A stretch of DNA of 64,000 nucleotides, taken from positions 1 through 64,000 of the forward strand of contig NZ_JBFCVL010000012.1 of NCBI RefSeq assembly GCF_040712075.1. The letters run 5' to 3'. The translations under genes were made by a program, and so were the position numbers. Within the stretch, counting starts at the first letter, position 1. The number at the start of each line of letters is the position of its first letter. The stretch comes from Fodinicurvata sp. EGI_FJ10296. Its GTDB lineage: Bacteria > Pseudomonadota > Alphaproteobacteria > DSM-16000 > Inquilinaceae. Positions 1-64,000 of this stretch are shown here, piece after piece. The notes beneath the pieces are model-generated. The model did not search any database, was not told the origin of the DNA, and saw only the letters and a list, made by a program, of their open reading frames with translations.

Positions 1-18
1 CTCCCCCTTCCCTTTCCC

Positions 19-262
19 GGCAACTGTGTTTATTGACACCGCATCCGCCGCCTTCTCCTCCCCGGAAGCACGAAGTGCTGTCCGGGGTCCACACGCGCCG
101 GTGGAACCCGGCTCGCGCTTGGATCGCCGAGAGCCACCGCACCAGATCCCGGGTCTGCAGCGCGTCACTGCCGTGCCGCGCAGCGCACGGGAATTGGTGA
201 CGGCGGAAGCGGCAAGGTCGGGCGGCGCAACCTCCCATTCCTGTCCCCGGCCCCGACCCGGA
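19..262. repeat. Dispersed palindromic repeat, copy 1 (one end missing)
   Basis: This stretch matches the reverse complement of 14890-15177. It starts with the same terminal motif GGCAACTGTGTTTATTG (19-35), carries the same internal hairpin (60-87, CCCCGG...CCGGGG around AGCACGAAGTGCT) and the same block around GATCCCGGGTCTGCAG (about 147-170). The second terminal inverted repeat seen in copy 2 cannot be found here. Similarity fades near 260, next to a decayed gene, so this copy looks truncated. An open reading frame of 79 codons runs through it, but it shares the base pattern of the repeat and I do not treat it as a gene. Confidence 0.7.
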
Positions 263-292
263 TGAGCCGCTTCGCGTTTCAGGCGTCGATGG

Positions 293-527
293 TCAGGGCC
301 GCAGCACGACCTTGGTCGTGCGATCCTGCTCCTCGGCGAACATGCGGTATCCCTCTGGGCCCTCTTCCAGCGACATGTGGTGACTGATCAGGAAGCGTGT
401 ATCGATCTTGCCGTCCTGCACGAGTTGCAGCAGTTTGGGCAGGTATCGGTGGACCGGCGTCTGGCCCGTGCGCACCGTCAGCCCCGACGCGCACGTCCTT
501 CTTGCCGTGCCAGGTCAGAGCTCTCAT
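293..527 (-). pseudogene. Zinc-dependent alcohol dehydrogenase remnant (internal deletion and frameshift)
   Basis: The first 14 codons after the ATG at 525-527 read MRALTWHGKKDVRV, the typical amino terminus of zinc-dependent alcohol/formaldehyde dehydrogenases. The sequence then jumps directly to the family's carboxyl terminus, but in another frame: a TGQTPVHRYLPKLL stretch, then LEEGPEGYRMF, ending VVLRP at the TGA at 293-295. About 300 residues, including all zinc and NAD sites, are missing. The junction lies near 483-487 in a short G run. A functional product is not possible. SRPBCC genes often sit next to such a dehydrogenase, so this is probably a once intact two-gene unit that lost its second gene. 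Confidence 0.8.
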
Positions 528-541
528 CGGTATCTCCGTTT

Positions 542-1243
542 TCAGGCCCGCGGCGCCGCGGGACCGGGTTCGGTGTTGGCGATTTCGCCAGCTTCCATGA
601 GCTGCTTGAACCGCTTCAGATCGCGCCGTGCCTGGATTTTCGGTTCCCGCTGAAAGATCTTCGCGGCGAGCCGGCCCATCGCGCCGTCCGGCGGATCATA
701 GGCAATGGTCGCCGCGACCTCTGTCCCCCGTCCGGCCGGCGCGTCGCGGAACTCGATCCGGCCGCTGTTGCGCACCGGCGCGTCGTCGTCGGACTGCCAG
801 GCTATCACCTCGTTCGGCCGCTCCTCGACGATGGTGGCGCCGAATTCGATATCCTGCCCGCCGGGGCCGGCGATCACCCATTTTGACCGCGTGTCGTCCA
901 CAATGGTGACCCGGCGCACGTTTTCCATGAAGTCCGGCAATCTGGTGAAATCGCGCCAGAAGGCATAAAGCTGCTCGCGGGGCCGGCGGATGGTCACCGT
1001 CCGGCCGACAAGCGTCTTTTCGCGCATCTGCGACTTGTAGCGCCGCAGTGCCTTGGCCGGCGCCGTCCCGGTATAGCGTCCGCCATAAGCCAAGGAACCG
1101 TCGGCGACGCTGCGCGCCACCAGAAAAGTGCCGGCGCCAACAGCGAAGGCCAACAGCGCGAGCCCCATCCCCGTCCCGGCACGCGCGCGGGAACGGTCGG
1201 TCCTGCCACCATGGTCGAAGCGGCGATCGTTTCGCTGGTTCAT
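542..1243 (-). CDS. Membrane-anchored SRPBCC (polyketide cyclase/dehydrase-like) protein
   Basis: A 233-residue protein. After a charged, Arg-rich amino end (1-24), one hydrophobic segment (about 25-46, GMGLALLAFAVGAGTFLVA) should anchor it in the inner membrane. From about residue 80 on, the sequence has the START/SRPBCC pattern: VTIRRPREQLYAFWRDF, then LPDFMENVRRV, then a beta-rich core ending with the usual long helix (AKIFQREPKIQARRDLKRFKQ). Such domains bind small hydrophobic ligands; no ligand can be named. It is followed at once by the alcohol dehydrogenase remnant. The gene lies 86 bases after the amidohydrolase gene on the same strand. Family assignment is firm, function unknown. Confidence 0.8.
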   Translation of the reverse strand: MNQRNDRRFDHGGRTDRSRARAGTGMGLALLAFAVGAGTFLVARSVADGSLAYGGRYTGTAPAKALRRYKSQMREKTLVGRTVTIRRPREQLYAFWRDFTRLPDFMENVRRVTIVDDTRSKWVIAGPGGQDIEFGATIVEERPNEVIAWQSDDDAPVRNSGRIEFRDAPAGRGTEVAATIAYDPPDGAMGRLAAKIFQREPKIQARRDLKRFKQLMEAGEIANTEPGPAAPRA

Positions 1244-1329
1244 GGTCCCCGTCCGTCTGGGTCGATTGACGTCAGACCGTGGAACGACGAACCAGCGCTA
1301 TTGTTCCGGCAGGACGCCGGGTATGGCTG

Positions 1330-2826
1330 CTAGTGAATGCAGTGCCGATCGACATGATAGGGCGTTGCCGCCAGACCGGGACAGAAGCTGGCGACGGCCT
1401 TTTCCAGCTTGTAGAACAACACCTCGTTGTCGCGGCAGGCGACCTCCAGGCGTTCCCGCGCGTCGTCCAGCCGGCGGTAGAGGGCATCGAAATCGACCGT
1501 CAGCAGAACGCCGTCGCTGACGACCATCCGGCCGCCGACCATGACATGGCGCACCGCCGTGCCGTCTTCGGTCAGCACCAGTTGATTGATGGCGTTGTTC
1601 AGCGGCATCCAGTTCGGGTGGCGCAGCGACAGCGCGACGAGATCGGCCTTGTAGCCGGGCGCGATGCGTCCGATCGTCGATTCCATGCCCAGCGACCGGG
1701 CGCTGCCGATGGTGGCGGCGCGGAACGCCTCGGCGGTGGAAATCCATCGGCCCGGATCGAGATGGCACACCCGGCTGACCAGGGCCGCCATGCGCATGGC
1801 CTCGTACATGTTCAGATTGTCGGAACAGTTGGCCCCATCGGTGCCGATACCGAGATTGACGCCGAGGTCGAGCATCCGGCGCGTGTCGGCGATGCCGCTG
1901 CCCAGGCGCAGATTGCTGCCCGGGTTGTGGGAGACGCTGCAACCGTGATCGCCCAGCAGGGCCATGTCCTCGGGGTCGAGCCAGACGCCGTGGGCGGCGG
2001 TGAATCGGCCGTCGAAAAAGCCCATCTCCGCCATGTGGCGGGCCAGGGTATGGCCATAGACCTTCATGCCGGTCAGCGCCTGGACCTTCGATTCCAGCAG
2101 ATGGGTCTGGATCGCGACATCGTGGTCCCGGGCAAGCGTCAGCGTGCCGGTCAGGAAATCGTCCGTGCAATGATGGGGGATCGTCGGCGCCAGCGCCGGC
2201 CGGATCCGGTCCCGGTCGAAGGCCCAGTTCTCCAGTACCCTGGCGACATTGGCCAGCGTGGTTTCAGCCGGGGCCATGGTCATCGCGCGCACCGCCTCGC
2301 GACCGTCCTCCGGCATGGCGTCGATCAGGCCGGGAATGGCCTGAAAGAATGTCCGATCGGCAATCATCGGCGCCACGACGGCCCGCATGCCGGTTTCGTC
2401 ATACGCCCGTCCGACGGCGGTCATGCCGTCGACAGAGGGCACCGGGAACTCGAAGAACATGTCGTAGGCGGCCGTGCAGCCTTTCATCAGCATTTCCGCC
2501 GCGCCCAGTTGGGCGGTCAGAAACTTGTCCTCTTCGGTACGATTGCCGCCGACCCATGGCGCCGCCGTCAGCAACAGCTCCAGCGTCCAGCGGTCGCCCA
2601 TGCCCTTGCTCATGCTGCCATGGGCGTGGGTGTGGGCATTGACCAGACCGGGATGGACCAGATGTCCGGAAAGATCCACCACCCGCGCGTTTTCGCTCAC
2701 GGCCTCACCCGGCGCCAGCAGGTCAACAATGGTGTCGCCTTGAACGAGGATATCGAGGGCGGCTGGCTCCGACATCAGCGGGTCGAGCACGCGCGCACCG
2801 CGCAGAATGGTTTTATCGTCGGTCAT
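1330..2826 (-). CDS. Amidohydrolase, TRZ/ATZ (triazine hydrolase/8-oxoguanine deaminase-like) subfamily
   Basis: A 498-residue metal-dependent hydrolase predicted to cut C-N bonds or deaminate a ring amine or amide in the cytoplasm. The TIM-barrel metal site is complete: HTHAH near residue 66 (HxH), THLLESK near 241, AHGVWL near 279 and GTDGANCSDN near 331 (catalytic Asp). HLLESK and SDN are typical of the TRZ/ATZ/guanine-deaminase group. I chose the ATG at 2824-2826 because AGGAG lies seven bases upstream. It overlaps the stop of the preceding gene as ATGA, so the two are translationally coupled. A longer open frame upstream lacks a ribosome site. A paralogue is at 24196-25761. Substrate unknown. 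Confidence 0.88.
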   Translation of the reverse strand: MTDDKTILRGARVLDPLMSEPAALDILVQGDTIVDLLAPGEAVSENARVVDLSGHLVHPGLVNAHTHAHGSMSKGMGDRWTLELLLTAAPWVGGNRTEEDKFLTAQLGAAEMLMKGCTAAYDMFFEFPVPSVDGMTAVGRAYDETGMRAVVAPMIADRTFFQAIPGLIDAMPEDGREAVRAMTMAPAETTLANVARVLENWAFDRDRIRPALAPTIPHHCTDDFLTGTLTLARDHDVAIQTHLLESKVQALTGMKVYGHTLARHMAEMGFFDGRFTAAHGVWLDPEDMALLGDHGCSVSHNPGSNLRLGSGIADTRRMLDLGVNLGIGTDGANCSDNLNMYEAMRMAALVSRVCHLDPGRWISTAEAFRAATIGSARSLGMESTIGRIAPGYKADLVALSLRHPNWMPLNNAINQLVLTEDGTAVRHVMVGGRMVVSDGVLLTVDFDALYRRLDDARERLEVACRDNEVLFYKLEKAVASFCPGLAATPYHVDRHCIH

Positions 2827-3566
2827 GAACGGACTCCTGCGATGGGTGCGGATGTGTCGAAAAGCCTGCCGATCGGTACCGGCGGCCGGGCCGTTACACC
2901 GACCGCCCGCAGCGCCCGCCACAGAAGGGCCAGGTTCGAGGAAACCACCGGCTTGTCCAACGCATTCTCGATCGCCGGAATGACGCCGAATGTCGGCAGA
3001 TCGGTGGCCAGCAGAACGACGGCGTCGGCGCTGTCGGTCATCAACCCGGCGGCAAGGCTGGTTACAGCCGACGCCGGTGTCAGCGGCACATCGCTGACGG
3101 CAAGGATGTCGAGGGTCTCGTCATCGACCACGGTATAGCCGGCATCGGCGAAGAACGGCCGCGCCATGGCGTGGATGCTGCGCGGATAGGGCGAGCCGAT
3201 GACGACACGCCGCGCGCCCAGCGCCGTCAGCGCATCGTTCAGCGTCGCCCAGGCCGACAGGCAGGGAACGCCGGTGCCCTCGGCCAGCTGGGCCATGCGA
3301 TCCGCATTCCACGCCGCGCCCATAATGAACGAGGTCACCATGTCGGCATAGACCAGCACGTCGACGCCCGTGGCCATCAGCTCGTCGATGGCGCGGTCGG
3401 TCTCGGCTTCCATCCGGTGAATGGCGTCTTCCGTAAGGTCGCCCGTGACCAGAATGCGGGTCGCGAAGAACGCCGCGCCGGGCACGAGCGCCCTGTTCAG
3501 TTCCGGCTCGATCACCGCGTTGTTGGCCGGTACGACCAGCCCGATCCGCGCCTCTCTATTGGCCAC
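2823..3566 (-). CDS. Maleate isomerase/arylmalonate decarboxylase family protein lacking the usual cysteines
   Basis: A 247-residue protein of the Asp/Glu racemase superfamily, closest in pattern to maleate cis-trans isomerase and arylmalonate decarboxylase (Amdase). The family's amino-terminal motif is present (RIGLVVPANNAVIEPE, near residue 8). These enzymes use one or two catalytic Cys, normally in a YAC motif near residue 75 and an SC/CTNLP motif near 190. Here the two sites read YADMVTSF and LLATDLPTF, so both Cys seem replaced (by Asp and Ala). The start is GTG at 3564-3566 with GAGGAGG five bases upstream; an upstream in-frame ATG has no such site. First gene of a two-gene operon with the amidohydrolase, 31 bases after a palindromic operator. 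Confidence 0.75.
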   Translation of the reverse strand: MANREARIGLVVPANNAVIEPELNRALVPGAAFFATRILVTGDLTEDAIHRMEAETDRAIDELMATGVDVLVYADMVTSFIMGAAWNADRMAQLAEGTGVPCLSAWATLNDALTALGARRVVIGSPYPRSIHAMARPFFADAGYTVVDDETLDILAVSDVPLTPASAVTSLAAGLMTDSADAVVLLATDLPTFGVIPAIENALDKPVVSSNLALLWRALRAVGVTARPPVPIGRLFDTSAPIAGVRS

Positions 3567-3596
3567 ACTTGCCTCCTCAACAGCATATGATCGCAT

Positions 3597-3616
3597 TTTG
3601 GATACAATTATCCAAA
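3597..3616. promoter_or_regulatory. Operator-like palindrome, regulon site A
   Basis: A perfect 8-base inverted repeat, TTTGGATA-caat-TATCCAAA, lies 31 bases before the GTG start of the isomerase-family gene. Its core TGGATACAATTATCCA recurs with few changes at 6469-6488, 18151-18166 and 19732-19747, each time in front of a catabolic or transport gene. Size, symmetry and position fit a GntR/FCD-type repressor site; the GntR protein encoded at 8354-9070 is the nearest candidate. Confidence 0.6.
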
Positions 3617-3667
3617 TCGGGCAGCCCGTCAATCAGTTCGGGCGGCCCGGCGATCGAAATCGATACT

Positions 3668-3702
3668 TGCCATATGGCATAACTCTGTCTATATTTGCCA
3701 TA
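3668..3702 (+). promoter_or_regulatory. Likely autoregulatory operator of the Xre-RES pair
   Basis: The palindrome TGCCATATGGCA (3668-3679) is followed 16 bases later by a second half-site, TGCCATA (3696-3702), just before the TAAGGAG ribosome site of the antitoxin gene. Xre-type antitoxins normally repress their own promoter through such repeated half-sites. The assignment rests on position and symmetry only. Confidence 0.45.
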
Positions 3703-3714
3703 AGGAGACCGACC

Positions 3715-4125
3715 ATGCTGCACGAAGTTCCGCATACGCAAGCTGCCCCCGACCGCGCCCAAATCACGGCGGATGAGGCGAAAGCGATGGCGCGCGCGGC
3801 AATCAACCTCTTCGACAGGTGGGGGCTTTCGGACGCCGAGGCTCGCGAGATTCTGGGCGGCATCGCCGCGCGGACCTTTGCACGGTGGAAGGTTGGCGAG
3901 ATCGGGCGCATCGACCGCGACCTCGCCACGCGTCTGTCGCTGCTCATCGGCATCCACAAGGGGCTGCGCTATCTGTTTTCCGACCCGCAGCGCGGCTACG
4001 CCTGGGTCAGGAAAGCCAACCGTGCCTTTGGCGGACGCAGCCCGGCCGATATCATGGCAGAGGGTGATATATTCTCGCTGGCGCGTGTTCGCGCATATCT
4101 CGACGCCGAGCGCGGCGGCTGGTGA
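3715..4125 (+). CDS. Xre/MbcA/ParS-type antitoxin (DUF2384)
   Basis: A 136-residue protein with a helix-turn-helix-like amino half (residues about 17-60: ADEAKAMARAAINLFDRWGL, then AREILGGIAARTFARWK) and a carboxyl toxin-binding region with the DUF2384 pattern (RLSLLIGIHKGLRYLF, then ANRAFGGRSPADIM). It should neutralise the RES toxin encoded by the next gene and repress the operon. The ATG at 3715 follows TAAGGAG with good spacing; a much longer frame upstream overlaps the promoter and is not credible. Its stop overlaps the GTG start of the toxin gene. Confidence 0.85.
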   Translation: MLHEVPHTQAAPDRAQITADEAKAMARAAINLFDRWGLSDAEAREILGGIAARTFARWKVGEIGRIDRDLATRLSLLIGIHKGLRYLFSDPQRGYAWVRKANRAFGGRSPADIMAEGDIFSLARVRAYLDAERGGW

Positions 4126-4814
4126 CCGAGGGCATCGACCGCAACCGGGTTCGCTGGCCTGCCGCATGGCGCCTGATCCGCTCGATCCATCCGCCGATCG
4201 ACCTGTTCGAGGATATCGCCGACCCACAGGACTGGGAGGCGCTGGCCTCGGCGGAATCCAAGACCAACCCGCGCATCCAGGCACATATCGGCAAGCTTGA
4301 TCTGGTGCCGCCGAACCGGCGCGTCGGCGGACCCGGGGCCAGCTATCTGATGGCGCCCTTCGTCCATGTCAGCACCGACCGGCCGGGGCGGTTCACCGAT
4401 GGCAGCTATGGCGTTTACAGCGCCGGCAATCGTGAAGACGTCGCCATCCGGGAGGTGGCGTACCATCACGGCCGGGCGATGGCCAACAGCGGCGAAGAAC
4501 CGGGCTGGACGTCGCAGTTCCGCATGCTCACCAACAGTGTCGACCTCGACCTGCACGATGTCCGGCCGCACGACCTGTACCACGCGCCGGATGACTATCG
4601 GCCGTCGCAGGCCCTGGGGCGGCACCTGCGCGACAGTGGCGCGAACGGCATCGTCTATCGCAGCGTCCGCTGCCCGTCCGGCGAATGCGTGGCGATCTTC
4701 TGGCCCGACCTCATGACCATCCCTGTGCAGGGCGACCATTTCGATTATCACTGGAACGGCAGCCGGGTCGACAGGATCCGCAACCGCCGGACCAACGCCA
4801 TTTTCACACTCTGA
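4122..4814 (+). CDS. RES-domain toxin
   Basis: A 230-residue protein of the RES family, partner of DUF2384 antitoxins. Known members use NAD as substrate and arrest growth by depleting it or by ADP-ribosylation. The conserved Arg, Glu and Ser can be recognised: R in the RLIRSIHPP region (about 17), the GSYGVYSAGNREDVAIREV block (about 93-110) and S in GIVYRSVRCPSGECVAIFWP (about 170). Start is GTG at 4122, overlapping the antitoxin stop (GTGA), which couples translation. The pair sits between two catabolic operons without any link to them, as expected for a mobile addiction module. Confidence 0.85.
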   Translation: MTEGIDRNRVRWPAAWRLIRSIHPPIDLFEDIADPQDWEALASAESKTNPRIQAHIGKLDLVPPNRRVGGPGASYLMAPFVHVSTDRPGRFTDGSYGVYSAGNREDVAIREVAYHHGRAMANSGEEPGWTSQFRMLTNSVDLDLHDVRPHDLYHAPDDYRPSQALGRHLRDSGANGIVYRSVRCPSGECVAIFWPDLMTIPVQGDHFDYHWNGSRVDRIRNRRTNAIFTL

Positions 4815-4820
4815 CGGCCC

Positions 4821-6404
4821 TCACAGAATCCGCACCGCCCCGTCGGCTTCCAGCAGCCGTTTGATGGCGGCGCGGTCGTATTTTCCGGCGGGGTTGAGCG
4901 GGAGATCGCGGCAGAACGCGATATACCTGGGATGCAGATAGGCCGGCGCGTTTTCCAGGCAGAACGCACGCAGTTCGTCGGCCGTCACGGATTGCCCCTG
5001 CCCTGTTTCGCCCGGCGCCAGTCGGACCAGCGCCGCCGGTGCCGCGCCCTTGGTGGCGTGATGCATCGGCATGACCACGGCCTCGGCGACCGCCGGATGG
5101 CCGAGCAGCAGATCCTCGACTTCCTTGGGATAGACGTTCTCGCCGCCGCAATTGAACATGTCATCGGTCCGGCCCCGGAAGTAATAGAAGCCGGCCTCGT
5201 CGCGGGCGAACAGATCGCCGGTTTTCAGCCAGCCATCGGGCAGCCGCTCGCGCGTCAGGTCGGGCAGATTGTGGTACTCGCGCGCGACATAGGGGCTCTT
5301 CATCCAGAGTTCGCCGATGTCGCCTTCGGCGCCGGTCGACGGGTCGATCAGCTTCACCTGATAACCGGGAGCCAGATAGCCGCAACTGCCGCCGGGCGTC
5401 GGCAGTCCGTCGGGATGCGGCCAGAACGGCGACCCGCCCTCGGTCAGACCATAGCTTTCCTTGATTGCCGCATTGGGGAAGATCCGGGTCAGCCGGTCGA
5501 CCATCTCCGGCGACACTGTTGCCGAGCCGACCGCGATCATGCTCAGGCTGGACAGATCGCGTCCCTCGGCTCTTTGGCGCTCGGCGTGCAGAATGTTGAA
5601 CGCGGCCGGTACGCCACTGGTATAGGTGCATTTGTAGTCATGGATCGCCGCAAAGAAACTCTCGGCGTCCAGCGTCGGCAGAATGACGATCGAGGCACCG
5701 GCATAAAGCATCGGTTTGACGATGCCGCGCATGGCGTTCTTGTGAAACATCGGCAGGGCGATCAGACCGCGCGCTGTCGGCGACACCGGCAAATGCCGCT
5801 GCGCGTGCTCCAGGCTCCACAGCATGCCGCCATGGGTCAGGATCACGCCCTTGGGGACGCCCGTCGACCCCGAGGTATAGGTATGGATGGCTGTATCGTC
5901 CGCCTGCATCTGTGCGACCGGGGGGCCGGCCGGATCGGTACCGAAAGCGGTCATCCGCGCCCTGAGGTCGATGACGCCGGCGGGCGTGCCGGAACCGGCG
6001 GACGCCGTCGCCTCGCCGTAGATCGTCACCGGGGCATGGGCCTGCAGGGACGCCAGCAACTGAGGGCGGATGGCATCAGAGATGACGGCGGCCCGGGCGC
6101 CGCTGTCACTCAGAACATGGTCCAGCGTCGCCTCGGCCATGGCGACGTTCAGAGGCACCGGCACGGCGCCAATCCGCATGATGGCGAAGAATGCTTCGAC
6201 GAACAGACAGCGGTTGCCGGTCAGCACCAGGACGCGGTCGCCGCGACGGATGCCGTCGTCATGAAGAACCCGGGCGATCCGGCACATCCGTGCATCCAGC
6301 TCGGCATACGAAAGCCGGTCGACTGGCGATTGGCCGGCGTCGATGATCGCCGTTCGATCCGGTGTTGCCGACAATGCGCCGGCGAAGAACGTCCCCAAAT
6401 TCAT
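4821..6404 (-). CDS. Acyl-CoA synthetase (AMP-forming)
   Basis: A 527-residue member of the ANL superfamily, which activates a carboxylic acid with ATP and then forms the CoA thioester. All core motifs are present: TYTSGSTGVPKGV (P-loop, near 175), YGLTEGG (near 320), GWLKTGD (near 397), GRTDDMF (hinge, near 417) and NPAGKYDR (catalytic Lys, near 508). The length fits short/medium-chain or aryl acid ligases; the acid cannot be named. It ends 6 bases from the end of the toxin gene (convergent). Its promoter region (6405-6626) carries a copy of the regulon palindrome and faces the divergent thioesterase gene. Confidence 0.9.
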   Translation of the reverse strand: MNLGTFFAGALSATPDRTAIIDAGQSPVDRLSYAELDARMCRIARVLHDDGIRRGDRVLVLTGNRCLFVEAFFAIMRIGAVPVPLNVAMAEATLDHVLSDSGARAAVISDAIRPQLLASLQAHAPVTIYGEATASAGSGTPAGVIDLRARMTAFGTDPAGPPVAQMQADDTAIHTYTSGSTGVPKGVILTHGGMLWSLEHAQRHLPVSPTARGLIALPMFHKNAMRGIVKPMLYAGASIVILPTLDAESFFAAIHDYKCTYTSGVPAAFNILHAERQRAEGRDLSSLSMIAVGSATVSPEMVDRLTRIFPNAAIKESYGLTEGGSPFWPHPDGLPTPGGSCGYLAPGYQVKLIDPSTGAEGDIGELWMKSPYVAREYHNLPDLTRERLPDGWLKTGDLFARDEAGFYYFRGRTDDMFNCGGENVYPKEVEDLLLGHPAVAEAVVMPMHHATKGAAPAALVRLAPGETGQGQSVTADELRAFCLENAPAYLHPRYIAFCRDLPLNPAGKYDRAAIKRLLEADGAVRIL

Positions 6405-6468
6405 GACGTGCAGATCCCGATCTCAGGTTGCGGTACCAATGCCGTTTGCGACGGCAACTTCTTTTTGG

Positions 6469-6488
6469 ATAAATGGATACATTTATAC
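6469..6488. promoter_or_regulatory. Operator-like palindrome, regulon site B
   Basis: ATAAATG-gata-CATTTAT is a perfect 7-base inverted repeat, and the overlapping TGGATACATTTATAC matches 13 of 16 positions of site A. It lies about 65 bases before the acyl-CoA ligase start and about 140 bases before the divergent thioesterase gene, so it could act on either or both. It is the weakest of the four copies. Confidence 0.5.
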
Positions 6489-6626
6489 TAGCATGGACGG
6501 CCGGTCGAGTCCCCGCGTCGCTCCCCCGGACACCCTATGCCCGGCAACGGGACCGGAACGCGGAAAACAGTGGAATGATCGACCTGATGGTAGTGGCCCG
6601 GTCGTCAGACGGGATGGGGAACTGAG

Positions 6627-7091
6627 ATGGACAGGAATAATCACGAAAGCCTTGCGGATCTGCAAGCCGACATCGATCTGGCGCCGTTTCACGGCTTTCT
6701 TCGCCCGAAGGTCGAGGCACTGAACGCCGAGGCCGGGACAGTGACGATCACCCTGGCGGTGCGCCCGGAAATGGGGCGCGTGCCCGGCGAACCGGCAGCC
6801 CATGGCGGCATCGTGGCATCGCTGGCCGACCTTACCGCCCATGCCGCCGTCCGGGCCCGTGTCGGACATTCGGTGCCCACGGTCGACCTGCGCCTCGACT
6901 ATCTCCGCCCGGCCAACGGCGCCCGCCTGTCAGCAACGGCGACAATCCTGAAATGCGGCCAAACGCTGGCGATTGTCGACGTTACAATCACCACCGACGC
7001 CGGCAAGACCGCCGCCGTTGCCCGGGCGACATTTCTGACCACCGGGCCGACGGGAAATGCCAAACCGCGCAGACAGGGATCGGCACAATGA
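6627..7091 (+). CDS. PaaI-type hotdog-fold acyl-CoA thioesterase
   Basis: A 154-residue single hotdog domain. The signature HGGIVASLADLTAHAA (near residue 54) matches the PaaI group, where the HGG loop and the following acidic residue form the active site, followed by TVDLRLDYLRPA and two further strands. It should hydrolyse an acyl-CoA, either as an overflow valve or as the last step after the ligase encoded divergently. Its stop overlaps the start of the M20-type gene (ATGA at 7088-7091). Confidence 0.85.
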   Translation: MDRNNHESLADLQADIDLAPFHGFLRPKVEALNAEAGTVTITLAVRPEMGRVPGEPAAHGGIVASLADLTAHAAVRARVGHSVPTVDLRLDYLRPANGARLSATATILKCGQTLAIVDVTITTDAGKTAAVARATFLTTGPTGNAKPRRQGSAQ

Positions 7092-8257
7092 CCGCCACCC
7101 TTTCCAGCCCCGATGCAGCGTCCGGTATTGTATCTCTGGCTCAGGCGCTCGTCCGGCATCCGAGCGAACAGTCCGACCAAATGGAAGCCGACCCCGCCGT
7201 CGTCTCGCTGATTTCCGACGTGATCGCACCGTGGCTGAGTGCGCGCGGGATCGGCTTCGAGCGCGACGGCATGGGCAATCTGATTGCCGGCATTGGCGAC
7301 ACCGAAACCGGCCCTCATCTGATGTTCGTCTGTTATGCGATGACCCATCCCGCCGGCCGCATGACCGGACCATTTGATGGTGAACTGATCGACATCGACG
7401 GCGAAAGCTGTTTGCGCGGGCGCGGCGTTTCCGAACAGAAGGGCGCGATGGCCTCGGCGCTGTCCGCTTTCGCGTATCTTTACGCCGATGGCGGCCCCAG
7501 GGCCGGACGGGTTTCGCTCGCCGTCGTCACGGCGGGTGAAACCGGCCGGCACGATGCGGTGGCCAGCGTCGTGGATCATCTGGGCGGTCATCCCGATCAC
7601 GCCGTTATCGTGCTGGGCACGGGCGGGGCGGTGGCGATCGGCAACCGGGGCCGAATCGACGTGGACGTCGAGATCGCCGGCCGCGCGGCGCACAGCTCCA
7701 CGCCCGAGCGCGGCATCGACGCCATTCGGGGCGCGCGCGCGGCGATGGACCGGCTCGACGCCCTGGCAGACAGCTGGCCGCAGGATACCGGCACGATGGG
7801 CCGCCGTACCCTCACCGTCACGGCCATCGAAAGCTCACCCGGCGCAACCCATACCATCCAGGACCGGGTGCGCATGACGATCGATCGCCGGCTTCTGCCG
7901 GACGACGATCCCGACACCGCCCTGGCGGAAATCCGAACCGCGCTGGACGGGATGGCGCCATGGGCCGTGGACGTCACCCTCGGCCCGGTCATGTATCCGG
8001 CGCGCGAACCGGCAGATTCGGCTCTGGTTCGCGCCATTGCTGCCTCGGCCACAGATATTGGCCTGGAGCCACCATCGACAGCCTTCAGTCAGGCTGCACT
8101 CGACGCCGGCTATTTCCAGAAGGCAGGCGCCGGCGCCGTCATGTGGGGGCCGGGCGACATGAACCAGTTTCATTCGGAAGAAGAGCATGTGGCCTTGTCG
8201 GCGCTGGTCGAGGGCGCGCGCCGATACCGCGCATTGATCGATGCATTGTGTTTATAG
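7088..8257 (+). CDS. M20-type metallohydrolase-like protein with altered metal site
   Basis: A 389-residue protein with the M20/M25/M40 two-domain layout: catalytic halves around a lid domain with the GRAAHSSTPERG motif (near 197). The usual metal ligands differ. The HxD motif is replaced by a VCYAMTHPAGRM segment (near 81), GRGxxDxKG reads GRGVSEQKG (near 113), and the catalytic Glu pair reads AGETG (near 148). The last ligand region, WGPGDMNQFHSEEEHV (near 355), is normal. Either this is a subfamily with a shifted metal set or it is not a classical amidase. It is translationally coupled to the thioesterase gene, which suggests work on the same amide or ester. Confidence 0.75.
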   Translation: MTATLSSPDAASGIVSLAQALVRHPSEQSDQMEADPAVVSLISDVIAPWLSARGIGFERDGMGNLIAGIGDTETGPHLMFVCYAMTHPAGRMTGPFDGELIDIDGESCLRGRGVSEQKGAMASALSAFAYLYADGGPRAGRVSLAVVTAGETGRHDAVASVVDHLGGHPDHAVIVLGTGGAVAIGNRGRIDVDVEIAGRAAHSSTPERGIDAIRGARAAMDRLDALADSWPQDTGTMGRRTLTVTAIESSPGATHTIQDRVRMTIDRRLLPDDDPDTALAEIRTALDGMAPWAVDVTLGPVMYPAREPADSALVRAIAASATDIGLEPPSTAFSQAALDAGYFQKAGAGAVMWGPGDMNQFHSEEEHVALSALVEGARRYRALIDALCL

Positions 8258-8284
8258 CCTCATTCCGTGCAAAGACAGGCGATC

Positions 8285-8321
8285 TGCCGACCTCAGGTAT
8301 GCTAATCGTTGACGGTCGGCA
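8285..8321. promoter_or_regulatory. Inverted repeat before the GntR gene
   Basis: TGCCGACC (8285-8292) and GGTCGGCA (8314-8321) are perfectly complementary and 21 bases apart. They lie between the end of the M20-type gene and the GntR start. This could be a weak terminator stem or a two-part operator for the regulator's own promoter. It does not resemble the TGGATACAAT motif. Confidence 0.35.
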
Positions 8322-8353
8322 CGAACGGAAAGATATCGGTAGGCATCTCAATC

Positions 8354-9070
8354 ATGAAGATATTCGCGACGGCCCAGCACCAGGCTTACGAGTTCCTGAG
8401 GGATCGGATCATCCTCGGCGAATACCCGGGCGGCATGCGCCTCAAGCCGGAGCACATTGCCGAGACCATGGGACTGAGCCGGATGCCGGTGCGCGAGGCG
8501 CTGCGCCAATTGGACAGCGAGGGGCTGGTCACGATCCACCCCAACCGCGGCGCCAGCGTGACGCTGCTGACCGCTGACGACATTCTGGAATTCTTCGAAA
8601 TGCGGGCGGCGCTGGAAGGCGTGGCCGTACGTCTGGCGACCCCGAACATCGGCGACGACGGGTTGCACGATCTCGACCACTATCTGGAAAAGATGCGCCG
8701 TTCGGAAAACGATCACCTCGTGTGGATCGACCGTCACGACGAATTTCACGAGTTCCTGTGCGGATGGAGCCGGCGGCCCCGCCTTTGCGCGGAAATCAAG
8801 CGATTGCGCATCACCATCGTGCCGTATCTCAGGCTCTACACTGCGCATTTTCAGGAACGGGAAATTCCCGGTTACGAGCACGAGGTCATACTCGACGCCA
8901 TACGGCAGGGTGACCCCGATGTCGCCGAGGATTGCATGCGCAAACACGTCATGGCCAATGCCCACAACATTGCCCATTGCCTGAGCGATGCGCGCAATGT
9001 CATTCCCGCGGCCGGTTCCTCCGCGGACTCAAAACCCGGCAGCGGCCCGGCGGGCGCCCTGTCAAGATGA
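8354..9070 (+). CDS. GntR-family regulator, FCD (FadR) subfamily
   Basis: A 238-residue transcription regulator. The winged helix covers about residues 5-75 with the diagnostic block IILGEYPGGMRLKPEHIAE, then GLSRMPVREALRQLDSEGL. The carboxyl FCD domain starts at FFEMRAALEGVAVRLA, and metal or ligand His residues follow (HDEFHEFL, HEVILDAI, HVMANAHNIAH). FCD regulators usually sense small organic acids and repress neighbouring catabolic operons. I chose the ATG at 8354; a TTG 45 bases earlier is possible but lies inside the inverted repeat. It is the obvious candidate to bind the four TGGATACAAT-type palindromes. Confidence 0.88.
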   Translation: MKIFATAQHQAYEFLRDRIILGEYPGGMRLKPEHIAETMGLSRMPVREALRQLDSEGLVTIHPNRGASVTLLTADDILEFFEMRAALEGVAVRLATPNIGDDGLHDLDHYLEKMRRSENDHLVWIDRHDEFHEFLCGWSRRPRLCAEIKRLRITIVPYLRLYTAHFQEREIPGYEHEVILDAIRQGDPDVAEDCMRKHVMANAHNIAHCLSDARNVIPAAGSSADSKPGSGPAGALSR

Positions 9071-9194
9071 CCGGAGTCTCGCCTGCCGTCCCGACATCAC
9101 GCGCCTGCTCCCGGGAACACATGTATGGATTGCGCGCCACGGTGGATCGTGCAACATATGTTAGGGTGGGTTAGGCAATCAAATGTGAAAATGC

Positions 9195-10952
9195 ATGGCG
9201 CGTCTGACAGATCTTGTTGTGATTGGTGCGGGCTGGGCAGGGCTTTATGCAGCGAAATATGCCCGGGCTGCGGGTCTCTCGGTGCAAATCCTTGAAAAGC
9301 GCGAGGCTCCGGGCGGCGTGTGGAATTACAGCGACGATCCCCGGACGATCACTGTCATGCGCAACACCGTGTCCTCGTCGTCGCGCCATGTAACCGAAGC
9401 CTCCGATTTCGCCATGAGCCCCGAGGCGGGGAACCTGTTCCGCCACGACGATGCTTTGGCCTATCTGCACTCTTACGCTGACGCATTTGGACTGACGCCG
9501 TTCATCGAAACGGGGGTGCATGTGGCACGCGCCCACAAAACCAACGGTGAATGGCGTGTGGAGGCTGCCGACGGCCGCGTGTTCCGGGCTCATCGCATTG
9601 CCGTTTGCACCGGTGTTCACCAGCGCAAACGCCCCATCACCGGCCCTGCGGCCGACTTCACCGGCCAGATCATCCATGCCGGGGATATCAAGCATCCTGC
9701 CGACCTGCAGATCGGCCAAGACGATCATGTCATCGTCTATGGCGGCGGTGAAACCGCATCCGACATCGTGAATGACCTGGCAAACCAGACCGGCGCAAGG
9801 GTGACATGGGCCATCAGGGGCGGGCAGCACTTTTTTCGCAAGGTACCGCTGCGGCACGGCCAGAAAGCGGGGGAATACGACCGCCACGACATCGCGCTGG
9901 ACGAATATTCTTCCGCCGTGGTGGGCATCTTCAGCCCACCCGAACGCGGCAAGCCCGGGATGCGCTATCGCTGCAATCTTGCGTCATCAGGTAGCGTGCT
10001 TTCCTATCAGGGCCACGGCGTGGCGGAATGGTGCAACGACATTCCGTGGTTCAAGCAATTCTTCAACAAGAACGCCCATGCGCTGGACCATGTGTGGAAC
10101 GGGCGGGTTACGCCCGCTCGCGCCATTACCGCGTGCGAGGGCGACATCGTGGCGTTCGAGGATGGCCGCACGGCGCGGGCCACCCATGTCATCTGCTGTT
10201 TCGGGTACATGTCCGACGTCTCGTTTCTGCCGGAAAACATCCGTGAGGTTCCGTCAAACAAGCTCTTCAAGCTGGTGTTTCATCCTGACGATCCGTCGGT
10301 CTCATTTTTCGGGCTTGCGCGGCCCACGATCCTTTCGCTGCCCTACATGATCGAATTGCAGTGCATGTATGCGCAGAAGGTCTGGTCCGGCGACTTGCCC
10401 CTTCCGGACAGGGAGGCACGCTGGTCCGAAGCCGAAGCGGAAGCCGCCGAAATGGATGCCACGTTCGGGCATGCGCGGTCCAATCGGAACGTCACCTGCC
10501 CGTTTCTCTATACCCGGAACATGCTTCGCCTCCTCGGTGGGGCGCGCCACGAGGCTCACCTTCTTTTCCGTCACTTCCCTCCGCTTCGCGACTGGCGTGG
10601 TTTCTCGCGCGTCATCCGTTTGCCTCTGACACCCCTGCTGCTGCGGTCGTTGCTGGGCGGCGCGGGCGCGGCTGAACGCGAACGCATGGACAGGATCGTC
10701 TCCCTGATGCCGTTCGGATACAAGCGGCGGGCCAATACATCCCTGCCGCGCTATGTCCTGACCTATGCTGTTGTATTGGGGATTCCGCGTCTGCTGGCGC
10801 TCGACCGTCTTTTCGACTGGTTCGCGCGGCGGCGCATCGCCCGCGACGGACGGGCGATCGGATTGCGCGATACGGTCGCCGTTGCGTGTCGCGCGGACCA
10901 GCCGGCAGGTGAAGACGGCGCCGCGCCAACCAGACCCCGCAAAGCTGCGTGA
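9195..10952 (+). CDS. Flavin-containing monooxygenase-like protein
   Basis: A 585-residue flavoprotein. Residues 6-30 form the FAD fold (DLVVIGAGWAGLYAAKYARA), followed by the GG-motif EAPGGVWNY. A second Rossmann motif for NADPH, VIVYGGGETASDIV, is near 180. The FMO fingerprint FxGxxxHxxxF/Y is present only in part (DFTGQIIHAGDIK). Compared with ordinary FMOs (about 450-500 residues) it carries an extra carboxyl part (about 440-585) with hydrophobic, Arg-bordered segments, which may attach to the membrane. Its last bases overlap a possible GTG start of the glycosyltransferase gene, so the two should be made together. Substrate unknown. No clear ribosome site precedes the ATG. Confidence 0.8.
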   Translation: MARLTDLVVIGAGWAGLYAAKYARAAGLSVQILEKREAPGGVWNYSDDPRTITVMRNTVSSSSRHVTEASDFAMSPEAGNLFRHDDALAYLHSYADAFGLTPFIETGVHVARAHKTNGEWRVEAADGRVFRAHRIAVCTGVHQRKRPITGPAADFTGQIIHAGDIKHPADLQIGQDDHVIVYGGGETASDIVNDLANQTGARVTWAIRGGQHFFRKVPLRHGQKAGEYDRHDIALDEYSSAVVGIFSPPERGKPGMRYRCNLASSGSVLSYQGHGVAEWCNDIPWFKQFFNKNAHALDHVWNGRVTPARAITACEGDIVAFEDGRTARATHVICCFGYMSDVSFLPENIREVPSNKLFKLVFHPDDPSVSFFGLARPTILSLPYMIELQCMYAQKVWSGDLPLPDREARWSEAEAEAAEMDATFGHARSNRNVTCPFLYTRNMLRLLGGARHEAHLLFRHFPPLRDWRGFSRVIRLPLTPLLLRSLLGGAGAAERERMDRIVSLMPFGYKRRANTSLPRYVLTYAVVLGIPRLLALDRLFDWFARRRIARDGRAIGLRDTVAVACRADQPAGEDGAAPTRPRKAA

Positions 10953-11014
10953 ATGTCCGCTTCTTGCCGTTCCGAACCGACCTTGGCCGTGTCTCTGGCG
11001 AGGCAGGCGACCGA

Positions 11015-12043
11015 GTGAAACGGATTCTGTTTGTCACCGATGCATGGCACCCACAGGTGAACGGCGTCGTTCGGACGCTGGAGCATACGATTGCCGCGCT
11101 GGCGGACAAATCGGTAGCCGCAGATGTTCTGAGCCCGCAAGGCTTTTCCAGCGTGCCTTGCCCCACCTATCCCGACATCCGGCTGTCGGTGACGACCAGT
11201 GGGACGCTGGACCGGATCATCACCGAGTCTGCTTCCGACCACGTCCACATCGCTACCGAGGGGCCTCTGGGGCTTTTGGCCGCCGCGGCGCTGCGTCGAC
11301 GCGGGCGCAGCTATACCAGCAGCTATCACACCCGGTTTCCCGAATACATCGCCGCCCGCCTGCCCGTCCCGAAAGGGCCGGTCTACGCTTGGCTGCGGCG
11401 GTTTCACAATCGCGGCGCCGGCTGCATGGTGGCAACCGAAACGCTGCGCCGCGACCTTGCGGCGCGCGGGTTCCGCAATCTGATGCTTTGGCCGCGTGGC
11501 GTGGATACCGGACTGTTCCGGCCCATGCCGGATCGCGGCATCTTCCACGGTCTGGCTCGTCCGATATGGCTGAACACCGGGCGTGTCGCGGTGGAAAAGA
11601 ACCTGCCGGCCTTTCTGGATCTCGATCTGCCGGGCACCAAGGTGGTCGTGGGTGATGGGCCGCAACTGGTGCGCTTGCGGCGGAACTATCCGGCAGTGCA
11701 TTTCACCGGCGCGAAATCGGGCGGCGATCTGGCCCACTGCTATGCCGATGCGGATGTGTTCGTGTTCCCCTCGCGCACCGACACCTTCGGCCTGGTCCTG
11801 CTCGAGGCGCAAGCCGCCGGTTTGCCGGTGGCAGCCTATCCCGTGATGGGGCCTCTCGATGTGGTGACGCAGTGGCAGACGGGCGTCTTGTCGGAAAACC
11901 TCCGCACCGCCGCGCTGGCCGCGCTTGAATTGCCACGTGCCGGCCGCCGGTCCACGGCCGAAGGCCGATCCTGGGCCGCCTGCACCGAGTTCTTTCTGAA
12001 CAACCTCTCAGTCGCCGAACCCCAGTCGGTGATCGCTGCCTAA
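11015..12043 (+). CDS. GT4-family glycosyltransferase (SqdX/PimB-like)
   Basis: A 342-residue GT-B fold enzyme. The amino end KRILFVTDAWHPQVNGVVRT is typical of GT4 enzymes that glycosylate diacylglycerol or other lipids. It is followed by the HIATEGPLG and YTSSYHTRFPEY blocks. The donor-binding half has RVAVEKNL and the nucleotide-sugar motif FVFPSRTDTFGLVLLEAQAAGLPV (E-x7-E type). The GTG at 11015 gives the family's usual amino end; a GTG at 10949, overlapping the monooxygenase stop, would add 22 residues. It converges on the radical SAM gene with a 4-base overlap of the ends. Sugar and acceptor cannot be told; a glycolipid is the likeliest product. Confidence 0.8.
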   Translation: MKRILFVTDAWHPQVNGVVRTLEHTIAALADKSVAADVLSPQGFSSVPCPTYPDIRLSVTTSGTLDRIITESASDHVHIATEGPLGLLAAAALRRRGRSYTSSYHTRFPEYIAARLPVPKGPVYAWLRRFHNRGAGCMVATETLRRDLAARGFRNLMLWPRGVDTGLFRPMPDRGIFHGLARPIWLNTGRVAVEKNLPAFLDLDLPGTKVVVGDGPQLVRLRRNYPAVHFTGAKSGGDLAHCYADADVFVFPSRTDTFGLVLLEAQAAGLPVAAYPVMGPLDVVTQWQTGVLSENLRTAALAALELPRAGRRSTAEGRSWAACTEFFLNNLSVAEPQSVIAA

Positions 12044-13566
12044 CCCACGCGATCGGGCTGCGCACGGGCCTGCTCGAACGCATCGGTCAGCCTGCCTTGT
12101 CCGTCCGTCACGGCGAGCGGTTCGAAATCGGCGGCAAAACGGTCTGGCATGCGGATCAAGGGGCGATAGGCCAATCGTCGAGCGTCGGTCGTAGCCGAAT
12201 AGGTCAGACGCGGCTCCTGCCACGTCTGGCGCATCTGTGCAGGGCTACCCAACCCGATCCTCGGCCCGAAGCGATGCAAGGGCCGCACCACGGAAAGGGC
12301 CGTCAGTTCGGCGGGCAGCGCCTTTCGCCAGTGCCATGCATGGCGCATCACATGGCGCATCAAGGCGAGCTTTCGGCCCCGCATCCGGAGCATGTCGCGC
12401 AGGAACGCTTTAACCTGCCCGACCGGTTCCCGGGGCCATTCCACCAACTTCTGACCGTCCATATCGCTGAGCAACACGCCCGGCATCATCCGTCCCGCAG
12501 ATATCGACGTGTCGAAATAGGGCGTCCCGACGATCGGAATCGTCAGCGACAGCAGCCCCGGCATCGGCATCCTGTGATCGCGGATCAGACCATCGATCTG
12601 CGCATCCACCTCGGCCATGGTCTGCTGGGCAAAATCCACGATCAAACCGTAGTCGAACTGGATCCCGTGTTCTGCGCAGGCCTGTGCCAGCGACAGGGGA
12701 TCCGACGCAAGGCTCTGTTTCTTGTTGAATGTCTTCAGCACCTCCGGGTCGAGCGACTCCACCCCGGAGAACAGACCCAGACAGCCGTTCTCGGCCACAA
12801 GTTTCAGGTTGTCGGGGCGTTTGAAGAAGTCCCCGGTCACCAACGCCGCCCAACCCCGGAACTGGCCGGCGCGCCAGCGATCGCCCAGCAGCTTGACCCG
12901 GTGTTCAAAGCCCTTGCGGTTGCTGCCGAAGAAATTGTTGTCCAGGACCATCACACCCTTGACCCGGCCCATCGCGTCCATCTGCCGGGTAATAGAGTCG
13001 TCCGAGTGCGCGAGATAAGGGCGGCTTTCACCTGTCAACGAGCAGAAGGAACAGGCAAAATTGCAGTTCGTCGTCGTTTCGACGAATCCCAGCCCCATTT
13101 TCGGGCCCGTCATGTCAAAGCGCGGCGCCCCCGCCGGGTCGACGGCGTCCTTGCCCAGCAAGTCTTGGATGACCTGGGCGATCTGTTCCGCGTCGCCCAT
13201 GCAGACATGATCGAAGACTGTCTTGCAGATACCCGGCAAGGCCCGTGGAATCGGACCGCCAATGACCGTTACAGCCTTTGGATTGCCGCAACGGAAATAC
13301 GCGGCCAACTGCCGCGCACGATCAAACGACGCGGTCAGCCCGGTAAAGACGACCATATCCGGCCATGAAAACAGCCGCCTGTCGACGAAGGCGCCGTGAA
13401 AAGCCTCGTCCCAGACCCGCACCTCGCAGATCTGGCGGTTGAAGTGCCCCGCCAGAAAATAGGGCGCCATGGCGCGCGGCACGAACAGCCGGGTTGGCGT
13501 TGCCATGCGCCAGGGGTCGAAATAGGCGTTGATGACAAGCACCCGATGTTTCGCGCCGTCGTTCAT
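12040..13566 (-). CDS. Radical SAM protein with amino-terminal B12-binding-like domain
   Basis: A 508-residue protein. Residues about 8-150 form an alpha/beta domain like the cobalamin-binding fold of class B radical SAM enzymes, though I see no DxHxxG cobalamin motif. The iron-sulfur motif CNFACSFC (near 170) is the CX3CX2C signature, and SLTGESRPY and GGPIPRALP are also typical. The carboxyl 130 residues are rich in Arg and His and unfamiliar. ATG at 13564-13566 has AAGAGG eight bases upstream. It faces the glycosyltransferase and is divergent from the CPBP fusion gene. It might modify a lipid or small molecule, but nothing in the sequence decides this. Confidence 0.8.
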   Translation of the reverse strand: MNDGAKHRVLVINAYFDPWRMATPTRLFVPRAMAPYFLAGHFNRQICEVRVWDEAFHGAFVDRRLFSWPDMVVFTGLTASFDRARQLAAYFRCGNPKAVTVIGGPIPRALPGICKTVFDHVCMGDAEQIAQVIQDLLGKDAVDPAGAPRFDMTGPKMGLGFVETTTNCNFACSFCSLTGESRPYLAHSDDSITRQMDAMGRVKGVMVLDNNFFGSNRKGFEHRVKLLGDRWRAGQFRGWAALVTGDFFKRPDNLKLVAENGCLGLFSGVESLDPEVLKTFNKKQSLASDPLSLAQACAEHGIQFDYGLIVDFAQQTMAEVDAQIDGLIRDHRMPMPGLLSLTIPIVGTPYFDTSISAGRMMPGVLLSDMDGQKLVEWPREPVGQVKAFLRDMLRMRGRKLALMRHVMRHAWHWRKALPAELTALSVVRPLHRFGPRIGLGSPAQMRQTWQEPRLTYSATTDARRLAYRPLIRMPDRFAADFEPLAVTDGQGRLTDAFEQARAQPDRVG

Positions 13567-13759
13567 CGGTACACCTCTTGACGTTGCTTTCGAGGCGAGA
13601 GCGTAATCGCATCGGTCGGCAATTGCCAATTCAGCGCGGCGTAAACGTACCGGTTGCACGCGATCGCAGCAGTTGCGAGAGGCGAATTTTGTTGTTGGTT
13701 CATTGTTTCAAAGTGCATCAGCGGGCAGAGTGTCGGCGCAATTCGACGGGAACCCAACG

Positions 13760-14851
13760 ATGAACCAAAGCTTGCGCGACCACCTGTTGACGAATCCTGC
13801 CATTCGCACCCTGGAAGCCGGGGCGCTGGACGCAGTCGCGGGTGTGTCGGAACAATCTGATGTTGCCGCAGGCGACATCATACTGCACGAGGGCGAGCGC
13901 AGCAGCGATCTGGTTCTTCTGATGTCCGGCACGGCGCAGGCGTTTCGCAATGACCCCGATGGCAGCGGTGACGTTGAACTGAGTGTGATCGACGCGGGCG
14001 ACTGCATCGGAGAAATTGCCTATCTCGATGCCGGACCAAGGTCAGCTTCGGTCAGGGCGCGCACGCCCTGTTCGATCATTCGCATCCATATGGATCGCGT
14101 GGATGACCGCGTCGTTGTCAACGAACTCAAGGCGGCACTGGCAACCGTTGCGGTCAAACGCGTCCGCAAGCTTAGCGACGAAATGCTGGAGAGCATGCGG
14201 GCGAAACTTGAAGCCCGCGCATTGCAAAATCAGTTTGGCCATTTTCTGATCTTCACCATCGCAATCTTCGTCATCTCCACATCGATTTTTTATCTCGTGG
14301 CCGAAGATTACGTGGAAGATGTCTATGATCCCGGATTTTCCTGGCAGGCCGTGCTCCTGCTCGCGATTCCCTGCCTCCTTATCATCCGATTTCTGAAGAT
14401 CCCGCTTGCCCAGATGGGCATCAAGCGCGAAGGCCTCTGGCGCTCGGTCTGGCAATCGCTCGTTTTCTGCGCGGTTCTGTCGTCTCCGGCGATCATCTAC
14501 ATGCTGTTCTTTCGCGCCCCGCCCGGGCCGGAGGACCGTCCGGTCCAGATCACGACACTGTTCCTGATCCAGTATTTTCTGCACACCGTCATCCAGGAGA
14601 TCGGCGCACGTGGCCTCATTCAGGGTCTCTTCGTCAAGTTTTTCAACGATACCAAGGGACATCGGGCCGTTCTGCTGGCCAGCACGATCTTTGCCAGTCT
14701 GCACGTGGCATTCGGCCTGGACGCCGTCGTGCTGACCTTCTTCGCAAGTATCGTTTTCGGCTATGTATACCACTATCAGAAGAACCTGGCAGGCGTGGTG
14801 ATCATGCACTACTGGTTCGGCGTGCTGGCAGCTCTTTTGGTCGCGCTCTGA
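13760..14851 (+). CDS. Cyclic-nucleotide-binding domain fused to a CPBP (CAAX/Abi-type) membrane protease
   Basis: A 363-residue fusion. Residues about 10-125 form a cNMP-binding beta-roll (DVAAGDIILHEGERSSDLVLLMSG, then GDCIGEIAYLDAGPRSASVRA; the phosphate cassette GEIAYLDAGPRSAS is good). A linker helix follows, then 6-7 membrane segments (from about 162). The CPBP motifs are HTVIQEIGARGLIQG (near 277), FASLHVAFG (near 314) and MHYWFGVLAA (near 349). The family's first motif is EExxxR; here it is QEIGAR, so the first Glu is Gln, while FxxxH and the last His are kept. Second-messenger control of a membrane protease, or of a protease-derived non-enzyme, is the likely role. ATG at 13760 follows GGGAA. 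Confidence 0.82.
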   Translation: MNQSLRDHLLTNPAIRTLEAGALDAVAGVSEQSDVAAGDIILHEGERSSDLVLLMSGTAQAFRNDPDGSGDVELSVIDAGDCIGEIAYLDAGPRSASVRARTPCSIIRIHMDRVDDRVVVNELKAALATVAVKRVRKLSDEMLESMRAKLEARALQNQFGHFLIFTIAIFVISTSIFYLVAEDYVEDVYDPGFSWQAVLLLAIPCLLIIRFLKIPLAQMGIKREGLWRSVWQSLVFCAVLSSPAIIYMLFFRAPPGPEDRPVQITTLFLIQYFLHTVIQEIGARGLIQGLFVKFFNDTKGHRAVLLASTIFASLHVAFGLDAVVLTFFASIVFGYVYHYQKNLAGVVIMHYWFGVLAALLVAL

Positions 14852-14889
14852 GGGCGGCCATGCCCCGGCCACCCTGATCGCCCCCGACA

Positions 14890-15177
14890 CTGATCAGGCA
14901 ACTGTGTTTGTTGAGCCGAAATCGAATAGACAGGAAGCATGCAGCGCTATCCGGGGCAGGAAAAGGTGGTCCGGGGCGCTTTCCACCTTCTCCAATTCCC
15001 GTGCGCAGCGCGGCGCGAAGTGACGCGCTGCAGACCCGGGATCGGGTGCCGTGGCTCTCGGCGGACGAAACGCGGGCCGGGCTCTCGCGGAACGTGTAGG
15101 CCCCGGACAGCACTTCGTGCTTCCGGGGATGAGATAGGGGGCGGATGCTGAGGCAATAAACACAGTTGCCGGATCAG
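14890..15177. mobile_element. MITE-like element, complete copy 2 of the dispersed repeat
   Basis: A 288-base non-coding element bounded by 24-base inverted repeats, 14890-14913 (CTGATCAGGCAACTGTGTTT...) and 15154-15177, which differ at only two positions. Inside is a strong hairpin (15101-15128, CCCCGGACAGCAC...GTGCTTCCGGGG). Copy 1 at 19-262 shares ends and interior in opposite orientation. There is no transposase, so it would have to be moved in trans. No clear target-site duplication is visible. It fills most of the 395-base gap between the CPBP fusion gene and the ABC permease. Confidence 0.65.
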
Positions 15178-15246
15178 CAAAGCAACATTTCATGTTGCAT
15201 CGCATCCGGGGCAGGGAAATTCCTGGCCGTGCTGCCCCCCAGATCT

Positions 15247-16026
15247 TTAGCCCCCGGTGGCGAAGTTGTTCTCGCTGCGGGTCGCCCAGCCGGTCATGCG
15301 CCGTTCTATCAACGAGAAGATCACATACATTCCGATGCCCATGGCGCTGATCACAAACAGCCCGGCGAAGACCAGAGGCACGCGGAAGCTGGAACTGGCG
15401 ATCAACATCAAATGGCCGATCCCGGAACTGCCGGCGATGGTCTCGGCGATGACGGCGCCGACAAACGCCAGGGTTATCGCAATCTTGAGCGAGGCAAAGA
15501 AATAAGGCAGCGAGCGCGGAATACCGACCTTCAGCATGATGTCGAGCTTTCCCGCGCCCAGTGACCGGAGGACGTCTTTCAATTCGGGCTCGATCGTGGC
15601 CAAACCCGTCGCGACATTGACCACGATCGGGAAGAACGAGATCGAAAATGCGGTCAGGATCGATGGCGTGGGACCGATACCGAACCAAACGACCAGAATC
15701 GGAACGATCGCTACTTTGGGAATGCTGTTAAAGGCAATCAGCAACGGGTAAATCGCATGATACAGGGTCGCCGACGCGCCGACGGCAATGCCCAGCGCCA
15801 TGCCGAATGCGACGGCCAAAGCAAACCCGATTGCCGTGGTGTAGAGCGTGATCAGCGAATGGTGCCAGAGCGGGCCCCAGTTTTCCCACATCGCACCCAT
15901 GGCATCACTCGGCGCCGGCAGAATGAAGGTGTCGATATCGAAGACCCGGCAGGTCAGTTCCCAGAGACCGAAGAACAGGATCGTGGCGATCCAGGGTGCA
16001 AGTGTTTGTTGGGTTTGGTCGTTCAT
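15247..16026 (-). CDS. ABC transporter permease (SsuC/TauC/ThiX-like)
   Basis: A 259-residue inner-membrane subunit with about six membrane segments and the BPD permease loop that contacts the ATPase (EPELKDVLRSLGAGKLDIMLKVGIP, the EAA motif, near 150-175). The family moves nitrate, taurine, sulfonates or pyrimidine precursors with NMT1-type binding proteins. Last gene of the order binding protein, ATPase, permease. Its start overlaps the ATPase stop by 4 bases (16023-16026). Confidence 0.9.
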   Translation of the reverse strand: MNDQTQQTLAPWIATILFFGLWELTCRVFDIDTFILPAPSDAMGAMWENWGPLWHHSLITLYTTAIGFALAVAFGMALGIAVGASATLYHAIYPLLIAFNSIPKVAIVPILVVWFGIGPTPSILTAFSISFFPIVVNVATGLATIEPELKDVLRSLGAGKLDIMLKVGIPRSLPYFFASLKIAITLAFVGAVIAETIAGSSGIGHLMLIASSSFRVPLVFAGLFVISAMGIGMYVIFSLIERRMTGWATRSENNFATGG

Positions 16027-16811
16027 GCCACCTGCCTTCCATGCTGGATCTTGTTGCGCATTTCGTGAACCAGATCGACCATTTCCGGCCGGAACAGATC
16101 CTCAAGATCGCGCGGTCGCCCCAGCGGAACCTCCCAGTCCTCGATGATTCGTCCAGGCCGCGCGGACATGATGGCGACACGATTGGCCAGATAAGCCGCT
16201 TCCCTCAGGTCATGGGTGATCAGCATGACCGTACACTCCCGATCCAGGTAAAGCGTTTGCAAAACGTTCCACAATTCTTCGCGGGTGAAGGCATCCAGAG
16301 CGCCGAACGGCTCGTCCAGCAGCAGCAATTCCGGTTCATGGATCAAGGCGCGGCAAAGCTGCGTGCGCTGCTGCATGCCGCCGGAAAGCTGCCAGGGAAA
16401 TCTGTCGCCAAATCCTTCCAGGCCGACGGTGGCGAGAAGTTTCTCAGCCTTGGCCCGGTTCCGATCGTAGTCGCGACGAAAGCTGCTGCGGTGCGGCCTT
16501 ACGATTTCAAGCGGCAGCAGAACATTGTCGATAGCCGTCCGCCAGGGCAGCAGGGTTGCATTCTGAAAGGCCATGCCGACGATCTTGACCGGCTTGGTGA
16601 TGGTTTCCCCATTGACGACCACCCGGCCGCCGGTGGGCGGCATCAGACCCGAAACGAGCTTGAGCAGAGAAGATTTCCCGCAGCCGCTGGGCCCGACGAT
16701 GGCGACGAACTCGCCCTTCTTGATCGTCAGATCGAGGGATTCCACGGCGACTGTCCTTTGCCCGCCATTGCCATAGGCCAGGGCGACGTCTTCCAGTTGT
16801 ACGAAGCTCAA
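16023..16811 (-). CDS. ABC transporter ATPase (SsuB/TauB-like)
   Basis: A 262-residue ATPase with Walker A GPSGCGKSS (near 40), Q-loop MAFQNATLLPW (near 83), signature LSGGMQQR (near 143), Walker B ELLLLDEPFGALD (near 163) and switch His in MLITHDLREA (near 199). It energises uptake of the ligand of the NMT1-type protein encoded upstream. Overlaps the permease start (ATGA). Confidence 0.93.
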   Translation of the reverse strand: MSFVQLEDVALAYGNGGQRTVAVESLDLTIKKGEFVAIVGPSGCGKSSLLKLVSGLMPPTGGRVVVNGETITKPVKIVGMAFQNATLLPWRTAIDNVLLPLEIVRPHRSSFRRDYDRNRAKAEKLLATVGLEGFGDRFPWQLSGGMQQRTQLCRALIHEPELLLLDEPFGALDAFTREELWNVLQTLYLDRECTVMLITHDLREAAYLANRVAIMSARPGRIIEDWEVPLGRPRDLEDLFRPEMVDLVHEMRNKIQHGRQVA

Positions 16812-16848
16812 TTGATCCCCGCCTGTCTTGATTGATCTATAATGGAAA

Positions 16849-16877
16849 CCGCCGGCCGCGGACGAAGCGGCCGGCGG
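16849..16877. terminator. Hairpin between binding-protein gene and ABC ATPase gene
   Basis: CCGCCGGCCGC (16849-16859) pairs perfectly with GCGGCCGGCGG (16867-16877) around a 7-base loop. Read on the minus strand, only a short TTT follows. It lies 55 bases after the binding-protein stop and before the ATPase gene, so it is more likely a partial terminator or mRNA-stabilising stem than a full stop. Confidence 0.6.
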
Positions 16878-16931
16878 CGATCACAGTGGAACCGGCCGGC
16901 ACGGGGCCGACCCCGATTTCACGACGGATCG

Positions 16932-17966
16932 TTACTGAATCATCCGCTCTTCGGCGGGCGGCAGGTAGTCGGGGTTATACATCTCGTCGACGCTGGGTGC
17001 CCTGTCCAGGCCGAACGCCTCGACCACCTTGACGAGCGCCTCTTCGAACCGGTCCGGATCGATTGCGCCGAAACCGATCTCCTGAACCGTCTCGGTCACC
17101 AGGCAGCATTCCAGGGCCAGATCGAGGCGCGCACGCTCGATGTCGCGGTCGAGAAGCGGCTCGAATTCCATGACGGCATCGATCGCCAGTTCAGGATTTT
17201 CGACAATGTCCTTGACGCTGCGAATCGTGGCACGGATGAAGCCTTCGACTGCTTCGGGGTGCTCCTGCTGGAACTCGCTGGAGACCGCAACGCCGTTGGC
17301 ATAGAAATCGATGCCGACATCGCCATAAAGGAAGTATCGGACGTCTTCTTCCGGCGTGCCGGTTTGCACGATGTTCAGAAGCGACGACCAGACATGGCCG
17401 GTGATGGCATCCACATCGCCGCGCACCAGCATCGTTTCACGAAGCTGCGGTGACATGTTCTCGATGTTGATCGCATCCATATCCATGCCGAGTTCCGCCG
17501 CCACCGCGGGGAACAAGCGCATGCTGGCGTCGAACGACGGGGCGCCCAGGGTGTGGCCTTCAAGGTCGGATATTTCCTGGATATCGCTGTCGGCCATGGT
17601 GAAGATCGAGAACGGTCCGCTGTTATAGACCATCAGAACGGTCTGAATGGCATTATCGGGATTCTGCGAATTGAACTCGATCAGCGAGTTGATGTCGGGA
17701 AAGCCCATATCGTGCGAGCCACCGGCGATCCGGTTCGCTGCGTCGCCTGACCCCTGAGACGGATCGAACGTGACGTTCAGCCCTTCTTCCTCGTAATATC
17801 CGGCGTCCTTGGCATGGAAGAAAATGCCGTGCGGGCCCTGCGCGACCCAGTCGAGCGTGAATGCGATGTCCACCTCGTCCTGCGCGCGGGCGTCGGCCGG
17901 CGCCATGGCGGCCATTGCCAGAATGGCCGTGGAAACGGAAAAGGCGATCCTGTTTCGGTTTTTCAT
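16932..17966 (-). CDS. ABC substrate-binding protein, NMT1/THI5-like
   Basis: A 344-residue periplasmic protein with a Sec signal peptide (1-29, cut after ADARAQ). The NMT1 fold is marked by DIAFTLDWVAQGPHGIFFHAKDAGYYEEEGL near residue 34, FDPSQGSGDAANRIAGGSHD, and DLEGHTLGAPSFDAS near 133. Known members bind hydroxymethylpyrimidine, riboflavin, nitrate or sulfonates; ring nitrogen compounds would fit the island, but the ligand is not known. First gene of the ABC operon. Regulon site C lies about 185 bases upstream. Confidence 0.88.
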   Translation of the reverse strand: MKNRNRIAFSVSTAILAMAAMAPADARAQDEVDIAFTLDWVAQGPHGIFFHAKDAGYYEEEGLNVTFDPSQGSGDAANRIAGGSHDMGFPDINSLIEFNSQNPDNAIQTVLMVYNSGPFSIFTMADSDIQEISDLEGHTLGAPSFDASMRLFPAVAAELGMDMDAINIENMSPQLRETMLVRGDVDAITGHVWSSLLNIVQTGTPEEDVRYFLYGDVGIDFYANGVAVSSEFQQEHPEAVEGFIRATIRSVKDIVENPELAIDAVMEFEPLLDRDIERARLDLALECCLVTETVQEIGFGAIDPDRFEEALVKVVEAFGLDRAPSVDEMYNPDYLPPAEERMIQ

Positions 17967-18150
17967 TTGATGCTCCCAGTTCTGCAGATCTGACGTTGAA
18001 TGCCCGGACGAGGGCCGGTCATCCGCCGCGTCGGTTGACCCATTGTCGGTGTCGTTCCCGGCCGACGCAATTATTGTTCCATTCCCGAATACGCCTTTCC
18101 AAAAGAAAAGGCGCTTCAGTTCCGGACGCCGATCTTTTGACCGAACGTCT

Positions 18151-18166
18151 GTATCATTGTATCCAT
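18151..18166. promoter_or_regulatory. Operator-like palindrome, regulon site C
   Basis: Read on the minus strand this is TGGATACAATGATACA, 15 of 16 positions as in site D. It lies in the 252-base gap between the quinone oxidoreductase gene and the ABC binding-protein gene (both on the minus strand), so it is placed to control the ABC operon. Confidence 0.55.
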
Positions 18167-18218
18167 TTTTCGGCCGCAGGATCGACTCTGAAATTCGACA
18201 ACCATCTAGAGGCCGGGC

Positions 18219-19196
18219 TCAGGGTTCCATGATAATCTTGCCGAACAAGCTGCGATCCTCGATCATTCGGTGCGCCTCGACGATGTCAGACAGCGGCAGT
18301 ACGCAATTGATCGCCGGAGCCAAGTGCCCGTCGGCCGCAAGTTGGATCGACTGTGCAATGTCGTCCTGGGAGTAGCTGTTCGACCCCAGCACCTGCAGTT
18401 CGCGAACCCAGAGATAACGCAGGTCGGTGACCGGGTCGTGTCCCGCCGTCGCGCCGCAGGTCAGCAGCCGCCCTCTTGGGCGAAGTGCCTTTAATGTCGG
18501 CACCCAGGTGTCGCCGCCGGTGAAATTTACGGCAACATCGACGCCCTTCTTGCCCGATATGCGCCAGGCTTCGCGGCTGAAATCGTCCTGGCCGTAATCG
18601 ATCGTGTATTCGGCACCCAAATCCGCCAATTGCCGGCATTTCTCCTGCGAGCCGGCGGCGGCGATCACCCGTGCGCCCAAATGGCGACCAATCTGGACGC
18701 AGGCCGTACCGACGCCGCCACTGGCGCCAAGCACGAGCATGAGTTCGCCGGGCTGAACCTTGCCAATCGTCGTCAGCATCCGTTGGGCCGTGCCATAGGC
18801 GATCGGCATGGCGGCCGCCGTGCGGAAATCGAGGCTATCCGGCATGGCGATGAGGTTGGCGGCCGGGACCGCGACCCGTTCGGCAAGCCCGCCCAGGCGT
18901 TCTTCGCCCAGCATGCCCTTGGCCGTGGCCGGATTGACGACGACCCGGTCACCCGATTTCCAGCCGGAGACATCGGCGCCGGCCGACTCCACGACGCCGG
19001 CGATGTCGCCACCGGATATGAATGGCATCGGCACCGGAAATCCCGGCATGCCGCGACGCACGAAGACATCCAGATGGTTGAGGCCGACCGCCTTGACGCG
19101 GATGACGACTTCATCGGATTCGGGAACCGGATCCGGCCAGTCGCGATAGCTCAGTACGTCGAGTCCGCCCTGGCTTTCGATGACGGCTGCTTTCAT
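18219..19196 (-). CDS. Quinone oxidoreductase-like zinc-independent MDR protein
   Basis: A 325-residue NADPH-binding reductase/dehydrogenase of the medium-chain family. The catalytic-domain motif VKAVGLNHLDVFVRRG (near 35) and the nucleotide motif LVLGASGGVGTACVQIGRHLGA (near 143) are clear. No structural zinc Cys cluster is seen, as in quinone oxidoreductases, but GLNHLD is also found in some zinc-free alcohol dehydrogenases. ATG at 19194-19196 follows CAGGGGG. It lies 28 bases after ridA in the same direction, so the two form a small operon under site D. Confidence 0.85.
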   Translation of the reverse strand: MKAAVIESQGGLDVLSYRDWPDPVPESDEVVIRVKAVGLNHLDVFVRRGMPGFPVPMPFISGGDIAGVVESAGADVSGWKSGDRVVVNPATAKGMLGEERLGGLAERVAVPAANLIAMPDSLDFRTAAAMPIAYGTAQRMLTTIGKVQPGELMLVLGASGGVGTACVQIGRHLGARVIAAAGSQEKCRQLADLGAEYTIDYGQDDFSREAWRISGKKGVDVAVNFTGGDTWVPTLKALRPRGRLLTCGATAGHDPVTDLRYLWVRELQVLGSNSYSQDDIAQSIQLAADGHLAPAINCVLPLSDIVEAHRMIEDRSLFGKIIMEP

Positions 19197-19224
19197 ATTC
19201 ACCCCCTGTTGGCGCGTGGCGCGG

Positions 19225-19611
19225 TCAGTCCGCGCGGGCCGCGACGACCTCGATTTCGACGAGCAGTTCCGGCTTCGCCAGACCGGCGACCAGCAGCCCG
19301 GTGGCACAGGCATGATTGTCGCCCAGATGCCGCGCCCTCACCCGTGGATGCACTGCGAAATCCTCAGCCCGCGTGATGTAGGTCGTAACCTTCACGATAT
19401 CTGCGGCAGTCATGCCGGCCGAGGCCAGGGTTGCATGGATATTCGTCCAGATGATCTCCATCTGCGCCTCGCTGTCCGGCGGGATCGTCCCGTCGGGGCC
19501 GACGCCGACCTGGCCCGAAATATACAGGCGGCGGGCGTTTGCCGGCACTTCGACCCCGTGGCTGTACTGACCGAGCGGCGGCGAGATCGTCGGCGGATTA
19601 TGGCGCTTCAT
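19225..19611 (-). CDS. RidA/YjgF-family enamine/imine deaminase
   Basis: A 128-residue RidA-family protein. Typical blocks are PLGQYSHGVEVPANARRLYISGQVG (near 11), a WTNIHATLASAGMTAADIVK helix, and TTYITRAEDFAVHPRVR with the Arg that binds the substrate carboxylate, followed by LLVAGLAKPELLVEIEVVA. RidA proteins hydrolyse reactive enamines and imines made by amino-acid or amine catabolism. This fits a pathway with deaminating steps such as the OCD-like enzyme at 29.7 kb. I chose the ATG at 19611; the longer frame upstream runs through the operator region. Confidence 0.88.
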   Translation of the reverse strand: MKRHNPPTISPPLGQYSHGVEVPANARRLYISGQVGVGPDGTIPPDSEAQMEIIWTNIHATLASAGMTAADIVKVTTYITRAEDFAVHPRVRARHLGDNHACATGLLVAGLAKPELLVEIEVVAARAD

Positions 19612-19731
19612 TTCACGATACTCCCAGGTTTCGGACGTCAGGCACGCCCCTTCGATCCGGCCCAAAGCTTGCGACACACACTCGAATGCGACGGCTTGCA
19701 AATCCTCAGAACCTGTGATCAACTTTGAAAA

Positions 19732-19747
19732 TGGATACAATGATCCA
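19732..19747. promoter_or_regulatory. Operator-like palindrome, regulon site D
   Basis: TGGATACAATGATCCA, only one base different from site A. It sits midway in the divergent region between ridA (start 19611, minus) and the TRAP binding-protein gene (start 19872, plus), so it could control both the ridA-oxidoreductase operon and the TRAP operon. Confidence 0.6.
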
Positions 19748-19871
19748 GACGGTGAGGCAACATCCGATCTGGTCATGTGGCGAGAGCACAACAAATGTCC
19801 GCCTGAAGTCCTGGAACTGGTGAATACGATTGATGAATCGCGTAATGCGAGAATCAGCGGAGGCTTCTAAT

Positions 19872-20918
19872 ATGGTAAGTAAGATCAACGCAAAAGCACT
19901 GTTGAGCGGGGCAGCGCTCGCCATCGCGATGGCGGCAATGGCGCCGGCAACAGCAGACGCGCAGGATTACGTCATCCGGCTGTCGCATGGCATGCCGGAG
20001 GAAATGGAATCCGGTCAGCATGCCTATGCTGTCGTCTTCAAGGAATTCGTCGAGGCGCAGACCGGCGGCGATGTCGAGGTCCGCATCCTTGGCGCGAACG
20101 TCGTCGGAGCTGAGCGCGAACAACTTCAGAGCGTTCAGACCGGCATCAACCAGATGCTGCTGGTCTCCGAGATTACGCAGCCTTCGTTCTTCGAACCGGC
20201 GTTGATCTGGGGCATACCGTTCCTGTTCCCCTCGTCGGCCGTAGCCTGGGAGGTTCTGGACGGCCCGTTCGGCGAACGCTACAACCAGGAATTTCTGGAT
20301 GCAACGGGCATCAGAATCCTCAATCACATCGAAAGCGGCTTCCGCAGCATCTTCAACAGCGAACGGCCGATTCATTCGCCGGAAGATCTCGATGGCCTGC
20401 GCATCCGTACCGGCGAGAACGCCGTGCATATGGAACTGATGTCGTCGCTGGGTGCCAGCCCGACGCCGATCTCGTGGTCCGAGGTCTACACCTCGCTGCA
20501 GCAGGGCGTGGTCGACGGCATGGAGAACCCGCCCGGCCTGTTCTATTCCATGCGCTTCTACGAGCATCAGGACTATCTGACCGTCAACCGTCACCTGTAT
20601 AGTCTCCATTCCGCCATGATAAACGAAGCCTTCTTCCAGTCGCTGCCGGAGGATTACCAGGCGATCGTTCTGGAAGGTGCGGAAGTCGCCAAGACCGTCG
20701 GTCGTTCGACGGCTTACCTGGCCGAGCGTGCGGCGCTGGATCAGCTCCGCGAAGAAGGCATCGAGGTCTATATCCCGACGACCGAGGAGTATGAGGCTTT
20801 CCGTGACCTGGGACAGCCCAACGCACTGCAGCTCGTCCGCGACGAAGTCGGCGACGACTGGGTTGACGGCGTCCTGACGGCAGTCGACGAAGCAGCGGCC
20901 GGACTCGGCCAGCTCTGA
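19872..20918 (+). CDS. dctP: TRAP transporter solute-binding protein DctP
   Basis: A 348-residue periplasmic binding protein with a signal peptide (1-31, ending ATADAQ). DctP features are IRLSHGMPEE, the FNSERPIHSPEDLDGLRIRTGENAVHMELMSSLGASPTPISWSEVYTSLQQGVVDGMENP region in short blocks near 152-210, and the conserved Arg that holds a ligand carboxylate (in GLRIRTGEN). The ligand is therefore probably a carboxylate. ATG at 19872 with CGGAGG upstream was preferred over an ATG 42 bases earlier. First gene of dctP-dctQ-dctM, M24, amidohydrolase. Confidence 0.9.
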   Translation: MVSKINAKALLSGAALAIAMAAMAPATADAQDYVIRLSHGMPEEMESGQHAYAVVFKEFVEAQTGGDVEVRILGANVVGAEREQLQSVQTGINQMLLVSEITQPSFFEPALIWGIPFLFPSSAVAWEVLDGPFGERYNQEFLDATGIRILNHIESGFRSIFNSERPIHSPEDLDGLRIRTGENAVHMELMSSLGASPTPISWSEVYTSLQQGVVDGMENPPGLFYSMRFYEHQDYLTVNRHLYSLHSAMINEAFFQSLPEDYQAIVLEGAEVAKTVGRSTAYLAERAALDQLREEGIEVYIPTTEEYEAFRDLGQPNALQLVRDEVGDDWVDGVLTAVDEAAAGLGQL

Positions 20919-20937
20919 CGTCAGGATCGGTCTTGCG

Positions 20938-20974
20938 GCGCTGCCGGCCCCTCGGAATGCGGGACCGGCAGTGC
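20938..20974. terminator. Hairpin between dctP and dctQ
   Basis: CTGCCGG (20941-20947) pairs with CCGGCAG (20965-20971), extended by wobble pairs at the base and CCC/GGG inside. It begins 20 bases after the dctP stop. No T run follows, so it is more likely a stabilising or partial-termination stem. Confidence 0.5.
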
Positions 20975-21042
20975 TGCAGGCGAAACAACCGACAACCCTC
21001 CGGACGCTTCCGACACCTTCACGAAACGCCCCCGAGGCACGC

Positions 21043-21540
21043 ATGCTGCGCACCATAGACAGATCGATAGAAATGACGACCGTGGCCATCATCGTGGTAC
21101 TGATGTCGGTGATGACGGTTTCGATTGTTGCCGGCGTCTTCTACCGGTACGTCCTGAACGCGCCGCTGAGCTGGACGGAAGAGATCGCCCGCTACGCGAT
21201 GGTCTGGGTTTCGGTGCTGGGCGGCGGGTTGGCGTTCCGGCGCGGCGGGCATGTTGCCGTGACCTTCGTCGTCGATGCGTTTCCCAACGCCTTACGCACG
21301 ATCACGTTGTTCCTGGGCGGCGTCGCGATACTGACATTCCTGTTCATCATGTTCTGGTATGGCTGGCAGATGGCCGAGCAGGTCCGGTTCCAGCGCAGCG
21401 CTGCGTTGCGGTTCTCCATGAGCTATGCCTATGCCGCCATCCCGGTCGGCGCGGCGCTGATGATCTATCACATGCTCGTCGCCACCTATCTCCAGGTGTT
21501 CATGAACGAGAGCCCCTCCTCCCGGCAAACGGGAATCTAG
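21043..21540 (+). CDS. dctQ: TRAP transporter small membrane subunit DctQ
   Basis: A 165-residue protein with four membrane segments. The family mark is the YRYVLNAPLSWTEEIARYAMVWVSVLGG stretch near residue 28 (given here only as a landmark). The ATG at 21043 follows CCGAGG. It bridges the binding protein and DctM. Confidence 0.88.
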   Translation: MLRTIDRSIEMTTVAIIVVLMSVMTVSIVAGVFYRYVLNAPLSWTEEIARYAMVWVSVLGGGLAFRRGGHVAVTFVVDAFPNALRTITLFLGGVAILTFLFIMFWYGWQMAEQVRFQRSAALRFSMSYAYAAIPVGAALMIYHMLVATYLQVFMNESPSSRQTGI

Positions 21541-21627
21541 GACGGACCGGCACCCGGTTCGCCCCGGCACCCGATTCGGGTCTTCCCTTCTTTCGCGCGG
21601 CGACACGACAAACGAAAAGGTCTTCGA

Positions 21628-22911
21628 ATGCTGGGCACGGTAATGTTTGGCGGAATGCTGGCCCTGATGCTGCTGGGCGTGCCGATCCTGTTCGCGATCG
21701 GGATCGCCTCGGCGCTCGGAATTCTTACCATCGGCGCTTCCGCCCCCTGGATCATTATCCCCGCCAGCATGTTCAACGGGATGAATTCCTTCCCGCTGAT
21801 GGCGATTCCGTTCTTCGTTCTGGCCGGGGAACTGATGAACCGTGGCGGCATTTCGCGACGGCTCGTCTCCTTCGCGGTCGCGCTGGTCGGGCATGTCCAG
21901 GGCGGGCTGGGGCACGCCAATGTCGTTGCAAACGCCATGCTGGCGGCAGTGTCCGGATCGGCGCTGGCCAACATCGCCGCCGTCGGCCGGGTCATGATCC
22001 CGGAAATGGAGAAAAAGGGCTACGAGCGGGAATTTGCCACCGGCATCACGATCAGTTCCTCCCTGCTCGGCCCGATCATCCCGCCCAGCATCACGATGGT
22101 CGTCTATGCCGTGACCGCCGGCGCCTCGATCGGCGGGCTGTTTCTGGCCGGCGTCTTGCCCGGCATTCTGATGGCCCTGCTGCTGATGGCGGTCATCTAT
22201 ATCCGCGCGCGGAAAATGAACTACCCGGTGAACGACTCCTTCACCGTTCGCGGGGTCGTCGACACCGGTCGCGAAGCGATCATCGCCCTGCTCATGCCGG
22301 TCATCATTCTGGGCGGGATCTTTGGCGGCATCATGACGCCGACGGAAGCGGCCGCAGTCGCCGTGGCCTATGCACTGATCGTCGGTCTTTTCGTCTTTCG
22401 CGAACTCAAGCTGAAGGATGTCGGCGACATCCTTGCCAATACCGGCATCCTGACCGGCTTCATCATGCTGATCGTCGGCGCAGCGCGGGTCTTTTCGGAC
22501 CTGCTGGCCCAGGAAGCGGTGCCACAGGCCATCGCAGCCGTCGTTTTATCCATCACCAGCAACGAAATCCTGATGTTGCTGCTGATCAATCTTCTGCTTC
22601 TCGTCGTCGGCTGCCTGATGGACACGACGGCGGCCATCATCATCCTGGTGCCGATCCTGTTGCCGATCGCGACCGAGCTTGGCATCGACCCGCTGCTGTT
22701 CGGCGTGATGATGTGCATCAATCTGGTTATCGGTTTGGCGACACCGCCAGTGGGCATCGCTCTCTATCTGGGCGCCGATGTCGCCAATCTGAAGGTCGAG
22801 AAGGTGATCCGGGCAACGCTGCCGTTCCTGATCGTCCAGATCGGCGTCCTGCTGCTCGTGACCTTCGTTCCGGCCATATCGCTCACCCTGCCAAGACTGA
22901 TGGGATACTGA
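21628..22911 (+). CDS. dctM: TRAP transporter large membrane subunit DctM
   Basis: A 427-residue channel subunit with 11-12 membrane segments and the DctM blocks NSFPLMAIPFFVLAGELMN (near 49), SGSALANIAAVG, LGPIIPPSITMVVYAV and GGIMTPTEAAAVAVAYAL. It imports the DctP ligand with sodium. Next in the operon are the M24 and amidohydrolase genes, which suggests that the ligand is their substrate or a precursor. Confidence 0.92.
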   Translation: MLGTVMFGGMLALMLLGVPILFAIGIASALGILTIGASAPWIIIPASMFNGMNSFPLMAIPFFVLAGELMNRGGISRRLVSFAVALVGHVQGGLGHANVVANAMLAAVSGSALANIAAVGRVMIPEMEKKGYEREFATGITISSSLLGPIIPPSITMVVYAVTAGASIGGLFLAGVLPGILMALLLMAVIYIRARKMNYPVNDSFTVRGVVDTGREAIIALLMPVIILGGIFGGIMTPTEAAAVAVAYALIVGLFVFRELKLKDVGDILANTGILTGFIMLIVGAARVFSDLLAQEAVPQAIAAVVLSITSNEILMLLLINLLLLVVGCLMDTTAAIIILVPILLPIATELGIDPLLFGVMMCINLVIGLATPPVGIALYLGADVANLKVEKVIRATLPFLIVQIGVLLLVTFVPAISLTLPRLMGY

Positions 22912-22960
22912 CCGCGTCGCGCGGCAAGCCTTCAACCTGACCTGCTACCGGAGACACCAT

Positions 22961-24121
22961 ATGACGACCGCTTTTGACCTGCCGTTCTCGATCGAGGAAT
23001 ACCGGAGCCGTGTCACCGCCGTGCAGGCTGAAATGGCCAGGCGCGGTATCGATGCCCTGCTCGTTCACACGCCGGAGAACATCTATTACCTCACCGGCTA
23101 TCGGACGCTTGGCTACTACTCGTACATGATGCTGGTCGTGCCGCCCGAGGGCGACCCGGTGCATCTGGCGCGCTTCATCGAGAAGTCGGTTCTGCAGGGC
23201 ACATCCTGGGTGCCGAACATCGAAACTCACCCCGACACCGAACACTATCTCGATGCCACCATCCGCGTGCTGCATGACCGCGGCTTCGATCGCGGCACGC
23301 TGGCCGTCGATCACAGTGCCTGGTATCTGACCATCGCCGATTTCAACGCGCTGAAGGAACGCCTGCCCGACGTCAAATGGCAGGACAGTGCCCTGATGAT
23401 CGAGACCATGCGTCTCATCAAGAGCCCGGCTGAACAGGAATACAGCCGCCTGGCCGGCCGGGCGGCATCGCAGGGTATGCGCGATGCGGTCGAAGCGATC
23501 CGCGACGGCATTACCGAGAACGAGATCATGGCCGCCGCCTATAACGGCATGTTCGCCATGGGCAGCGAATTCACCGCGCTGCCGCCGCTGATCAATGCCG
23601 GTGTGCGCCATACCATGGCCCATGCCACAGCCGACGGGAATGCCGCACGCTGGAACGAGGCGGTCCATCTGGAGATCGGCGCCAGCATCAAGCGCTATCA
23701 CGCCGCCAATCTGCGCGTCTGCCATCTGGGTGAACCGCCGAAGCTGTTCATGGACCTGACCGACCTCTGCCGCCGCTCGCTGGAAGCCGGCATCGCGGCG
23801 ATGAAGCCCGGCGTCCCGGCAGAAACCGTTGACCATGCCGCCCGCAAGGTCATCGACGACGCCGGTTATGGCGACAAGTTCCGGCACAAGGCCGGCTATT
23901 CCATCGGCATCGCCCTGCCCCCGGACTGGAGCGAGGCGCGCAGCTTCATGCTGCGCGGTGGCGAGAAGCGCGAGCTTCAGCCGGGCATGGTCTTCCACAT
24001 CCTGCCGGCGGTGTTCGAATACAAGGAATACGGCATCGGCCTCAGCGAAACGGTGCTGATCACCGATACCGGCGCGGAGGTTCTGACCAACGCGGAACAG
24101 AAACTGTTCGTGAAGAAATAA
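22961..24121 (+). CDS. Creatinase-like M24 (pita-bread) hydrolase without metal ligands
   Basis: A 386-residue protein with the creatinase amino domain (about 1-155) and the pita-bread catalytic domain. True aminopeptidases carry Asp, Asp, His, Glu, Glu as metal ligands. Here the DxG strand reads HLEIGASIKRYHA, the second Asp region reads AANLRVCHLG, and GHGIG reads KAGYSIGIALPPDW. The conserved His in RHTMAHATADG is present. The same pattern is found in creatinase and in ectoine hydrolase-type relatives, which cut C-N bonds without metal. I therefore read it as an amidino- or amido-hydrolase rather than a peptidase. It lies between dctM and an amidohydrolase gene. Confidence 0.78.
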   Translation: MTTAFDLPFSIEEYRSRVTAVQAEMARRGIDALLVHTPENIYYLTGYRTLGYYSYMMLVVPPEGDPVHLARFIEKSVLQGTSWVPNIETHPDTEHYLDATIRVLHDRGFDRGTLAVDHSAWYLTIADFNALKERLPDVKWQDSALMIETMRLIKSPAEQEYSRLAGRAASQGMRDAVEAIRDGITENEIMAAAYNGMFAMGSEFTALPPLINAGVRHTMAHATADGNAARWNEAVHLEIGASIKRYHAANLRVCHLGEPPKLFMDLTDLCRRSLEAGIAAMKPGVPAETVDHAARKVIDDAGYGDKFRHKAGYSIGIALPPDWSEARSFMLRGGEKRELQPGMVFHILPAVFEYKEYGIGLSETVLITDTGAEVLTNAEQKLFVKK

Positions 24122-24195
24122 GCCGGTTCGGGAATCAGGCGGGTCCGCCAGAACCGGGACCAGAACCGGGGCCGGACCCGACAAGGGAGCAGAAG

Positions 24196-25761
24196 ATGTC
24201 CAGTACAGGCAAGACCCTGATCATCAAGGGTGGGCGCGTCTACGACCACGACGGCGACGTCCATATGCCGCCGAAGGCCGACATCCTGATCGAAAACGGG
24301 ATTATCAAGGCGATCGGTCCGGATCTGGCCGATCGTCTGGCCGCCGGCCAGTCGGTCGAGGGCATTTCCGGCGCGGCGGTGTCGGAAACCATCGACGCCA
24401 ACGGTCAGCTCGTCCTGCCGGGATTCGTCAACGCCCACTATCACTCGCACGATGTGCTGCTGAAGGGCAGCTACGAGACCATCCCGCTGGAGTTCTGGGT
24501 GCTGAACGCGCTCCCGCCCAGTTATCCGAAGCGAAGCCCGGAAGAACTGCGGGCGCGCACGCTGCTGGGCGTGCTGGAATGCCTGAAAAGCGGCATGACC
24601 ACCGTTCAGGACATGGTGACGGTGTTCCCGTTCGACCCGGCGGATATCGACGTTATCCAGGATGCCTATGACGAAATCGGCATCCGCTCGGTCCTGGCGC
24701 TGCAGGTCGCCGACGTGCCGGGGCTGAAATCGATCCCGTTCTGGGAAGACATCATTCCCGAAGAGATGCGCGCCAACCTGACCGGCGCGGTCGAACCGTT
24801 CGGCCCGGACGTCGACCTGTTCACCATGATGGAAGACACCATCAAGGCCAAGCGTGGCGCCAAATCGCGCGTGCACTGGGCACTGGGTCCATCCAGCCCC
24901 GAACGCTGCACCGAGAGCTTCATGGAGCGGCTGGCCGACCTGTCGGCGCGGGAAAATCTGCCGATCTACTCGCATCTGTACGAATCCAAGGCGATGACCC
25001 TGATCGCCCGTCAGGAATTCAAGGCCGATGGCGGATCGCTGATCCGCTATATGCAGCGCACGGGCGTTCTTGGCCCCCGCCTGAGCCTTGCGCACAGTGT
25101 CTGGCTCTTGCCCGACGAAATCGACATGCTTGCCGAGGCGGGCGCAAACGTCGTTCTGAACCCGGTCGGCAACCTGAAGACCCGCAGCGGCATCGCCCCG
25201 ATCACGGACCTGGTCGCCAAGGGCGTCAATGTCGCGCTCGGCAGCGACAATTGCAGTTGCAGCGACGTCCAGAACATGTTCCAGGCGATGAAACTGTACT
25301 GTTCGCTGGCCGGTGTGCTGGACCCGATGCCGGGCCGGCCCTTTGCCGCCGATGCGTTGAAAGCCGCCACGGTCAACGGCGCCCGCACAGCCGGGCTCCA
25401 GGATCGGATCGGCGCGCTGAAACCGGGCATGGCCGCCGATCTTTCCATCCTGGATCTGTCGGATGTCAGCTATGTGCCGCTCAACAGTGTCGCGCGCCAG
25501 ACGGTCTTCACGGAGACCGCGCGATCGGTACGCACGGTCATGGTGGACGGCGAGGTCATCCTGCGCGACGGCCGCTCGACCCGCATCGATGAACAGGCGC
25601 TTTATGCCGAGGTCGAAGGCCTTATGGACGTCGTCCGCCGCGACCGCGACGCCGTCGAGGCGCGCACCCGGATGATGGAGCCGTACCTTCTGAAGGCGCA
25701 CAAGATGATCTGGGACGACGATGTCGGCACCAACCGCTATGTCGCCGGTCCCAGCTTCTGA
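24196..25761 (+). CDS. Amidohydrolase, TRZ/ATZ-like, second paralogue
   Basis: A 521-residue metal-dependent hydrolase. The metal site is complete: GFVNAHYHSHDV (HxH, near 81), SHLYESKA (near 257), LAHSVWLLP (near 297) and LGSDNCSCSDVQN (near 349). It shares the HLxESK and SDN patterns with the protein at 1330-2826 but is clearly a different paralogue. It should deaminate or hydrolyse a cyclic or aromatic C-N bond. Ribosome site AAGGGAG precedes the ATG. Last gene before the molybdenum hydroxylase genes. Confidence 0.88.
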   Translation: MSSTGKTLIIKGGRVYDHDGDVHMPPKADILIENGIIKAIGPDLADRLAAGQSVEGISGAAVSETIDANGQLVLPGFVNAHYHSHDVLLKGSYETIPLEFWVLNALPPSYPKRSPEELRARTLLGVLECLKSGMTTVQDMVTVFPFDPADIDVIQDAYDEIGIRSVLALQVADVPGLKSIPFWEDIIPEEMRANLTGAVEPFGPDVDLFTMMEDTIKAKRGAKSRVHWALGPSSPERCTESFMERLADLSARENLPIYSHLYESKAMTLIARQEFKADGGSLIRYMQRTGVLGPRLSLAHSVWLLPDEIDMLAEAGANVVLNPVGNLKTRSGIAPITDLVAKGVNVALGSDNCSCSDVQNMFQAMKLYCSLAGVLDPMPGRPFAADALKAATVNGARTAGLQDRIGALKPGMAADLSILDLSDVSYVPLNSVARQTVFTETARSVRTVMVDGEVILRDGRSTRIDEQALYAEVEGLMDVVRRDRDAVEARTRMMEPYLLKAHKMIWDDDVGTNRYVAGPSF

Positions 25762-25824
25762 CGGGCGCCCGCAAGTGAGTCCAAAGGGCGATGCAACAAC
25801 CAGCGCCCATCTCTGGAGGTATTC

Positions 25825-26727
25825 GTGAAGGCCTATCCCTTCGATTATATCAGGGCGGAAAGCGTCGACGATGTGCTGTCGGCGCTGGACCGCTATGGCA
25901 CCGAGGCGCGGATCATCGCCGGCGGGCAAAGCCTGATGCCGATGCTGAATTTCCGGCTCGCGCGGCCGGAAGTGCTGATCGACATCAACCGCCTGGCCGA
26001 ACTGTCCGGCATCGAGGACCGCGGCGACCACATCCGCGTCGGTGCCCTGACCCGCCACGTCGATGTCGCCCGCTCGCCGATCATTGCACGCCATGTGCCG
26101 GTGGTGGCCGAAGCCATGACCCACGTCGCCCATCCGGCCGTGCGCAATCGCGGCACCCTGGGCGGCAGCCTGTGCCTCGCCGACCCGGCGGCGGAACTGC
26201 CGGCCTGTATGGTCGCCCTGGGCGCAGATCTGGTCGTGGCCGGCAACAACGGACGACGAACGGTACCCGCCGACGCGTTTTTCATGGGCATGTTCGAAAC
26301 CGCGGTCGACGACGGCGAAATGCTGATCGAAGTGCTGCTGCCGAAATCCGGCCCCGGCACCCGTTCGGCCATGGATGAGGTTGCGCGGCGTCATGGCGAC
26401 TACGCCATCGTCGGGGCGGCGGCGGTGGCCGAAATGGACGGGCCGGCGTTCCGTGACCTGCGTCTGGTCTATTTCGGGGTCGAGGACAAGCCGATTCTGG
26501 CCCGCGAAACCGCGGCCGCCCTGATAGGGCAGTCCTGGTCACCCGCGCTGGCAGAGGATCTGAAATCGACGTTGGCGCAGGATCTTTCCCCCAACGACGA
26601 CAGCCAGGCCAGCAGTGCCATGCGCCTTCATCTGGCCGATGTTCTGGCCCGGCGGCTGTTGCCGCGTCTGGCCGACCCGGACGGGCCCCACCCGTCTCGC
26701 ACAGAAAACGAGAGCGTATCCCGATGA
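25825..26727 (+). CDS. Molybdenum hydroxylase, FAD-binding medium subunit (CoxM/XdhB-like)
   Basis: A 300-residue FAD subunit. Hallmarks are RIIAGGQSLMPMLNFRLA (FAD pyrophosphate loop, near 31) and NRGTLGGSLCLADPAAELPA (near 107). It passes electrons between the iron-sulfur and external acceptor sites of a xanthine dehydrogenase/CO dehydrogenase-type hydroxylase. Start is GTG at 25825 after TGGAGG. Its stop overlaps the start of the next gene (ATGA at 26724). Confidence 0.92.
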   Translation: MKAYPFDYIRAESVDDVLSALDRYGTEARIIAGGQSLMPMLNFRLARPEVLIDINRLAELSGIEDRGDHIRVGALTRHVDVARSPIIARHVPVVAEAMTHVAHPAVRNRGTLGGSLCLADPAAELPACMVALGADLVVAGNNGRRTVPADAFFMGMFETAVDDGEMLIEVLLPKSGPGTRSAMDEVARRHGDYAIVGAAAVAEMDGPAFRDLRLVYFGVEDKPILARETAAALIGQSWSPALAEDLKSTLAQDLSPNDDSQASSAMRLHLADVLARRLLPRLADPDGPHPSRTENESVSR

Positions 26728-27266
26728 GCGATCGATCCTATTCCGTGTCGATGACGGTCAACGGCGAAGTGGTGAATGCCAATGTCAGCGCGCGCACCAA
26801 TCTGGTCGATTTCCTGCGCCAGGATCTCGAACTGACCGGGAGTCATGTCGGCTGCGAGCATGGTGTCTGCGGCGCCTGCACCGTCCGTGTCGACGGCCGG
26901 ATCATGCGCGGCTGCCTTTTGCTGGCGGTCCAGGCAGACGGTCAATCCGTCGAAACCATCGAAGGAATGGCCGGCGACCCGCTGATGACCTCGCTGCAGG
27001 ATGTGTTCGTCGAGGAGAACGCCCTGCAATGCGGGTTCTGCACGCCAGCGATGCTGCTGACCGCCCATGAGTTCATCAGCCGGGTCGTGGAGACCGGGGC
27101 ATACCGGCCGGACCGGGACGCTATCCGCGACACTATCTCGGGCAACTACTGCCGCTGTACCGGTTACCAGTCAATCGTGCAGGCCGTGGAGCGGGTCCTG
27201 ATCCAGTACGAAACGGCCCCGACCAAAGCCCCTAACGGTGCCCCGAACCCAGGGAGCGATCGATGA
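26724..27266 (+). CDS. Molybdenum hydroxylase, [2Fe-2S] small subunit (CoxS/XdhC-like)
   Basis: A 180-residue ferredoxin-like subunit with both cluster motifs: CEHGVCGACTVRVDG plus RGCLL (first cluster) and CGFCTPAMLLTAHEF plus GNYCRCTGYQSIV (second cluster). It overlaps the FAD subunit gene and the molybdopterin subunit gene by 4 bases each, so the three are made in step. Confidence 0.95.
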   Translation: MSDRSYSVSMTVNGEVVNANVSARTNLVDFLRQDLELTGSHVGCEHGVCGACTVRVDGRIMRGCLLLAVQADGQSVETIEGMAGDPLMTSLQDVFVEENALQCGFCTPAMLLTAHEFISRVVETGAYRPDRDAIRDTISGNYCRCTGYQSIVQAVERVLIQYETAPTKAPNGAPNPGSDR

Positions 27267-29677
27267 CCGACGCCGCAAGCGATCACCTGCCCCATACCGA
27301 TTCTCCGCACACCGTTTCGGGGCCCATCGGCCACAACGAACCGCGCGCGCGGGCGCGGCGCACCGTGGCCGGCAAGGGGCGCTATGTCGATGACATCGTC
27401 CTGCCGCGCATGCTGCATGTCGCCTTTCTGCGCAGCCCCCACGCCCACGCCGCAATCCTGTCAATCGACGCGGCCGAAGCCCGCGAAGCGCCCGGCATCG
27501 TCGCCGTGGTGACGGGCAAGGACATGGCGACACAGTGCACGCCGTATGCCGGATCGCACCAATTGTTCAAGCGGCTCAAAGCCCCGGATCAGTACCCGCT
27601 GGCCGTCGATCGCGTGCTGTGGCAGGGCGAACCGGTGGTCGCGGTCGTTGCCACCAGCCGGGCGCTGGCCGAGGATGCGGCCGAACTGGTCGATGTCGAC
27701 TACGACATTCTGCCCGCCGTCACCTCGTTCGAGCGCGGCACGCCGCCGGCCGTCCAGTTGCATGACGACATCCCCGACAACATTGCGCTGGTCGAACAAC
27801 TGGGTACCGCCACTGTCGGCGAGGACTTCCCCGGCGCCGATCAGGTGTTCGAAGCGCAGTTCCGCTTCGGCCGCATCACCGGCACGACGCTGGAGCCACG
27901 CGGCATCATCGCCGACTACGAGCCGCGCGAGGGGGCGTTGACGGTCCATTGCTCGCACCAGTGCCCGCATCAGCAACAGGATATTTTCGCGCGGCATCTG
28001 GGTTTGCCGGAACACAAGGTGCGCGTCCTCTGCCCCGATGTCGGCGGCGCCTTCGGCCTGAAACAGCAGTTGTACGGCGACGAATTCGCCGTGTGCGCGC
28101 TGTCGATCATGCTCGGCCGTCCGGTGAAATTCATCGCCGACCGCCTGGAATCCATGGTATCCGACAACCACGCCCGCGACCATGCCGCCACGGCGCGCAT
28201 CGCCGTCAAATCCGACGGCACCATCGTCGGGATGGAAGTCGACGACATCTTCGGCATCGGCCCCTATTCGCAGTATCCGCGGTCCAGCGTCGGCGAAGGC
28301 AACCATGTTCTGCGGATCACCGGCGCGCCCTATCGGCTCGACGACTATCGCGCCCGGCTGACCATGGTCTATCAGAACAAGTCGATGATCGGCCATTACC
28401 GCTCGGTCGGGCATCCGGTCGCCTGCGCGATCACCGAGGGGCTGGTCGATCTGGCCGCCGATGGACTGGGTCTCGACCCTGCCGATATCAGGCGCCGGAA
28501 TTTCGTCCGCTCGTCGGATTGTCCGCGCGTGTCGCCAGGCGGCATCGACATGCCGGACATGTCGCTGGAGACATGCTTCGACGCCGTGGTCGCGGCGATG
28601 GATCTGCCCGCCCTGCGCGCCGAACAGGCCGAAATGCGCAAGAAGGGAGTTTATCGCGGCATCGGAATCGCCGCCTTCGTGGAACTGACGGCCTCGGGGC
28701 CGGAATATTACGGGCCGGGTGGCAACCGCATCACGTCGCAGGAAGGCTGCCATCTCAAGCTCGAACCATCCGGCGTCGTCAGATGCTGGATATCCGTCAC
28801 CGATCAGGGCCAGGGCACCGACACCGGCATTGGTCAGGTCGTGGCGTCGCATCTGGGCGTCGCCATGGCCGATGTCCGGGTGTTCAGCGGCGACAGCGAA
28901 ACCACGCCCTATGGCGGCGGTGCCTGGGCATCGCGCGGGATCGCCATCGGCGGCGAAGCCGCGCTGCGCGCCGCAACGGCGCTGAAGGCGAACATCCTGG
29001 AACTGGCCGCCGTCGTACTTCAGGCCGATGCCGGCACGCTGGATATCGTCGGCGGCCGGGTCGTCGATCGCGATACCGGCACCGAGCGGATGCCGCTGTC
29101 GGATGTCGCCCGCATCGGCTATTTCCGGCAGGACACGCTGCCGCCGGGCGTTCAGCCCGAACTGTCGGTCGTGCGCCATTACGTGACGCCGCGCGGCCGC
29201 AAGTTCATGGCGACCAACGGCGTTCACGCCGCCCATGTCGAGGTCGACACCCAGACCGGGATCGTCCGGTGCCTCGGCCATTGGGTCGCCCATGACGCCG
29301 GCGTGGTAGTCAACCCGTCGCTGGTCGAAGAACAGATCCGCGGGGGCGTCGTGCAGGGCATCGGCTCGGCGCTGTTCGAGGAACTGCGCTATGACGACGA
29401 CGGCCAGATGCTGTCCGGCAGTCTGGCGGATTATCTCGTACCGATGGCCTCGGAAATGCCGGAAATCACCGTCCTTCACGTCGAGGGAACGGGCGTGGAG
29501 GAAGAACTCGGCGCCAAGGGTGTCGGCGAGGCTGGCGTTGCAGGCTCGCCGGCGGCCATCATGAACGCGGTCAACGATGCGATCGCCGGCGCCGGACTGG
29601 GCCAGCGCATCCATACGCTGCCGCTGTCGCCGGAACGCATCCTGGGGGCGCTCGGCAAGGTGCCCGGCGAACTCTGA
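27263..29677 (+). CDS. Molybdenum hydroxylase, molybdopterin large subunit (CoxL/XdhA-like)
   Basis: An 804-residue catalytic subunit that hydroxylates a carbon next to a ring nitrogen or an aldehyde-like carbon with water-derived oxygen. The amino domain has KGRYVDDIVLPRMLHVAFLRSPHAHA; GGAFGLKQQLYGDE contacts the cofactor; the catalytic Glu is in GVGEAGVAGSPAAIMNAV (near 755). The active-site loop reads GHYRSVGHPVACAITEG and lacks the Cys-containing AYRCSFR loop of true CO dehydrogenase, so it is a hydroxylase of an organic substrate. Downstream are OCD-like and dihydroorotase-like genes, pointing to a nitrogen heterocycle. Confidence 0.93.
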   Translation: MTDAASDHLPHTDSPHTVSGPIGHNEPRARARRTVAGKGRYVDDIVLPRMLHVAFLRSPHAHAAILSIDAAEAREAPGIVAVVTGKDMATQCTPYAGSHQLFKRLKAPDQYPLAVDRVLWQGEPVVAVVATSRALAEDAAELVDVDYDILPAVTSFERGTPPAVQLHDDIPDNIALVEQLGTATVGEDFPGADQVFEAQFRFGRITGTTLEPRGIIADYEPREGALTVHCSHQCPHQQQDIFARHLGLPEHKVRVLCPDVGGAFGLKQQLYGDEFAVCALSIMLGRPVKFIADRLESMVSDNHARDHAATARIAVKSDGTIVGMEVDDIFGIGPYSQYPRSSVGEGNHVLRITGAPYRLDDYRARLTMVYQNKSMIGHYRSVGHPVACAITEGLVDLAADGLGLDPADIRRRNFVRSSDCPRVSPGGIDMPDMSLETCFDAVVAAMDLPALRAEQAEMRKKGVYRGIGIAAFVELTASGPEYYGPGGNRITSQEGCHLKLEPSGVVRCWISVTDQGQGTDTGIGQVVASHLGVAMADVRVFSGDSETTPYGGGAWASRGIAIGGEAALRAATALKANILELAAVVLQADAGTLDIVGGRVVDRDTGTERMPLSDVARIGYFRQDTLPPGVQPELSVVRHYVTPRGRKFMATNGVHAAHVEVDTQTGIVRCLGHWVAHDAGVVVNPSLVEEQIRGGVVQGIGSALFEELRYDDDGQMLSGSLADYLVPMASEMPEITVLHVEGTGVEEELGAKGVGEAGVAGSPAAIMNAVNDAIAGAGLGQRIHTLPLSPERILGALGKVPGEL

Positions 29678-29736
29678 TCGATCAATAAACGACACACGAA
29701 AAACCGAAAGCTCCCACGCTTTCGACGGAGGACGAT

Positions 29737-30744
29737 ATGCAGTTGCGGATTCTTTCCGAGCAGGACGTTCGGTCGGTCATTACCATGACGGAAGCCATCG
29801 ACGTGCAGGCCGAGGCCTTTGTCGCCTTGTCCCAGGACAAGTCGATCGAGGGGCTGCGCAGTTTCGCCCTTTCCGAAACACCGCCGGGCATCGCCATCTT
29901 CAACCCGTCCTTTCTGAAGAACGGTGGCGGCTATGGCATCAAGGTGGTGTCGGATTTCTACGACAACGAAAAGAAGAAGCTGCCCCGGATGTCGTCGCTG
30001 GTCGCGCTGTTCGACGGCGAGACCGGCGCGCCGCGCACGGTCATGGAGGGCGGCTATCTGACCGATCTCAGAACCGGAGCGGGCACGGCGCTGGCCGCCC
30101 GTTATCTCGCCCGCAAGGACAGCCGCACGGTGGCCATCATTGGTGCGGGCCGCGTGGCGCGCAATCAACTGGAAGCGATCTGCGCCGAGTTCTCGATCGA
30201 GCGCGTTCTGGTTTCGACGCGCAGCCAGTGGCGTGGCGAAGCCTATATCGACCGCATGAAGAAAACGGGCAACGGTGTGCCGACGGATATCGTACTGGTG
30301 GACAGCCCCGCCGACGCCGTGCGCGAGGCCGACATCGTCGTTGCGGCCACGACGGCGCATGATCCGGTCTTCTCCGGCGACGATCTGCGGCTGGGAACCT
30401 TCGTCGCCGCCGCCGGTGCCTACGAGGCTTCGATGCGCGAGGTCGACAGCCGGACGATCGCGCGGTCAACCAAATGGGTGGTGGACAGCCGCGCGGACTG
30501 CCTGGACCACGCCGGCGACCTGGTGGCACCGATGAAAGAGGGCATCATCACCGCCGATCAGGTGTCGGAGATCGCCGATCTGGTGTCAGGGCGCCGGTCC
30601 GGGCGCGAGAACGACGACGAGATCACGTATTTCAAGTCGATCGGCGTGCCCATCCAGGACCTGATGACGGCCCAGCATATCGAACGCCGGGCGCTTGAGC
30701 GGTCGATCGGCACGATGATCGAGTTCGGCGGAGACGACGGCTGA
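29737..30744 (+). CDS. Ornithine cyclodeaminase/mu-crystallin family protein
   Basis: A 335-residue NAD(P)-binding protein. The nucleotide motif TVAIIGAGRVARNQLEAI is near 130, preceded by the substrate block GGYLTDLRTGAGTALAARYL with the conserved Lys/Arg region. Family members catalyse cyclodeamination, imine reduction or opine-type reactions. In this setting a reductive or deaminating step on an amino acid from ring opening is plausible. Ribosome site CGGAGG precedes the ATG. Exact reaction unknown. Confidence 0.88.
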   Translation: MQLRILSEQDVRSVITMTEAIDVQAEAFVALSQDKSIEGLRSFALSETPPGIAIFNPSFLKNGGGYGIKVVSDFYDNEKKKLPRMSSLVALFDGETGAPRTVMEGGYLTDLRTGAGTALAARYLARKDSRTVAIIGAGRVARNQLEAICAEFSIERVLVSTRSQWRGEAYIDRMKKTGNGVPTDIVLVDSPADAVREADIVVAATTAHDPVFSGDDLRLGTFVAAAGAYEASMREVDSRTIARSTKWVVDSRADCLDHAGDLVAPMKEGIITADQVSEIADLVSGRRSGRENDDEITYFKSIGVPIQDLMTAQHIERRALERSIGTMIEFGGDDG

Positions 30745-30825
30745 GATATCAGTTAGGACGGGTTTCAAACGGCGGCTGCCGGGACGGACGGTACATTGAA
30801 AACGGCTGGGACGGGGGATGCGGGT

Positions 30826-32178
30826 ATGTTGGACCTACTGATCAAGGGCGGCGCCGTGATGATTGACGGCAGGCCGTCGCCGGTCAATCTGGCGATCGCC
30901 GACGGCCGCATTACGGCCGTGCTGTCGCCAAGCATACCGGCACCGGCGGCGCGCGAAACCGTCGACGCCGACGGTCTCACCGTTCTGCCCGGTCTCGTCG
31001 ATGCCCATGTGCATTGCCGGCAGCCCGGCTTCGAACACAAGGAAAATTTCGCCTCGGCATCGCGTGCCGCGGCGGCCGGGGGCGTCACGACGATCATGGT
31101 GATGCCGACCGACAATCCGTTCACCGACACACTGGACCGGTTCCGCGAGAAAGTCGCCATGGCACGGGCGTCCAGCATCGTGGATATCGCGCTGCAGGCG
31201 GCCATCGTTCCTGACAGCCCGGACACCGCTGCCATTCACGATGTCGGCGCAGTCTCGTTCGAAGCATTCCTCAGCGATGCCCCCGAGGCGTATCTGCTCA
31301 AGGATGACGGCGACCTGTTCGCGGTCATGGAAGCGGTCGCCGCCGTTGGCGGCGTGCTGGGCGTAACGCCCGGAACCCCGGCGATCAGTGGCCGGATCGA
31401 GGCCCGGCTGCATGCGCAGAACCGGCGCGATCCCGGCGCCTTCATCGAATCCCGTCCGGCTGCGGCCGAAGCGGTCGCGGTTGCGAGGATCTGCCTCGCC
31501 GCGCGGGCGACCGGCGCCCGGGTTCACATCCGCCAGGTCAGTACAGCGGAAAGCGTTGCCGTACTGCGGGCGTTGAAGCCGGGCACGGCGATTACGGCTG
31601 AAGTCACGGCCCACAACCTGATGTTGGACGAAAGCCGGCTGCACGCGTTGGGCCCTTTTGCGAAAGTCGTCCCGCCCCTGCGGCCCAAAACCGATATCGA
31701 TGCCGTCCGGGCCGCCCTAAAGGACGGCGTGATCGACATCGTCGTCACAGATCACGCGCCCCATGCAGAGGCCGAGAAACAGGCCGGGGCAACGGATATC
31801 TGGGCAGCGCCGGGCGGGTTTCCCGGGCTTCAGACCCTGCTGCCCACGCTATTGAAGCTGGGAACCCAAGGCGATTTCGACCTTGGCAAACTGTCATCGG
31901 TGGCGGCCCGACAGCCGGCGCTGCTGTTCAATCTCTATCCCCGCAAAGGCTGGCTTGGCCCCGGCGCCGATGCCGACATCGTTCTGGTGGACATGACCGC
32001 GGAATCGACCGTGACGGCGGACGAGCAGTTCAGCCGCGCCCGGCGTACGCCGTTCGAGGGCATGCGCTATCCCGGCCGGGTCGTGCGCACCCTGCTACGG
32101 GGGCGCACGATCTATGCCGACGGTGCCTGTATCGACGAACCGGTCGGCTGCGTGATCGGCACGCCCGACCCGCACTGA
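30826..32178 (+). CDS. Dihydroorotase/hydantoinase-like amidohydrolase with altered metal site
   Basis: A 450-residue cyclic amidohydrolase-family protein. It keeps HVHCRQPGFEHKENF (HxH plus substrate Arg, near 53) and the catalytic Asp in VVTDHAPHAEAEKQ (near 307), and EVTAHNLML. The position of the family's carboxylated Lys, KxF, seems to read VSFEAFLSD, and the HVST His reads IRQVST. Two ligands of the binuclear site may thus be changed, so it may work with one metal or be an inactive partner, as known for some dihydroorotase homologues. ATG at 30826 follows GGGGG; a TTG 30 bases earlier is possible. Confidence 0.82.
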   Translation: MLDLLIKGGAVMIDGRPSPVNLAIADGRITAVLSPSIPAPAARETVDADGLTVLPGLVDAHVHCRQPGFEHKENFASASRAAAAGGVTTIMVMPTDNPFTDTLDRFREKVAMARASSIVDIALQAAIVPDSPDTAAIHDVGAVSFEAFLSDAPEAYLLKDDGDLFAVMEAVAAVGGVLGVTPGTPAISGRIEARLHAQNRRDPGAFIESRPAAAEAVAVARICLAARATGARVHIRQVSTAESVAVLRALKPGTAITAEVTAHNLMLDESRLHALGPFAKVVPPLRPKTDIDAVRAALKDGVIDIVVTDHAPHAEAEKQAGATDIWAAPGGFPGLQTLLPTLLKLGTQGDFDLGKLSSVAARQPALLFNLYPRKGWLGPGADADIVLVDMTAESTVTADEQFSRARRTPFEGMRYPGRVVRTLLRGRTIYADGACIDEPVGCVIGTPDPH

Positions 32179-32216
32179 GACGCCGCCGCGCCAACGCCCC
32201 TTTGGCGGGCGCGGCA

Positions 32217-33125
32217 TCAGTGCCGGACGAGAAGCCCGGCGGCAGCAAGTTTCGCTGCGGCCTGCCGGTCCGCAAGCTGCTTCAACAAGGCGTCGTCGGC
32301 ACTGTTTCTCCCGCCGCCCGCCCTGTTGGTTCGGACGCGCCATTCGTTGCCCAGCCCGTTCGTCACCGATGCAGTATCGGGATCGTCCGACGCCAGGGCG
32401 AACAGTCCACGCCGCCCTTCCAGAATCGCGCGCGGGCCATCCAGGCCGGCGAAGATCAGCCGGGCGGCTTCGATCCCGTTGAAGCTGGCTTTGGCGGGGT
32501 GCAGTGAATAGGCCGCATAGCCCTGTTGCGCTTGCAGCCCTGCGGCCTGCGTGGCGCCCAGACCGATGCATTGTTCGGTCTGTTCAGGCGAAAGCCCCAT
32601 CAGCCGTGCCGCCGCTGCCGCCGCTCCGACAACGCCTGCCGTCCCCAGCAGGTGCCAGCCGCGCCCGGGATGCGTGCTGCCCAGCGCCTCGGCAACACGG
32701 ATCGCCGCCTCGGCACCGACCAACGCCGCCTCGACGATCTGGAACGCCGATGCGTTCTGCAGTTCACCGACAGCCAGCGCGACTGGCACGACCACCGTTC
32801 CGATCGGCATGCCGTCCGGCGTATTGGCACCAGTGGCGGGTGGCAGATCGCCATGAACGGCAAATGCATTGGCAAAGGCCGCCCACTCGGCCTGCCGACG
32901 CGCGCCACCGGCCCAAACCGTCGCCTCGGCGCCGGTTCCGCCCAGGTTGTCCATGGTACTGGTGATTGCGGCATCGGAACCCGAACCGGCCCCGGCCCCG
33001 CCCGCACCAGACGAAGCAAGCATTGCGGCAACCATGCCGGCGGCCCACTGCCATTCGTCGTCACCGACCACGACCGGCGAAGCGGCGAAGGCCGACAACG
33101 CCGAGGTTGTTGTGTAATCAGGCAT
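32217..33125 (-). CDS. MmgE/PrpD-family protein, short (domain 1 only)
   Basis: A 302-residue protein that matches the helical domain of MmgE/PrpD enzymes: HPGRGWHLLGTAGVVGAAAAAARLMG (near 158) and YSLHPAKASFNGIEAARL (near 210). The family's DxDD acid motif is not recognisable (the region reads NAFAVHGDLPPATG), and the second domain, about 150 residues, is missing. It may be an inactive or partner subunit of the full-length PrpD encoded upstream. I chose the ATG at 33125 (GGAGA 8 bases upstream); one 24 bases earlier is possible. Confidence 0.75.
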   Translation of the reverse strand: MPDYTTTSALSAFAASPVVVGDDEWQWAAGMVAAMLASSGAGGAGAGSGSDAAITSTMDNLGGTGAEATVWAGGARRQAEWAAFANAFAVHGDLPPATGANTPDGMPIGTVVVPVALAVGELQNASAFQIVEAALVGAEAAIRVAEALGSTHPGRGWHLLGTAGVVGAAAAAARLMGLSPEQTEQCIGLGATQAAGLQAQQGYAAYSLHPAKASFNGIEAARLIFAGLDGPRAILEGRRGLFALASDDPDTASVTNGLGNEWRVRTNRAGGGRNSADDALLKQLADRQAAAKLAAAGLLVRH

Positions 33126-33156
33126 CCAAGTCTCCGTTGTTATCGGCATCCGCCGC

Positions 33157-34494
33157 TTAAACCGGCGTCGCCGCCGCGATCAGGGCGCCGATATTGCCCG
33201 TGCCTGCCGGGTCGCCCAGAAGCGTCCACAGCGCGTCGGTCCTGTCGTGCAGCCGGCCCGAAACCTGGCTGCGAAACTTGTCCTGCAGTTCGGCATCCGA
33301 TAAGGGGCGCGCCACGCTGCCTCGGGCAACGGGCACCTTTACAGTGATCTCGTCACCATTGGTCAGTCGCGCCGTGCCGAAACACCCGGTCCAGCCGACG
33401 CTTTCGTCGTCGACAAGATCGATTTTCTGCCGGACCTGCGGAATGTCCCTGTGGCTGAGGCCGGCAACGTCGAATTCCTCGACCCCCGCCTTTCCGAACA
33501 CCAGTCCCATAGCCAGGCCATGAACCCCGCTGAACCGCGCTTCCAGCGGCGTCACCGGTGTCGGGTTGCCGGTCAACTCACGCACGATCGGGTGGCTGGA
33601 AACAGTGATCCGGTCGATGGCTTCGGCGGTGACACCCTTTTCCCTGAATTCGATCCCGAGGTCGATCAGCGGGTGGATGACCAGACCGCACGGATAGGGC
33701 TTGTAGGTGTTTTCGGCCAGAAGCCAGGTTTCGCCGAAACCGTCCAGCACGCGATCGGCAACCACGGTGTCGCTCAGGACCGCGAAATAGCCGGCCGGTC
33801 CGAACAACGCGTCGGGGGACCCCTTGACGCCGGCCCTCGCCAGTTCGACCGCCAGCAATCCGTTCGCCGCCGCCTTGCCCGGATGGAACGGTTTGCCGGA
33901 TGTACCGAAGGCCTCACGCAGTCCCAGGCTCTGGCTGCAGGCGAGTGCGATGGCCTGCGCCAGCGTGTCGGCGTCGAGGCCCCGGACGATGCCCGCAGCC
34001 ACGGCGGCACCAAGCGAACCGACGGTTCCGGTGATGTGCCAACCGCGCTCGTAATGCCACGGCATCATCGCCCGGCCGATCCGCAGTTGAAACTCGCAGC
34101 CCAGCGCAAAGGCCGCGAAGAAGTCGGCGGCGTTCGCCCCGTCCATCTGTGCGGCGGTCAACGTCGCCGCAAAAGACGCGGCGGAGGAATGGACCGACGA
34201 TGCAACATGCGTGTCGTCGAAATCATCCATATGCGCGGAGAGCCCGCAGATCACGGCCGCCGCGTGGCCCGAAAAGGTGCTGTCCGTGCCGAGCAGGTGG
34301 ATTGCGCCGGGCGCGGTTGCTTCGAAATGCCGACGGACGGTCAGCACGCCCGGCGTCTCCAGTCCGCCGATTGCCGTTGCACAGATATTCCGCAGGGACC
34401 GAATGGCTTCCGGCGCGATGGCGTCGGACAAAACAGCAGCCCTTGCGGCGGGCATCCTCTCCGCGAGGAGCCTCAGCCGGTCGTCGTTTGTCAT
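33157..34494 (-). CDS. MmgE/PrpD-family protein, full length
   Basis: A 445-residue protein with both family domains: HMDDFDDTHVASSVHSSA (acidic motif near 88), RGWHITGTVGSLGAAVAAG (near 152), FHPGKAAANGLLAVELA (near 202) and the smaller second domain with NTYKPYPCGLVIHPLID (near 264). Known members are 2-methylcitrate dehydratase, cis-aconitate decarboxylase and iminodisuccinate epimerase. A di- or tricarboxylate substrate, brought in by the TTT transporter of the same operon, is the natural guess. Confidence 0.88.
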   Translation of the reverse strand: MTNDDRLRLLAERMPAARAAVLSDAIAPEAIRSLRNICATAIGGLETPGVLTVRRHFEATAPGAIHLLGTDSTFSGHAAAVICGLSAHMDDFDDTHVASSVHSSAASFAATLTAAQMDGANAADFFAAFALGCEFQLRIGRAMMPWHYERGWHITGTVGSLGAAVAAGIVRGLDADTLAQAIALACSQSLGLREAFGTSGKPFHPGKAAANGLLAVELARAGVKGSPDALFGPAGYFAVLSDTVVADRVLDGFGETWLLAENTYKPYPCGLVIHPLIDLGIEFREKGVTAEAIDRITVSSHPIVRELTGNPTPVTPLEARFSGVHGLAMGLVFGKAGVEEFDVAGLSHRDIPQVRQKIDLVDDESVGWTGCFGTARLTNGDEITVKVPVARGSVARPLSDAELQDKFRSQVSGRLHDRTDALWTLLGDPAGTGNIGALIAAATPV

Positions 34495-34553
34495 TTCCAG
34501 AGCATCCTTGCATCAGGCGCCGGCCCGGAAATCGCATCCATGCCGGCAAGTCG

Positions 34554-36119
34554 TTATGGTTTGGCCGTTCGTCTGCCCAGATATGTCTGGATGGCGTTGA
34601 AGAGCATCAGCGCGACGATTGCGGCGATGAACGATTTGGAAAGCGGCGAGGCCCAGAATATCGAGAGCTCATAGCGCCCGAGCATCAGCGATCTGACGAA
34701 GCTGCCCTCGGCCATGGGTCCGAGAATCAGCCCCAGAATGACGGGTATCATGGGAAACCCGCCGAACTTCAGCGCCAGCCCCAGGAACCCGAACGCGACC
34801 GCAATCATCACGTCGACCATGGAATTTCGGACGGCGAACGCGCCGATGATCGAAACAACGATGATCAACGGGATCAGCACCTCGCGGCGCACGGCCAGGA
34901 TCGACGTCATCGGGGCCGCCAGCAGGATGCCGATCGGCAGGATCAGAACCGACGAGATCAACAGCGCCAACAGCACCGCATAGGCGATCGGCGCGTTCTG
35001 AACCATGACTTGCGGTCCCGGCGCGATGCCGTGCAGATACAGCGCCGCCAGCATGACGGCCGTTGTCGCGTTGCCGGGAATGCCCAGCGTCAGGGTCGGC
35101 ACCATGGTGCCGCCGGCCAGGGCGCTGTCGCAGGATTCCGAGGCCAGCACGCCGTCGGGGTTGCCCTTGCCGAACGTCTCCGGCGACCGCGACCGGCGCT
35201 TGGCGATCCCATAGCTGACGAAATTGGCCACCGCCGCGCCGACGCCGGGAATGGCGCCGAAAAGGACGCCAACCAGGGCGGCGCGCGCGACCTGGAACGG
35301 CCGCAGAGCAGAGTAGACGACGCCCTCCCACAACTGTGGGAGATTGCGCAGACCGACCCATCCGAGCACCTTGTCAAAACTGGACTGGCCGGCACTTCCA
35401 TCCCCGATCACCGACCGGGCGAGCTTGTCGCCGCTATAGGTCCCGCGCCGGGCCATCTGGATCATTTCGTTGAACGCAAACAGGCCGATGACGGCCGCCA
35501 CGATCGGTATATCCTCGTACAGTTCCAGAATGCCGAAGGTCATGCGCCCCTGAGCGGTGATGGGATCGGCCGAAATGGCCGCAATCAGCATCCCGAGCAG
35601 GCCTGCCGCCAAGCCCTTCCAGACATCGGTCCCCACCACGGTCGCGATCACGCTCAACCCGAACATGGCGATAAGGAACAATTCCGGCGGCCCTACTCGC
35701 AGAGCCATCAGCGACATCGGCCCGATGATCGACAAGGTGATGATCAGCCCAACCACGCCGCCGAACGCCGATGCCGAACGGGCAACGCCGATAGCCAGAT
35801 CAACCTTGCCCGCCAGCGCCATGGGCCGGCCGTCCAGCGTGGTCGCGGCAGCGCCGGCAGTGCCGGGAATGTTCAGCAGGATTGCGGGCACGGCACCGGC
35901 AAACGTCGTTCCTGAATAGATCGCCGCAAACAGGATCAAGGCATCGTGAGGCGCCATCGCCAGCGAAAACGGCAGTAGAATGGCCGCGGCGTTCGGACTG
36001 CTGAACCCTGGCAGCACGCCCACGATGAAACCGACCACGAGGCCGGCGACGATCAGAAGCATGCTGGTCGGGGTCAGCAGTAGCGCCAACCCGGCCTGTA
36101 TGCCTTCGAGAGTTCCCAT
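34554..36119 (-). CDS. tctA: TTT transporter large membrane subunit TctA
   Basis: A 521-residue membrane protein with about 12 segments and the TctA marks: GFIVGVLPGFSSPNAAAILLPF (near 30), SGTTFAGAVPAILLNIPGTAGAAATTLDG (near 70, as short blocks) and GAIPGVGAAVANFVSYGIAKR (near 280). It moves citrate-like or other carboxylates with the binding protein TctC. It starts 3 bases from the TctB stop. Confidence 0.92.
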   Translation of the reverse strand: MGTLEGIQAGLALLLTPTSMLLIVAGLVVGFIVGVLPGFSSPNAAAILLPFSLAMAPHDALILFAAIYSGTTFAGAVPAILLNIPGTAGAAATTLDGRPMALAGKVDLAIGVARSASAFGGVVGLIITLSIIGPMSLMALRVGPPELFLIAMFGLSVIATVVGTDVWKGLAAGLLGMLIAAISADPITAQGRMTFGILELYEDIPIVAAVIGLFAFNEMIQMARRGTYSGDKLARSVIGDGSAGQSSFDKVLGWVGLRNLPQLWEGVVYSALRPFQVARAALVGVLFGAIPGVGAAVANFVSYGIAKRRSRSPETFGKGNPDGVLASESCDSALAGGTMVPTLTLGIPGNATTAVMLAALYLHGIAPGPQVMVQNAPIAYAVLLALLISSVLILPIGILLAAPMTSILAVRREVLIPLIIVVSIIGAFAVRNSMVDVMIAVAFGFLGLALKFGGFPMIPVILGLILGPMAEGSFVRSLMLGRYELSIFWASPLSKSFIAAIVALMLFNAIQTYLGRRTAKP

Positions 36120-36122
36120 CGT

Positions 36123-36626
36123 TCACCACACTCCCGGAAGCGGAATCTGAAACAGGCGAATGAAAAGCAGATAGATGGTGAGCAGCGTTCCGCCGGTTAT
36201 GCTGATGATCCCGACCCACGACCGGTACCCCAGGGTGATCAGCACGCCGGGAATGAAAACCGCGACAGCGGGCAAGGTGCCGACCTGCGGCAGCACCGCG
36301 GCGAAGCCGATCAGCCACAGGCTGAGCGCGGCTGACGGTATCCAGTCGCGCCAGACAGCGGCGCCGTCGCTGCTTTCCGCGGCCATCGCCGGCGCGGCGT
36401 CGCGGTCACGCTTCGAACGAAAGGCCGCGAGAACCTCCCGCAGAATCACGATCAGCATTACCGGTACCAGGATGGCCATGAGAAAGCGGGGATATCCGGC
36501 GGCGATGAACTGCAGATCCCGCGATTCCCAGGCAAATACGGCCATGAACCCCAGGATCAGGAAGGGCACGGCAAGGCGCGCGGCCAATGCCTGAATCAAC
36601 GAGGGCCCGTCCGATGGTGACGCCAT
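36123..36626 (-). CDS. tctB: TTT transporter small membrane subunit TctB
   Basis: A 167-residue protein with four membrane segments of the TctB pattern (LAVPFLILGFMAVF; AAGYPRFLMAILVPVMLIVI; AALSLWLIGFAAVLPQVGTL; FIPGVLITLGYRSW). ATG at 36624-36626 follows ATGGAGG with correct spacing; longer starts lack such a site. Confidence 0.88.
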   Translation of the reverse strand: MASPSDGPSLIQALAARLAVPFLILGFMAVFAWESRDLQFIAAGYPRFLMAILVPVMLIVILREVLAAFRSKRDRDAAPAMAAESSDGAAVWRDWIPSAALSLWLIGFAAVLPQVGTLPAVAVFIPGVLITLGYRSWVGIISITGGTLLTIYLLFIRLFQIPLPGVW

Positions 36627-36723
36627 CGGTTTCCTCCATTTTCCGACATTCATTGGCTGACAGATTTCCGAGGCCAATGGCCGGATTTTCGGGATAGAGA
36701 CGACCGGATCGACAAGAGCAAGC

Positions 36724-36754
36724 CCCCGTGACCGGAAAACATCCGGCCACGGGG
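36724..36754. terminator. Hairpin between tctC and tctB
   Basis: CCCCGTG (36724-36730) pairs with CACGGGG (36748-36754), and CCGG with CCGG inside, around a 7-base loop. It begins 21 bases after the tctC stop (minus strand). There is no T run, so partial termination or mRNA protection is more likely than a full stop. Confidence 0.55.
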
Positions 36755-36774
36755 AATGCGGTCATCGGTCGGCG

Positions 36775-37767
36775 TCAGTCCTGGGCGTCGCGGGCGAACG
36801 CTTCCAGGCCCTCGCGCGCGTCACGGATCTGGGCGTCATACTCGTCGGCCGGCAGGAACGACAACCGATCCAGTTCGTCGAGTTCTTCGAGCTGGGCACG
36901 GTACTCTTCGTTGTGCAGTGCGGCCTCGACGGCGGCAGTCAGCATTTCGTAGCGATCCGGGTGATTGTCGCGGCAGGCTGCGGAGGTGAATATTCCGTAG
37001 CTCGGTCCCTGGGGAGGAAGATCCGTACCCAGCGCCTCGTTGATCGTCGGGGCGTCGTTGGTCTTGCCCGGCCACTGATTGGTATTCGCCGCCACACCCA
37101 GAACACGGGTATGTTCGGCAATCGAAAGGCTGTTGTAGACGGCGGCATAGTTCATATCCGCGTGGCCGCCGGCCAGAGCGTTACGCGCTTCCGATCCGCC
37201 GCCGAAAGGCACGATGTTGAACTCGACGCCCGTGGCTTCTTCGAGCTGTTTCGTACCAAGATAGTAGGCATCCTGGAACGAACCGGCGCTGACGATGACT
37301 TCGCCCGGATTCTCGCGGGCATGGTCGATCAATTCCTGCAGGTTCTCCCAGGGCGCGTCGTTGCGGACACGAATGACGCCGGCATCCACGCTGACCTGCG
37401 CCAGAGGAGCGAAATCGTCATAAGTATAGCCGGTTTCCTGGTTCATATAGGAAAAGATCAGATGCGGGATGCCCCACATCAGGATCGTCCGGCAGCTGTC
37501 ATCGGAAACGGTCAACTGACCACCGACCGCACCGCCGCCGGCGGCGTGGTTCTCGACGACCAGATTGGCGTCGAGTTCTTCTTCCAGATAGGCTTCGAGC
37601 TGCCGGGCGGTGGTATCAAATCCGCCGCCGGCGCTGGAACCGACGATGAAACGCATCTGGCCGTCGTTCCACGAGGTATCGGCGTTTGCCGCTCCAGAAG
37701 CCCAGGCAACTGACGCGACGCCAGCCAGAAGAATTGATGATACCGCTTTTTTGGCGATCCTGGTCAT
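36775..37767 (-). CDS. tctC: TTT transporter binding protein TctC
   Basis: A 330-residue periplasmic protein with a signal peptide (1-31, ending ASGAANADT). The fold is marked by MRFIVGSSAGGGFDTTARQLEAYLEEEL (near 39) and NLVVENHAAGGGAVGG, the carboxylate loop of the family. First gene of tctC-tctB-tctA-prpD-prpD, divergent from the LysR regulator. ATG at 37765-37767 after AGGGAT. Confidence 0.9.
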   Translation of the reverse strand: MTRIAKKAVSSILLAGVASVAWASGAANADTSWNDGQMRFIVGSSAGGGFDTTARQLEAYLEEELDANLVVENHAAGGGAVGGQLTVSDDSCRTILMWGIPHLIFSYMNQETGYTYDDFAPLAQVSVDAGVIRVRNDAPWENLQELIDHARENPGEVIVSAGSFQDAYYLGTKQLEEATGVEFNIVPFGGGSEARNALAGGHADMNYAAVYNSLSIAEHTRVLGVAANTNQWPGKTNDAPTINEALGTDLPPQGPSYGIFTSAACRDNHPDRYEMLTAAVEAALHNEEYRAQLEELDELDRLSFLPADEYDAQIRDAREGLEAFARDAQD

Positions 37768-38065
37768 GATTCCATCCCTATGTTTGTATAGCAAGCCGGA
37801 CTCGACACATCTCAAGCGAGTAATGCGCGAAGCTGAAAACTCATTTCAAACATGCGCACGCTTAAGTTTTATTCCGGCAGCCATTTAATTTCTGATCGAT
37901 CCCGGCAGCGAAGCGAAAAGCTACTTGCCTGCACGCCAGTAACGACACAACTTTAGGGCCAAAGGAAATTCCGGGCAAGACGGCCTGCACGATAGCAGAT
38001 ATAAGGATTGGATATGGGACGGCCGATGGGCAGACAGCGTAGAGAGCGTCCCGGAGGGAACCCGA
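37768..38065. promoter_or_regulatory. Divergent promoter region between tctC and lysR
   Basis: A 298-base gap between two divergent genes. It should hold both promoters and the LysR binding sites. I see A+T-rich stretches (37855-37895) but no single convincing T-N11-A box, and no small gene. The regulon motif TGGATACAAT is absent here. Confidence 0.4.
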
Positions 38066-39025
38066 ATGGATCTGCGAAAACTCCGCTATTTCGTTTCAAT
38101 CGCCGAGGCTGGAAGCTTCACCCAGGCGGCCCATGTACTGGGCGTGGCGCAACCAGCCCTTTCCCAGCAGATATCCGGCCTTGAGGGCGATCTCGGCGTC
38201 GAACTGTTCTATCGCACCGGCAGGGGGGTGGTTCTGACCGAAGCCGGGGCCGACCTCCTGCCACGGGCACAACACATCCTGGGCGATATCGAGGTCGCCC
38301 GCAACGAGATGGCCCTGCTGCGCGCGACTCCGCACGGCACGATCTCACTCGGGGTGCCGCCGTCTGTCAGCCATTCAGTCGTCGCGGGATTCGTCCTGCG
38401 GATGCGGGAGCGGTTTCCGAAAATCCGGTTGACGATTATCGAAGGGTCGAGCGGATTCATCAAGGAGTGGCTGAACAAGGGCCGTCTGGATATCGGCATT
38501 CTCTATCAGGTCGGATCTGAACAATCGCTGCCCGATGAGCGGCTGTTGGCGGAGGATCTGTCCCTGGTCGGAAAGGCCGACGACCCCATCATCGCCAATG
38601 GCAAGGTGGCCTTCGACACGCTCGCCGACTTGCCGCTGATCCTGCCGAGCCGGCCTCACGGCCTGCGCACCCTGGTCGACACGATCGCCCGCAGTCGATC
38701 GATCGAACTGAAATCGGTACTGGAACTCGACGGCGCGGCACTGATCCGCAGCCTGGTGAATTCCGGCTGCGGGTACTCTATCCTGCCCGACGTCACGGTC
38801 CGTCTCGATCTGAGTGCCGCCGGCGTCGGCTCGGCGAAGATCGTCGACCCGGTCATCACCCGGACGATGATCATCACCAGCACCAACGAGCGCCGCGCCA
38901 AGGCAACGACACGCACCGCCATCGCTCTTCTGCGCGAAGTCGTGGGCGATCTGTCTCACCTTCATGCCGCAGCGGCCGACCCGTCTATCCGCAATGAAAT
39001 TGTGGCCGGCGTCGTCCCCAACTGA
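38066..39025 (+). CDS. LysR-family regulator, probably of the TTT-PrpD operon
   Basis: A 319-residue regulator. The winged helix (1-60) reads MDLRKLRYFVSIAEAGSFTQ, then AAHVLGVAQPALSQQISGLE; the effector domain starts near 90 (GTISLGVPPSVSHSVVAGF). The pattern is close to the CynR/Nac/CbbR type that senses carboxylates. Ribosome site GGAGGG precedes the ATG. Divergence from tctC suggests control of that operon. Confidence 0.9.
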   Translation: MDLRKLRYFVSIAEAGSFTQAAHVLGVAQPALSQQISGLEGDLGVELFYRTGRGVVLTEAGADLLPRAQHILGDIEVARNEMALLRATPHGTISLGVPPSVSHSVVAGFVLRMRERFPKIRLTIIEGSSGFIKEWLNKGRLDIGILYQVGSEQSLPDERLLAEDLSLVGKADDPIIANGKVAFDTLADLPLILPSRPHGLRTLVDTIARSRSIELKSVLELDGAALIRSLVNSGCGYSILPDVTVRLDLSAAGVGSAKIVDPVITRTMIITSTNERRAKATTRTAIALLREVVGDLSHLHAAAADPSIRNEIVAGVVPN

Positions 39026-39456
39026 TCGTCACACGATGAATTCGTGGCCGCGCGGGTGCTCATGAAGCATCCGATGCGCATAATGCGCCGCCCTGCCGAC
39101 GACGGGCGGCGCCAGCTTTCCGGTCCGTCGCCGGGGATATGCAGCGATCGGGGTCGGCCCGGCATCACTCTGGCACGGTTGCGACTGCCCCTTGTTGCTT
39201 ACGTTGCATACGCTTCCAGTTTTAGAAACAATATTATCGGCTGTTTTTGCTCGGTTTTTTTGTCCCCTGCCCCGGTTTTCGATAAAATCTTGCACTCAGC
39301 GCGATGTCCTGCCATGTTGGAATGAGTACGTATGCATTCGTTTGCAATTGGTGAAGCGGAACGGCCCATGGCTCAGATCATGTCAGGCCAGTTCAGGACT
39401 GACCCGGCAGGCGAACACGCCGCAGAGACAGGATCACAAAAAATTCGGAGGAAACC
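39026..39456 (+). other. 431-base intergenic region before the second TRAP operon
   Basis: No gene is recognisable on either strand. The region holds the promoter of the TRAP/HDH module and the candidate LacI-type site at 39332-39347. The part near 39190-39260 is A+T-rich compared with the rest of the window. A GGAGG ribosome site lies just before the dctP ATG (39449-39453). Confidence 0.5.
39332..39347. promoter_or_regulatory. Candidate LacI-family operator
   Basis: ATGCATTCGTTTGCAA has two TGCA elements placed evenly around a central CG, as in LacI/GalR operators. It lies about 110 bases before dctP of the module whose LacI regulator is encoded at 44457-45491. Only one such site was found, so this is tentative. 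Confidence 0.35.
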
Positions 39457-40443
39457 ATGAAGACCAGCATTTTCACAGCGACCGCCCTCGTCGCGCTATT
39501 GACCGCCAACGTCAGCGCCGCACAGACCACGATCCGGATTGCCCATGCGCAGCCCGAAGCCTCGCCTCTGCACGAGGCACTGGATCATTTCAAAACCACG
39601 CTGGAAGAGCGTTCGGATGGCGGCTTCGTGGTCGAGCTGTTTGCAGGCGGACAGCTTGGCAGCGTCAGCGAAGCCACAGAGCTTGTGCAGTCGGGCAATA
39701 TCGAAATGACGACAGGGGCGTCCGTCCTGCTGTCCTCAGCCGTGCCGGAGCTTGCGGTTCTGGACCAGTTCCTGCTGTTCGACGATGAGGAACATGCCCG
39801 CAATGTGCTGGACGGCGAAGCCGGCGACACAATTCTGGCCGCCATGGAAGAACGCGGCCTGAAGGGCATCGGCTTTCTGGAACTTGGCTTCCGCAGCTTC
39901 ACCAACAGCCGCGCTCCCCTCGACAGCCTCGAGGCGTTCGAAGGTCTGCGCATGCGCTCGGCCGACAACCCGATCCAGATCAAGGCATGGCGGTCCATCG
40001 GCGCTGTGCCCGTGCCGCTGGCCTGGGGTGAAATCTATTCGTCCCTGCAGCAGGGTCTGATCGACGGGCAGGAAAGCGCGCTGTCGTCGATGGTCGTGGA
40101 ACGCTTCTATGAAGTGCAGGACTACGTCTCGCTCACCGGGCACATCTACTGGCCGGAAATGTGGTTCGCCAATCTCGAATTCTTCAACAGCCTGAGCGAC
40201 GAAGACCAGGCGCTGCTCATGGAAGTGGCGGCCGAAACGACTGACGTGCAGCGCGACCTCGTCGCCACGGCCAATGCCGAAACGCTGGACCAGCTGGCCG
40301 AAGAGGGTCTTGCCATAAACGAGCTTCCGGCAGAGGACCGTGCGGAAATGGGGGCGACAATGAACGCCGCCATCGAAGAGGATATTCGCGCCAGCGTCGG
40401 TGACGAATTTTACGACGCGTTCAGCGCTGCGCTGAACCAGTAA
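39457..40443 (+). CDS. dctP: TRAP transporter solute-binding protein DctP (second system)
   Basis: A 328-residue periplasmic protein with a signal peptide (1-22, ending NVSAAQ). DctP blocks are TIRIAHAQPEASPLHEAL, FRSFTNSRAPLDSLEAFEGL, RMRSADNPIQIKAWRSIGA (with the ligand-binding Arg) and PVPLAWGEIYSSLQQGLIDG. Ligand probably a carboxylate or sulfonate. First gene of the module that runs to 49179. Confidence 0.9.
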   Translation: MKTSIFTATALVALLTANVSAAQTTIRIAHAQPEASPLHEALDHFKTTLEERSDGGFVVELFAGGQLGSVSEATELVQSGNIEMTTGASVLLSSAVPELAVLDQFLLFDDEEHARNVLDGEAGDTILAAMEERGLKGIGFLELGFRSFTNSRAPLDSLEAFEGLRMRSADNPIQIKAWRSIGAVPVPLAWGEIYSSLQQGLIDGQESALSSMVVERFYEVQDYVSLTGHIYWPEMWFANLEFFNSLSDEDQALLMEVAAETTDVQRDLVATANAETLDQLAEEGLAINELPAEDRAEMGATMNAAIEEDIRASVGDEFYDAFSAALNQ

Positions 40444-40453
40444 TCCGCTTCGA

Positions 40454-40481
40454 GCGACCGACCCCTGACCGGGTCGGTCGC
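40454..40481. terminator. Hairpin between second dctP and dctQ
   Basis: GCGACCGACCC (40454-40464) and GGGTCGGTCGC (40471-40481) pair perfectly over 11 bases with a 6-base loop, 11 bases after the dctP stop. No T run follows. Same position as the hairpins behind the other three binding-protein genes. Confidence 0.6.
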
Positions 40482-40505
40482 CCATGTGACAGGGAGCCGC
40501 GCAAC

Positions 40506-41015
40506 ATGTTCCGTCTGCTGCGCCTGATCGAGCAGTATTTCGAACCCGTGATCATTGTGACCAGCCTGGGTCTGGTGATCACGCTGCTCTTCGCGGATGT
40601 GGTCGCACGCTTTGCCTTTCAGACTTCGGTCTTCTGGGCAGGTGAGGTTGCAAGCTTTGCCTTCGTCTACATGATCTATTTCGGCATCAGCTACGCAATT
40701 CGCGAAAAGCGGCATCTGCGGGTGACAATGCTGGTCGAAATGGCCCCACCGCTGGTGCAGCGCGCCCTTCTGGCGCTCGCGGAAGTGGTTTTTCTTGTCT
40801 ATTCCGTGATCGTCTGCTGGCTGGGAGTCGTGATCACGACCAACGCCATCGACCGCGGCCAGATCCTGTCGGCGACGCAATGGCCGACCGCATTTCTCTA
40901 TGCTGCCATCATCTTTTCCGGCGCACTGTGCGTGCTCCGGTTGCTCTATTCGCTCTGGATGATCGTGCGCCATGGAGAGACCGTACTGTCCTCCCCGTCC
41001 GGGGGGGCTGCATGA
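40506..41015 (+). CDS. dctQ: TRAP transporter small membrane subunit DctQ (second system)
   Basis: A 169-residue, four-segment membrane protein. The DctQ pattern is visible in VVARFAFQTSVFWAGEVASF and the REKRHLRVTMLVE loop. Its stop overlaps the dctM start (ATGA at 41012-41015). Confidence 0.87.
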   Translation: MFRLLRLIEQYFEPVIIVTSLGLVITLLFADVVARFAFQTSVFWAGEVASFAFVYMIYFGISYAIREKRHLRVTMLVEMAPPLVQRALLALAEVVFLVYSVIVCWLGVVITTNAIDRGQILSATQWPTAFLYAAIIFSGALCVLRLLYSLWMIVRHGETVLSSPSGGAA

Positions 41016-42304
41016 CCAGCGCCGTCCTTTTCGGAAGCTTCGTATTGCTCCTGCTGATCGGGGTGCCCATCGGGATCGCACTCGGGACTGCCAGCTTGCT
41101 GGCGATCAGCACGATTTCCTTCCTGACCTATGATTTTTACGCGCTCGGTCTGGTCAGCGGCGTCAATTCCTTCACGCTGATGGCGGTGGTCCTGTTCACG
41201 CTGGCCGGCAATCTGATGAGCCGCGGCGGTATTTCCCGCCGGCTGATCGCTGTGGCCGAAGCGTTTTTCGGTACGGCACCGGGCGGGCTTGGCACCGTCA
41301 CCATCATGGCCTGCCTGTTTTTCGCGGCGATTTCCGGCACAGGATCGGCCACTGTGGCCGCGATCGGGCTGGCGATGATCCCGGCACTGGTGCGGCGCGG
41401 CTATGACCGGGCGTATGCCGGCTCGATGGTGGCATCGGCCGGGGCGCTTGGCGTCATGATCCCGCCATCGGTGGTGATGATCGTCTACGCGGTCACGGCC
41501 GGCGTTTCCGTGTCGGCGCTGTTTCTGGCGGGGATTCTCCCCGGCATCGTGATCGCGTTCGCGTTGATTCTGTTCAATATCTATCAGACCTGGCGTGGCG
41601 GCTGGGAAGCAGAGGCAGAGGCCGCCACCTGGGCCGAAAGGTTTCGCCGCGTCAATGACGCCAAGCTGGCGCTTCTGATGCCCGTTGTGGTGCTGGGCGG
41701 TATCTATGGCGGCATCGTCACACCCACTGAATCTGCCGCCGTAGCCGTTGTCTATGCGCTGATCGTGTCAACACTCGTCTATAAAGAGCTGAAATGGGCA
41801 GAGCTGCCGCGCATCATGCTCGATTCCGCGCTGCTGGTTGCGGCGGTGCTTGTCATCATCGGCGCCTCGGTCGGGTTCGGCCGGATCATAGCGTTGGAAC
41901 GCATCCCGCTGGAACTGTCGCAATTCGTTCTCGGACTCACTCAAAACTGGGTCATCGTCCTTCTGGCCATTATCGTGCTTTTGCTGATCATCGGCACGTT
42001 TCTGGAGACTCTGGCGGCCATTGTCATACTGACACCGGTACTGCTTCCGATGATTACTCAACTCGGCGTCGATCCCATCCATTTCGGGATTATCATGATT
42101 GTGGCGCTGGCTATTGGTTTCGTCACACCGCCACTCGGGGCCAATCTGTTCATGGCCGCGCAGGTGGGCCAGATCCCCTACGACGATCTCGTGCGGCGAA
42201 TCTTCAAATGGGTGCTGGTTTTGACCGCAGCGCTTCTGGTGATCGCTTTCTGGCCGGGGCTGTCGTTGATCCTTCCACGAATTCTGCTGGGATATGGCAC
42301 TTAA
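41012..42304 (+). CDS. dctM: TRAP transporter large membrane subunit DctM (second system)
   Basis: A 430-residue channel subunit with DctM blocks [19 protein letters not shown] (near 49), [38 protein letters not shown] and [18 protein letters not shown]. The start overlapping dctQ is supported by coupling; a longer frame upstream is a shadow of dctQ. It ends 13 bases before the dehydrogenase gene, whose ribosome site is AAAGGAGG. Confidence 0.92.
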
Positions 42305-42317
42305 AAAGGAGGCACTC

Positions 42318-43628
42318 ATGACTATCGACCATCTCAAAACCGCCAAATCCGAAGCCGAGCGCAGCGAGGATGACGCCAGGACCCGCAGCGTGGTCGAGGC
42401 CACCCTGAAAGACATCGAAGCGCGCGGCGACGCGGCAGTGGCCGATCTCAGCCAGAAATTCGACAATGTGTCGCGTCCCTCGTTCCGCTTGACCCCGTCG
42501 GAGATCGAGGCTGCGATGCAAAAGGTCGGCACACGCGACATGGAGGATATCCGTTTCGCGCAATCCCAGATCCGACGTTTTGCCGAGGCACAGCGCGCGT
42601 CGATGACCGATATCGAGGTCGAAACCCTGCCGGGTGTCATCCTGGGTCACAAGCACATCCCTGTGCAGTCGGTGGGGTGCTATGTGCCCGGCGGAAAATT
42701 CCCGATGGTGGCCAGCGCGCATATGTCCGTCCTGACCGCAAATGTCGCGGGCGTGCCGCGCATCGTGGCCAGCGCACCGCCGGTCAAGGGGGAACCCCAT
42801 CCTGCCATCGTTGCCGCCATGCATATGGGCGGGGCGCATGAGATTTATGTGCTGGGCGGCATTCAGGCCGTCGGCGCCATGGCGATCGGCACCGAAACCA
42901 TCGACCCGGTCCATATGCTTGTGGGTCCCGGCAATGCCTTCGTCGCCGAAGCCAAGCGCCAGCTTTTCGGCCGCGTCGGCATCGACTTGTTTGCAGGCCC
43001 CACTGAAACCATGGTCATCGCCGACGACACCGTCGATGCGGAACTGTGTGCAACCGACCTGTTGGGGCAGGCGGAGCACGGCTACAATTCGCCGGCTTGC
43101 CTCATCACGACGTCGCGCAAGCTGGCCGAAGCCACGCTGGCCGAGATCGACCGGCTGCTTACAATTCTGCCCACCTCGGACACCGCCGCCATCAGTTGGC
43201 GTGATTACGGCGAAGTGATCCTGTGCGACAGCCATGACGAGATGCTCGCCGTCGCCAACGACATGGCCTATGAGCATGTGCAGGTGATGACCGACCGCGA
43301 CGACTGGTACCTTGAGAACATGCACAGCTATGGCGCGCTGTTCCTGGGTCCGCGCACCAATGTCGCCAATGGCGACAAGGTCATCGGCACCAACCACACG
43401 CTGCCGACAAAAAAGGCCGGCCGCTATACAGGCGGGCTCTGGGTCGGCAAGTTCCTGAAGACCCATTCTTATCAGAAGGTAACCACCGATGAGGCCGCCG
43501 CCCATATCGGTGAATATGGCTCGCGGCTATGCATGCTCGAAGGCTTTGTCGGTCATGCCGAGCAGTGCAATGTCCGTGTGCGCCGCTATGGCGGCCGGAA
43601 CGTGCCCTATGGCGAGGCTGCGGATTAA
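42318..43628 (+). CDS. Histidinol dehydrogenase-family alcohol dehydrogenase (HpsN-like)
   Basis: A 436-residue NAD-dependent enzyme of the histidinol dehydrogenase family: [19 protein letters not shown] (near 116), [21 protein letters not shown] (near 205), [34 protein letters not shown] and [20 protein letters not shown] (near 356). It lies outside any his operon and next to a TRAP transporter, so it is catabolic. The closest described member by pattern is HpsN, which oxidises dihydroxypropanesulfonate to sulfolactate in four-electron steps, but no sulfo-lyase gene is near. It should convert a primary alcohol to the acid. The ATG at 42318 follows AAAGGAGG. Confidence 0.82.
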
Positions 43629-43655
43629 CTCCGCATCTTCATCATGCCCGATGCC

Positions 43656-43681
43656 ACCGGTCCTGTTGGTCCGGTCTTTTT
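43656..43681 (+). terminator. Rho-independent terminator after the dehydrogenase gene
   Basis: ACCGGTCC and GGTCCGGT form an 8-base stem with one T-T mismatch and a TGTT loop, directly followed by CTTTTT. It lies 28 bases after the dehydrogenase stop and 15 bases before the SDR gene, so it should reduce read-through from the TRAP/HDH genes into the SDR-LacI genes. Confidence 0.65.
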
Positions 43682-43695
43682 AACAGAGCAGAGCA

Positions 43696-44460
43696 ATGCC
43701 GCTTCCCGTGACACCATCCTTCCGCCTTGAAGGCCGCCGCGCCATCGTTACCGGTGCCTCCTCGGGCATCGGGCTGGGCTGCGCCACCGCTCTGGCAGAG
43801 GCCGGGGCCGAAGTGACGATGATCGCTCGCGGCGCCTCCCGGCTGAAGGACGCGTGCGCGCAGATCCGGGATATCGGCGGGCAGTCCGGATACGAAGTGC
43901 TCGACATTACCGACACGGCGGCGCTGCGCGCGTTGGTACAGCGCGACGGTCCGTTCGACATTCTCGTCAATGCCGCCGGTCTGGCCCGCCACAGCCCCGC
44001 AGTCGATACGACGGAGGACGATTTCGACGTCGTCACGGGCGTCAATGTGAAAGCCGCCTATTTCGCCGCCCAGTTCGTGGCACAGGGGTTGATCGCGGCG
44101 GGCAGGCCTGGCTCGATCATTCAGATCTCCAGCCAGATGGGGCATGTCGGCGGCATCGACCGCGCGGTCTATTGCGCAAGCAAACACGCGGTCGAAGGGA
44201 TGACCAAGGCCATGGCCATCGAATGGGGGCCTCATGGCATTCGGGTCAACACGATCTGCCCGACCTTCATTCTTACGCCACTGTCCAAGCCCACATTCGA
44301 CAATCCGGAGCGTCGCGCCTGGATCGAAAGCAGGATCAAGCTGAACCGCGTCGGACACATCGAGGATATCATGGGGGCCGTGCTCTATCTGGCGTCCGAT
44401 GCCTCTGCTCTCGTCACGGGCACCGCGCTCAAGGTTGATGGCGGGTGGACAGCGGAATGA
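43696..44460 (+). CDS. SDR-family oxidoreductase
   Basis: A 254-residue short-chain dehydrogenase with the NAD motif TGASSGIGLGCATALAEAGAE (given as TGxxxGIG, near 20), NAAG (near 92), Ser in IIQISSQMGHVGG and the YxxxK pair in YCASKHAVEG (near 157). It should oxidise or reduce a hydroxy acid in the module's pathway. Its stop overlaps the start of the LacI gene (ATGA at 44457-44460). Confidence 0.92.
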   Translation: MPLPVTPSFRLEGRRAIVTGASSGIGLGCATALAEAGAEVTMIARGASRLKDACAQIRDIGGQSGYEVLDITDTAALRALVQRDGPFDILVNAAGLARHSPAVDTTEDDFDVVTGVNVKAAYFAAQFVAQGLIAAGRPGSIIQISSQMGHVGGIDRAVYCASKHAVEGMTKAMAIEWGPHGIRVNTICPTFILTPLSKPTFDNPERRAWIESRIKLNRVGHIEDIMGAVLYLASDASALVTGTALKVDGGWTAE

Positions 44461-45491
44461 GTGGCGGAACGCGCATCACCGCAATGGATGTCGCCCGTCT
44501 GGCCGGTGTCAGCCAGTCCGCTGTCAGCCGATTCTTCACGCCCGGCGCCAGTGTCGCTCCGGCCACGGCAGACAAGGTTCGCGCTGCGGCGACAAAGCTG
44601 GGCTATACCCCCAACCCGCTGGCCCGCGCGATGATCACTGGCAAGAGCCGGATAATAGGGCTGGTGGTAACCTATCTGGAAAACCAGTTCTACCCAGTGG
44701 CGATCGAACGGCTCAGCCATGCGCTGCAGGCGCAGGGTTATCACATACTGCTTTTCATGGCCTCCAACGCGCCGGGCGAACTGGATCGGCTGGTCACCAA
44801 TCTTCTGGCCTATCAGGTCGACGGCATCATCACGGCCTCGGTCGCCATCAGTAACGACGTGACCGTGCGCTGTGCCGACGCCGGTATCCCTTTGGTGATG
44901 TTCAATCGCGGCCAGCCTGGATCGGGTCTGTCCTCGGTGACGTCGGCCAACAGGGAAGGCGGGCGCAAGGTTGCCCGTTTTCTGATCGAAGGCGGGCATC
45001 AGCGCATTGCCCATATCAGTGGCTGGCAAGGCTCCAGCACGGGGCGCGACCGCCAGCAAGGGTTGATCGAAGGGTTGGCCGATCTCGGTGCATCGCCCAT
45101 CGCGATCATCGACGGGCACTACGACCGCGACGTTGCCGCCGCGGCAACCCGCGAGTTGATGGGCGCAAGCAAGCCTCCCGACGCGATTTTCGCCGGCAAC
45201 GATCACATGGCGTTTGCCGTGATCGACACGCTGAGGGCCATGGGCGTTGCCGTGCCGCAAGACGTGTCGGTGGTGGGCTATGACGATGTGCCCATCGCTG
45301 CCTGGCCCTCCTATGACCTCACGACGATGCGCCAGCCTGTCAATCGCATGGTCGAGGCGACTGTTGAAACGTTGATCAACCAAATTCAGGACCCGGACCG
45401 GCCGGTCCAGCAAATGGAGATCGACGCGCCGCTCATCATGCGCGGGTCGGCCCGACGCCCGGCCCCGAGCGCTGAAACTGAGGGCACATGA
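44457..45491 (+). CDS. LacI-family transcription regulator
   Basis: A 344-residue regulator: helix-turn-helix TAMDVARLAGVSQSAVSRFF (near 8), the hinge helix NPLARAMITGKSRIIGLVV, and a periplasmic-binding-like sensor domain (about 60-330) with the family end block VPQDVSVVGYDDVPIAAWPSY. It is encoded inside the module and overlaps genes on both sides by 4 bases, so it is expressed together with what it controls, typical of substrate induction. Confidence 0.92.
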   Translation: MSGGTRITAMDVARLAGVSQSAVSRFFTPGASVAPATADKVRAAATKLGYTPNPLARAMITGKSRIIGLVVTYLENQFYPVAIERLSHALQAQGYHILLFMASNAPGELDRLVTNLLAYQVDGIITASVAISNDVTVRCADAGIPLVMFNRGQPGSGLSSVTSANREGGRKVARFLIEGGHQRIAHISGWQGSSTGRDRQQGLIEGLADLGASPIAIIDGHYDRDVAAAATRELMGASKPPDAIFAGNDHMAFAVIDTLRAMGVAVPQDVSVVGYDDVPIAAWPSYDLTTMRQPVNRMVEATVETLINQIQDPDRPVQQMEIDAPLIMRGSARRPAPSAETEGT

Positions 45492-45583
45492 ATGACTGCG
45501 CCCTGAAATGGCAGAATCCCCATTGGCGGGAACAACGAAACCGCGATCTGGAAACAGGTCCTTTGCACACAGGTGAGATATGA
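45488..45583 (+). CDS. Candidate 31-residue small protein bridging lacI and the cupin gene
   Basis: The ATG at 45488 overlaps the lacI stop (ATGA), and the TGA at 45581-45583 overlaps the cupin start (ATGA). The frame fills the whole gap between the two genes without a stop. It encodes a hydrophilic peptide starting MNDCALKWQNPHWREQ and ending HTGEI, with two Trp and one Cys. GAGGG lies 3 bases before the ATG, rather close. No family is recognised. It may be a real small protein or simply a device that keeps ribosomes moving into the cupin gene; the double 4-base overlap is hard to explain by chance, but 31 codons are few. Confidence 0.45.
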   Translation: MNDCALKWQNPHWREQRNRDLETGPLHTGEI

Positions 45584-46548
45584 CCCCAGAGGAAATGGAA
45601 GCGCGCATTGTTCGCTACGGCGACCTGCAGCCCTGCAAGACCGCCTTCATCGACGCCCACACGCCGGGCAGCGATCGGAAGGAAAATTTCACCATCATCG
45701 GGGGCGGCGTGTCCGAATCCCCTGATCAGCATGTCCATATCCACGAGACGCCCGGCTTCAATATCGGCGCGGCAGGCCAGCCGCCGAACTGCCGCAACTC
45801 GCTGCATTCACACCGCACGGCCGAAGTGTTCTTCGTGCTCAAGGGCCGCTGGCGCTTTTTCTGGGGACGCTGGGGCAATGCGGGCGAAGTTGTGCTGGAA
45901 GAGGGCGATATCTTCAACATTCCCACCGGCATCTTTCGCGGCTTTGAAAACATCGGTACCGACTACGGCATGATCATGGCCATTCTCGGCGGCGACGATG
46001 CCGGCGGCGGCGTGATCTGGGCGCCACAGGTGATCGAGGATGCACGCGATCACGGCCTTGTACTGGGCGACAACGGCAAGCTCTATGACAGCAAGAAGGG
46101 CGAAAGCCTGCCTCAGGGCGTTAGCCCCAAACCCACCCTGACCGACGAAGAACTCAAGGCGTTTCCCGAGCCCACCACGGCGGATGTCGTTCCAAACTTC
46201 GTCGCCCGTTACCGGGACCTGATGGCGCTGTCGGACCACCAGCCCGCCCGGGTGATCGGCGCCGACGCAAAGCTGCGCGATCGCCCCGGTTTCGAGGTCG
46301 AGTTCCTGTCTCGCAATTCCGTCTCCGACACTGCCTATGCGACCGACAGTCACGAGATCCTGATGCCTGTGCGCGGGCATTGGCGGCTTTCATGGGACGG
46401 CGGCACAACAGCGTTGAACCCCGGTGACACAGCCGCCATTCCGCCGGGATTGCCGCACAGCCTGGCTCCGGCGATGACCGGCGAATCCAGCCTTTATCGG
46501 ATACGTAACACGGCCGATCCGGCAGGTCTTACGGGCCGTCTGACGTGA
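45580..46548 (+). CDS. Double-cupin protein
   Basis: A 322-residue bicupin. Cupin 1 (about 45-140) has HVHIHETPGF and SLHSHRTAEVFFVLKGRWRFFWG followed by VVLEEGDIFNIPTGIFRGFEN. Cupin 2 (about 235-310) has FLSRNSVSDTAYATDSHEIL and MPVRGHWRLSW with NPGDTAAIPPGLPHSL. Metal-binding His residues are present in the first domain and fewer in the second. Such proteins can be dioxygenases, isomerases or sensors; no specific role can be assigned. AGGTGAG precedes the start. Confidence 0.82.
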   Translation: MTPEEMEARIVRYGDLQPCKTAFIDAHTPGSDRKENFTIIGGGVSESPDQHVHIHETPGFNIGAAGQPPNCRNSLHSHRTAEVFFVLKGRWRFFWGRWGNAGEVVLEEGDIFNIPTGIFRGFENIGTDYGMIMAILGGDDAGGGVIWAPQVIEDARDHGLVLGDNGKLYDSKKGESLPQGVSPKPTLTDEELKAFPEPTTADVVPNFVARYRDLMALSDHQPARVIGADAKLRDRPGFEVEFLSRNSVSDTAYATDSHEILMPVRGHWRLSWDGGTTALNPGDTAAIPPGLPHSLAPAMTGESSLYRIRNTADPAGLTGRLT

Positions 46549-46681
46549 CAATTCACAATCGAGCCGAAGCGCGGTTCTGAAGGCGGTCGTTATCGGGTCC
46601 GCCGGAATCCCGGCGGAAACGTCCGGCATTCAGCGGAACCGCTTCAACCGCGCTTTTTTGGGCCCATGAAGGAGAAACCAA

Positions 46682-47803
46682 ATGCCCATTCGCAGCACCC
46701 ATGTCGGTAGCCTGCCCCGCAGTCAGGACGTCGCTGATTTCCTTTTTGCGCGGGAACAGGGCAAGCCTTATGACACCGCCGCCTTCGATGCCTGCATGAC
46801 CGCCGCCGTGCTTGAGAATGTGCGTCGTCAGAAAGAGGTTGGCATCGATATCGTATCGGATGGCGAATGCTCCAAGATCAGCTACGCCACCTATGTCAAG
46901 GACCGCTACACCGGCTTTGACGGGGACAGCCCGCGCAATGCGCCGGCCGACCTGAAGATGTTCCCGAGCTTCCTGGACCGGATCGCCAAATCCGGCGGAA
47001 CGCCAAGCTATGCGCGCCCGCAATGCGTCGGGCCTGTTGAAAGCAAGAGCACTTCGGATCTGCAAAAGGACATCGCCAACCTCACAGCGGCCATGACAAC
47101 CCATGGGGTCAGCGACGGGTTCATGAATGCAGCCTCACCCGGCGTGATCTCGTTGTTTCTGGAAAACACCTACTACAAGGACCGCGAAACCTATCTCTTC
47201 GCGCTCGCCGATGCGATGCGCGATGAATATCGCACCATTCTCGATGCCGGGCTGATGCTGCAACTGGATTGCCCCGATCTGGCGTTGTCGCGGCATATGC
47301 TGTTTACGGATCTCAGCGACGCGGAATTCGTGAAGATCGCGCGCACCCATGTCGATGCGCTGACCCACGCACTTGACGGTTTGCCGAAAGATCGTGTGCG
47401 CCTGCACATCTGCTGGGGCAATTACGAGGGGCCGCATTGCTGCGATATCGAGATGGCCGCCGTCTTCCCCATGCTGATGGCGGTTCCTGCGCGCTATGTG
47501 CTGTTCGAGACCGCCAATCCGCGCCACCGGCATGAATGGCGGTTGTTCCGCGATCGCGCGGCCGAGATCCCCGACGACAAGGTTCTGGTGCCGGGCGCGG
47601 TGGACACGACCAGCAACTTCATCGAACACCCGGATGTGGTGGCCGAGCAATTGCAGCATTTCGTCGATATCGTCGGCCCGGACCGGGTGATCGCCAGCAG
47701 CGATTGCGGCTTCGGCACATTTGCCGGATTCGGCGCGGTGGACCCGGAAATCGCGTGGGCAAAGCTGGCCACCCTGGCCGAAGGCGCACGACGCGTGAAA
47801 TGA
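46682..47803 (+). CDS. Stand-alone MetE-like (cobalamin-independent methionine synthase carboxyl-domain) protein
   Basis: A 373-residue protein that matches only the catalytic carboxyl half of MetE. The zinc site is complete: RLHICWGN (His and Cys, near 240), YVLFETANPRHRHEW (Glu, near 277) and IASSDCGFGTFAG (Cys, near 341). The start RSTHVGSLPRSQDV is typical. The amino-terminal half of MetE is missing, so it is unlikely to make methionine from methyltetrahydrofolate. Related single-domain enzymes move alkyl groups to or from thiols, such as epoxyalkane:coenzyme M transferase. In a catabolic module it may demethylate or dealkylate the substrate. Its stop overlaps the next start (ATGA). Confidence 0.82.
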   Translation: MPIRSTHVGSLPRSQDVADFLFAREQGKPYDTAAFDACMTAAVLENVRRQKEVGIDIVSDGECSKISYATYVKDRYTGFDGDSPRNAPADLKMFPSFLDRIAKSGGTPSYARPQCVGPVESKSTSDLQKDIANLTAAMTTHGVSDGFMNAASPGVISLFLENTYYKDRETYLFALADAMRDEYRTILDAGLMLQLDCPDLALSRHMLFTDLSDAEFVKIARTHVDALTHALDGLPKDRVRLHICWGNYEGPHCCDIEMAAVFPMLMAVPARYVLFETANPRHRHEWRLFRDRAAEIPDDKVLVPGAVDTTSNFIEHPDVVAEQLQHFVDIVGPDRVIASSDCGFGTFAGFGAVDPEIAWAKLATLAEGARRVK

Positions 47804-48486
47804 CACCGCTTGTCCTGATCCCCGGCATGATGTGCGACGCCCGGATGTGGGGCGATATCCCCACCCATCTGCCCGCCCTTGTGCATCATGCGCTGCCAAC
47901 GGGCGCGGACAGCATGGCCGGGCTCGCCGCGCGGATTCTGCACGACGCTCCCGATCGGTTCGCATTGGCCGGGTTGTCGATGGGCGGGATCGTGGCGATG
48001 GAAATGCTGGCTCAGGCGGCAGACCGCATCACGCGGCTGGCGCTTCTGGACACCAACCCCTGCGCCGAAGCCTCCGCCGTCCAGTCGCGTCGCGGGCCCC
48101 AGATCGACCGCGCGCTGTCGGGCGGCCTGGACCATGTCATGCGCGATGAAATGAAGCCGAACTATCTGGCCGAGGGGCCGCAGCGGGGCCCAATCCTCGA
48201 TCTGTGCATGGACATGGCGCTTGCCGTCGGCCCTCAGGTTTTTCGCGACCAGTCCGTCGCCTTGCGCGACCGTGCCGACCGCCAGCAGGCGCTGGCGGCC
48301 TTCAAGGGTCCCGCGCTTGTGCTGATGGGCGAAGACGACCGACTCTGCCCCCGCGACCGGCACGAACGCATGCATGCGCTCATGCCGCAATCACGCTTCG
48401 TCATGGTGCCGGGGGCGGGCCATCTACCCCCACTCGAACAACCTCAGGCGACGGAACAAGCGCTGCGTCACTGGCTGGAGGAATAA
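47800..48486 (+). CDS. Alpha/beta hydrolase
   Basis: A 228-residue hydrolase with a small cap. The catalytic triad is visible: nucleophile in LAGLSMGGIVAM (near 67), Asp in LMGEDDRLCPRD (near 178), His in VPGAGHLPPLEQP (near 207). It could open a lactone or cleave an ester or thioester formed in the pathway. Start overlaps the MetE-like stop by 4 bases; it ends directly against the RraA-like gene. Confidence 0.88.
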   Translation: MTPLVLIPGMMCDARMWGDIPTHLPALVHHALPTGADSMAGLAARILHDAPDRFALAGLSMGGIVAMEMLAQAADRITRLALLDTNPCAEASAVQSRRGPQIDRALSGGLDHVMRDEMKPNYLAEGPQRGPILDLCMDMALAVGPQVFRDQSVALRDRADRQQALAAFKGPALVLMGEDDRLCPRDRHERMHALMPQSRFVMVPGAGHLPPLEQPQATEQALRHWLEE

Positions 48487-49179
48487 ATGGACCAGACCCT
48501 TTTGGCCCTGTTGAGCAAGGTCGATACCCCGACCGTCTGCAACGCCATCGAGACCGTTCAGGGCCGCCGCGGCTTTGCCGGCTTCACCCGCGGCACCATG
48601 ATCTGTACGCAACCGGGCACCGCTGTCGTGGGCTATGCCGCCACGGCTCGTATCGCCGCGCTTGCCCCATCTACCGAGCCGCCGGAAGTCATCCGCGCGC
48701 GTCGCATGGCCTATTACAAGGCTATGCATGACGCGCCGAAGCCGTCGGTTGCGGTCGTCGAGGATCTGGATTTTCCCAATTGTATCGGTGCTTACTGGGG
48801 CGAAATCAACGCGACGGTGCACAAGGGTTTCGGCATGGCCGGGGCGCTGACAAATGGTGTCGTACGCGATCTGGCCGATCACCCCGAGGGCTTTCCGGTC
48901 ATTGCGGGCAGCATCGGCCCCAGCCATGGCCATGTGCATGTCACGGAGCTGGGCACGCAGGTGCGTGTCTTTGGGCTGCATGTCGCGCAAGGCGATCTGA
49001 TCCATGCCGACCGCCATGGTGCGTTGGTCGTCCCGCCGGATGTCGTTCCGGCCCTTGCCGAAGGCATCGACAAGCTGTTGAGCACGGAAAAGATAATTCT
49101 GGACGCCGCGCGCCGCCCGGATTTCGACTTCGCTGCATTCGAAGCGGCCTGGGCCGCGTTCGAAAAGGCACGCACCTGA
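48487..49179 (+). CDS. RraA-family protein (HMG/CHA aldolase-like)
   Basis: A 230-residue member of the RraA/4-hydroxy-4-methyl-2-oxoglutarate aldolase family. The active-site pattern is visible in GEINATVHKGFGMAGALTNG and VVRDLADH (the G-x20-R-D type motif, near 101-125), then GVVVPP-like ALVVPPDVV. Catabolic members split 4-hydroxy-2-oxo acids into pyruvate plus a second oxo acid or decarboxylate oxaloacetate. As the last gene it could deliver pyruvate or a similar end product. The ATG follows the hydrolase stop immediately. Confidence 0.85.
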   Translation: MDQTLLALLSKVDTPTVCNAIETVQGRRGFAGFTRGTMICTQPGTAVVGYAATARIAALAPSTEPPEVIRARRMAYYKAMHDAPKPSVAVVEDLDFPNCIGAYWGEINATVHKGFGMAGALTNGVVRDLADHPEGFPVIAGSIGPSHGHVHVTELGTQVRVFGLHVAQGDLIHADRHGALVVPPDVVPALAEGIDKLLSTEKIILDAARRPDFDFAAFEAAWAAFEKART

Positions 49180-49237
49180 CACCAACCCGCGCTGCCATTG
49201 CCGGCCGTCGCATGTCAATCAATCGTCCCGGCGCAGC

Positions 49238-49272
49238 CGATCGGCCCCGGCATGGCAACCCGGGGCCGATCG
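49238..49272. terminator. Bidirectional hairpin between converging genes
   Basis: CGATCGGCCCCGG (49238-49250) and CCGGGGCCGATCG (49260-49272) pair perfectly over 13 bases around a 9-base loop. It lies between the RraA-like gene (plus) and the OmpA-family gene (minus), both pointing at it. There is no T run, but the position is that of a shared terminator. Confidence 0.6.
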
Positions 49273-49291
49273 TCAATGAGCCCGCCGGTTC

Positions 49292-51313
49292 CTAGCGCAG
49301 CAATTCGGTGATCCGTCGCACGGCGACGCGCCGGTTCTCCCGCGATGGGCCGAGGGTCGGCACCACCAGATCCTGCTCGCCATAACCCTGCGTGATCAGG
49401 TTTTCCGGCGGCACCTCATAGAATTCCGTCAACAACGACGCCACGGTGTCGGCCCGCCGGTCCGACAAGGTCAGATTATAGAGATCGGGGCCAACGGCGT
49501 CGGTATGGCCCTCGATCAGGAAGACCTCGTCCGGGTTGCGGTCGATAAGGTCGGCCAGCGTCTGCCCGATCTCATCCAGCGCCCGCACCTCGCTCGCGCC
49601 CAGTTCGGCACTGTTGGTGGCGAAGGTGACGGTGTCGAGTTCCAGGCTGGGGGCCAGCCACCGAAGCCGCTCGTTCTCGCGGATCTGGCGGAGCGAGTAG
49701 GCCTGTTCATGATCGCGTATCGGCGGCGCGGTCAACAGCGACCGAATATCAGCCTGCGACGACTGGCTGAGAGACTGCGAGACCCGTTCCTCGCGCCGGA
49801 GCCACGGCAGGTCTTCATCAATCGTCTCTACGGAAACGTCGGTGTCCCTCTCGTCGAACAGGACCACTTCGTCGCCGTTCGGCAGCCGACGGACACGCCG
49901 AACCGGATTTCCGCCAGCGTCCCGCAGGGTAATGACCTCGATCCCGTCAGGATAGGTCACGGTCACCCGGCTCCGGCCCTCGGCCAATTCCTCCACTGAT
50001 ACGGTACTGCCATCGGTGAGCAGCCGCTCGGTCTCGTCCTTACGCACGATCAACCGATCGTCCTGCTGGATGACCACACGATCATCATCCTGCGTAATCA
50101 ACCGGCCGCCGAGTTCAGGAATCAGCGCACCAACGGCCCATCCTGCCGCACCAATGCCCAGCATGCGGATCAGTTCGTCGCGGTCACTGTCCTGCTCTTC
50201 CTCGGATTCCCCGGTCTCCTCGGCCGCCGCAGCCTCCTCGGCCTGACGCGCCAGCGCTTCCTCGACCGCACGCTCGATCGACTCCTGCTGCGCCTGTTCC
50301 AGCTCTTCCTCGCTCAGCGTCTCGGCGCTTCGCGCCGCCGCTTCGGCTTCGGCCTCGGTATCGGTATCGGAAGCCGCTTCGGTTTCTTCGGCTTCGACTG
50401 TTGCCTCGGTCTCGGCTTCAACCGTTGCCTCGGTTTCCTGCGTTTCGATGACCGCATCTTCATCGGCCTCGACAGCGGTTTCTTCCGCTTCCTCCGCCTG
50501 CGTTTCCTCTTCAGAGGCAGTCTCCGGGTCCGCTTCAGGATCCGTCACCGGCTCGTCGGCATCCTGGCTTTCGACCGGCTCATCGGCGCCGGTTGCCGTC
50601 GTTTCCGCCGCCGCGTCGGATTCATCCACCGCAGCATCAGTTTCTACACCGGTCGTTTCGCCGTCTTCAGCCGGTGCGTCAGGCTCTATCTCTGATGGTT
50701 CCGTTCCGGACTCCTCAACAGCCGTCGGCTCCTGCGTCTCAGGCTCAGCGTCGGCTTCTGGTTCCGACCCCGCTTCGGCTTCAGGCTCGGGCTCTGGTTC
50801 CGGCTCCGCTTCGGCCTCGGGCTCGGGCTCTGGTTCCGGCTCCGCTTCGGCCTCGGGCTCGGGTGCTGGTTCCGGCTCGGGTTCAGGCTCCGCTTCAGCC
50901 TCGGGTTCGGGCGCTGGTTCCGGCTCGGGTTCAGGCTCCGCTTCAGCCTCGGGTTCGGGCGCTGGTTCCGGCTCGGGTTCAGGCTCCGCTTCGGCCTCGG
51001 GCTCGGATTCGGGCGCGGGCTCTTGCGCAGCCTCCAGCGCGGCCGCTTCGGCTTCGGCCTCCGCCAGTGCGGCCGAAGCTGCCTCAAGCTCGGCTTCGGC
51101 AGCCTCTACATCGCCGCCTTCGGCCTGGGCGCGTTCGAGAGCCGTCCGGGCCGTTTCGACACGCGCACGCAGTTCCGTGACCGCTGTGATCGCCGATTCC
51201 ATTGCAGCAGCATCATCCGTCGCCGCAACCGCCTCATTCACGGTTCCGCCGCTAACGGCCAGTACCAGCGAAAGTGCGGCGCCGCTCAGGAGCATCGAGT
51301 GGAAACGTCTCAT
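49292..51313 (-). CDS. OmpA-family outer-membrane protein with long acidic Pro/Glu/Ala repeats
   Basis: A 673-residue exported protein. Order: signal peptide (1-30), coiled-coil helix rich in Glu and Ala (about 34-95), a very acidic spacer (about 96-375) with tandem 12- and 16-residue repeats of Glu-Pro/Glu-Ala, one hydrophobic glycine-rich segment (about 392-412, [18 protein letters not shown]), a beta-rich region (about 413-500), and a carboxyl OmpA peptidoglycan-binding domain (about 560-673: [23 protein letters not shown], here in parts). The spacer may span the periplasm or reach outside. Related proteins are common in alphaproteobacteria. Repeat number is likely to vary between strains. 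Confidence 0.85.
50802..51013 (-). repeat. Tandem 36/48-base coding repeats in the OmpA-family gene
   Basis: Three nearly identical 48-base units (50838-50885, 50886-50933, 50934-50981) encode 16-residue blocks of the type [16 protein letters not shown]. They are flanked by 36-base units encoding [12 protein letters not shown]. The units stay in frame, so changes in copy number would alter protein length without breaking it. Confidence 0.8.
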
Positions 51314-51433
51314 CGGTCATTCCTTTACGTGCTTTGTCGGTTCATTGAATAAGAAACGCTTTCACAGGCCAAACGTTCCCACAGCGCCGATTGAACGCCG
51401 CGTGCAGGGGCGGGGAGGTTTCTGGCCCGAGGG

Positions 51434-52105
51434 TCAGCACGTCGTATAAATTCCGTCGACATAGACATCGGAGCAGATGATGCCACCCCAGTGATAGCCA
51501 TCACCGATGGCGGTGCGGACATAAAACCAGGGGAAATCGAGGTAATAAAAGCCGCTGTCTTCCATGATATCCAGATAGTCGCCGTCGGCCAGCATACCCA
51601 GCGATCTGTACTCAGTGCCGGGTCCGGCACGCAGATGTCCGCCATAGGAATAGCCCTGCGAAAGCATATACGGCTGGGAGTATCCCCGGCTTTGCTCCTC
51701 GTAATATTCGCGCTCCATCTCTACGGCAGCCTGGAAATCGCCCTCGCATTGCTGTGGCACCCGGCTCCACCCCTGAACGGTCAGACAGTCCGTAATCGAT
51801 TGGCCGGAACCGCACATGTTTGTCATAGCCGCGGCACAATAGTCTTCGCCCTGGGCGTAAAAATCGCCTGGCCGTTCATTGTAGTGACGCTCGGTTTCGA
51901 GCATCGACTGAACATCTCCAATACATTCGTTGGGAATGTTGTTCCAGTTCTGCTGATCGCTGAAGCACATATCCAGATTGGCGACGCCGCACAGCGCCGT
52001 GACCGCCCCTTCGCAAAACCCGGTTTTCGACTGCGCCCAACCCACATTGGCGCCGAGAATACAGACACCCGCAACAATTACCGTTGCGGCCAGAGACCTT
52101 TTCAT
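51434..52105 (-). CDS. Secreted Cys-rich protein with carboxyl SH3-like domain
   Basis: A 223-residue exported protein with a signal peptide (1-24, ending NVGWAQ). Two Cys-bearing repeats follow: CEGAVTALCGVANLDMC (near 31) and CAAAMTNMCGSGQSITDC (near 90), each followed by a second segment with a lone Cys (IPNEC, VPQQC); they probably form disulfides in the periplasm. The carboxyl end (about 155-215) has the bacterial SH3 pattern GGHLRAGPGTEYRSLGML, then DFPWFYVRTAIGDGYHWGG. A cell-wall or envelope binding role is likely. I recognise no named family for the repeats. Confidence 0.7.
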   Translation of the reverse strand: MKRSLAATVIVAGVCILGANVGWAQSKTGFCEGAVTALCGVANLDMCFSDQQNWNNIPNECIGDVQSMLETERHYNERPGDFYAQGEDYCAAAMTNMCGSGQSITDCLTVQGWSRVPQQCEGDFQAAVEMEREYYEEQSRGYSQPYMLSQGYSYGGHLRAGPGTEYRSLGMLADGDYLDIMEDSGFYYLDFPWFYVRTAIGDGYHWGGIICSDVYVDGIYTTC

Positions 52106-52286
52106 TCCGAATTTGTTCCTTATTATTTTCCGACAAGAACCTGCCGACTGGCGTTATAAAATTATCCTGCCATGGATAGATAGGCAGAGATTCAAGCGGA
52201 TTCATGGCAACGAACAGGCCGCGCGAAAGGTCCTCGGATCAGGCTGGACGAGCGCACCGACGACGCCGGAGCGCTCAAGTCCCCCT

Positions 52287-52760
52287 TCAGTGCCCCTGCC
52301 GCCGCAGCCGATTGACGGCCAGATCCATCGCCGACAGGAAACTCGACCGATCGCGTGGCGAGAAAGGTTTTGGCCCGCCGGTCACCTCGCCGGCTTCGCG
52401 CAGATCGGCCATCAGGTTACGGGTCGCCAGGGCCATGCCGATCGACTGTTCGCTGAAATGCTTTCCGGTCGGACCGATCACGGTCGCACCGGCCCCGACA
52501 CAGCGGCTGGCCAGCGGAACATCGGCCGTGACCACGATCGCGCCGGGACGCGCGCGCTCGGCGATCCAGTCGTCGGCGGCATCGAAGCCGTCGCTCACCA
52601 GCACGCTGTTGAACAGCGGATTGCGGGGCACGGCGATATAGCTGTTGGCGACCACATGCACCGGCAACGAATACCGCTCGGCGACGCGGTATATTTCCGC
52701 CTTTACCGGACAGGCATCCGCATCGACAAAGACGATGATCGGCTGGGTCTCTGACGTCAT
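52287..52760 (-). CDS. YaiI/YqxD-family (DUF188) protein
   Basis: A 157-residue protein of the widespread DUF188 family with a PIN-like fold: [22 protein letters not shown] (near 8), [30 protein letters not shown] (near 55) and [20 protein letters not shown] (near 127), all given as landmarks. Conserved Asp residues suggest metal binding and a nuclease-like role, unproven. Its start overlaps the stop of the broken alpha/beta hydrolase gene (52757-52760), a relic of translational coupling. Confidence 0.9.
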
Positions 52761-53574
52761 CTGATATGGGCCTCGATTTCACTGACGATCCGGTCCCAGT
52801 CCCGCTCGTTCAATTCGTGTCCGGCGTCGTCAAGCGTGACCATCCGGGCATTTGCGACGGTATCAGCCAAGGCGGCACCGTGGGCATGGGAAAGATTCGG
52901 GTCGAACCTGCCATGGATGACGAGGAACGGCACGCGGATTTCACCAAGCCGCCCGATGAACCGGTCGCCGCCGGCCAGCATCGAATGGTTCATGGCGGCC
53001 CCGGGGATGCGCGCCCGATCATGCTCGGCAAGACGGCCCGTGTCTCATCGAAGGCGGCATTTCTTCCCGCTGAGATCCGGAAACTCTAGACGGCGAAATC
53101 GACGGCTGCATGTCGATCCGACCAATCAAGTGTCGCAATGCCGCCGAAATGCTCCAGCAGGTCCGGGTCCATCGGCGGCAGCGTCGGATCGTCCTCGTCG
53201 AAGCGGGCGGAACCGATCGCTGTCAACCTCGCCACCCGTTCCGGCCGCATCAATGTGACGAGTTGCGCCAGCATCCCGCCCAGCGAAATCCCCACCAGAT
53301 GGGCGCGGGCAATGCCATAGCCGTCAAGGATTGCCAGCGCGTCACCCGCCAGATCGTCCAGCGAATAGTCCGGCTGGCCTGGCGGAGCGGTTGTCGACTG
53401 GCCGGTATCGCGATTGTCATAGCGAATGACGATTCGTCCCGTCGCCGCCAGCTTTGCGCACAATTCGTCCGGCCACCAGAGCATCGATGCCGTCGCGCGC
53501 ATCATCAGCAGAATCGGCGGCTGCTGCGGGCCGCTGTCGTCGCCGAATGCTTCGGTTGCAAGCTCGACCCCCAT
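52757..53574 (-). pseudogene. Alpha/beta hydrolase broken by a stop codon and a frameshift
   Basis: The amino part (53574 down to 53086) encodes a normal hydrolase: RIVIRYDNRDTGQS (near 60) and HLVGISLGGMLAQLV (nucleophile, near 98), then ends early at TAG (53086-53088) after HAAVDFAV. In-frame sequence after the stop still reads like the family (SFRISAGRNAAFDETRA). A second lesion then moves the frame near 53040-53060. The carboxyl part resumes at about 52993 with MNHSMLAGGDRF and carries the Asp (HGRFDPNLS) and His (DAGHELNERDW) of the triad. Two independent lesions make a sequencing error unlikely. The parent gene resembled aclacinomycin-methylesterase-type hydrolases. Confidence 0.78.
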
Positions 53575-53725
53575 CCCGCCGAACCACCTTTTCGATCGCC
53601 GTTTCACTGCCTCCACCCGCCGTCGCCGGTCCACCTTCTTAACGGTGGTGCACGTGCATGACAAAAATTTCATCGGCTTTGAGACCTTATTGACGCCAGT
53701 CATCGGTCAGCCCAGATAGATCGGC

Positions 53726-54550
53726 ATGTCCGAAAATCGCATGCCGCCATTTACGCGCGCCTCGCTGGCGCTCGACCTGACGCGACTGGGCCTGCAGCCC
53801 GGCGACACAGTAATGGTGCACGCCGCAATCAGCCGCATCGGTCCGGTGCTGGGCGGTCCGGACGCCGTCATCGGTGCGGTGCTGGACGCTGTTGACGCGG
53901 GCGGGAACGCGGGCGGCACGGTCATGGCCTATGTCGATTGGGGCGTCGACTATGACGATCTTCTGGAGGAGGACGGCCGCGTCCCGGCGCAATGGCGCGC
54001 CCATATTCCGCCCTTCGACCCGGCCAGCGGCCGTGCCATTCGCGACAATGGCATTTTCGCGGAGTTCTTCCGCACGACACCGGGCGCGCGGCGCAGCGGC
54101 AATCCCGGCGCTTCGGTGGCGGCGATCGGCAGCCGCGCCGACTGGCTGACACGGGACCACCCGCTCGACTATGGCTATGGCGAAGGCTCACCCTTTGCAA
54201 AACTGGTCGAGGCCGGCGGCAAGGTGCTGATGCTGGGCGCGCCGCTGGACACCATGACGCTGCTGCATCATGCCGAACACCTGGCCCCGCTGCCGGGCAA
54301 GCGGATCCGCCGTTACGAAGTGCCGCTGGCCGGCCCCGAAGGCACGATCTGGCGCATGATCGAGGAGTTCGATACCACCCACCCGGTCTTGACGGGATTG
54401 GCCGAGGACTATTTCGCCACCGTCGTGCGCGATTTCCTCAACACAGGCGCCGGGGTGGAAGGGCATGTCGGCCACGCCCCGTCGGTCCTCGTGAATGCCG
54501 ACGAGGTCTGTCACTTTGCCGTGGCCTGGCTACTGCGCACCGCCGGCTGA
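53726..54550 (+). CDS. AAC(3)-family N-acetyltransferase
   Basis: A 274-residue protein of the aminoglycoside 3-N-acetyltransferase family, which uses acetyl-CoA. Blocks are LGLQPGDTVMVHAAISRIGPVLGG (near 20), RRSGNPGASVAAIGSRADW (near 119), YGEGSPFAKLVEAGGKVLMLGAPLDTMTLLHHAEH (near 150-185, as landmarks). The motif usually written RSxHP has Asn for His here, which also occurs in some members. Chromosomal members often act on other amines, so antibiotic resistance cannot be assumed. Divergent from the broken hydrolase. Confidence 0.85.
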   Translation: MSENRMPPFTRASLALDLTRLGLQPGDTVMVHAAISRIGPVLGGPDAVIGAVLDAVDAGGNAGGTVMAYVDWGVDYDDLLEEDGRVPAQWRAHIPPFDPASGRAIRDNGIFAEFFRTTPGARRSGNPGASVAAIGSRADWLTRDHPLDYGYGEGSPFAKLVEAGGKVLMLGAPLDTMTLLHHAEHLAPLPGKRIRRYEVPLAGPEGTIWRMIEEFDTTHPVLTGLAEDYFATVVRDFLNTGAGVEGHVGHAPSVLVNADEVCHFAVAWLLRTAG

Positions 54551-54608
54551 TTTTTGTCCCCGAATCGAGTGGTCGAACCCCCTGGACCCAGAACAGGGCC
54601 TGTTGAAT

Positions 54609-55241
54609 TCAGGACGCCGACCGCCTGATGGCCGCCGTTGCCAATCCCATTGCGACGAGAGCGCCACCACCGATCCGGGTAAGGGCGGGCACTACGGATG
54701 GCCGCACGATCCGGCGGCGCAATTTGTCTGCGAGCAAAGCGTAGGCAAGGGCATTCAAGGCCGCAAAACCAACGAAGGTCGCAACGAGCAACGCGAATTG
54801 CGGTGCCAGCGCAGCCTCCGGGACGATGAACTGCGGAACGAAGGCAATGAAGAACACGATGGATTTCGGATTGAGCGCCGTAACTGTCGTAGAATGCATG
54901 AACACCTGTCTGGGTGATACTTCCGATGTTTCGCCCAGCACGCCAATCGAAGCTGAAGGGGCGCTTCGGAATAACTTGATCCCGAGGTAGACGAGATAAA
55001 TCGCACCGACCCATTTAAGAACCATGAACAAAGTGGCCGAGGCCAGAACGAGGGCCCCGAGCCCCGCCAGAGATGCGGTCATCGCGATCAGATCGCCCAG
55101 AGCAACACCCGCTGCCGTTGCCAACGCGACCCGGCGCCCCTGGCTGATCGCATAACTCAGAATCAACAGAACGGTTGGCCCCGGGATCAGAAGCAGGGCT
55201 ATGGAGGCTGAGGAAAATGTAAGCCAGGCGTAAAAATCCAT
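54609..55241 (-). CDS. LysE/RhtB-family amino-acid exporter
   Basis: A 210-residue membrane protein with about six segments. The family start LIPGPTVLLILSYAISQGRR (near 18), AGVALGDLIAMTASLAGLGA (near 44) and FMHSTTVTALNPKSIVFFIAFVPQF (near 117) are clear. It exports an amino acid or similar solute. ATG at 55239-55241 with GGAG upstream; a start 42 bases earlier lacks one. Confidence 0.9.
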   Translation of the reverse strand: MDFYAWLTFSSASIALLLIPGPTVLLILSYAISQGRRVALATAAGVALGDLIAMTASLAGLGALVLASATLFMVLKWVGAIYLVYLGIKLFRSAPSASIGVLGETSEVSPRQVFMHSTTVTALNPKSIVFFIAFVPQFIVPEAALAPQFALLVATFVGFAALNALAYALLADKLRRRIVRPSVVPALTRIGGGALVAMGLATAAIRRSAS

Positions 55242-55640
55242 TCCAGCAACTCCAGGGCGGTCATTTGGCTGAAAGCAAGCCATAGAAGCCCCGGCGGTGT
55301 AAAGTTGCCTTTTTCGGATCGCATGGAGGGGTCAAGTCGGCGAGCGCCGGAGCCGTGTACTAACAGAAAATCGCTATACCCCTCCTGCTCCGACTGCTGG
55401 ATGGCAAGGAAGATTTTCCCATTGGCATTTGCCGGGATGTCGTTTGTGATAGTAGACTGGTTTTCCGATGGCAATGGATGGCATCAGAGCCGCTGGCGAC
55501 ATTTCAGCACGGGCCGACCGATAGGGGCACCGAACCGGCAATACCCCACGAACAGCTTTCCGGCATAGCCGCGCACAGATGTCACGATGACGGATGGAGA
55601 GGCGCCGTCGAAAGCCTTTCAGTTTCCTTGGAGGATCCGG
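55242..55640. other. 399-base gap between lysE and GST genes, no gene recognised
   Basis: Both strands hold only short frames without ribosome sites or family patterns. The region carries the divergent promoters of lysE and the GST gene. No repeat, tRNA or clear hairpin was found in it. Confidence 0.5.
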
Positions 55641-56294
55641 ATGATCGACCTCATCCTCACCACCTTTGATTGGGTTCCGGAAATACCGCGGGGGTTCGTG
55701 CGCGATTTGCGTGTACGCTGGGCGCTGGAGGAGGCCGGGCTTCCCTATCGGGTCGAGAGCGTCCCATTCGGTGAAAGGAACGCCGGCCATTTTTCGCACC
55801 AGCCCTTTGGCCAGGTTCCCTGGCTGAAAGATGGTGACATGTCGATCTTCGAGAGCGGCGCAATCCTGCTGCATCTGGGAGAGATGAGCGACGCGCTGAT
55901 GTCTACCGATCGGCGTGAACGCGCAAGAGTACTGGAATGGTTGTTCGCGGCGCTCAATTCAGTCGAGATGGCAAGCTTGCCCTGGTCCATATTCCAATTC
56001 ACCGGCGACACGCAGAGCGGTCCGGGACGAAAGCAACTGGATGCATTCCTCAAGGCGCGGCTTCAACACATGGAAACGGCCTTGACGCAGCGCGAATGGC
56101 TGGCCGGATCCTTCTCGATCGCTGATATACTCATGGCAGATGTACTGCGCCTCGTCGATCGCTTCGATGGGCTGGCGGAATTTCCCACCTGCCGTGGCTA
56201 TGTTGCGCGCGCCGTGGATCGTCCCGCCTTCGCAAGGGCATACGCGGATCAAATCGCCCATTTTGCTGCGGCTGACCCGACGACGTCTGTCTGA
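55641..56294 (+). CDS. Glutathione S-transferase family protein
   Basis: A 217-residue GST. Amino thioredoxin-like domain (1-80): LRVRWALEEAGLPYRVESVPF, then QPFGQVPWLKDGDMSIFESGAILLHLGE with the cis-Pro and the glutathione-binding ES pair. The carboxyl helical domain has EWLAGSFSIADILMADVLRLV (near 165). Conjugation of an electrophile is the generic role. ATG at 55641 follows TTGGAGG; an ATG 54 bases earlier has no such site. Confidence 0.88.
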   Translation: MIDLILTTFDWVPEIPRGFVRDLRVRWALEEAGLPYRVESVPFGERNAGHFSHQPFGQVPWLKDGDMSIFESGAILLHLGEMSDALMSTDRRERARVLEWLFAALNSVEMASLPWSIFQFTGDTQSGPGRKQLDAFLKARLQHMETALTQREWLAGSFSIADILMADVLRLVDRFDGLAEFPTCRGYVARAVDRPAFARAYADQIAHFAAADPTTSV

Positions 56295-56474
56295 ACGCCT
56301 CAGGCTCGGATGCGTCGGGCTCTGCGACAGTTCCTCTTCCTTCCAGTCGCTCGAACGTATGGATCTGCAATCTGGAGCGGACGCCAACCAGGGCAGGTTC
56401 GTATGCCATCTTCAAAACGAGTGCGACATTGTTGAAATTCGTTGAGTATTGCCGACAATTTGACCAGTCGCGCG

Positions 56475-57377
56475 TTATCCGACGAGGGCCGCGCGCAAGG
56501 CCGGTATATCGTCCAGGACACAGTCGACAAAGGCGGCGATGCGGGGTGTCCTGCGCAAATCCGATGGCGTCAGCAAATACCAGGCGCGCGTGAGTTCCGG
56601 GACCGGCGGCAGGATTCGGACCAGCGTCTCCTCGGCATCGCCGAGCGTCGTGGGCAGCGGCGCGACACCGACCCCGGCTTTCACCGATGACACGACGCCG
56701 AGCATGCTTGAACAGCGGCTTGCGATTCGGGCACCCGGGACCGCCGTTGGCAGCCATGTGGCGACACGGTGGTTCTGCATGATGCCGTCGAAGCCGATCA
56801 GCGCATGCTTTGCCAGGTCGGCAATGCTTTCGGGCTGCCCATGCTTCCGGATGTAGTCCTTGCTGGCGTAGATGGCCCATACCGAATCGCAAATCCTGCG
56901 GCCCATGAGGCGTTCGTCCGTTGGCTCGCCAGAGCGGAAAGCTACGTCGGCCTCTCCCTTGACCAGGTCCAGATATCGGTCGCTGGTGACGAATTCTACC
57001 GTAAGGCCGGGATAGCGGGCATTGAAGCGGTCGAGCAGGCCCGATGCGGCAATGCGGGCTACGGTCGGTTCGGGACAGGTCAGGCGGATGACGCCTTTCA
57101 GGTCGTGCTTCAGCGAGTCGATCTTCCGTTCGAGGTTTTCGACGGCGGTCTCGACGGCCGTGACGTCGTCGATCACCGCTTCGCCCAGTTCGGACAGGCG
57201 GTACCCCGCCGGCTGTCGTCGAACGAGGGTCAGGCCGGTGCGTCGTTCAAGCTCCAGCAGCCTGCGATGAACCGTCGACTGGTTGACGCCGAGCGCCCTG
57301 GCCGCCGCAAGCGTGCTGCCGCTACGTGACACGGCAATGAGGTGGCGCAGGTCGTTCCAGTCGAACATGGCGGCCAT
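56475..57377 (-). CDS. LysR-family regulator
   Basis: A 300-residue regulator with the winged helix at 1-65 (FDWNDLRHLIAVSRSGSTLA, then AARALGVNQSTVHRRLLELE), a long linker helix and a substrate-sensing domain (GVIRLTCPEPTVARIAASGL near 95, then AYRSGEP-like DVAFRSGEPTDERL). It belongs to the group close to AphB/DsdC-like repressors of small redox enzymes. Divergent from the cupin gene, which it may control. The exact start is uncertain; 57368 is also possible. Confidence 0.87.
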   Translation of the reverse strand: MAAMFDWNDLRHLIAVSRSGSTLAAARALGVNQSTVHRRLLELERRTGLTLVRRQPAGYRLSELGEAVIDDVTAVETAVENLERKIDSLKHDLKGVIRLTCPEPTVARIAASGLLDRFNARYPGLTVEFVTSDRYLDLVKGEADVAFRSGEPTDERLMGRRICDSVWAIYASKDYIRKHGQPESIADLAKHALIGFDGIMQNHRVATWLPTAVPGARIASRCSSMLGVVSSVKAGVGVAPLPTTLGDAEETLVRILPPVPELTRAWYLLTPSDLRRTPRIAAFVDCVLDDIPALRAALVG

Positions 57378-57469
57378 TATGCACTTTTGCACGGCACTTT
57401 GGCAGACAAGCTGCTGCCGCCAGAGCGTCGAAAGAACTAGCCTCCCAGCAGATACGAAGGGAGAAAATC

Positions 57470-57883
57470 ATGCACGAGAAATCGGACGTTGGCACCATGA
57501 TCGCCGGCCTTGCGGTCGGTGTCACGCGCAGCGCGCAGAACGAAGGCCTGGCGAAGCTCACGCCAATTCATCGCGAAGTGGCAAGAGGGATGCCGAGGAC
57601 GCGCGATCAGGAAATCAGAGTGCTGTTCGCCACTCTGCTGCCGGGCGATGTCACACCCTACCATTCGCACCGCCATCCTGTGACAGTCTATATGCTGGAG
57701 GGAATATTCACGCTTGCGCTGGACGATCGCGCCGCGGTCGATATCGAAACCGGTCAGGTTTTCGTCGAGCCGTCAGGCGTCAATATGACGGGCAGCAACA
57801 AGGGCGATGTTCCGGCGCGCATGGCCCTGTTCTACGTCTGCGAGCCCGATGAGCCGTTCGCCGATCCAGCCAGTCCACACTGA
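57470..57883 (+). CDS. Single-domain cupin
   Basis: A 137-residue cupin with the metal motif TPYHSHRHPVTVYMLEGIFTLALD (near 63; HxH and Glu-equivalent region) and VETGQVFVEPSGVNMTGSN. It starts 92 bases from the divergent LysR gene. Substrate unknown. GGGAG precedes the ATG. Confidence 0.82.
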   Translation: MHEKSDVGTMIAGLAVGVTRSAQNEGLAKLTPIHREVARGMPRTRDQEIRVLFATLLPGDVTPYHSHRHPVTVYMLEGIFTLALDDRAAVDIETGQVFVEPSGVNMTGSNKGDVPARMALFYVCEPDEPFADPASPH

Positions 57884-57960
57884 AACAGCGTCGATACACG
57901 CTAATGCTGTTCTCGGCATTATTGTGCGGGAGATGAAAGATCGGCAGAAAAGCATGAGCC

Positions 57961-58099
57961 GAAAATGGCGCGCCCCCCGAGGACGAAGTCCGAACTCTAC
58001 AAGAATCCGGGCAAGCTGTTCGAACGAAGCGAGAATGGCGCGCCCCGAAGGACGAAGTCCAAACTTTACAAGAACCCGGGCAAGCTGTTCGAACGAAGT
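57961..58099. repeat. Two tandem 69/70-base repeats attached to the tRNA-Arg 3' end
   Basis: Units 57961-58030 (70 bases) and 58031-58099 (69 bases) each begin GARAATGGCGCGCCC, which is also the sequence at the tRNA's CCA end (58100-58114). They continue with the same GACGAAGTCC...GGGCAAGCTGTTCGAACGAAG body. A plus-strand frame from 57965 reads both as KLYKNPGKLFERSENGAP-type peptides; three of four differences in the aligned later part (CTC/CTT, AAT/AAC, AGC/AGT) are silent. The frame runs on into the antisense of the tRNA, so coding is doubtful. Confidence 0.7.
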
Positions 58100-58104
58100 G
58101 AGAA

Positions 58105-58181
58105 TGGCGCGCCCGGGAAGATTCGAACTCCCAACCTCCTGATCCGTAGTCAGGTGCTCTATCCAATTGAGCTACGGGCGC
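58105..58181 (-). tRNA. tRNA-Arg (anticodon ACG)
   Basis: Read on the minus strand, GCGCCCG (58181-58175) pairs with CGGGCGC before discriminator G and an encoded CCA (58105-58107). The D arm has AGCTCAATTGGATAGAGC, the anticodon arm CCTGA-CTACGGA-TCAGG gives anticodon ACG, and the T loop is GTTCGAATC. All four arms close, so it should be functional. It decodes CGN codons after A-to-I editing. Confidence 0.95.
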
Positions 58182-58444
58182 GGCGTCGAGGCGGATCGCG
58201 TTGACCGCCGACGAGATGGCCGGGAAACTAACCACATCGTCTCGGCTTTGCAAGGCACTTTTTGCAGGTTCGGCCGCACCGGTTCCGCGGCGGTCGGCGC
58301 AGGGCGGAAAAACCATCCTGGGTGGTGGTGTGCCCAAATTTGGTCATGGCGAAAAAGACCGCGCCCGCTTAGAACGGAACGGTCAGCACGTCGTCGCCGA
58401 CGTCGAGCAATCGCGTTTCGCGTCAGAGGTAATCGCCGGCCGCC

Positions 58445-59854
58445 ATGGGACCACGCTCGAAGCCGTACACCCCGGAACCGCTCGTTGCGCTGGCGTCATT
58501 GCCAGCGCTGTGCACGGCCGCGATCCTGATCGTTGCCCCCCGGCTCGATCCCGAACCCCTGTCCGGCCTGATCATCGGGTCGTCGCTCCTGTTCCTGTTG
58601 CCGGCGGTACTGCTGGTGCCCCTGCGCCACGCCTGGCCGCCGCTGATCCTGACCGCTGAGGAAGGAGACCGCGTGCTGTTCACGCGGCTCTTCTGGAAGC
58701 ACCTGGTCCGTGCCTTCACGATCGGCACCGTGTCCGCGCCGCTTGTCATGCTGCTGGTCGGCCTGCTGGGGCGGCCCGCCGGTCTTGGCGGGGCCACCCG
58801 CGTGGCGCTGGCCAATTATCTGATGGCGGCGTCGTGGGCGCTGCCGTTCCTGGCCGCGACCGGTGTCATCCTGGCTGCCTGCGGCGCCCTCGGCGCCCGC
58901 CGGGCCGCACGGGTGGCCCTGATCGTCGCGGCCCTGGCCACGGTCGCGACGGTGGTACTTGTCAGCCGGCTGGACATCTCACCGCTGTATCTGAGCTTCG
59001 CCGCCGGCACCGCCGCGCCCTGCTTCGCCGTCGTCTTCGCGCTGGCGACCACGCGCGCGGTTCTGGCGACGGGTCATCTGAGCTATCGACCGTTTCAGAC
59101 CGCCAGCGACGCCGAACACCCGACCGGCAGCGCCCCACGCGGCCCGATCATCTGGCCGTCGATCGCCACCGGGATCGCCCTGGCCATTCTGGTCGCACTC
59201 GCCAGTCGCCGGGGTGACACGGCGGCTGTCGCTGCGGGAACAATTCTGGGGCCGTATTTTGCTCTGGCGATGCTGCTCGGCGGGCTTGGCCTGCGACGGG
59301 CGGCTTCGACCGCCGGAAAATTCGACAAGCGGTCGGTGGCCGGCCTCTACGCCGTGCTCGGCACCTTGGCGGTTCTGCTGATGCTGTTTTCCGGCAGTCT
59401 GACGGGTGTGCTTTTCCCGACGCTGGAGGAAGACGGGCGGCGCGTCATCGCCATCGCGCTCAGGCTGTCGGCCCTGTTGATCCTGCTGGAGCCGCTGGCC
59501 GCCGGTGTCACCGGATTGCCAGCGGGGCGGGCACAGCGCGCAATCACCACCTCTTGCCTATGGCTGATCACCCTGCCCGCCGCCGGGGTCATGCTGATTT
59601 ATCTGCAATTGAACGCCGTGGCCATCGTCCTGGCGCTGATCGCGGCGCGCGTCGTTGCGGTATTGCTCGGCCTGCTGGGTGTCGCCCTTGCCCGGCGCGC
59701 GGATTCCGGTGCGGACCCGGCCACCGACCCTGCATACGACGTCGATGGTATGGCCAGCCCCGAACCGGTGCGACCGAAAGGCCCGACCCGCAGCCGGGGC
59801 CAATCTCGGGACCAGAACCGGGCACCACACTCGCCGACGACAAGCCTGCGTTGA
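58445..59854 (+). CDS. Uncharacterised polytopic membrane protein
   Basis: A 469-residue protein with about 11-12 hydrophobic segments spread over residues 12-430 and a hydrophilic, Arg-rich tail (about 430-469). I recognise no specific motif; the size and layout would fit a transporter of the MATE type or a similar exporter, but this is only a guess. It ends 20 bases before the SLC13-type gene, so the two may be transcribed together. The ATG at 58445 has no strong ribosome site, and the true start may differ. Confidence 0.55.
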   Translation: MGPRSKPYTPEPLVALASLPALCTAAILIVAPRLDPEPLSGLIIGSSLLFLLPAVLLVPLRHAWPPLILTAEEGDRVLFTRLFWKHLVRAFTIGTVSAPLVMLLVGLLGRPAGLGGATRVALANYLMAASWALPFLAATGVILAACGALGARRAARVALIVAALATVATVVLVSRLDISPLYLSFAAGTAAPCFAVVFALATTRAVLATGHLSYRPFQTASDAEHPTGSAPRGPIIWPSIATGIALAILVALASRRGDTAAVAAGTILGPYFALAMLLGGLGLRRAASTAGKFDKRSVAGLYAVLGTLAVLLMLFSGSLTGVLFPTLEEDGRRVIAIALRLSALLILLEPLAAGVTGLPAGRAQRAITTSCLWLITLPAAGVMLIYLQLNAVAIVLALIAARVVAVLLGLLGVALARRADSGADPATDPAYDVDGMASPEPVRPKGPTRSRGQSRDQNRAPHSPTTSLR

Positions 59855-59874
59855 CACCGATTGGGGAGCTTTTC

Positions 59875-61665
59875 TTGATCGACGAGCTGATTGCGCATTG
59901 GCAGGCCGCGGTCGTGCTGGCGATGATCGCCGGCATTCTGATCGCCTTCGTCAGCGAACGGCGCCCGCCGGACGTGGTGGTGCTGGCCGCCGTCAGCATC
60001 CTGCTGGCGACCGGGATCCTGGACACATCGGATTTCCTGTCGGTCTTTTCCAATTCGGCCCCGATCACCGTCGCGGCGATGTTCATCCTGTCCGGCGCCT
60101 TGATGCGGACGGGCGCCATCGATGCCTTTGCCGAGCGTGTCACCGTGCTGGCCCGCCACCGGCCGAGCCTGGCGCTGGCCGCCATCGTGGCGACCGTCAT
60201 CCTGCTGTCCGCCTTTATCAACAACACGCCGGTCGTGGTGGTGCTGATCCCGGTGGTCATCCGGCTGGCGGCGGAGGTCGGCCGCCTGCCGTCGCGCTTT
60301 CTGATCCCGCTGTCCTATGCCTCGATCCTGGGCGGTACCTGCACGCTGATCGGCACCTCAACCAATCTGCTGGTCGACGGCGTGGCGCGGTCCTATGGCA
60401 TGACGCCTTTCGGCATCTTCGAGATCACCGGCGCCGGCCTGATCGTGGCCGCCGTCGGCCTGACCTATCTATCCCTGATCGCACCATGGCTGTTGCCGAA
60501 CCGCGATACCGTCAGTTCCATGCTCGATCACCGGTCCAGCGCCCGGTTCCTGACCGAAGTCCGAATACCGGCTGGCTCGCCGCTGGTCGGCGCGGAAGCC
60601 GCCAAGGCCAAGGTCTTCAGCCGTCACAACCGGCGTCTGGTCGACGTGATCCGCCGCGACGAGTCGTTGCGGCGCGATCTGTCGTCGGTGGTCCTGCAGG
60701 CCGGCGACCGGGTGGTCGTGAAGACACCGGTCCACGAGGTCATCAGCCTGCGCGAGGACAATGCTGTCGTCTTTCACGATCCCCACGCCATGGATCCGAT
60801 CGACAGCCGCCAGACCATCGTGGTCGAGGGGCTGGTGGCCCCGGACAGTCCCATGCTCGGCCGCACGCTGCGCCATCTGCGGCTGCGCCGGCGCTTCAAC
60901 ATCTATACCCTCGCGATGCACCGCCACGGGGCCAATCTGGGCGAGAAACTGGAAGGCGTGCCGCTGTCCGTTGGCGACACGCTGCTGCTGGAAGGCGCGC
61001 CGGAGGATATCCAGCGGTTTTCCGACGAGCAGGGCATCATCAACCTGACGGAGCCCCGGCAAAAGCCATTCAGGCGGCAGAAAGCCCCGATCGTCACGGC
61101 CGCCGTCCTGGGCGTCATGGCGCTGGCCGCATTCGATATCCTGCCGATCGTGGCCCTGGCGGTGATCGCGGTGGCACTGGTGCTCGTGACCCGCGCGATC
61201 GACAACGAAGAGGCCTATCGCTCGGTCGACTGGCGCATTCTGGTGATCATTTTCGGCATGCTGGCGTTCAGCCGCGCACTGGACAAGACCGGCGCCATGG
61301 CCATCATCGTTGACGGTGCGCTGACGGTGGTGCGCGATTTGCCGCCGATCGCGATCCTGGCGACGATCTATATCGTCACCTCGTTCATGACCGAACTGAT
61401 TTCGAACAATGCCGTCGCGGTGCTGATGACGCCAATTGCCATCGGCCTTGCCGATCAACTCGGCGTCGATGCCCGGCCGTTCGTCGTCACCGTCATGTTC
61501 GCCGCCTCGGCCACCTTCGCCACGCCGATCGGCTACCAGACAAACACGCTGGTCTATAACGCCGGCGGCTATCGGTTCGTCGATTTCCTGCGCGTGGGAT
61601 TGCCGATGAACATCCTTGTCGGGGCGACCGCGATCCTGGTCATTCCGCGCTTCTGGCCGCTATAG
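59875..61665 (+). CDS. SLC13-family (DASS) permease with two RCK_C domains
   Basis: A 596-residue sodium:anion symporter. The amino membrane half has ILATGILDTSDFLSVFSN-like LLATGILDTSDFLSVFSNSA and FINNTPVVVVLIPVVI (NTP motif, near 115), with GGTCTLIGTSTNLLVDG. Between the halves, about residues 210-395, are two TrkA-C (RCK_C) domains (LVGAEAAKAKVF, GDRVVVKTPVHE; PMLGRTLRHLRLRRRFN, GDTLLLEGAPED). The second half has MTELISNNAVAVLMTPIA. Such proteins move sulfate or dicarboxylates. The TTG at 59875 follows GGGGAG by 6 bases and is my choice of start. Confidence 0.85.
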   Translation: MIDELIAHWQAAVVLAMIAGILIAFVSERRPPDVVVLAAVSILLATGILDTSDFLSVFSNSAPITVAAMFILSGALMRTGAIDAFAERVTVLARHRPSLALAAIVATVILLSAFINNTPVVVVLIPVVIRLAAEVGRLPSRFLIPLSYASILGGTCTLIGTSTNLLVDGVARSYGMTPFGIFEITGAGLIVAAVGLTYLSLIAPWLLPNRDTVSSMLDHRSSARFLTEVRIPAGSPLVGAEAAKAKVFSRHNRRLVDVIRRDESLRRDLSSVVLQAGDRVVVKTPVHEVISLREDNAVVFHDPHAMDPIDSRQTIVVEGLVAPDSPMLGRTLRHLRLRRRFNIYTLAMHRHGANLGEKLEGVPLSVGDTLLLEGAPEDIQRFSDEQGIINLTEPRQKPFRRQKAPIVTAAVLGVMALAAFDILPIVALAVIAVALVLVTRAIDNEEAYRSVDWRILVIIFGMLAFSRALDKTGAMAIIVDGALTVVRDLPPIAILATIYIVTSFMTELISNNAVAVLMTPIAIGLADQLGVDARPFVVTVMFAASATFATPIGYQTNTLVYNAGGYRFVDFLRVGLPMNILVGATAILVIPRFWPL

Positions 61666-61682
61666 CGGCGCCGTGTTGCGGA

Positions 61683-63827
61683 TCACTGGCGGGCGTCGAG
61701 CAGGGCAAGAACCTCGGCCGCCGCCATGGGAATATTCGTACCCGGCCCATAGATCGCGGCGACGCCGGCTTCCATCAGCGCGTCATAGTCCTGCGGGGGA
61801 ATCACGCCGCCGCAGACGATCAGGATGTCGTCGCCGCCCTCGGCCTTGAGCGCCGCCGCCAGCGACGGCACGAGCGTCATGTGGCCGGCTGCCTGGCTGG
61901 AAACGCCGATTACATGGGCATCGTTCTCGATTGCCTGCCTTGCGGCTTCTTCCGGCGTCTGGAACAGCGGCCCGACATCCACGTCAAAGCCGATATCGGC
62001 GAAGGCTGTCGCGATCACCTTGGCGCCGCGGTCATGGCCGTCCTGGCCCAACTTGACCACCAGCAGGCGCGGCCGGCGCCCCTCGCGTTCGGCAAAAGCG
62101 GCGACGTCGGCCACGATTTTGGCGTATCCCTCGTCGCCCTCGTAAGCATGGCCATAGACGCCGCTGATCGAGCGGGTCACGGCCCGATGCCGGGTAAAAA
62201 CCCGCTCCAGCGCCTCGGTCATTTCGCCGACCGTCGCGCGCACGCGCGCCGCGTCAATCGACAGTTCCAGCAGGTTCCCCTGGCCGGATTCCGCAGCCCG
62301 CGTCAGCGCCGCCAACGCGGCATCGACGGCGCCCTGATCGCGGGTCCGGCGCAGGGCCGCCAGCCGTTCGGTCTGCGAGGCCAGCACCTGGGCGTTATCG
62401 ATGCTGAGCACGTCCACACGCTCGGGGTTTTCGACGGCATAGCGATTGACGCCGACGATCGTCTCCTCACCGCGGTCGATCCGGGCCTGCCGGCGGGTCG
62501 CCGATTCCTCGATCCGCAGCTTGGGCATGCCGACCGCCACCGCCTTGGTCATGCCGCCGAGCTCGTCGACCTCGCCGATCAGGGCGCGCGCGGCGTCCGC
62601 CAGATCGCGGGTCAGCGCTTCGACGTAATAGGATCCGCCCAGCGGGTCGATGACCTTGGGAATGCCGGTTTCCTCAGCCAGGATCAACTGCGTGTTGCGG
62701 GCGATGCGGGCAGAGAAATCCGTCGGCAGGCCCAGCGCCTCGTCGAAAGCGTTGGTGTGCAGGCTCTGCGTACCGCCCAGCACCGCTGCCATCGCCTCGA
62801 TGGTCGTCCGCACGACGTTGTTATAGGGGTCCTGTTCGGTCAGCGAGACGCCGGACGTCTGGCAATGGGTGCGCAGCATGCTGGACCGGGGGTCCTTTGG
62901 CGCGAATTCCCGTTCGATCATTTCCGCCCACAGCACCCGGGCGGCCCGCAGCTTTGCCACCTCCATGAAGAAATTCATGCCGATGCCGAAAAAGAACGAC
63001 AGGCGCGGTGCAAAGGCATCGACATCCAGACCGCGCGCGACCGCCGTGCGGACATATTCCAGCCCGTCGGCCAAGGTGAACGCCAGTTCCTCGACCGCCG
63101 TCGCGCCCGCTTCCTGCATGTGATAACCGCTGATCGAGATCGAGTTGAAGCGCGGCATGTTGGCGGCGGTGTATTCGATGACGTCGGCCACGATGCGCAT
63201 CGACGGTTCCGGCGGGAAAATATAGGTGTTGCGGACCATGAACTCCTTCAGAATGTCGTTCTGAATGGTGCCGCTGAGCGCCGACGGCGCGACGCCCTGC
63301 TCCTCGGCCGCAACGATGTAGCCCGCCAGCACCGGCAGGACAGCGCCGTTCATGGTCATCGACACCGACATCCGGTCCAGCGGGATCTGGTCGAACAGGA
63401 TCTTCATATCCTCGACGCTGTCGATCGCGACACCCGCCTTGCCAACATCGCCGACGACGCGCGGATGATCGCTGTCATAGCCGCGATGGGTCGCCAGATC
63501 GAACGCGACCGACAATCCCGACTGGCCGGCCGCCAGATTGGCCCGATAGAACGCGTTGCTGCGCTCCGCCGTGGCGAACCCGGCATACTGGCGCAGCGTC
63601 CAGGGGCGGTTGGTGTACATAGTGGCGCGGGGGCCGCGCACATACGGCGCCGTGCCGGGGGCGGAATTCAGTCCCGGCACACCTGCCAGATCGGCGGCCG
63701 TGTACAGCGGCTTGATGGTCAGCCCCTCCGGCGTCTCCCAGACGTGCGTGTGCAGCGGCTTGTCCTTCAACTCGCGCTGGGCAGCGTCCGCCCATGCCGC
63801 AAGGATGTCTTTGTCCGATCCGCTCAT
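61683..63827 (-). CDS. scpA: Methylmalonyl-CoA mutase, large subunit
   Basis: A 714-residue adenosylcobalamin enzyme that interconverts methylmalonyl-CoA and succinyl-CoA in propionate metabolism. The barrel domain has [21 protein letters not shown] (near 75), [15 protein letters not shown] (near 107) and [20 protein letters not shown]. The carboxyl domain (about 580-714) binds B12 through [22 protein letters not shown] (DxHxxG near 598), followed by [12 protein letters not shown] and [12 protein letters not shown]. Length and motifs are those of the active chain, without the small subunit or mutase-chaperone genes nearby. ATG at 63827 chosen; one six codons earlier is possible. Confidence 0.95.
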
Positions 63828-64000
63828 GGCCTTACCCCGCAGCACCGCATTCCATCATTGCCGACATCCTACAGCGCCCGCCCCGGCCCGGTCCATCGTC
63901 GCGGCCCCTGTCTGGTGGGCATCTCACCAGGCGAGTCACGACACCGGGCGCCAAAAATATGTTGCATGCCGTGAAATGCAACTTTAAAGAGGAAATCCTT

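Follow-up and report, generated by a model that had tools for sequence, protein, structure and literature searches.

A LacI-controlled alphaproteobacterial operon with an HpsN-related dehydrogenase, proposed to take a polyhydroxy acid to pyruvate

INTRODUCTION

The closest solved relatives of the dehydrogenase considered here are dihydroxypropanesulfonate (DHPS) dehydrogenases (E 1e-110 to 1e-114). In the description of CpHpsN (PMC11382572), the HpsN signature is G-R-Y-A/S-H, His126 contacts the sulfonate, Glu318 and His319 are catalytic, and Asp352 and Lys353 belong to the zinc site, with the lysine contacting the substrate. Here, we analyse the window (the whole stretch of 64,000 nucleotides from Fodinicurvata sp. 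EGI_FJ10296), in which a protein of the histidinol-dehydrogenase family (HDH) is encoded in an operon together with a LacI-family regulator. We think it slightly better than an even bet that this is a self-contained, LacI-controlled operon in which a polyhydroxy acid would pass through the HDH, a short-chain dehydrogenase (SDR), and an RraA-type aldolase to yield pyruvate.

RESULTS

The operon comprises ten genes, its own regulator among them

Ten genes on the + strand occupy positions 39457-49179, and two operator candidates precede them:

39205..39218, no strand: possible second LacI-type operator TGCATACGCTTCCA, one mismatch to TGCANNCGNNTGCA, 238 bp before dctP
39333..39346, no strand: predicted LacI operator TGCATTCGTTTGCA, 110 bp before dctP, sole exact match in the window
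39457..40443, +: dctP, TRAP solute-binding protein (PF03480 over cut-off)
40506..41015, +: dctQ, TRAP small permease (PF04290 over cut-off)
41012..42304, +: dctM, TRAP large permease (PF06808 over cut-off)
42318..43628, +: HDH-like putative alcohol-to-acid dehydrogenase, histidinol-dehydrogenase family, G-K-F-P-M motif (PF00815)
43696..44460, +: SDR, KduD / gluconate 5-dehydrogenase-like (under curated cut-offs, 25 families listed)
44457..45491, +: LacI-family regulator (PF00356 and PF13377 over cut-off)
45580..46548, +: bicupin (family match, conserved residues, predicted fold)
46682..47803, +: MetE-like, cobalamin-independent methionine synthase catalytic domain (PF01717 over cut-off)
47800..48486, +: alpha/beta hydrolase, Ser60 in GLSMGG (closest models PcaD-type enol-lactonase, below cut-off)
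48487..49179, +: RraA-like, probable pyruvate aldolase, RD-x-x-D at 127-131 (PF03737 over cut-off)

This agrees with the gene list of the earlier note, each gene of which was found in its place on the + strand. The 4-base overlaps that it had mentioned are three ATGA overlaps read from the sequence (dctQ/dctM, SDR/lacI, and MetE-like/hydrolase), to which an abutting pair, the hydrolase and RraA-like genes, is added; its proposal that the genes carry their own LacI regulator is supported, as one LacI-controlled catabolic unit. lacI is taken to start at the ATG that overlaps the stop codon of the SDR gene; its longest ORF begins with GTG at 44445. All three TRAP subunits, DctPQM, are present by Pfam matches over cut-off. 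Tct-like and LysR genes lie upstream; since they are divergent and outside the operon, we did not count them as members.

Homologous clusters recur in other genomes

The bicupin retrieved 80 named loci, of which 69 contain further cluster genes. In a sample of 385 class-level genomes, the HDH (E <= 1e-145) was found in 26 of the 29 that carry the bicupin (E <= 1e-40); the Fisher p of 1.1e-21 for this co-occurrence is only nominal, given the relatedness of the genomes and E cut-offs of our own choosing. The recurrence of homologous clusters shows that the gene grouping is more than chance. Genes in the related loci were called with a home-made codon-model caller that overlooks genes in places (L100 received zero calls), and tblastn tables were therefore used alongside. 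The bicupin also occurs alone, given that 11 of 79 gene-called bicupin loci lack any other cluster gene.

Synteny is kept in relatives of the cluster. Locus L038, titled Natronohydrobacter, matches the window at 94% for HDH (over 0.8 of the length), 78% for SDR, and 79% for LacI; clusters were found in many Alphaproteobacteria, among them Marivita, Paracoccus, and Shinella strains from culture collections, and clusters L115-L117 sit in small low-GC genomes, presumably of marine habitat. Cultured carriers include Marivita hallyeonensis DSM 29431, Yoonia vestfoldensis DSM 16212, and Pararhodobacter zhoushanensis ZQ420. Literature searches, some of them substrate-specific, found no paper naming the substrate of the operon, no described orthologous pathway, and no orthologous cluster whose substrate has been proven.

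The transporter varies: by tblastn, a sugar-type ABC permease is matched in 44 of the 69 related loci and TRAP in only 2. Matches of the ABC binding protein to sugar-binding structures are weak (best E 3.5e-14) and point to no substrate, and the matches of DctP include sugar-acid-type TRAP receptors, whose ligands we take to be sugar acids. Many related loci also encode SnoaL-like proteins, to which our preferred scheme assigns no step. SnoaL is absent from both named TRAP loci and from the window's genome, which hints, weakly, that TRAP clusters lack it since they import a later intermediate, but 13 of the 44 ABC loci lack it too.

Minimal operons and aldolase exchange outline a core

Operons L138 and L141 hold only LacI, TRAP-TAXI, an HpcH-type aldolase, HDH (81 and 79% to the window, respectively), and SDR (65%), with no recognised bicupin; L154 resembles them without a recognised SDR. 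Consequently, a complete core appears to consist of transport, HDH, SDR, and aldolase. Of 20 HDH loci outside bicupin clusters, 12 also have an SDR close by, and in a distant HDH-SDR operon, L145, a homocysteine S-methyltransferase (PF02574) directly follows the SDR.

Among 68 gene-called loci, RraA occurs in 33 and HpcH in 10, no locus has both, and 25 have neither type; by tblastn, L106 shows RraA plus a 35% HpcH match. The HpcH gene follows the hydrolase gene in all ten of its loci, as RraA does in many, not all, and the HpcH proteins score best against the HpaI model, below cut-off. This alternation supports pyruvate aldolase activity of the RraA-like protein, which carries the motif R-D-x-x-D, in our understanding the catalytic motif of RraA-type aldolases, and is probably a lyase yielding pyruvate.

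A predicted operator is shared among clusters

The LacI-family regulator has a predicted palindromic operator before its own operon. The motif TGCANNCGNNTGCA stands at 39333-39346 and recurs in 39 of the 69 related loci, and permuted control motifs gave 0, 3, and 0 sites in the scan of these loci. For 45 of 49 sites, the distance to the closest matched start of a gene associated with the cluster is 35-170 bp. The operator was noticed by eye in the upstream DNA; scanning for CG-centred, near-perfect palindromes missed it. Allowing at most one mismatch to TGCANNCGNNTGCA, the window has 4 matches versus 4.26 expected, so that what speaks for the second site (39205-39218) is its position alone. 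The window's genome has five exact sites, including 39333-39346, versus three control matches, and therefore no further regulon member is indicated.

The operator also adjoins the minimal operon L138, within the 5' part of the TAXI gene as called. L138 is the only one of the three minimal operons with a fitting operator: there is none in L141, and that of L154 is inside HDH. In genome G013, it stands before an HDH-LacI pair on a contig other than that of the bicupin. Across 18 searched genomes there are eleven TGCAWWCGWWTGCA sites; nine genomes, seven of them bicupin carriers, have none. Two of the eleven sites are outside clusters: one (G168 C1) is in an unmatched ORF, and the other (G143 C22) is within a called ORF that matches LacI at 32% and has an SDR-like ORF next to it.

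The cluster HDH separates from HpsN

Aligned with CpHpsN, the window HDH has its YEHVQ and GDK segments at Glu318/His319 and Asp352/Lys353, respectively, and carries Met in place of His126, within the motif G-K-F-P-M. Of 53 cluster HDH proteins with 70% identity or more, 52 show G-K-F/Y-P-M and the other gave no motif match. In a tree for which a quarter of the named-locus rows at this identity level were taken, the HpsN sequences, on long branches, form their own clade (100/99), and 46 rows including the window form a separate one (100/96). Judged by motif and tree, the cluster HDH is a subfamily distinct from HpsN. A second HDH with G-R-F/Y-P-L (15 of the 18 HDH proteins below 70% identity), mostly beside an amidase, adjoins many clusters and is absent from the window.

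The window HDH also exceeds the cut-off of a curated model named histidinol dehydrogenase, and automatic annotation would therefore misname the subfamily. Another HDH gene of the window's genome, outside the operon, scores higher (541.7 bits) and is probably HisD.

The bicupin and the MetE-like protein

The N-terminal cupin of the bicupin has invariant His76, His78, and Glu82, with an invariant Arg120 replacing the usual second-motif His. A structure model built from a 31-row alignment reached pLDDT 90; a single-sequence AlphaFold model (pLDDT 33) was dropped. The predicted fold matches quercetin, salicylate, and gentisate dioxygenases at Z 18.6-20.5 (quercetin dioxygenase 20.5), and oxalate decarboxylase and seed vicilins about equally, the fold search separating no dioxygenase, decarboxylase, or storage class.

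In the MetE-like protein, His242, Cys244, Glu276, and Cys342, checked for conservation in 35 sequences, occupy the places of the MetE zinc ligands, which we assume to be H-x-C ... E ... C. Of 68 gene-called related loci, 38 encode it. Counted at the locus, it is missing from 27 loci with at least 12 called genes; the TRAP clusters L042 and L048 lack it and otherwise match the window gene for gene. Relatives at E <= 1e-60 occur in 72 of the 385 genomes, versus 29 for the bicupin. A methyl transfer by the protein is possible, as an optional step.

DISCUSSION

From these observations we infer the substrate class, the reactions, and their order. The transporter would take up a small polyhydroxylated organic acid. 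HDH would convert a terminal -CH(OH)-CH2OH to an alpha-hydroxy acid in two NAD-dependent oxidations, SDR would oxidise the hydroxyl of this acid to give a 2-oxo acid, and the RraA-type aldolase would cleave the resulting 4-hydroxy-2-oxo acid to pyruvate plus another oxo compound. A lactone or ester would probably be opened by the alpha/beta hydrolase, and the bicupin and the optional MetE-like protein, the latter moving a methyl group to a thiol, may fit the natural substrate to the core. Several points speak against this scheme: the RraA-like family includes non-aldolases, the position specificity of the SDR is unreadable from sequence, 25 of 68 loci have neither aldolase type, an ABC permease is matched far more often than TRAP in the related loci, only one of the three minimal operons has a fitting operator, and the bicupin and the SnoaL-like proteins are left without an explained role.

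The earlier note had read the locus as a LacI-controlled unit with an HpsN-like alcohol-to-acid dehydrogenase, a MetE-like zinc domain, and an RraA-type aldolase giving pyruvate, distinct from DHPS degradation as described and possibly acting on a methylated, thioether, or sulfonate-bearing compound. Most of this holds: the catalytic Glu/His and the zinc ligand positions are kept, the pyruvate lyase is probable given the alternation with HpcH/HpaI aldolase genes, and the DHPS pathway as described does not fit. For a methylated or thioether substrate the observations point both ways, the MetE-like gene being missing from many loci and a homocysteine S-methyltransferase standing in L145. The sulfonate part is not supported. 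A variant DHPS or other sulfonate pathway via an HpsN orthologue would draw on the kinship with DHPS dehydrogenases, on TRAP transporters being common to some sulfonate systems, and on the retained equivalent of Lys353, but the sulfonate-contacting His126 of CpHpsN is lost, the replacement motif is nearly invariant across the cluster HDH proteins, and HpsN keeps to its own clade. In addition, the families that the ten operon proteins match include no desulfonating enzyme, and genome G323 has, in the same region, an HpsN-type gene (GRYSH) separate from its cluster. Sulfonate use is therefore disfavoured, and we regard it as extremely improbable.

The intact zinc ligand positions would also suit a methylated onium or thioether acid (e.g., a betaine-lipid head group or another N- or S-methyl compound), the MetE-like protein moving a methyl to homocysteine before the remainder is oxidised and cleaved, and the methyltransferase of L145 stands as if it were a MetE-like substitute. 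Since the MetE-like gene is missing from so many well-called loci, L042 and L048 included, and its relatives are far commoner than the cluster, we consider this unlikely. Two further substrates, both of which we rate lower still, are suggested by chemistry. In a mycosporine or deoxygadusol-type ring (algal or fungal sunscreen), HDH would oxidise the hydroxymethyl of the tertiary carbinol to a carboxylate, the MetE-like protein would O-demethylate, and the bicupin would cleave the enediol ring, giving 4-carboxy-4-hydroxy-2-oxoadipate (CHA), from which the RraA-type aldolase would make pyruvate and oxaloacetate. On paper, and with the structures of these compounds as we assume them, the ring carbons map exactly onto CHA; the RraA family includes CHA aldolases (family models, weak matches), the modelled bicupin resembles ring-cleaving bicupins, and the SnoaL-like and amidase genes of relatives could strip amino-acid groups. 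If true, the operon family would be the missing bacterial pathway for mycosporine or gadusol-type sunscreens, with a new HDH subfamily. However, the minimal operons have no recognised ring-cleaving enzyme, a tertiary alcohol is no substrate for an SDR, the MetE-like step is optional, the bicupin is without one usual metal ligand and matches the oxalate decarboxylase fold equally, and no bacterial pathway for comparison was found in the literature. A branched 3-deoxy sugar acid such as isosaccharinic acid is comparably improbable. HDH would act on its CH(OH)CH2OH, SDR would form the 2-oxo acid, an HMG/CHA-type cleavage would give pyruvate and hydroxypyruvate, and the hydrolase would open the lactone. 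The minimal-operon genes suffice for this route, which on paper yields a near analogue of 4-hydroxy-4-methyl-2-oxoglutarate, and L038, close to the window, would by its name come from alkaline surroundings, in which these acids can arise. Yet the fit is chemical alone, it leaves the bicupin, MetE-like, and SnoaL-like proteins without a role, the small low-GC genomes of L115-L117 are unlikely to meet such acids, and the literature matches listed contained nothing on its genes.

Our preferred reading, a polyhydroxy acid taken to pyruvate, concerns a conserved transporter, enzyme set, and recognisable operator present in many Alphaproteobacteria and in small low-GC genomes. Given this wide occurrence, some important natural compound is probably still without an assigned pathway, and with strains in culture and an operator predicted, direct screening for the substrate is feasible.

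Compared with known systems, the MetE-like protein shares PF01717 and the zinc ligand positions with the MetE catalytic domain, but at 373 aa it is without the N-terminal MetE half, and the NCBIfam methionine-synthase models among those listed are well under cut-off. The bicupin has in its model the double cupin fold of the quercetin, salicylate, and gentisate dioxygenases, but is 10-17% identical to them and has Arg120 for the motif-2 His. With RraA-like CHA/HMG aldolases the window protein has in common PF03737 and R-D-x-x-D (127-131), but it scores far under the curated CHA aldolase model (29.7 bits, cut-off 304.5). The HDH matches PF00815 (442.9 bits) as HisD does, but lies outside a his pathway context and differs in motif and tree position. 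Finally, it belongs to the same fold family as HpsN (CpHpsN, PDB 8v35; PMC11382572) and keeps the positions of Glu318/His319 and Lys353, but carries G-K-F-P-M where HpsN has G-R-Y-A/S-H and its sulfonate-contacting His, and falls in another clade.

Results

Organization of the operon

The genes that the earlier note had assigned to a compact module, ten in all, were found as described, on one strand and with several overlaps. Four-base overlaps join dctQ/dctM, SDR/LacI, and MetE/hydrolase, and the hydrolase and RraA genes abut. The single starts listed below were read from the DNA; the flanking features were identified by eye from translations.

Features of the operon and its flanks
34554-36119, 36123-36677, 36775-37815, -, tripartite tricarboxylate transporter-like set, upstream of the operon
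38066-39025, divergent to that set, LysR-type gene
39457-49179, +, operon of ten genes, in order: dctP, dctQ, dctM (TRAP transporter), HDH (histidinol-dehydrogenase family), SDR (short-chain dehydrogenase), LacI-type regulator, bicupin, MetE-like, alpha/beta hydrolase, RraA-like
41012, +, start of dctM
42318, +, start of HDH
44457, +, start of lacI
47800, +, start of alpha/beta hydrolase
49292-51313, -, long repeat protein rich in Glu/Pro/Ala with an OmpA-like C-terminus, directly downstream and convergent with RraA

The cluster is widespread and variable in its outer genes

A scan of GTDB genomes confirmed at least 519 relatives of the bicupin, the best 80 of which were kept as named loci (L numbers); as the bait, the bicupin is uninformative about its own presence there. 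In 69 of these best 80, tblastn matched at least one of HDH, SDR, MetE, hydrolase, and RraA at 44% identity or more. Gene content was counted in the 68 gene-called loci with another cluster gene besides the bicupin: LacI in 56, SDR in 55, HDH in 53, hydrolase in 46, a SnoaL-like pair (c5) in 45, and MetE in 38. RraA occurs in 33 and an HpcH-type aldolase, which scores best, under the cut-off, as 4-hydroxy-2-oxoheptanedioate aldolase, in 10, with both in none and neither in 25; by tblastn, L106 has RraA and a 35% match to HpcH. Gene order is mostly conserved, and L042 and L048 match the window from dctP through RraA except for MetE, which is missing from 27 loci with at least 12 called genes. 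An ABC permease is matched in 44 of the 69 loci, 31 of which have SnoaL-like genes; the window's genome has no SnoaL match, and 5 of 14 control genomes have one. Two called proteins within related clusters (L080:814-1455 and L052:11056-12393) lack any Pfam match at E <= 0.001; each could be an artefact of gene calling.

Among 385 genomes sampled from the class (G numbers), 29 have the bicupin (E <= 1e-40), 56 HDH (E <= 1e-145), and 27 c5 (E <= 1e-50); bicupin and HDH co-occur in 26, as do bicupin and c5. The bicupin is found without HDH in G089, G099, and G358 (67, 94, and 94% complete) and without c5 in the window's genome, G030, and G189, while G015 has c5 and no bicupin. Horizontal transfer is likely: just three of the 17 genomes from the window's order (its own counted) match the bicupin at E <= 0.001, one of them over a short stretch (2.4e-5), whereas 86% matches occur in loci titled Rhodobacterales bacterium, Roseicyclus, and Methylobacterium.

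What look like streamlined marine bacteria (G272, G349, and G175; genomes of 1.4-1.6 Mb, fetched loci L115-L117 of 30-31% G+C) carry HDH (71-73%), ABC-transporter genes, MetE-like (48-49%), c5, and a strongly diverged bicupin (only 31-34%). L115 and L117 each add RraA and SDR (35-38%) and have five SnoaL-like genes in all; L116 has two, without RraA or SDR.

A bicupin of 78-83% identity also stands without other cluster genes in L053, L081, L087, L090, L095, L097, L098, L099, L102, L104, and L111. Because some of these loci, when inspected, show it amid neighbours unlike the cluster (an aminotransferase in L053, a betaine-aldehyde dehydrogenase in L081), the bicupin may also function apart from the operon.

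HDH loci without the bicupin

No bicupin at E <= 1e-40 was found in 30 of the 56 HDH-bearing genomes. HDH contexts were fetched for 20 of these 30, among them L157, which has a bicupin-like gene (34%) close by. In 12 of the 20, HDH has an SDR (46-65% identity) only a few genes away. LacI, a TRAP-TAXI transporter, an HpcH-type aldolase, HDH (81 and 79%), and SDR (65%) come together in L138 and L141; in L154, LacI, HpcH, and HDH (67%) accompany a fused-permease-like gene, and no SDR was recognised. RraA-like genes (43-45%) adjoin HDH in L142 and L150. In L145 (7411-12652), an HDH-SDR-homocysteine S-methyltransferase operon lies beside a class IV aminotransferase, with a divergent iron-type alcohol dehydrogenase-like ORF (by eye) alongside.

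A predicted LacI operator

Our results suggest that a predicted LacI-type operator precedes dctP. The idea came from reading the DNA upstream of this gene, where the single exact match to TGCANNCGNNTGCA in the window (39333-39346) lies 110 bp 5' of dctP. At one mismatch, the window has 4 matches versus 4.26 expected; therefore, their number in the window alone is no evidence. The related loci hold 49 sites, compared with 0, 3, and 0 for three permuted controls, and the 39 of 69 loci concerned are not independent cases, since many are closely related. For 45 sites, the closest matched start of a gene associated with the cluster is 35-170 bases away; for the remaining four, the distance is 9, 182, 235, and 1294 bases. 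The window's genome has 5 sites, the operon's included, versus 3 for a reversed control.

The stricter TGCAWWCGWWTGCA gave 11 sites in 9 of 18 further genomes and none for its control; 7 of the 9 genomes without it have the bicupin. Nine of the 11 sites map, by coordinates, no more than about 8 kb from the same genome's HDH gene, and two are outside clusters. The site in the bicupin-free operon of G009 (L138) is 334 bases upstream of lacI, inside the 5' part of the TAXI gene as called, and that in G013 precedes the HDH of an HDH-LacI pair and a divergent hydrolase, with the bicupin on another contig. In the distant clusters L118 and L121, the motif lies near HDH, bicupin, or SnoaL starts; in L154, it is inside HDH, and a search of L141 found none.

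Bicupin and MetE-like proteins

The predicted bicupin model is a double cupin (pLDDT 90) whose fold matches tie between quercetin dioxygenase (Z 20.5), oxalate decarboxylase (20.2), and vicilin (19.8), with salicylate dioxygenase next (19.0). His76, His78, Glu82, and Arg120 are invariant across 31 sequences, down to 32% identity; Arg120 occupies the usual His position of the second cupin motif. The MetE-like protein keeps its zinc ligand positions, and the homocysteine S-methyltransferase after HDH-SDR in L145 gives a hint of methyl transfer.

HDH forms a clade of its own

The closest solved relatives of the window HDH are dihydroxypropanesulfonate (DHPS) dehydrogenases (HpsN). We built a tree of 67 rows (one quarter of the named-locus rows at 70% identity or more, other rows over 380 aa, and three solved chains), in which the window falls in a 46-row clade (support 100/96) adjoined by the three-row HpsN clade (100/99). 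Because long branches meet near this join, the deeper branching order is uncertain. Among the 53 cluster HDH proteins of the named loci at 70% identity or more, the motif is GGKFPM in 48, GGKYPM in 3, and AGKFPM in 1, with one unmatched by the search pattern; more distant proteins have G-K-Y-P-L/I or R-Y-P-M.

Other HDH-family genes were also seen. A second clade (G-R-F/Y-P-L), encoded on the other strand and in most cases next to an AtzE-like amidase, adjoins the cluster HDH in L035, L040, L041, L044, L055, L058, L069, L074, L077, L101, L108, and others. In L133 (17345-18721, -), an HpsN-type HDH (GRYSH), accompanied by a TRAP permease and an SDR, is found a few kb past the cluster, which shows that both types coexist. 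In the window's genome, a third family member (contig C3, 424843-426072) lacks the searched motif pattern, and a further one on C5 is likely histidinol dehydrogenase (HisD).

Discussion

The simplest reading is that transporter, HDH, SDR, and aldolase form the core pathway: the transporter would import the substrate, HDH would oxidise it to an alpha-hydroxy acid, SDR would yield the 2-oxo acid, and the aldolase would release pyruvate. A literature search thin on subscription journals found no described pathway for the operon, an absence that carries little weight.

Two specific substrates were considered, and for each, a chemical route of our own derivation fits the genes closely. That a branched 3-deoxy acid is degraded by HDH, SDR, and aldolase alone seems improbable, and we hold it equally doubtful that a mycosporine/deoxygadusol ring is the substrate, yielding exactly 4-carboxy-4-hydroxy-2-oxoadipate. 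According to the available portion of a review (PMC3083659), bacteria formed mycosporine-glycine and 4-deoxygadusol, and Vibrio harveyi may remove amino-acid groups from mycosporines; that portion reports no breakdown of the ring.

Altogether, the LacI-run, oxidise-then-cleave module proposed in the earlier note is borne out, and the operon represents a widespread catabolic type marked by an HDH subfamily of its own and by a predicted operator. Its separation from DHPS degradation likewise holds, given the HDH motif and separate clade, on which grounds we rejected the window HDH as an HpsN. The sulfonate substrate suggested at the same time is not supported, since HDH does not have the HpsN motif with His126, and sulfonates are disfavoured. 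A methylated substrate, also suggested in the note, may apply. In the accessible text of the CpHpsN structure report (PMC11382572), the HpsN motif is G-R-Y-A/S-H, its last residue, His126, touching the sulfonate, and that of HisD is G-S-A-P-L; the accessible text on DHPS dehydrogenases (PMC11131964) also indicates residues 124-126 as changed in HpsN. Like CpHpsN, the window HDH retains the Glu-His pair and a Lys at the position of Lys353; unlike HpsN, it reads G-K-F-P-M in place of G-R-Y-A/S-H.
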